Positions 1-20,522 of a DNA stretch of 20,522 nucleotides are shown here, one piece after another. How positions within the stretch are numbered: the stretch's first letter is position 1; every line of letters starts with the position of its first letter. The stretch covers positions 1-20,522 of the IMG/VR virus record IMGVR_UViG_3300008262_003058, one strand, 5' to 3'. The DNA comes from a virus. The notes under the pieces were generated by a model that saw nothing but the letters and a program-made list of their open reading frames with translations, ran no database searches and was not told where the DNA came from. The translations under genes and the position numbers were made by a program.

Positions 1-485
1 TCAGTTGAATCCTGTACTGAATATCCAAATCTACCAGCACCATAAAGACCGTTTACAGCTGAATCAGTTGTACCGAATTTAGCACCAGTACCACCAAACA
101 ATGATTGACCATTGAATGCTGGGTTACCTGCTTGTGCAGTACCATATTTGAAGTCTAGGTAGAAAATAAGACCTGAAGGTAAGTTCATTGGTTGAACACT
201 AACGAACTCCTTAGATGCGATTTCACCGAAGATTCTTCTTACTAATGGTAGAGCTACACCACTCCACTCTTCAGAACCTGCTGAAGTACCAGTTTGAGTT
301 GCTTCATCTAGCAACTGCTTTGCTTGGTTTTCCAAAAGAACCGACATTGCATGTTGGTCTCTTTCTTTCAAACCTTCTAAAAGGCCAGTTTTTTCCCACT
401 TGCTCTTCAAACCTCTGGTTTGCTCAAGCATTACTTGTTGTGGGTTCTTTGCCTCCATTAATTTGTTTAAATTAAAGTTTGCCAT
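1..485 (-). CDS. 23: Major capsid protein, T4 gp23-like (N-terminal 161 residues; 3' end outside window)
   Basis: Builds the hexameric lattice of the T4-like head. The visible product starts MANFNLNKLMEAKNPQQVML and contains LVRRIFGEIASKEFVSVQPM followed by NLPSGLIFYLDFKYG, which aligns with the T4 gp23 stretch VRRAIPNLIAFDICGVQPMNSPTGQVFALRAVYG. Residues 59-62 are L-D-E-A, a good match to the prohead-protease signature (L/I-x-E|A) at nearly the same place as the T4 gp23 cleavage after Glu65. Residues 1-61 are therefore the likely delta domain removed on maturation. The ATG at 485 is the only sensible start. The leader is A/T-only with no Shine-Dalgarno. It follows gp22 after 26 nt, the standard T4 order. 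The gene runs off the left edge of the window. The identification is firm. Confidence 0.95.
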   Translation of the reverse strand, partial: MANFNLNKLMEAKNPQQVMLEQTRGLKSKWEKTGLLEGLKERDQHAMSVLLENQAKQLLDEATQTGTSAGSEEWSGVALPLVRRIFGEIASKEFVSVQPMNLPSGLIFYLDFKYGTAQAGNPAFNGQSLFGGTGAKFGTTDSAVNGLYGAGRFGYSVQDST

Positions 486-511
486 TGTTATTTTTTTTGT
501 TTTGTTTGTTA

Positions 512-1624
512 TTAGATAATACCTGCTAATTTTTTGAATCTATCAGCTAAATCGTTTGATTCAGCGATAATTTCTTTCTTTGGAGCTGTTGAAGCAACTG
601 CTTTAGAAGCAAGACCTTCGGTCATTGTTTTCTTAGAAGCAACTTTTCTTTCAGTACCAGTGAATTTCATAGATTCAGCAAGTGTAGCGTAAACTAATTT
701 TACTTCTCTTACAGAAGTTGTTCTGTCTAAGTTCTCTACAACTTTAACTTTTTGTTCGTTAGTTAAGTTATAACTTCTGAACAATTTGTTAGCGTAAAGT
801 AATTTAGCGTTTAATAGGTTAACTTCGTTGATGGTTTTTCTCAAAGAGGTAATTGTTGAGTAAGCTTCTTTAAGTTCAGCTTGCATTTCTGCAGCTTTAT
901 CTTCTTCTTCCTCTTCGTTAACTTCTTCTTCGTCATCTCCGTAGCCCATTTCTCTTAGAATTTCATCTAAATCGATAGTTTCTTCTTCTTCAGCTACTGG
1001 TTCTTCAGCAGGAACTTCCATTTCTTCTTCACCTTCCATAGCTGGCTCTTCAGCAGCTACTGGTTCTTCAGCTGGAACTTCATCTTCTTCTTCCATAGCT
1101 GGAGCTTCTTCTCCATCCATTTCTTCTTCAGCGATTTGTGCTTCCAATTCTCTGATGATAGATTCTAAGTCTAATTCATCTTCGTCAGCTTCTTCTGACA
1201 TTTCCATGTCATCTTCAGCTGGCATTTCTTCACCTTCCATAGCTGGTTCTTCAGCAGGAATTTCTTCTTCTGCTCCGAACTCATCTTCAGCTTCTGTAAG
1301 GTCTTTAACTTTGTCGTAGTCTTCAACTTCAGCACCTACTTCAGCGCTTTGGTTTGTGATACCACTCAAGTCAGTGTCATCGTTGTTTGCTTTATCTGCA
1401 GGCATTTTGTTATCACCACCACCAATTTCGCTTGATACGTCATTGTTCTCTTCGATTTCAACTTCTTCTTCTCCTTCCATTTCAGCTTGTAGCTTCTTAG
1501 AAAGTATAGATTGTAATCTTGGAGTGAATGCTTCTTCAAGAGCGATTTTAGCGTTAGCAATAGCAGTTTCACGAACAGCTTTAGCATCAGCGATGGCTTC
1601 TTTCAATAATTTTGAATTTGCCAT
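512..1624 (-). CDS. 22: Prohead core scaffold protein, T4 gp22-like, with acidic repeat region
   Basis: Main internal scaffold of the prohead, expected to be degraded by gp21 before DNA packaging. It has 370 aa against about 270 in T4. The conserved part is the C-terminal third (about 247-320: NEVNLLNAKLLYANKLFRSY, then NLTNEQKVKVVENLD), which resembles gp22 of marine T4-like phages, and it ends FKKLAGII. Residues 46-245 are extremely Glu/Asp-rich; within them 121-216 hold imperfect PAEEP-A/V-x-x-EE repeats and two copies of a (L/I)-D-L-x-x-I-x-R-E motif (151-159 and 217-225). L/I-x-E|A sites occur at residues 7-10, 109-112 and 251-254, as expected for a gp21 substrate. The start has an AAGGA Shine-Dalgarno, rare in this window. 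It sits directly before gp23, with 189 bp of non-coding DNA in front. Confidence 0.9.
   Translation of the reverse strand: MANSKLLKEAIADAKAVRETAIANAKIALEEAFTPRLQSILSKKLQAEMEGEEEVEIEENNDVSSEIGGGDNKMPADKANNDDTDLSGITNQSAEVGAEVEDYDKVKDLTEAEDEFGAEEEIPAEEPAMEGEEMPAEDDMEMSEEADEDELDLESIIRELEAQIAEEEMDGEEAPAMEEEDEVPAEEPVAAEEPAMEGEEEMEVPAEEPVAEEEETIDLDEILREMGYGDDEEEVNEEEEEDKAAEMQAELKEAYSTITSLRKTINEVNLLNAKLLYANKLFRSYNLTNEQKVKVVENLDRTTSVREVKLVYATLAESMKFTGTERKVASKKTMTEGLASKAVASTAPKKEIIAESNDLADRFKKLAGII
977..1264 (-). repeat. Acidic PAEEP repeat region inside gp22
   Basis: Codes for residues 121-216 of gp22. The unit PAEEPAMEGEE occurs in full once (124-134), a related AEEPAMEGEEE follows at 191-201, and PAEEPVA occurs at 184-190 and 206-212. 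At DNA level it is a run of degenerate ttcttc/tcagc blocks. Such repeats probably expand and contract, which would explain why the scaffold is about 100 residues longer than T4 gp22. Confidence 0.7.
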
Positions 1625-1629
1625 TTTTT

Positions 1630-1634
1630 TCCTT
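1630..1634 (-). promoter_or_regulatory. Shine-Dalgarno of gp22
   Basis: AAGGA on the coding strand, 5 nt before the ATG at 1624. Most genes here have A/T-only leaders, so this stands out. It fits strong expression of the scaffold. Confidence 0.6.
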
Positions 1635-1649
1635 ATTATTTCGGATTTC

Positions 1650-1675
1650 TTAAGCTATTAAAATATTGAGCTTAA
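1650..1675. other. 7-bp inverted repeat in the gp22 leader
   Basis: TTAAGCT (1650-1656) and AGCTTAA (1669-1675) form a perfect inverted repeat with a 12-nt spacer, 26-51 nt in front of the gp22 start codon. It could be an RNA hairpin in the leader or a protein-binding site. I have no evidence to choose between them. Confidence 0.4.
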
Positions 1676-1738
1676 ATAGAATTTTATGATTGGCGTTTGG
1701 TCACTACACATCAGAATCGTGAGTATTCATTTACCAAT

Positions 1739-1762
1739 AAAAAACGCATATAAAAATGCGTT
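1739..1762 (-). terminator. Rho-independent terminator between the small head genes and gp22
   Basis: On the minus strand a perfect 7-bp stem AACGCAT / ATGCGTT (1756-1762 and 1743-1749) with a 6-nt loop is followed by a T run (1744-1739) and then ATT. This is the form of an intrinsic terminator for transcripts coming from the gene that ends at 1814. The flanks CAAT/ATTG could lengthen the stem in the opposite orientation, so it may act on both strands, though no plus-strand gene is visible. The rest of the 189-bp gap (1625-1813) carries a smaller inverted repeat next to gp22 and an AT-rich promoter-like motif at 1771-1782. Confidence 0.65.
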
Positions 1763-1770
1763 ATTGTAAG

Positions 1771-1782
1771 AATAAATATATG
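1771..1782 (-). promoter_or_regulatory. AT-rich promoter-like motif before gp22
   Basis: The coding strand reads CATATATTTATT, similar to the TATTTATA-type motif in front of at least five other genes in this window. It lies upstream of the hairpin at 1739-1762, so a transcript starting here would pass through that hairpin before gp22. A weak member of the motif set. Confidence 0.3.
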
Positions 1783-1813
1783 TTAATTAATAAAAACGTA
1801 ATTTTCTAAAGAA

Positions 1814-2473
1814 TTATTTACAACCACAACCTTCTTCTAACTCAGCATCAATAAAAATACTAGATACCATATCATCTAATTTATCAGCTACCTTTGTTCT
1901 TTCTTTATTCAATTTTTTAAGATTTTCAACGTGCTTTTTAGCTTGTGGTGTATTTTTTTTAGATATGTATAATTTTAATTCAGATGCTATTGCCTTATTA
2001 ATTTTTGTTAAGTCATCTTGAAGTTTTCCAATTTCACCAGGAGTTACAGCTTCAATAACTTTTCCTTCAGGTACACAATTTGGAACTTCTTTACCATTTT
2101 TGTTTTTCATTCCAACTTGCTTATATCCTTTCCAACAAGGGCCCGCTTCGTTTACTTCATTCGAATCACCATATTCGTGATAGTTAGAAGCCGCTTGAGA
2201 AATGTAGTTTTCTGAATTAGTGATGTGGTCTTGAATCCAAGCAGGAATTTGCTTTTCTTCCATTCCCATTTTTTGTTTTAATTCAGTTGCATGTTTGATA
2301 ATAGAATCTAACTGATTTTGAGCCATAGAAACTTCGTGGTCTTCAGAACCTTCTGCTTCATTTACAGGTTTGAATGCCGATGCGTATGGATTAGAATAAA
2401 CTTTACCATATTCAAATTTTTTACCACCTATATTGAAAGAACTCTTTCCAGCTAAATCAGTTAAACGAATCAT
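1814..2473 (-). CDS. Modular head-associated protein of unknown function
   Basis: A 219-aa protein, not a known enzyme. It looks like a string of short modules found in many marine T4-like phage proteins: 40-109, a helical module (HEVSMAQNQLDSIIKHATEL and following); 110-141, a two-Cys module (GPCWKGYKQVG to PNCVPEG; Cys113 and Cys133); 142-214, a charged helical region; and a terminal GCGCK. The module borders coincide with (V/L)-x-E|(A/G) tetrads at residues 37-40, 107-110, 139-142 and 212-215, which resemble prohead-protease sites. It lies between gp21 and gp22, just after a 186-aa gene (2 nt gap), and before a terminator. I infer a head-internal or core protein cut by gp21. The first residues MIRL recur in the gene at 7564-8001. 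Confidence 0.75.
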   Translation of the reverse strand: MIRLTDLAGKSSFNIGGKKFEYGKVYSNPYASAFKPVNEAEGSEDHEVSMAQNQLDSIIKHATELKQKMGMEEKQIPAWIQDHITNSENYISQAASNYHEYGDSNEVNEAGPCWKGYKQVGMKNKNGKEVPNCVPEGKVIEAVTPGEIGKLQDDLTKINKAIASELKLYISKKNTPQAKKHVENLKKLNKERTKVADKLDDMVSSIFIDAELEEGCGCK

Positions 2474-2475
2474 TC

Positions 2476-3036
2476 TTATTTATTTTTCATTGCAAGTCTT
2501 TCTCTCATTACATCAGTTGGGATGTCAGAGATTTCATAGTAACGATTTAGGATGTGACCCATATCTTCATATAAAGCGTGTAATCTTTCATCCATTGCTT
2601 TTGCTTCCACAGAGAATTTATCAAATTGTTTACCCAACTTATCCAATTCACTCATATTTCTTTTTACAGTCTGAGCATCGAACCAATCGTTAGCTTCTCT
2701 TAAAGATAATTCTTTTGCAGCTTCAACAATTGCACCCAATGTTTCTGAAACTTCAGTCATATCTGAATTACGCTTCATTTGGTCTTGGAAAGTATTGTAA
2801 GTAGATATAATTTCTAAGAAGTGTTTTTTAACTTCTAAAGATAATTTTCTATCAGGTTGAGATAAGTTTTCTTTAATAGAAAATTTACCATTAACTATCT
2901 TAACTTCGTTTATTGCTGTTTTACGAATATCATTATACCCTGCTTTGAATGTTTTATTTACACCTTTAGGTTGTTCCACATTCAACTTAAATTTGTTGTT
3001 GTGTACATAATTATATATGTCAAAATTCTTACTCAT
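2476..3036 (-). CDS. Small helical protein next to the prohead protease; unknown function
   Basis: A 186-aa protein I do not recognise beyond its position. It is predicted almost wholly alpha-helical in its C-terminal two thirds (residues 62-175), with charged, heptad-like stretches such as NMSELDKLGKQFDKFSVEA and a Met/Arg-rich end. There is no signal peptide, membrane segment or Cys. Possible gp21 sites are I-V-E-A (103-106) and L-R-E-A (112-115). It follows gp21 after a single nucleotide and precedes the next head gene by 2 nt, so it is co-translated with the prohead set. It could be a prohead core component in the role of T4 gp67 or gp68, but there is no sequence evidence for that. Confidence 0.75.
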   Translation of the reverse strand: MSKNFDIYNYVHNNKFKLNVEQPKGVNKTFKAGYNDIRKTAINEVKIVNGKFSIKENLSQPDRKLSLEVKKHFLEIISTYNTFQDQMKRNSDMTEVSETLGAIVEAAKELSLREANDWFDAQTVKRNMSELDKLGKQFDKFSVEAKAMDERLHALYEDMGHILNRYYEISDIPTDVMRERLAMKNK

Positions 3037-3037
3037 C

Positions 3038-3631
3038 TTATACTATTTCAGTTATTATTTCTCTCATTAAGTCTTGTGCCTTGCAGTATTCACCGCAAAC
3101 ATCAGTACCAATTTGTTTTAGTGGATTTACAGACTCATTCATTGGGACCATAAATGCACCATGTGTAGATGGGTTAGAAACAAAATCCCAACCAATCAAT
3201 TCAAAATCTTCTTGTACTTCTACTTTATTTCCACTCATAGGTCTAGTTGAACCCATACCTCTTGATGAAATACCCAAAAGGATACCTGCTTTTAATAATT
3301 CTTTAAGAATGTTACCAGAAGGAGTAGAAAGAATTTCAACAGTTCCACATAGGTCATCACCTTCCCACCAAATTTCTCTGATGTTGTGTGATACATTCTT
3401 TAAGTTTATTACAGTAGAATCTGGATGGTCTAATTCACCTAATGCTCTACGTTCTTTAATAAATTGAAGGTATTTTTTAGCTTCTCTTTCTAAGATAGGT
3501 TTTGGATATACTCTACCATTTTGGTTTTCGGCACCTGCTCTTTGTAGAACACCTTTAACCAATACTCTACCACCCTCATCTTCTTTGAGTTTACCTTCAA
3601 ATAATTGTGTTTCTATTAAAAGAGATTTCAT
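3038..3631 (-). CDS. 21: Prohead maturation protease, T4 gp21-like
   Basis: Serine protease that assembles in the prohead core and cleaves scaffold, internal proteins and the capsid protein. It has 197 aa, close to T4 gp21 (212). Family marks: GELDHP with His69 as probable catalytic His; the nucleophile region ILLGISSRGMGS with Ser122/Ser123; and IGWDFVSNPS (148-155), the conserved stretch after the active site. The N-terminus has L-F-E-G at residues 10-13, a plausible self-processing site. It ends two nucleotides before the next ATG and starts 2 nt after the preceding gene. All expected catalytic parts are present, so I expect it to be active. Confidence 0.93.
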   Translation of the reverse strand: MKSLLIETQLFEGKLKEDEGGRVLVKGVLQRAGAENQNGRVYPKPILEREAKKYLQFIKERRALGELDHPDSTVINLKNVSHNIREIWWEGDDLCGTVEILSTPSGNILKELLKAGILLGISSRGMGSTRPMSGNKVEVQEDFELIGWDFVSNPSTHGAFMVPMNESVNPLKQIGTDVCGEYCKAQDLMREIITEIV

Positions 3632-3633
3632 AA

Positions 3634-4308
3634 TTATTTTTTTAAGTTCTCCATTTTATTTCTAATCTTAGTTGCAATTTGTCCTAATTGAGATTTATCA
3701 ACTCCAATTGCATCAACAACTTGAGCAACTAATTGAAGTTTTTGAATAGGATTTAATTTTGCATCTTTTATTTTATCAATAGCAACTCCCAATCTTTGTT
3801 TAACAGCCGATGGTATTTGTGCTTTTGGTAATTCACCAGCTACAGCTTCATCAGTTTTTTTACCAGCTCTTAAATCTGCTAAATCATCTCCTTCAATATC
3901 ACCATCACCATCAACATCTAATTTGTGTTGGTCACCTTTAAGTGCTTCCGATTTTGCGCCTTTACCATTCCAAGCAGAATCAATTTTATTAAAAAATTCT
4001 TTCTTTTCATCATCGCTCATTTGAGAGATTGATTTACCAGCTTTTTCTAATGCTTTTTTGAAGAACGCTTGATATTCAGCTTCTTCAACCATTACTTCTT
4101 TAACTAATTCTTTTAGTCTTTCTTTTGATATAGTTTCTTTATGCATAGGTAATCCTTTGTGTTTTGTGGATGCAAAATCTTTAGCATCTTTTTTACTCAT
4201 AGAGTCAGCTGCTTTTTCAACTTCTTTAGATGGTGCTTCCATGTCTCCTTTTTGTACTGCATGAACCATACCCATAAATCTTTGTTGTGCTTTAGATACT
4301 GCTGGCAT
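3634..4308 (-). CDS. Mosaic head protein: DUF3008-like N-terminus plus EF-hand-like Ca-binding loop
   Basis: A 224-aa protein in several parts. Residues 1-57 (MPAVSKAQQRFMGMVHAVQK, through to HKGLPMHK) match the DUF3008 small-protein family. Residues 77-120 hold a helical module (YQAFFKKALEKAGKS to FFNKIDSAWNGKG) that I recall from other marine phage proteins. Residues 131-142 read D-V-D-G-D-G-D-I-E-G-D-D, a fit to the EF-hand loop (positions 1, 3, 5, Gly6, Ile8 and acidic 12). Residues 163-224 are helical. V-E-E-A at 74-77 sits at the border between the first two parts and resembles a gp21 site. It is 2 nt upstream of gp21 and 1 nt downstream of the preceding stop. Probably a core or internal head protein; its function is unknown. 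Confidence 0.78.
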   Translation of the reverse strand: MPAVSKAQQRFMGMVHAVQKGDMEAPSKEVEKAADSMSKKDAKDFASTKHKGLPMHKETISKERLKELVKEVMVEEAEYQAFFKKALEKAGKSISQMSDDEKKEFFNKIDSAWNGKGAKSEALKGDQHKLDVDGDGDIEGDDLADLRAGKKTDEAVAGELPKAQIPSAVKQRLGVAIDKIKDAKLNPIQKLQLVAQVVDAIGVDKSQLGQIATKIRNKMENLKK

Positions 4309-4309
4309 T

Positions 4310-4873
4310 TTATAAAGTTCTTAATTTTTCAGTTATTCCCATTAACCTTTCTCTGATTTTATATAGAGATGCATTTGTTCTTTTCCAGTAATCTTCTTTC
4401 TTAAGTCCATTCTCAGTCTTAATTTTAGAATACCAATTAACAAACTTCTCTATTTCAGAAAGTTGTTTATGTATATTAGAAACTCCTCTACCAACTTTTG
4501 CTTTTGGTGAAGATTCTTCTCTTTTTAATTCTAACCATCTATTTTCAGCAACAATCATACCACTAATATCTGCAACTTTTGCTTTATCAACATCTTTTGC
4601 AGCAGTTGGTTTCATTGGTAGTGCTTCATCCTTACTAGCAGGAACATCACCCAATGCCCAATCTTTTTCACCTTCTTCTAAATTATCAACTACAGTCCCA
4701 CCACTTACTTTAGCTAATTTGTTATTCTTTTTTGCAGTTTGACCAGGCTTTGCAAATGCAGCTGGGGTATTATACCCATCAACACCACCTGTTACTGACA
4801 TTTCATCCAAAGTTTTCTGAATGTTTCTTTCTCTAACGTACTTACGAATGGCCTCTTTTATTCTAGCTTCCAT
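4310..4873 (-). CDS. Conserved phage head-region protein with VDGYNTPAAF motif; unknown function
   Basis: A 187-aa protein. The N-terminal helix MEARIKEAIRKYVRER contains I-K-E-A (5-8), a possible protease site. The stretch MSVTGGVDGYNTPAAFAKPG (25-44) is a phrase seen in several marine T4-like phage proteins. Residues 45-110 are low-complexity and Lys/Ala-rich with L-E-E-G at 65-68. The C-terminal 75 residues are helical. There are no Cys, membrane segments or catalytic motifs. Its start codon overlaps the preceding stop (TAATG at 4871-4875), indicating translational coupling to the 289-aa gene. By location between gp20 and gp21 it is a candidate prohead-core component, but that is position only. 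Confidence 0.75.
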   Translation of the reverse strand: MEARIKEAIRKYVRERNIQKTLDEMSVTGGVDGYNTPAAFAKPGQTAKKNNKLAKVSGGTVVDNLEEGEKDWALGDVPASKDEALPMKPTAAKDVDKAKVADISGMIVAENRWLELKREESSPKAKVGRGVSNIHKQLSEIEKFVNWYSKIKTENGLKKEDYWKRTNASLYKIRERLMGITEKLRTL

Positions 4874-5742
4874 TATTTTACTTTAGATTTAAGTTCTTTA
4901 ATTAGCTCATAAGAAAGCATAATAGATGAAACTTGGTTGTCTGAAACAACTTTCCCTATTTTAATTTTTTCTAAAACAGAAATAGTTTCTGATAATTTAA
5001 TTTGCGTAACTTTATCGGATAATTTAGATTGGATAGATTTTAATTCTCCGATTATTTTTGGTAATTCTACTGCAACATAATCTTTGAATTTAGTAGTATT
5101 TGAAATATTATTAATATACTCTCTTAATAAATTCTTTTGATTTTGGTCAAGATTTGTATATTTTTTATTAAAAGTTTCTACTAAAATCTTATAGGTAAGT
5201 AATCTAAGGTCTTTATCTTGTTGTTTATAGGTTTCAATCAACTTTTTATCTTCAGTTGGTTGAGTTTTAATAGATGGTTTGGATGTGATATTTTCAATTA
5301 GGGTAATTTTAGAGTTGAATATATCTTTAATATCATATCCGTCTGCTCTCTTAGATTCAAATACTTTATAGATAGATGCTAGGACTTTATAGTTAGAAAT
5401 AGGGGATGATAGGAATTGTTCAATATCAAACTTTGCTGAAATTTCTTTAATAAGGTTAAATTTTTCCTTAGAAAGTGATGCTTGATTTAGTTTAGCATGT
5501 GCATCACATACAGTTTCAACTAATCTATCTGCTTTTGTTTCGGAACTATATTTTTCCTTTAATAGTATATCATAAAGACGTAATTCTTTATTTAATTCCG
5601 TATTTGGAGCAAAGAATTCCTTTACTATATTTTTAGCGTTTTCAGTCTTATCTCCATTAAGAACTTCTAATGTTATTTGTCTTACCAAAAGCTCAAATAA
5701 CACTCCAGTATTCTTAAACTTTGAGTGTTTAATTTTTTTCAT
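4873..5742 (-). CDS. Conserved helical phage protein between portal and prohead protease; unknown function
   Basis: A 289-aa, Lys-rich, almost entirely helical protein. The start MKKIKHSKFKNTGVLFELLV, followed by RQIT, is a conserved opening that I associate with a T4-like phage family encoded between gp20 and gp21. Residues 160-175 form a Thr/Lys linker between an N-terminal helical half (1-155) and a C-terminal one (180-289). No enzymatic motifs are visible. An AT-rich motif at 5783-5792 lies 40 nt upstream, overlapping the end of the portal gene, so this gene may begin its own transcript. In T4 the same slot holds the small core proteins gp67 and gp68. A prohead role is plausible but not shown by sequence. 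Confidence 0.78.
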   Translation of the reverse strand: MKKIKHSKFKNTGVLFELLVRQITLEVLNGDKTENAKNIVKEFFAPNTELNKELRLYDILLKEKYSSETKADRLVETVCDAHAKLNQASLSKEKFNLIKEISAKFDIEQFLSSPISNYKVLASIYKVFESKRADGYDIKDIFNSKITLIENITSKPSIKTQPTEDKKLIETYKQQDKDLRLLTYKILVETFNKKYTNLDQNQKNLLREYINNISNTTKFKDYVAVELPKIIGELKSIQSKLSDKVTQIKLSETISVLEKIKIGKVVSDNQVSSIMLSYELIKELKSKVK

Positions 5743-5767
5743 TTACTTACCCTATATTTATTCTACC

Positions 5768-7555
5768 CTATAAACTAACACATATAAATATAAACAAATT
5801 GAGGTTTTTTTCATCCAACATACCCCCTTTTTCATTCAAAACCTTCTTTTTTGCTGAAATTCCATTTATATATTCACGTGCTAGCTTTTTAGCGTTTGTG
5901 TTTAATACTCTATCTTCTCTCTTTCTTTCTTTGTGGTTTTCTTTATCTCCCAATGGGTCTCTACCGTATGGGTGCTTATCTTTACCATAGGTATTTCCTT
6001 CTCTAGGTCTTCCAACTTCCCTATTTAATTCAATTTCAGTTTTTAATTTACTGATTTCTTCTTCCACATTTTGTGGTTGTGGTGGGTTTGCTGGGTCCTG
6101 TCCTTGCTGTTCAATTGAAGTGTGTCTGAAACGGTCTTTAAGGTCTAATATTACTTTTGCTCTTTCAATATCAATTTCATCTTGTGACATTCCAAAAATA
6201 TTGTGATATGCCCAATCTGATGATAACATATTAAGTGCTTTTGTATCAGATGCTAATCTTACCTTCTCACTCCAAAGATTAACTTTCTCTTGCTCATATA
6301 TTGTAGAAGCGTTTGTTAAACTTAATTCAAAGTTTGTCATTTCTGAATCTTCAATACCTTGAGCTGCTAAGTGAACTACTGCAATTTTTGCCAATTCACT
6401 AACAACTGTACGTTGGATTCTTTCGATAGTTCTTGCAAAACGAACATCTTCTGCGGCAAGAGTAGCTTTACCATTAACATTCTCATCATAAGAAAGATAT
6501 GCTTTTGGTACTCTTAATGCTGCAAATAATTTGTTTTTTAGATAATCAATATCCTCAATTGCTGCATAATCTAATCCAGCCAAGTTATCAATTGAAGTTC
6601 CACTATCACTACCACGAACAGGTAGAAAGAAATCTTCAGTAAGGTTTTGGATATTGTATTTTAGGTTGTAATCACCAGTATTTTTATCAACAAATGGAGT
6701 TTTCTTCATTTTATTGATAATTTTTTGCATATAGTTATCCACTTCTTGCGGTGGAATATTACCTATATCTATTTTGAACACTCTCTTTTCAGGTGCTCTC
6801 ATAATACGATGGATTAACATCGCATCTTCCATAAGAGATAATTGTTTCCAAATTCTTCTCGCACCCTCAATCATTCCTTTACCATAAGGAAGAAAGTTAG
6901 TATCCGATAACATTCTGAAGTGAGCCATTTCATATTGCTCATATTCTTTTTTACCAAATCTATCCAATTCAACCTTATACTTTACATAATCAGGATTGTT
7001 TGGGTCAGTTCCTTCTAATCTCTCTACATTATAAACAGAATGAGGTGCTACATTTATAATACCTTTACCAGGCATAATTTCTAATGCTATAAAAGCATCA
7101 CCATATTTTACTAAATTTCTAATCCAAGGCCATAAATTAAATTCTATGTTCATTATATCATAGAATAAATTATGCAATACATCTCTTACTTTTTCGTTTG
7201 TTGATTTAATTTGAAGTACATCACCATATTCATTCTTAGTTGTACTCTCATCAGCGTATATATCTAATGCAGAAGAAATAATTGGGTCAGTATCCATAGC
7301 ATCATAATCCCTAAAAAGTTCTCTACGAACTTGATGATACGCCATTGATTGTGCACCCTGATGGGTTTCATAATAAGACCTTTGCAGTTTTGTATATCTA
7401 TCTCTAAGGTTTACAAAGTTTGTATTATATTGACGGTCTTCAACATCAACAACTCTGCGTTTACCATCTTTATCAACGGTTACGATTGCATTAGTTGAAA
7501 ATAGTTTTTTAAGTCTCCCAAAGAAACTCCTATCGTCTTGAAATTGTTCTGCCAT
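5768..7555 (-). CDS. 20: Portal vertex protein, T4 gp20-like
   Basis: Forms the dodecameric ring at the special vertex through which DNA is packaged and on which the head is nucleated. It has 595 aa against 524 in T4. Family marks in order: YDAMDTDPIISSALDIYADE (84-103); LIHRIMRAPEKRVFKIDIGN (247-266), matching the T4 RAPERRVFYIDVGN stretch; a long helix to residue 290; FFLPVRGSDSGTSIDNLAG (309-327); and IEDIDYLKNKLFAALRVPKA (333-352), matching the T4 IEDIEYFQKKLYRSLNVP stretch. The extra length is a charged C-terminal tail (about 495-595) rich in Lys/Arg/Glu. The last residues NLFIFICVSL are hydrophobic and are encoded by the AT-rich motif serving the next gene. The start is ATG at 7555, 8 nt after the previous stop, without Shine-Dalgarno. 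Confidence 0.95.
   Translation of the reverse strand: MAEQFQDDRSFFGRLKKLFSTNAIVTVDKDGKRRVVDVEDRQYNTNFVNLRDRYTKLQRSYYETHQGAQSMAYHQVRRELFRDYDAMDTDPIISSALDIYADESTTKNEYGDVLQIKSTNEKVRDVLHNLFYDIMNIEFNLWPWIRNLVKYGDAFIALEIMPGKGIINVAPHSVYNVERLEGTDPNNPDYVKYKVELDRFGKKEYEQYEMAHFRMLSDTNFLPYGKGMIEGARRIWKQLSLMEDAMLIHRIMRAPEKRVFKIDIGNIPPQEVDNYMQKIINKMKKTPFVDKNTGDYNLKYNIQNLTEDFFLPVRGSDSGTSIDNLAGLDYAAIEDIDYLKNKLFAALRVPKAYLSYDENVNGKATLAAEDVRFARTIERIQRTVVSELAKIAVVHLAAQGIEDSEMTNFELSLTNASTIYEQEKVNLWSEKVRLASDTKALNMLSSDWAYHNIFGMSQDEIDIERAKVILDLKDRFRHTSIEQQGQDPANPPQPQNVEEEISKLKTEIELNREVGRPREGNTYGKDKHPYGRDPLGDKENHKERKREDRVLNTNAKKLAREYINGISAKKKVLNEKGGMLDEKNLNLFIFICVSL
5783..5792 (-). promoter_or_regulatory. AT-rich motif, putative phage promoter for the 289-aa gene
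   Basis: The coding strand reads TATATTTATA, 40 nt upstream of the start at 5742. It is embedded in the last codons of gp20. One of at least six related sites; see the finding on the recurrent motif. Confidence 0.4.
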
Positions 7556-7563
7556 AATTTATT

Positions 7564-8001
7564 TTACCATTTTCTACAAGACCAATATCTTGCTTTTGTT
7601 CTTGGACCAGGATTATCACAATTATGTCTTGCTCTGAAATTTTTTCTTCTTTCTGGATTAGACTTCTTAATTCTCATATTCGGGTCACCAAAGTTTACCT
7701 TAACAACCTTTCCAGTTTTTGGGTTCTTAACATAAACCTTAAATTTTTTAACATCACCTCTCATTGGTTTTCCAAGCTTTACTTCTCTACCTTGATACTC
7801 TGCTTCAAAAACACAATTACACCCAGCCTCATCTAAAGATTGTGAGTAAGATTTAAGATATGCTATGAAATCATCCATATCTTCTTGCTCTACATCCAAT
7901 TCATCATAATCATCAATTGGGTTATCAGCTGGTTGGTCTCCTTTGGAATATGCTTTATCTACATATTCATCTTCTTTTAGGATATTTGATAATCTAATCA
8001 T
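7564..8001 (-). CDS. Small Cys/His-containing phage protein with C-terminal YWSCRKW motif
   Basis: A 145-aa protein. Residues 1-58 are acidic and probably flexible, starting MIRLSNILKED. Residues 67-145 are a basic conserved domain: EAEYQGREVKLGKPMRGDVK, then VYVKNPKTGKVVKVNFGDP, then the ending NCDNPGPRTKARYWSCRKW. This resembles phage and giant-virus families of unknown function (DUF5872/DUF6321-like by memory, not checked). Cys61, Cys63, His126, Cys128 and Cys142 could bind metal. L-D-E-A at 56-59 has the same residues as the predicted gp23 cut, and V-F-E-A lies at 64-67, so the basic domain may be released inside the head. It has the strongest Shine-Dalgarno in the window. It stands between terminase and portal, where T4 has gp18 and gp19. 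Confidence 0.8.
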   Translation of the reverse strand: MIRLSNILKEDEYVDKAYSKGDQPADNPIDDYDELDVEQEDMDDFIAYLKSYSQSLDEAGCNCVFEAEYQGREVKLGKPMRGDVKKFKVYVKNPKTGKVVKVNFGDPNMRIKKSNPERRKNFRARHNCDNPGPRTKARYWSCRKW

Positions 8002-8006
8002 TTTGG

Positions 8007-8014
8007 TCTCCTTT
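8007..8014 (-). promoter_or_regulatory. Strong Shine-Dalgarno of the 145-aa gene
   Basis: The coding strand reads AAAGGAGA, with 5 nt between it and the ATG at 8001. Unusual here, where most genes have none. It supports this start and suggests high expression. Confidence 0.7.
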
Positions 8015-8032
8015 TTCTATTTTGACATATAC

Positions 8033-8042
8033 CATAAATATC
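8033..8042 (-). promoter_or_regulatory. AT-rich motif, putative phage promoter for the 145-aa gene
   Basis: The coding strand reads GATATTTATG about 32 nt upstream of the start at 8001, in the 66-bp gap after the terminase gene. It resembles the other TATTTATA-type sites. No terminator hairpin was seen in the gap. Confidence 0.4.
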
Positions 8043-8067
8043 ACTAATTATCAAAACACCTACATTT

Positions 8068-9615
8068 TTACAACCATTGAGATAAGTCCTCAATATCATC
8101 ACCAATTCTCATCTTCCAAGGGTTATCATCTCTATCCGATGGACCATAAACACCACTATATTGTTGGTTTGATGAAATACCACCCAAAGTTCTTTTTGTA
8201 AGGTCAATTCCTTCTTGTCTTAAACGAAGTGCTGTATCCCTAACCCATAATCCAATTGAAAATGCCATTGTCAAGTCATCTTCATCAATTAAACGGTTTG
8301 AACGAATTGTTACTGCTTTTTCTCTAAAATATTCATCTAACTTTGAAATAATAAGTGGACGTGTTTTAGAAGTAGTTGAAAACCCCGCCACCATCTGTCT
8401 TTCATCTGTACGATATTTGTTTCTCATTTGGTGTTCAACATCCACATACTTCAAATCTTTACTCATATAGAATAGATTTTTATATTGTCTATCTATACAC
8501 TGCTGAATACAAGCCCAACCGATGTTTGAGTTTTCTATTACTAATAAAGCATCATTATATTCGGTTGAAAGATTTACTAAGAAATTTCCAAAATCTTTTG
8601 TATCAATTTTACCTTTATATTCTGCTACTTGAGTTGCATTGATTATATCCATTACATGACATGCTGAAAAGTCAGAACCATCACCTCTAGCAACGTCCGC
8701 CACAACCATGTAAGAACCATTTGCAGTAGGATATTCCCATCTCCAAAGGTTTCCATCAAATCCAGTCTTTTCGATTGGGTCTTGACAATAACTTTCTTTA
8801 TAGAACATCAATAACTCAGGTTCAATAACTGTATCACCTGAAGATACGAAGTCACAATCACACTCTTGAGCTGCTTTTTTCTGTCCTAATAATTTTTCTT
8901 GCTCATCTCTCCAAGTCTGGTCTCTTTCAGGATGTACTGTCCAATGTAGTTTAATTGTATTAAATGGATTTGTACCATCTTCAGCACCCAACCAAGTTTT
9001 GTGAAACCAGTTACCAACACCATTTGGAGTAGAAAGTGAAATACAACTACCACCTGTTGAAAGTGTGGATTGCGCTGCTACCCAAATTTCATCAATATCA
9101 TCAATAAATGCGGCCTCATCAAATATAAGTAAAGAAAGTGCTTCAGAACGTCCTGCATCAGGTGATGATGCAATTGCTTTAATTTGAGAACCATTTTGTA
9201 AACGAAGGGAAAGTTTGTTATCTTCCAAAGAACCACCCTTTAACCAACTTGGTAGTAGTTCATGCATTACTCTCACCTTAGTTACTAAGTTCTTTGCTAC
9301 ATCTTGCTTAGTTGCAATAACCAATACGTTAAAATCTGAATTGAATATCATTTTCCACAAAGCAAATCCAGCACATAAAGTTGAGATACCAGTCTGACGA
9401 GATTTAAGAACTATATTAAAACGATTGTTCTTAAATTCAGTTAGAGTTTTTTCTTGAAATGGAAAAAGGTGAAAAGGTATCTTACCTCTCACCGGATGCT
9501 GAATCATACAATATTTTTTCATAAAGTGTATTGGGTCAGTAGCACACTTTTTGTATTCTTCTGCTATAATTTCTTTAAGACTTTTCTTTTGCGTTATACC
9601 TAAATTTTGAGCCAT
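8068..9615 (-). CDS. 17: Terminase large subunit, T4 gp17-like (ATPase and nuclease)
   Basis: DNA-packaging motor that docks on the portal, pumps DNA using ATP and cuts the concatemer. It has 515 aa. ATPase domain: P-loop K71-S-R-Q-T-G-I-S-T79, in which the usual GK lysine is Ile and a Lys stands at the start of the loop, a deviant Walker A arrangement also known in other terminases; Walker B LLIFDEAAF (Asp166, Glu167); coupling motif STPNG (195-199). RNase H-like nuclease domain: VVADVARGDGSD (Asp307), VIENSNIG (Glu361), DEDDLTMAFS (Asp446/447). I chose the ATG at 9615, one nucleotide after the previous stop; the open frame reaches a TTG at 9624, which would overlap the upstream gene. No intein was seen. 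Confidence 0.95.
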   Translation of the reverse strand: MAQNLGITQKKSLKEIIAEEYKKCATDPIHFMKKYCMIQHPVRGKIPFHLFPFQEKTLTEFKNNRFNIVLKSRQTGISTLCAGFALWKMIFNSDFNVLVIATKQDVAKNLVTKVRVMHELLPSWLKGGSLEDNKLSLRLQNGSQIKAIASSPDAGRSEALSLLIFDEAAFIDDIDEIWVAAQSTLSTGGSCISLSTPNGVGNWFHKTWLGAEDGTNPFNTIKLHWTVHPERDQTWRDEQEKLLGQKKAAQECDCDFVSSGDTVIEPELLMFYKESYCQDPIEKTGFDGNLWRWEYPTANGSYMVVADVARGDGSDFSACHVMDIINATQVAEYKGKIDTKDFGNFLVNLSTEYNDALLVIENSNIGWACIQQCIDRQYKNLFYMSKDLKYVDVEHQMRNKYRTDERQMVAGFSTTSKTRPLIISKLDEYFREKAVTIRSNRLIDEDDLTMAFSIGLWVRDTALRLRQEGIDLTKRTLGGISSNQQYSGVYGPSDRDDNPWKMRIGDDIEDLSQWL

Positions 9616-9616
9616 C

Positions 9617-10297
9617 TTAATCAATTGGTGGTTTTACCAAATCGTAGTTTTTATCTTTAAGTTTATTCCAAGCTTCATTTCTTTTCTGATAAGCTATTTC
9701 CAATTCTTCTTCAAAATTCTTAATATCAGCCAAAATTTCTGCTTTCATTTCTTCAGCATCTTTTTCCATTTTCCACTTTTCCAATTTACCATCTTCACCA
9801 ACTATTTCATATTCTTGCTTTACATCTTTATATGCTTGTTGAAATTGTGCTATAACTTCTTTACCATATGCAATCATATTTTGGAATGACCTATAATCTG
9901 TATAAGCTTCCCACAAACCATCTTGTTTAATTTTTAATTCTTTTTTTGCTAAACATTTAGCACAATATCCAGTTTTAGAAATAAGTTTTTTATCTGCTTG
10001 ACTTACTTTAATTGTATTACAATCTTTAGCAGAACAAGTATTTAATTTGTTAAGATATTCACGAACTTCCGCAAATGTATCCGAATTCTCATTTATTCTT
10101 ACTCTACCAAATTCTTTTTGTTCCCATTTTTTACCATCTGAATCTGTCCAAACTTCTCCAATTTCTCTTTTACGATTGGATTCGGTTTGCGCAAATGAAA
10201 CAAAACTTTCTTTTTCATATTCACCCCCAGTTGCAACCATATTTGCTAATTTTCTGCGGGTTGGGTGCATGTATTTTTTTTGGAATTCCTTTGACAT
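9617..10297 (-). CDS. Zinc-ribbon protein upstream of terminase; candidate small terminase subunit or packaging factor
   Basis: A 226-aa protein. The opening MSKEFQKKYMHPTRRKLANM is followed by a basic region. Cys88-x4-Cys93 and Cys112-x2-Cys115 form a probable zinc ribbon (90-118). Residues 140-215 are a long charged coiled coil. It ends two nucleotides before the gp17 start, the place where T4 has gp16, the small terminase subunit. A coiled coil suits gp16, but T4 gp16 has no zinc site, so the role is inferred from location only. An AT-rich motif identical over 15 bp to one before the 13531 gene lies 20 nt upstream of the ATG, so this gene and gp17 probably share a transcript. Confidence 0.8.
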   Translation of the reverse strand: MSKEFQKKYMHPTRRKLANMVATGGEYEKESFVSFAQTESNRKREIGEVWTDSDGKKWEQKEFGRVRINENSDTFAEVREYLNKLNTCSAKDCNTIKVSQADKKLISKTGYCAKCLAKKELKIKQDGLWEAYTDYRSFQNMIAYGKEVIAQFQQAYKDVKQEYEIVGEDGKLEKWKMEKDAEEMKAEILADIKNFEEELEIAYQKRNEAWNKLKDKNYDLVKPPID

Positions 10298-10316
10298 ATT
10301 ATTTACGATATTCTTA

Positions 10317-10331
10317 TATATATAAGTATAT
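10317..10331 (-). promoter_or_regulatory. AT-rich motif, putative phage promoter for the zinc-ribbon/terminase pair
   Basis: The coding strand reads ATATACTTATATATA, 20 nt upstream of the ATG at 10297. The same 15-mer occurs at 13554-13568 before another gene. Placed in a 51-bp gap after the gene ending at 10349. Confidence 0.5.
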
Positions 10332-10348
10332 CAAAATAATAAAAAAGA

Positions 10349-11038
10349 TTACTTTTCGAAGAATATACCTAAAATTTGATTTAGTGGTGCGAATGCGCCT
10401 GTAAGTTTATATGTATTCCCGCCATAAACGAATACAATACCTTCGTTTGGTACTATTTTATCAAATCCACCTAAAGCATTTAATCTTTCTAACTCCAATT
10501 TAAGTTTTTGTATTTTCTTTGGGTCACCACTTGCTTTTACTTGAGATATGGTACTTTCTAAACGAGCTACCATTTGTTTTTTAGCACTATCAGGATTTGC
10601 TGTAAGTACTGAACTCATAAAGGATAGTACATCGGCACCAACTCCTAAAAATATTTCTTCAAACTTCATTAAGTTTTGTTTAGATATTTTTTGTTGGTCT
10701 TGCTTATCGGTTTGCTCAGCCCAAGCTTTTAATTTTGGGTCTTGAATTGTATTAATACGGAATGATTTATCACCAAAAGCCCATCTCTTAACCAATCCTA
10801 TTTTTTCTTGTGTATCTAATTTCTTTGCACCTTTTTCAACAAACTTAGTCCACCAAGCTTGATGATAATCCGCCACACCATCGGAATCGGATAATCCAAA
10901 TTCAGATTGTAATTTACCAATCATAGAAATATACTTTCCTTGCAATTTAGAAAGTTTTTCTGATTTTGGAAGTTTTTGCATTGGAGGTCCTTGAATTGTA
11001 TATTTAGATTGAACGTGTCCATTTACTTGCTTAATCAT
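10349..11038 (-). CDS. C-terminal part of a frame-broken ligase-like protein
   Basis: As it stands, an ATG-started frame of 229 aa. The same frame is open further upstream to 11134 and there codes YSPLLVFHGTFEYDKDGNVI followed by GENQQAAKILAG, which looks like genuine protein, so the ATG at 11038 is probably internal. Near the C-terminus NEGIVFVYGGNTYKLTG resembles motif IV (EGxV) and motif V of the covalent nucleotidyltransferase (DNA/RNA ligase) superfamily. Motif I (KTDGQAL) lies in the gene just upstream in another frame. The two pieces together would make one ligase-like domain. No leader or Shine-Dalgarno supports independent translation. It may be a broken remnant, an assembly error, or a frameshifted product. 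Confidence 0.65.
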   Translation of the reverse strand: MIKQVNGHVQSKYTIQGPPMQKLPKSEKLSKLQGKYISMIGKLQSEFGLSDSDGVADYHQAWWTKFVEKGAKKLDTQEKIGLVKRWAFGDKSFRINTIQDPKLKAWAEQTDKQDQQKISKQNLMKFEEIFLGVGADVLSFMSSVLTANPDSAKKQMVARLESTISQVKASGDPKKIQKLKLELERLNALGGFDKIVPNEGIVFVYGGNTYKLTGAFAPLNQILGIFFEK

Positions 11039-11099
11039 ACCAGCAAGTATTTTTGCAGCCTGTTGGTTTTCTCCAATTACATTACCATCTTTATCATAT

Positions 11100-13091
11100 T
11101 CAAAAGTTCCGTGAAATACTAATAATGGTGAATATCATTTTTCTTTGTGGTTCTGATAATGCTCCTATTGCTTTTGAAAGGTCACTCATAGCGAAGTTAT
11201 AAGCATCGGTCAATCCACCTCTACCAGCAAACTTATTTGCTACTTGTCCTATTGTCATAGCACCAACTCCTTTATCTTTAAGATGAGATTTATTACGAGC
11301 TGCAACTAATCTTCCACTTACCCAACTAATTGCTAAAGCCTGGCCATCTGTTTTTTCTCTTGCCAATTCTAAATCACCATTAAGTGCTCTTACTACAATT
11401 TGTTTAAGGTCACCAAATGTTAAACCCATTTCAATATCAAATGGATGTGCCATATGTCCATATGCACCACCTTCTAATAGTAAACCCTCATTCATTGGTG
11501 TTTCAATTTTAGAAAGTTTAGTATAATAATTTGGGTCTTCGTAAAGGTGGTCTAATGCAATTTCTTTTGCTATATTAACATCAGTTGTATGTTCTCTTTC
11601 TACTGCATATCCTTTTATGAATTCTGCTTTAAGAGTTTGTGGACTCATTTTATGATGTTTAGCAATATCTTTTAGTGTCATACCTTTTGCTAATCCACCA
11701 GGTATTTGGTCTTCTTTTACAGGCTGATATTCTTCACTACCATCTTTATCTAACTTTGATTTTAATTTCTTAACATCCTTTGGATTTGGTGCACCATTAA
11801 TATATCCACCCGGTAAACTTAACCCAACACCAGCTCCACCTGGCAATCCCATTTCATCAATTATTTCATCAACTATTTTTGTTATATCATCTTCTGAAAT
11901 CAAACCCTCTTTTACAACTTTAATGTTTTGCTTACCATCCATTTCAGCTTGTTTTCTTTGTTGTTTTTCTTTTGTTGTTAATATTTCTTCCCATCCTATA
12001 TCTTTTGCAGCCTGTAATGCATCTCCTAACCAATTAGTATATGCTCTTCTTGCACTAAATTTTCCAATAGTATCCGTATTTTTCGGTTCTTGCATTATTG
12101 GAAAGTTAGTAATTTGGTTACGTGGGTCTAATTCTTTGTAATTTACTAATTCCTTTTCTTTTTTAATTTCTTCTGGTCTATCTACAACATCGTGTCCAAT
12201 TTTTTTTGCTCTTATTTTTGATTGATTATGATATTGTTTCCAAGAAGATGCAAAAGGACCCGTACCATCATCACCTTCCATTCTTTCATTTGAACCTATT
12301 TGATTTGTAGAACCTTCACTAATTTTATCTTTTTTTGGAATACGAAAAGTTACTGCTTTCTTACCATTAATTGTTGGCATACCCCATTCATCCTTACCAA
12401 TAGATTTAACAACAACTTTTTTGTTTTTGAATTTACCCATTAAGATTTGGTCACCAACCTTTACATTCAATTTAATTTCTTCATTAATACACTCTTTTAA
12501 TTTCTTTAATTTAAGAGTAATCAATTTGAATATTTGGTCATCAAATTTTGGATATGCTTTTGTAAAGTTCTTTTTTCTTTCGGCTTCAGAACCACTACTT
12601 AACCAATAACGTACATCAGTACCACTTATAGGATTTGGTTGTGCCGGAGCTGCATAAACATACCCTTTATCCAAATATCCTACTTCTAATTTACCTTTAT
12701 ATGGTTTGAAGTATTTACCACTTAGACGAGATGCATCTTTTTCACCAACCACAGTTATAAAACCAGTAGTTTTTGAATCAAATTTATTAAGTATTTCTTC
12801 TGGAGCGTATGGGTTTTTGATTTGTACTATCTTATTTGAAGGAATACCAAACATCTTTTGCATGATTGTTTTCTTTTCCTTAAACCCAAATGGAGATTTT
12901 TTATTATCGGTTACATCGGAAGTTCCTATATAAACACTATCTTTTCCGAATTTTTTAACCAAATGGTCATACGTTGCGTAGTGACCCTTATGAAAAGGTT
13001 GAAAGCGGCCTGAATAGACAACAACTACTTTGTCTATCTTAGCCGCTTCTCCCAATATACTTTCTACTAAAAATTTTGTTAATCCCTTCAT
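11100..13091 (-). CDS. Multidomain protein: packaging-type N-terminus, NMNAT-like nucleotidyltransferase, DUF5661-like and ligase-like domains (frame broken near 11130)
   Basis: A 663-aa product. Residues 1-15 (MKGLTKFLVESILGE, then Ala) resemble the short capsid-targeting peptides of T4 internal head proteins (MKTYQEFIxEA type) with an L-x-E|A cut site. 20-195: nucleotidyltransferase of the NMNAT/cytidylyltransferase fold, with GRFQPFHKGH (28-37) and ISGTDVRYWL (155-164). 207-255: SH3/KOW-like module (VGDQILMGKF to MPTINGKK). 463-530: DUF5661-like (EHTTDVNIAKEIALDHLYED). From 541: ligase-like domain GGAYGHMAHPFD, with motif I K580-T-D-G-Q-A-L and GRLVAARNKSHLK (593-605); L-L-E-G at 538-541 could release it. 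The frame then runs into a stop at 11100 just where the sequence continues in another frame. Probably a head-packaged enzyme; biochemical substrates are unknown. Confidence 0.75.
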   Translation of the reverse strand: MKGLTKFLVESILGEAAKIDKVVVVYSGRFQPFHKGHYATYDHLVKKFGKDSVYIGTSDVTDNKKSPFGFKEKKTIMQKMFGIPSNKIVQIKNPYAPEEILNKFDSKTTGFITVVGEKDASRLSGKYFKPYKGKLEVGYLDKGYVYAAPAQPNPISGTDVRYWLSSGSEAERKKNFTKAYPKFDDQIFKLITLKLKKLKECINEEIKLNVKVGDQILMGKFKNKKVVVKSIGKDEWGMPTINGKKAVTFRIPKKDKISEGSTNQIGSNERMEGDDGTGPFASSWKQYHNQSKIRAKKIGHDVVDRPEEIKKEKELVNYKELDPRNQITNFPIMQEPKNTDTIGKFSARRAYTNWLGDALQAAKDIGWEEILTTKEKQQRKQAEMDGKQNIKVVKEGLISEDDITKIVDEIIDEMGLPGGAGVGLSLPGGYINGAPNPKDVKKLKSKLDKDGSEEYQPVKEDQIPGGLAKGMTLKDIAKHHKMSPQTLKAEFIKGYAVEREHTTDVNIAKEIALDHLYEDPNYYTKLSKIETPMNEGLLLEGGAYGHMAHPFDIEMGLTFGDLKQIVVRALNGDLELAREKTDGQALAISWVSGRLVAARNKSHLKDKGVGAMTIGQVANKFAGRGGLTDAYNFAMSDLSKAIGALSEPQRKMIFTIISISRNF

Positions 13092-13104
13092 ATAGTTTAT
13101 ATAC

Positions 13105-13116
13105 TATATAAATATT
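13105..13116 (-). promoter_or_regulatory. AT-rich motif, putative phage promoter for the multidomain gene
   Basis: The coding strand reads AATATTTATATA, starting 14 nt upstream of the ATG at 13091, within the 29-bp gap after the coiled-coil gene. A very short leader would result. Confidence 0.4.
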
Positions 13117-13120
13117 GGGA

Positions 13121-13531
13121 TTATTGGTTTACAATTTTTGGAGCTTCATCACCAGCAACATTTAGTTGTTGTTCTTGCTGTTGTGATTGCTGTAATTGCT
13201 GTTTTCTTGTAGGTGCTCCAGGTTGATACGTTACTGTACCATCTTGGATATTAATTCTTGCTTGTGGATATTTCTCATCAACTTCTTCACCTATTTCATT
13301 TAATCTAAGTGTAGTTGATTTGAATTCTTCTTCAGCTAATTTTATTGTATTTTCAATTCTTTCCAACTCATCAATAAGTTCTTTTTTTCTCAAATATAAA
13401 GTTCCTACATTCAATACAATATTGCTGCTTTTGTTGTTAAGATTTCTAATACTTTCCAACACACTCTCATCTAACTTTACAGTTTCAACCTGAATTGAGT
13501 TTTTTACAGGTACTTTGTCTAATTCTGCCAT
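13121..13531 (-). CDS. Coiled-coil protein A, paralogue of the 18066-18347 gene; unknown function
   Basis: A 136-aa protein without recognised function. Residues 20-95 form a long coiled coil (LYLRKKELIDELERIENTIK and following), then KYPQARINIQDGTVTYQPG, then a Gln-rich tail (RKQQLQQSQQQEQQL). Residues about 22-103 align without gaps to the product of 18066-18347: YLRKKELIDELE against SLRKRDLKSELE, and EKYPQARINIQDGTVTYQ against KTYPNGEIDLVEGAVYFE. No Cys, no membrane segment. It follows the heptose kinase gene after a 43-bp gap holding an AT-rich motif, so it probably starts a new transcript. A structural or chaperone-like role is possible. Confidence 0.75.
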   Translation of the reverse strand: MAELDKVPVKNSIQVETVKLDESVLESIRNLNNKSSNIVLNVGTLYLRKKELIDELERIENTIKLAEEEFKSTTLRLNEIGEEVDEKYPQARINIQDGTVTYQPGAPTRKQQLQQSQQQEQQLNVAGDEAPKIVNQ

Positions 13532-13553
13532 AAATTTGTTTTTATTTGTTTTG

Positions 13554-13568
13554 TATATATAAGTATAT
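13554..13568 (-). promoter_or_regulatory. AT-rich motif, putative phage promoter for coiled-coil protein A
   Basis: The coding strand reads ATATACTTATATATA, the same 15-mer as at 10317-10331, 22 nt before the ATG at 13531. Confidence 0.5.
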
Positions 13569-13574
13569 TATTTT

Positions 13575-14321
13575 TTATTTTCCAAACACAGAAACCCCTT
13601 TTTTCTTTACAACTTCACCTGCACAATAATTAGCCCAATTAATTGATACCCCAATATCCTCAGAATCTAAGTATCTAGCTACAAATCCAGCAACAAAAGT
13701 ATCCCCTGCTCCACTAACATCCGCATTTTCTACTTTTTCCGTTTTATATATTGTACCTTTATGAGATGCACCATTACCATCTAAAGTTGTAATAACTTTA
13801 TCCTCTAACCATTTCTTTTCTAAAATTATATCATAATTATTTTGTGCTTCAAATCGGTTAAGTTTAATAAATGTCATATCTTTACACCAATCCCCTAAAT
13901 GTTTTTTCGTATCTAAAATAACTAATTGGTGAAGTTTAGAAATCTGAGCTATATCATCTTCGGTAAGAAATCCTTTACAATAATCGGATATTACAATAGC
14001 ATGATACTCAGTAAAATTTGGTAATTGATTTATATCTATTCTGTCTACGAAATCGTTTTCATCTAATCTTAAATACAATTCATTGGTTTCTTCATCTACA
14101 TAACGGGTTTTTGTTATAGAACCGGTATCGGAATAAATATCAACATCTATACCCATTGCTGATAAATTATTTGCTGTATTTAGTGCCATACCACCATTAT
14201 AAACTTCCTTAGATGGTATAAAAATCGGTCCCTTACCCTCAGGAGATTTTCTTACCGATTTACCATACACAAATACATCGGTACAACTCTCTCCTATAAC
14301 CAATACTTTATATTTTTTCAT
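13575..14321 (-). CDS. hldA: PfkB-family sugar kinase, HldE N-domain/HldA-like (heptose 7-phosphate kinase)
   Basis: Predicted to phosphorylate D-glycero-beta-D-manno-heptose 7-phosphate at O-1, a step to ADP-heptose. It has 248 aa. Resemblances to E. coli HldE N-domain in order: VIGESCTDVFVYG (8-20), SPEGKGPIF, NGGMALNTANNLSAMG (42-57), ITKTRYV followed by LRLDEND, VISDYCKGFL, FIKLNRFEA, and the PfkB signature DVSGAGDTFVAG (201-212) with catalytic Asp207. It is about 60 residues shorter than the HldE domain; roughly 30 residues after the first sheet (around residue 68) appear to be missing. The start overlaps the adenylyltransferase gene by 14 nt. Other PfkB sugars cannot be excluded, but the neighbour makes heptose the best reading. 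Confidence 0.82.
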   Translation of the reverse strand: MKKYKVLVIGESCTDVFVYGKSVRKSPEGKGPIFIPSKEVYNGGMALNTANNLSAMGIDVDIYSDTGSITKTRYVDEETNELYLRLDENDFVDRIDINQLPNFTEYHAIVISDYCKGFLTEDDIAQISKLHQLVILDTKKHLGDWCKDMTFIKLNRFEAQNNYDIILEKKWLEDKVITTLDGNGASHKGTIYKTEKVENADVSGAGDTFVAGFVARYLDSEDIGVSINWANYCAGEVVKKKGVSVFGK

Positions 14322-14700
14322 TTTCTAAAATTTTAGTTGTACTAATACCATTAATTTTTTTGAAAAATTCAATTTTAGGAATATACTCTTTTCCAATTAT
14401 TTGTTCGTATTGGTAATCATCACCAATTATCATTATATCAGGTCTCCACTGCTTTATATGTTCTACAAGAGTTTCATCCGAATCAAATGCAACAACACTA
14501 TCAACAAATCTAATACTACGCATAAACCCCATACGGTCTTCTAAAGAATTATATGGTCTTAATTCTCCTTTTTTTTCTTTAACTCGTTCATCGGTATCAA
14601 TACCAACTCTTAAAGTTCCAAAAGAAGAAGCATATTCTAAAAGTTTTATATGCCCAATATGTAATACATCAAATGCTCCGTTTACCCAAACACGTTTCAT
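14308..14700 (-). CDS. hldC: Adenylyltransferase, HldE C-domain/HldC-like (ADP-heptose synthase)
   Basis: Predicted to join heptose 1-phosphate and ATP into ADP-D-glycero-beta-D-manno-heptose. It has 130 aa, the size of the HldE C-terminal domain. Motifs: VNGAFDVLHIGHIKLL with HIGH at 14-17, KGELRPYNSLEDRM (44-57), FVDSVVAFDSDE, IMIIGDDYQYEQIIG, and GISTTKIL near the end; these follow HldE almost in register. Glycerol-3-phosphate cytidylyltransferase is a relative, but the RPxNxLExRM and GDDY stretches and the neighbouring kinase favour heptose. Its ATG overlaps the stop of the heptosyltransferase gene (TAATG at 14698-14702). In E. coli kinase and adenylyltransferase are one protein in the opposite order; here they are split and swapped. 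Confidence 0.85.
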   Translation of the reverse strand: MKRVWVNGAFDVLHIGHIKLLEYASSFGTLRVGIDTDERVKEKKGELRPYNSLEDRMGFMRSIRFVDSVVAFDSDETLVEHIKQWRPDIMIIGDDYQYEQIIGKEYIPKIEFFKKINGISTTKILENEKI

Positions 14701-15848
14701 TATAAAAACTTTTTAAGTTCATCAATAACCATTTGACCGGTAATTAATTTTGTACATTCAAATTGTCTATCTGTTCCTTTGTGGTCTGGACACCAATTCC
14801 AATCACCAGCATCTAATCGTAATCTATTGAAGCACCCTTCGCATTTTCCTTCCGGTGCCCCTATCCTTACACAATCTTCCATCTCTGCCCATTTGTAAGA
14901 AAATCCACTTATTAAGACAGTAGGAACATTCAATGCCCAACTTAACCAACTCAATCCACTTCCAATACCAATAAATGCTTTGGATTTTTTCATTTCATCC
15001 ATAACTAATTCAATAGGTCCATTTGGATGCTTAACTATACCAGAAGGTAATTGGTTACCCATATAGTTATCACCCTCTTTTGAAAGTAATTTAACTGTAT
15101 ATCCTCTGCCATTTAACCAATCAATAACTTCTTGCCAACCAGTTGGGTTATTCCAAAACTTAGATTGTGCAGTTCCATGAATACCTATACAAACTTGCTT
15201 TAGGTCATGGTCTTCAACAACAGGTCTATTTTTTAATTTTGGTTTTACTTCTTTATATTCTAATCCTAATATATCAGAACACATTTTTTGCATAGTTTGT
15301 TCTCTGAAATTATTTGGATTTTTTACTACATTGATTGAGCTATCCTCATTATAGAATAATCCAACAGAGAACATAGCATATAAATTATTTACATTTGTAC
15401 CAGGAACAACAAATTCTATTTCAGGATAATTTTCAGCAAACATATCATTCATAAATGTTGATGCAACCATTTTACATTTGTGTTTTTTTCTAAATTCATC
15501 CACATATGGAAACCATGCTAAAGAATCTCCCAATGCTTTTGAATCTAAAGCAATATAAACTCTTTTATCAGTAGCATCAAATATATGAGTATGCCATAAA
15601 TTATTATTTTCATAAATTACAATTTTCCACTCAATATAAAATTCAATACTACATCTTGCCCAACAATTATTTTTCATTTCAGCATAATAGTACATTTTTC
15701 CTGTTCTATTATCATAAAATTCAACTTTATAATTTGCTTCCTTTGGTCCTTTAATTTCAACAAAAGGTCCTTTTACAAAATGTATATTAGGTTTATTTTG
15801 TACTTCAACTTTTGAATTAGTATTTCTTTTTAAGTTATTGTAAATCAT
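14700..15848 (-). CDS. TibC/BAHT-like protein O-heptosyltransferase (GT9-type)
   Basis: Predicted to transfer heptose from ADP-heptose to Ser/Thr of a protein. It has 382 aa. Residues 1-90: beta-rich N-terminal domain (PNIHFVKGPFVEIKG, KVEFYDNRTGKMYYYAEM), typical of the autotransporter O-heptosyltransferase (TibC) family and absent from ordinary LPS heptosyltransferases. GT9 core: YIALDSKALGDSLAWFPYVD (98-117, Asp108 a likely catalytic base), IGIHGTAQSKFWNNPTGW (221-238), IGIGSGLSWLSWALNVPTVL (293-312). The C-terminus has Cys336-x2-Cys339-x13-Cys353-x11-Cys365, in the position of the iron finger of TibC. I chose ATG 15848, coupled to the previous stop (TAATG); a TTG at 15857 is less likely. 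ADP-heptose-making genes follow directly. Confidence 0.82.
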   Translation of the reverse strand: MIYNNLKRNTNSKVEVQNKPNIHFVKGPFVEIKGPKEANYKVEFYDNRTGKMYYYAEMKNNCWARCSIEFYIEWKIVIYENNNLWHTHIFDATDKRVYIALDSKALGDSLAWFPYVDEFRKKHKCKMVASTFMNDMFAENYPEIEFVVPGTNVNNLYAMFSVGLFYNEDSSINVVKNPNNFREQTMQKMCSDILGLEYKEVKPKLKNRPVVEDHDLKQVCIGIHGTAQSKFWNNPTGWQEVIDWLNGRGYTVKLLSKEGDNYMGNQLPSGIVKHPNGPIELVMDEMKKSKAFIGIGSGLSWLSWALNVPTVLISGFSYKWAEMEDCVRIGAPEGKCEGCFNRLRLDAGDWNWCPDHKGTDRQFECTKLITGQMVIDELKKFL

Positions 15849-18022
15849 TAACTCCAAGTTTTAATTGTTTCATCTAATAAAGAATATCCTTCTGCTTGCT
15901 TTGAATATACTTTGTTTGTAGTATATCTTGGTTTTGGGTGGTGATAAAAAACGTGATTATACCAAAGGTCACCAACATCCCATGTACAATCTTCTATTCT
16001 ATCCAACCACCATTGTTTAGTTCTATTTGGTATTAAATAACAATGTGCTAAATCCTGATTTGAACCGGTTCTGCTAAACAAATTATCAATACCATGTCTT
16101 TCTCTTGATGGATTATTCGCAAAAGATATAAAATAAACATCATCTCTTTCTGATAAGAAACATGCTCTATTTACAATTTCAACAAATTCTTCTAATCCAG
16201 TATAAATGAAAGCATCTGCTTCAAACACCAAAGTATAATCATATTCATCGTTCATTGTTTCTAAAGCTGCTCTATGTGCTAAATAACATCCATAATGTCT
16301 ACCAGTTATCCATCCTAACCCAGCACCAGGATACAATTCACCTGGCTTATTATCTTTACTAATGTGTTCTGGCCTACGGCAATGTTCAGCTGGTGGTATT
16401 CCTTCATAAACTTTATTTATGATTGGTTGGTAGTTCATCCCATACCTTTGTAATTGCCTAATTGATTGAATAGAAACTCTTTCTCTCATATCATCAGGCC
16501 TAGTTAATAAATGTTTTACTTGTATTTTTGGTTTTTTACGAATGAATGAACGAAATCCTTTTTGAAACTGTCCATAAAAATACTCATCAGCTGCTTGTGT
16601 AACACCATGAAATACTCCATAGTCATCTCCGCTAATATATCCGCCAGGTTTTACTTTATTATACCAAACTTTAATATCATCCATTAATGCTTCATATGAA
16701 TGACCCGCATCTATCATTATAAAATCAATACTTTCATTTGTAAATTGATTGGATGCATTTTTAGATGTATCTTTAATCATTTCAAATGTTCCATAATTAT
16801 TTGAATGTACAGTGTTATCTATAAATTCATAAAAAATATCACCATTAAAAGTGTTTACTATATTTTGATGCAATTCTTCATCATCAGTTCCTTTCCACGT
16901 ATCAATTGTTGTAAAGTTAATGTTCTTTTTAGATTCTCTGATTTTAGTTGCTAAATGATTTGTTGATTTGCCAAACCAAGCACCAACCTCAACAAATGTA
17001 GCATCATATGGAGCGGATTCTACAATTTCATTGTATAATTCTTCATAAGCAAACCAACCCGGTATTTCATTGAATTCAGGTTTTAATTTTTCTAAAATAT
17101 ATCTTTTAGTTAATTTCAAATCATCATCAATATATGTTACCAATGGATTATTATCATATGTATCCAAATAAGTATGTAACCTTCGGAACATACAAGGTAG
17201 TTTATAAGATAAAGCTTCTTTGATTGATAATGGATTTAGTTCTAATTTAGAGCTAAAATAAAACATATCACACGCTGCATAAAATGTATCTACATCATTT
17301 CTTTCTCCCCATACAATACAATTCTCAGGTTTATGTTTCATTAAAGGAAGCCAATAGTGTTCAAAATTTCCAGCTTGATTTCCTACAAAATGAAATTTAA
17401 TTTTGTATTTTTCTAATTGCCTTGCTATTGCAAATATTTCAGCTTGGTTTTTACCGGGTGCAAATAATCCAACCATAAGTACATGCTTATAAGTTGAATC
17501 CAATCCAAGTTCTTTTTTTGCTTCTTCTTTATCAAACTTATATTCTTCTATTGGATATTCCCATAACATTGTTTCTACTCCCAACTCTGCTTCATCAAAT
17601 TTTTGTTTACTCCATTTTGAAACTAAAACATATCTATCGGGATGATAAATAATATCTGCTGGGTTTGTGAATGAACCATGTGTAGTTGCTACTATAAAAT
17701 ACTTTCTATTTTCAGAAAATATTTCTTCCAATATAGGAGTTGCTAAATCATATTGCGGAATCTCCTGAAAATGGATAATATCCGGTTGAAAATTTTTTAT
17801 GATTTTCAAAATATGAAATTTATCTTCACCAAGAGTATGAACCACGGCTAATTCTTTAATCCTATTTTTTTGAACAACAAAAGCATCACCACCACTATTG
17901 TTAATTTCAACAACTTCAATATCAAAATCATCAATAAAGTGCTTTACCTGCTTATAAGTGTATTGTGGTTGTCCACCAGTTGATAAATGTGGACATATGT
18001 AGAGTAACTTTTTTCTTTCCAT
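15848..18022 (-). CDS. Three-domain fusion: GT4 glycosyltransferase, SAM methyltransferase, GT25-like glycosyltransferase
   Basis: A 724-aa fusion. 1-300: GT-B fold, GT4-type, with LLYICPHLSTGGQPQY at the N-terminus, HVLMVGLFAPGKNQAE (180-195), and the donor-site E-x7-E of ELNPLSIKEALSYKLP (261-276). 325-490: class I methyltransferase of the Methyltransf_24 type, with FVEVGAWFGKST (343-354), TIDTWKG (372-378), and FIMIDAGHSYEALMDDI then KPGGYISGDDY (434-468). 525-724: GT25-like domain with GCYLAHRAALE (578-588) and acidic VFEADAF (599-605). Cytoplasmic, no membrane segment. It is first in the cassette, behind a Bacteroidetes-type promoter, and coupled to the heptosyltransferase. It probably elongates or methylates the glycan that the next enzymes start; the order of action is not deducible. 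Confidence 0.85.
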   Translation of the reverse strand: MERKKLLYICPHLSTGGQPQYTYKQVKHFIDDFDIEVVEINNSGGDAFVVQKNRIKELAVVHTLGEDKFHILKIIKNFQPDIIHFQEIPQYDLATPILEEIFSENRKYFIVATTHGSFTNPADIIYHPDRYVLVSKWSKQKFDEAELGVETMLWEYPIEEYKFDKEEAKKELGLDSTYKHVLMVGLFAPGKNQAEIFAIARQLEKYKIKFHFVGNQAGNFEHYWLPLMKHKPENCIVWGERNDVDTFYAACDMFYFSSKLELNPLSIKEALSYKLPCMFRRLHTYLDTYDNNPLVTYIDDDLKLTKRYILEKLKPEFNEIPGWFAYEELYNEIVESAPYDATFVEVGAWFGKSTNHLATKIRESKKNINFTTIDTWKGTDDEELHQNIVNTFNGDIFYEFIDNTVHSNNYGTFEMIKDTSKNASNQFTNESIDFIMIDAGHSYEALMDDIKVWYNKVKPGGYISGDDYGVFHGVTQAADEYFYGQFQKGFRSFIRKKPKIQVKHLLTRPDDMRERVSIQSIRQLQRYGMNYQPIINKVYEGIPPAEHCRRPEHISKDNKPGELYPGAGLGWITGRHYGCYLAHRAALETMNDEYDYTLVFEADAFIYTGLEEFVEIVNRACFLSERDDVYFISFANNPSRERHGIDNLFSRTGSNQDLAHCYLIPNRTKQWWLDRIEDCTWDVGDLWYNHVFYHHPKPRYTTNKVYSKQAEGYSLLDETIKTWS

Positions 18023-18032
18023 AAAATAGATA

Positions 18033-18064
18033 CAAATATACTAATTTTTTTTGAAATTACCAAA
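18033..18064 (-). promoter_or_regulatory. Bacteroidetes-type housekeeping promoter for the sugar cassette
   Basis: The coding strand has TTTG (18061-18064), exactly 20 bp, then TATATTTG (18033-18040), 10 nt before the ATG at 18022. This fits the Bacteroidetes -33 TTTG / -7 TAnnTTTG consensus and spacing. I looked for the -7 element in the other intergenic gaps and did not find it, so this cassette is probably read by the unmodified host polymerase. Confidence 0.7.
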
Positions 18065-18065
18065 T

Positions 18066-18347
18066 TTATTCTGGCGATTCAAAATACACAGCTCCTTCTA
18101 CTAAATCAATTTCTCCGTTTGGATATGTTTTTTCCAATTCTGCTAACATTGAATTTAGTTCTTTATTTTTATCATCAAACGTAGTTTGTACTGATTTTTC
18201 AACAATATCTACGTTTTCTAACTCTGATTTTAAGTCTCTTTTTCTAAGAGATAATTGACCCAATTCCATAACAATTTTTGTTAAATCGTTTTGAATTGTA
18301 CTTAATTTTTCAATTATTTCGGTTGATAATGATTCTTTCTTTTGCAT
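18066..18347 (-). CDS. Coiled-coil protein B, paralogue of the 13121-13531 gene; unknown function
   Basis: A 93-aa protein when started at the ATG at 18347 (MQKKESLSTEIIEKLSTIQ). Residues 5-70 are a coiled coil, followed by KTYPNGEIDLVEGAVYFESP. It aligns gap-free with the product of 13121-13531 through the coiled coil and the short tail but lacks the Gln-rich extension. The open frame continues upstream to 18437, but that stretch would overlap the radical SAM gene and code for the AT-rich promoter-like motif, so I reject the longer form. It sits between the radical SAM gene and the sugar cassette. Function unknown. Confidence 0.75.
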   Translation of the reverse strand: MQKKESLSTEIIEKLSTIQNDLTKIVMELGQLSLRKRDLKSELENVDIVEKSVQTTFDDKNKELNSMLAELEKTYPNGEIDLVEGAVYFESPE

Positions 18348-18358
18348 AAAACTTTTTG

Positions 18359-18372
18359 TATATAAATATATA
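18359..18372 (-). promoter_or_regulatory. AT-rich motif, putative phage promoter for coiled-coil protein B
   Basis: The coding strand reads TATATATTTATATA, 11 nt before the ATG at 18347, in the gap after the radical SAM gene. It shares TTTATATACAAAA-like surroundings with the site before the paralogue at 13531. Confidence 0.4.
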
Positions 18373-18381
18373 TATTTTAAT

Positions 18382-19410
18382 TTATTCAAAAAGCGCAGAA
18401 GCACACCCTCTACAAATGGTCTCATATGATTTTTCAACCATTTTTATGTGTTCTTCATTACCCCAAAAATCTTTTAATTGTTGTGTTTTGAAATCACCAA
18501 ATTGTACTTCCATATCATAATCATTACAACAAAGGAATACTTTACCAGCAGCATTTACATGTATCCAACCTACCGGTCTACCACCAACTTCTCTACCATT
18601 TCCACATCCTATTACTTTTTTTGTTTCATCACCTTTTTGTAAATTTCTTTTTATAGCTTCTTTATTTGTCATAATGTGGTCTAATAAACCAGCTCTATCT
18701 ATTAATGATGGAACTGGGAATACTTGTAATCCTTCAAATAATTCTCTAGCCTTATTAACTTGCTGTGCCAACTCACCAGTAATTGGGTCTAAATCCATAT
18801 CAATTGGAAATTCAGGACCTTTATCTAACCAACCACCCCTATCACTAAATGAATTATGGTTAGAACCATTTACTTGGATAGAAAATGATTTTCGTTGAAC
18901 CATATCTGGTAATTTTTCCATAGCATATTTTACATTTGATATTAATTTATCAAATTGCTTTATGTTTATCCCACTTCGTAAACTCCAAACTTCTGGTTCA
19001 AATGCTGGTATGTTTAGACATATTCCATTTACAACTCCTTTATACTTTACAATCAGGTCCACTTTTTCAGGCGTTAATGGAATACCATTTGAAAGAACCA
19101 TAAAACATAATCTATACTCTTGACATATTTTTAATAATTCTTCAAAATGTGGATACAAAAGTATTTCATTATAATGAGCTGTATAAAATCCTCCAAAATT
19201 TTTATGAACCAATCCATTTTCTTTTTCTCTTTCTTCAATTAAATTTTCAATAATTTTACGAAGAAGTTCTGGACTCATAACTTCTTTTCCATGTGTAGGG
19301 TTTCCTTTATATTTTACAGGACAAAACCAACATCTTGCATTACATACGCCATATGGGTCTAATTGCATTTGATGAATTTTGTAAGTTTCAAATTGTTCTT
19401 TTACTGTCAT
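18382..19410 (-). CDS. Radical SAM enzyme with SPASM-like C-terminus
   Basis: Generates a 5'-deoxyadenosyl radical to modify a substrate, in this family often a peptide. It has 342 aa. The cluster-binding motif Cys23-x3-Cys27-x2-Cys30 lies in DPYGVCNARCWFCPVKYKGN. The barrel continues with HKNFGGFYTAHYNEILLYP and MVLSNG. C-terminal Cys269, Cys294, Cys295, Cys333 and Cys336 (IGCGNGR, VFLCCNDYD, ICRGCA) with GDFKTQQLKDFWGN are typical of SPASM auxiliary-cluster domains. I chose ATG 19410, which overlaps the previous stop (ATGA at 19407-19410); the longer frame to 19452 begins with TTG inside the glycosyltransferase gene. The substrate is unknown; the neighbouring glycosyltransferases suggest protein or glycan modification. 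SPASM aminotransfer or dehydration chemistry cannot be predicted. Confidence 0.85.
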   Translation of the reverse strand: MTVKEQFETYKIHQMQLDPYGVCNARCWFCPVKYKGNPTHGKEVMSPELLRKIIENLIEEREKENGLVHKNFGGFYTAHYNEILLYPHFEELLKICQEYRLCFMVLSNGIPLTPEKVDLIVKYKGVVNGICLNIPAFEPEVWSLRSGINIKQFDKLISNVKYAMEKLPDMVQRKSFSIQVNGSNHNSFSDRGGWLDKGPEFPIDMDLDPITGELAQQVNKARELFEGLQVFPVPSLIDRAGLLDHIMTNKEAIKRNLQKGDETKKVIGCGNGREVGGRPVGWIHVNAAGKVFLCCNDYDMEVQFGDFKTQQLKDFWGNEEHIKMVEKSYETICRGCASALFE

Positions 19411-20351
19411 ATTAAAACTGATTTTTTTGCTGTTTTTTGTATTAGTTTCCAATATTCATACGATGTTGTACCCTCTTTTATATTAAGTTCAATATTATAA
19501 GGAAGTTTATTCATAAATTCTGATTTATAAAATAATCCTGAATTTGAATTTGTAACTCCAGCATTATGAAATATATTACAATCTTGCCATAACTTATCCG
19601 ATGATGTTCCCCAACTAAATTCTAAATTAGAATGGCATATTGTTTGATATCCCATTTTCCAAGCGTTCCACAATACAGCCCACATATCAGCACACCATAT
19701 TTGTAGTTCGTGATAAGTTGGGTCTTTTTCTTTTTTTATTTTATTTAATTCGGTAATATTAACAAATAATTTTTCACAATCATTTTCTACAATTTTCCAA
19801 AAGTTTTCTGATATTCCTTTCATTATGTATTGTGCTCCAATTCCATTCAATTCATTTTTTTCAACAACACTTTCATCAATTTCCATAATACTACACATAG
19901 CTTTTAAGATATCATCACCTTTTGATTTTATATAAGAATGAGATATATACCATCTACAATCAGAACCATACCAATTATCATCATTAATCATTTCATCTGT
20001 TATCCATTCTCTAATTGGTTTTGTGAAAGCAATATCACAATCATGATAAAAAATTACATCATTATGTATTTCTGGTCTAGCTGCCCAATGTTGTTTTAAT
20101 ATATTTGGTCTTATTGAAGATGTATATCCTTTATTTCTTCTTGTATCAGTATAAAAGAAAAATCTAACATAATTGTATTTCTCTGCTAATTTAGTCCATT
20201 GTTCAGAAACAATACCATTTTCCGCATAACAAACTATATCCATATTATTTGGATTAACGCCCATTTCAATAAAGTTGTGTATCATTACTTCAACCTGCCA
20301 AGTGTAATATGGAATTGCGGGTTGGGCACACACGAAACGTAAATTCTTCAT
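19407..20351 (-). CDS. GT-A-type glycosyltransferase-like protein
   Basis: A 314-aa protein. The opening FVCAQPAIPYYTWQVEVMIH and VIFYHDCDIAFTKPI (99-113) with Asp104-x-Asp106 form the usual Rossmann-like half and DxD metal site of GT-A transferases. NELNGIGAQYIMKGI and the later IFHNAGVTNSN (about 260-270) are compatible with acceptor-side and C-terminal His motifs in that fold. It resembles protein-directed transferases of the hydroxyproline/serine type only loosely, so donor and acceptor are unknown. No membrane segment or signal peptide. It is translationally coupled to the radical SAM gene (ATGA), so they probably act in one pathway. The 34-bp gap before it has no clear promoter. Confidence 0.75.
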   Translation of the reverse strand: MKNLRFVCAQPAIPYYTWQVEVMIHNFIEMGVNPNNMDIVCYAENGIVSEQWTKLAEKYNYVRFFFYTDTRRNKGYTSSIRPNILKQHWAARPEIHNDVIFYHDCDIAFTKPIREWITDEMINDDNWYGSDCRWYISHSYIKSKGDDILKAMCSIMEIDESVVEKNELNGIGAQYIMKGISENFWKIVENDCEKLFVNITELNKIKKEKDPTYHELQIWCADMWAVLWNAWKMGYQTICHSNLEFSWGTSSDKLWQDCNIFHNAGVTNSNSGLFYKSEFMNKLPYNIELNIKEGTTSYEYWKLIQKTAKKSVLI

Positions 20352-20385
20352 AACCTTTGAATATAATTATTATACTTAAATTATT

Positions 20386-20522
20386 TTACAAACAAAAACA
20401 ATCAGGTATAGGTACATTATATACAGGTGTAGTATATCCTGGAAATGATGATGGTGTAAAACTAACTATACTATGACAATCTCCACCTACTTCAATAGTT
20501 GATGGTGGGGTTTCCCCTTCTA
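20386..20522 (-). CDS. C-terminal fragment (44 aa) of an unidentified protein; 5' part outside window
   Basis: A frame open from the right edge to a TAA at 20386-20388. The product is Pro/Thr/Ser-rich: EGETPPSTIEVGGDCHSIVS, then FTPSSFPGYTTPVYNVPIPD, ending CFCL. Such composition is common at the ends of virion surface or adhesin proteins, and Ser/Thr-rich stretches are typical glycosylation acceptors, but the piece is too short to classify. It is 34 bp upstream of the glycosyltransferase gene and probably in the same transcript. Confidence 0.55.
   Translation of the reverse strand, partial: EGETPPSTIEVGGDCHSIVSFTPSSFPGYTTPVYNVPIPDCFCL

Follow-up and report, generated by a model that had tools for sequence, protein, structure and literature searches.

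Gene content of the locus

The stretch of DNA analysed here (the window) is the 20,522-bp IMG/VR virus record IMGVR_UViG_3300008262_003058, a contig fragment. Its larger genes all lie on the minus strand, with head proteins, a protease, the portal and the large terminase encoded at the left and a cassette of glycan-type genes at the right. The large terminase subunit (8068..9624, minus strand) matches phrog_2 with 156 bits and provides a T4-like, late-gene context. The nearest terminases among isolates are those of Flavobacterium phage immuto (55.6%) and Microcystis phage Mel-JY01 (52%), so the window belongs to an uncultured T4-like phage.

Three genes at 13575-15848 form the core of the cassette. 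They are open, lie on the minus strand and overlap, with the coordinates and overlaps that the initial annotation gave. The first encodes a TibC/AAH-type O-heptosyltransferase (BAHT, 14700..15848, 382 aa). It is followed by an HldC-like heptose-1-phosphate nucleotidyltransferase (14308..14700, 130 aa), whose gene overlaps that of the BAHT by 1 nt, and by an HldA-like PfkB sugar kinase (13575..14321, 248 aa), with a 14-nt overlap with the HldC-like gene. Between the window and three relatives, dN/dS by the Nei-Gojobori method is 0.09-0.26 over these genes and 0.17-0.21 for the BAHT, rough values given the high dS. Ratios in this range indicate that the three genes are real and maintained by purifying selection.

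Two small minus-strand genes whose products are possibly coiled coils flank the cassette genes. One (13121..13531) lies directly 3' of the cassette, a place that is conserved in relatives. The other (18066..18437, start probably internal) holds the same place in most relatives, where the products are mostly 83-103 aa, and its product is weakly similar to that of 13121-13531. The window also contains two ORFs at 10349-11038 and 11100-13091. In most relatives their counterpart is a single protein of about 780-1,500 aa with a nucleotidyltransferase-like start and DUF5661, there is thus a split or frameshift in the window.

The predicted heptosyltransferase

The BAHT gene has an ATG at 15848, and a TTG start 9 nt upstream is listed by the ORF tool. 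Its product matches TIGR04414 with 275.9 bits over residues 35-380, above the curated equivalog cut-off of 200, and all 23 BAHT relatives that were scanned match this model as well. It also matches the structure of TibC (PDB 4RAP/4RB4, phmmer E=3e-55). The LPS heptosyltransferase I model (TIGR02193) gives merely 31.8 bits. The profile search thus bears out the proposal of a TibC/BAHT-type transferase and does not place it among LPS-core glycosyltransferases.

The roles of individual residues in TibC are taken from PMC4358343. The catalytic base Asp110 and the donor-site residues Thr226, Lys230 and Trp305 are all kept in the alignment with the window BAHT, and so are the four iron-finger cysteines (Cys339, Cys342, Cys358 and Cys370), whose equivalents are missing from only one of 41 aligned proteins. 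The tip of the beta-hairpin thumb aligns as a hydrophobic Tyr-Met, in place of Phe-Val in TibC. Two donor-site positions differ. Arg286, which contacts adenine and is highly conserved in the BAHT family (PMC4358343), is Val in the window protein and mostly non-Arg across its branch, and Pro300, which reads the stereochemistry at C6 (PMC4358343), is Gly. Since the TIGR04414 cut-off is passed despite the loss of Arg286, we lower the claim about the donor and leave that about the fold family. The window BAHT is a predicted O-heptosyltransferase, and its donor would be ADP-heptose.

The characterised members of this family act on host autotransporters (PMC4358343). No partner autotransporter was seen in the window or in the loci of its clade, which have fibre-like and Gly-Ser/Thr repeat genes.

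BAHT homologues are also found in two unannotated phage genomes of 636-735 kb (L049 and L050, accessions LR756501 and LR756504). Another (L060) is on a contig binned as Pacearchaeota, in the alignment it keeps the catalytic residues and has none of the four iron-finger cysteines.

Putative genes for the donor sugar

The heptose models are the best matches for both donor genes. The HldC-like protein scores 102.3 bits with TIGR02199, against 69.7 bits with the glycerol-3-phosphate cytidylyltransferase model, and it matches phrog_7878, a 'bifunctional heptose 7-phosphate kinase/heptose 1-phosphate adenyltransferase'. The HldA-like protein scores 87.4 bits with TIGR02198 and 56.9 bits with PfkB (PF00294, cut-off 25.8). 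It contains the GAGD catalytic-loop motif as DVSGAGDT, falls some 65 aa short of the model length (248 against 315 aa) and matches phrog_8133 over its full length. Neither protein reaches the equivalog cut-off of its heptose model (181.5 for TIGR02199, 345 for TIGR02198). The identification of the pair as HldC-like and HldA-like therefore holds as to best models and motifs and falls short of equivalog level.

No GmhA, GmhB or HldD was recognised within the window. A search of 15 related records, among them ones of 274 kb and 190 kb, gave no GmhA or GmhB either, so the early donor steps would come from the host, one of the sources that the initial annotation had named. In the same 15 records two epimerase-family proteins were matched, both under the HldD cut-off. 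It had also been argued that no epimerase is needed and that none is present. The second part stands for the window; the first rests on TibC, whereas AAH accepts both ADP-heptose epimers (PMC4358343) and the window protein differs at Arg286 and Pro300.

Homologous HldC-HldA pairs, at about 33-45% identity, occur in T4-like cyanophages including P-SSM2 and S-CAM3, and the HldA homologues of this group amount to 31 records, four of them marine single-cell records. A phage HldC-HldA pair is therefore not new. In P-SSM2 and S-CAM3 the pair lies between tail-fibre genes together with a NolO-like carbamoyltransferase, a GmhA-like phosphoheptose isomerase and an epimerase. None of the HldC-HldA cyanophages was among the four records listed by a search with the BAHT.

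In a distant locus (L136) a small gene at 11076-11462, which we read from its sequence as cupin-like, lies between the BAHT and HldC genes. Its size is close to that of the 'cysteine dioxygenase' gene that adjoins HldA in cyanophages.

Neighbouring glycan-type genes

The gene directly upstream of the BAHT (15848..18022, minus strand) encodes a three-domain protein, with a GT4-type glycosyltransferase (PF00534), a Methyltransf_24 domain (PF13578) and a C-terminal GT25-like domain. This last domain has no Pfam match. An AlphaFold2 model of the C-terminal 235 aa, made with 22 sequences (pLDDT 88, pTM 0.86), has COLGALT1/GLT25D1 as its top PDB matches in Foldseek (E about 1e-8, probability 1.00), with mimivirus R655 close behind. 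The model supports a GT25-like fold for this domain and does not imply a collagen acceptor.

Further upstream on the minus strand are a radical SAM/SPASM protein (18382..19410, PF04055 and PF13186), ATGA-coupled to the preceding gene, and a phrog_4417 protein (19407..20351, 205 bits), possibly a GT-A glycosyltransferase. In four relatives (L007, L035, L039 and L040) these two are fused in one protein of 665-683 aa. A frameshift was considered for the separate pair in the window and rejected, the ATGA coupling shows that the separation is a natural split. The GT-A assignment was not adopted, as the model of the phrog_4417 protein has a pLDDT of 59 and its GT-A fold matches are weak, none with E<=0.001.

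The right end of the contig cuts the gene upstream of the cassette, of which the C-terminal end is present (20386..20522, minus strand). In the relatives with the closest arrangement a Thr-rich mucin-like protein takes this place, with the giant fibre before it, a likeness that is positional only.

Conserved gene order and the giant fibre

A scan with one BAHT protein found 43 viral loci, and a profile scan found at least 595. We define the window clade as the 91 loci with at least 60% BAHT identity; many of these contigs are near-copies, so the counts below are not numbers of independent events. A quick tree of BAHT proteins mixes phage and bacterial branches and places the window within a supported phage clade.

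The GT4-methyltransferase-GT25 protein lies directly upstream of the BAHT in 73 of the 73 clade loci with enough flank. The donor genes are less constant: of 90 loci, 48 have both HldC and HldA, six have HldC alone, none has HldA alone and 36 have neither. The pair thus appears to boost the system and not to define it, and the proposal that the phage boosts or supplies the donor can be kept for the boost, the pair being only a part of the donor route. A distant branch (L136 and L139) likewise has HldC-HldA next to the BAHT, with HldA at 38-40% identity and with GSS-repeat proteins alongside.

The clade cassette lies on one strand between a giant fibre-like gene and the terminase and portal genes. 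A fibre-like ORF of 1,011-2,501 aa is found upstream of the cassette in 57 clade loci. One of these ORFs (L004) has a Peptidase_S74 chaperone domain (26.2 bits, cut-off 22) and another (L012) matches a tail-fibre PHROG. Longer contigs have baseplate-like genes and a recombination-type gene pair, both labelled from our reading of the sequence, then the fibre and then the cassette. The fibre gene of the window's own phage falls outside the window. As the cassette genes adjoin the giant tail-fibre gene in relatives, the phages of this group probably decorate their own fibres with the sugar.

The interval between fibre and cassette contains, in some relatives, Thr-rich or Pro-rich proteins, a 2OG-Fe(II) oxygenase, DUF6445 or the GT-A/radical SAM fusion. 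The Thr-rich protein (L039 4005-5453, also L035 and L040) is mucin-like, with about 30% Thr and long runs of T, and is an alternative acceptor for O-glycosylation. A Pro-rich protein with PTPAPTP repeats is found near the 2OG-Fe(II) oxygenase of the cassette in L011, L012 and L014 (for example L011 3896-7525), which suggests proline hydroxylation as a further modification of fibres.

Association with Gly-Ser/Thr-Ser repeat genes

BAHT relatives in bacteria and other phages adjoin Gly-Ser/Thr-Ser repeat genes far above chance. The retrieval of these relatives used peptides conserved in the BAHT proteins themselves and took no account of neighbouring genes. A Ser/Thr-rich Gly-X-Y run of six or more triplets is present in 17 of 19 BAHT loci of genome contigs, in 13 of them within 5 kb, and in Methylobacter and its relatives the repeat gene directly adjoins the BAHT gene. 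Such a run is also present in 14 of 22 distant BAHT phage loci, whereas random viral loci taken as a control have it in 3 of 80 cases (p=3e-9). These random loci total 733 kb and the BAHT loci 397 kb, which gives a rate ratio per base of about 9.

The association also holds when the repeats are searched for. Searches of 10 whole BAHT-bearing bacterial genomes (2.6-5.1 Mb) with a strict five-fold repeat pattern gave one or two places in most of them. By coordinates, such a place coincides with the repeat gene near the BAHT in seven of the 10 (G017, G018, G019, G020, G021, G023 and G024). Viral contigs chosen for GTSGTSGTS contain a BAHT in 16 of 50 cases and those chosen for GPQGPQGPQ in 1 of 50 (p=8e-5), the two sets being near-equal in total length (2.47 and 2.42 Mb).

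Within the clade of the window, only 22 of 57 fibres, many of the 57 being truncated at the end of the locus, have a Ser/Thr-rich Gly-X-Y run of at least five triplets. Gly-X-Y repeats as a universal acceptor in this clade are thus unsupported. Since clade fibres have short repeat runs or none, the acceptor is less certain here than in the wider family.

For that wider family we tentatively suggest, at a little short of even odds, that a large unrecognised branch of BAHTs, represented in methanotrophs, in other bacteria and in at least 595 contigs of viruses, attaches O-glycans to the collagen-like Gly-Ser/Thr-Ser repeats of phage fibres and bacterial repeat proteins, not to the beta-helices of autotransporters, and that some phages add donor genes.

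Proposed function of the cassette

We propose that this is a late-region virion-glycosylation cassette of a T4-like phage, which heptosylates the phage's own fibre or an adjoining Thr-rich protein. We give this reading a probability of about two in three. Because the cassette adjoins the fibre gene among structural genes and its enzyme family tracks Ser/Thr-rich repeat proteins, glycosylation of the phage's own fibre is the simplest reading. Protein glycosylation with either a virion or a host target had been proposed before; this is supported in outline, synteny now favours the virion and specifically the fibre, and the heptose donor stands as a candidate. Adjacency of the BAHT to fibre and repeat genes is not proof of an enzyme-substrate pairing.

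We infer the donor, the acceptor, the order of steps, late expression and the benefit of the cassette as follows. The HldA-like kinase and the HldC-like transferase, with host GmhB, would raise the supply of ADP-heptose; loci without the pair would have to draw the donor from the host. Ser/Thr residues of the phage's giant tail fibre, or of the Thr-rich product of a neighbouring gene, would then receive heptose from the BAHT, with Gly/Ser/Thr-rich segments as the probable sites. Extension or capping of the glycan may then fall to the 15848-18022 protein, with its GT4, GT25-like and methyltransferase domains. The benefit could be protection or altered adsorption, and shielding or stiffness are among the candidate effects of the sugar.

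The donor might be another activated sugar, used by an enzyme of BAHT fold and made via the HldA/HldC-like pair or by the host. The changes of Arg286 to Val and Pro300 to Gly are in keeping with this, as are the scores of HldA and HldC far under their equivalog cut-offs, the six loci with HldC and no HldA and the gene read as cupin-like between BAHT and HldC in L136. We nevertheless regard a different sugar as unlikely, because TIGR04414 is the best model for the BAHT and is matched above its cut-off, the heptose models are the best ones for HldC and HldA, and Thr226, Lys230 and Trp305 of the donor site are kept.

A somewhat less likely reading still is that the infected host, and not the virion, is the target, with a surface protein or LPS being modified by the cassette, for instance as a block to superinfection. 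The cyanophage HldC-HldA cluster, with its carbamoyltransferase, isomerase and epimerase, has been read as LPS-modifying, and a host target would agree with the autotransporter substrates of characterised BAHTs (PMC4358343). The window BAHT is however not an LPS-core glycosyltransferase. The cassette immediately follows the fibre gene on its 3' side, among structural genes, relatives of the BAHT keep company with fibre-like repeat genes, and the cyanophage clusters too lie between tail-fibre genes.

Fibre regions are insertion hot spots and a clear repeat run is present in only 22 of 57 clade fibres, but an incidental gathering of BAHT and repeat genes in variable regions, with no enzyme-substrate link, is improbable given that seven of 10 bacterial genomes with few strict repeat places have a BAHT at one, that collagen-like GPQ contigs have one in 1 of 50 and that clade synteny is fixed.

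If fibre heptosylation by the cassette is correct, it would be a phage-encoded route of protein O-heptosylation whose target, the tail fibre on which adsorption depends, is predictable. The same reading would give a function to widespread phage genes that are unnamed or misnamed, and for one branch of a glycosyltransferase family already known it proposes Gly-Ser/Thr-Ser triplets as an acceptor rule. Non-exhaustive literature searches on phage heptosylation, on heptosyltransferase with collagen-like and phage, and on Mel-JY01 found nothing relevant. BAHTs and phage HldC-HldA pairs are each known; the combined phage fibre cassette and its link to repeats were not found in the literature searched.

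Comparison with known systems

The fold of COLGALT1 (GT25) is common to the C-terminal domain of the 15848-18022 protein, at an identity of 13-16%, so that the likeness is a fold match only.

Mel-JY01 (PP395634) is a T4-like phage in which a 1227-aa protein, encoded upstream of the terminase, ends in a BAHT domain with 44% identity to that of the window. A Gly-Ser/Thr-Ser repeat ORF is nearby. Unlike the window protein, this BAHT is fused to other domains and is annotated as 'methyltransferase FkbM', and the record has no HldA match. On the plus strand, the stretch 1-3052 of the same record (L045 2-3052) is open for about 1,000 aa and rich in Gly-Ser/Thr-Ser triplets. It is annotated as two minus-strand hypothetical genes and is probably a misannotated collagen-like fibre gene.

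The cyanophage HldC-HldA pairs resemble that of the window in their position near tail-fibre genes (P-SSM2 and S-CAM3), but their companions are a carbamoyltransferase, an isomerase and an epimerase and not a BAHT. The HldE/HldA/HldC models (TIGR02198 and TIGR02199) are the best ones for the window pair, which keeps the kinase and nucleotidyltransferase motifs. It differs from those enzymes in being encoded by two small overlapping genes, with a shorter kinase, scores under both cut-offs and no GmhA or GmhB.

The closest known enzymes are TibC and AAH. The window BAHT has in common with them the TIGR04414 family, the catalytic Asp, Lys, Trp and Thr and the four-Cys iron finger. In contrast to these enzymes it is encoded by a phage, together with donor genes and a GT4-MT-GT25 partner and with no autotransporter, it has Val for Arg286 and Gly for Pro300, and its acceptor is likely to be a fibre.
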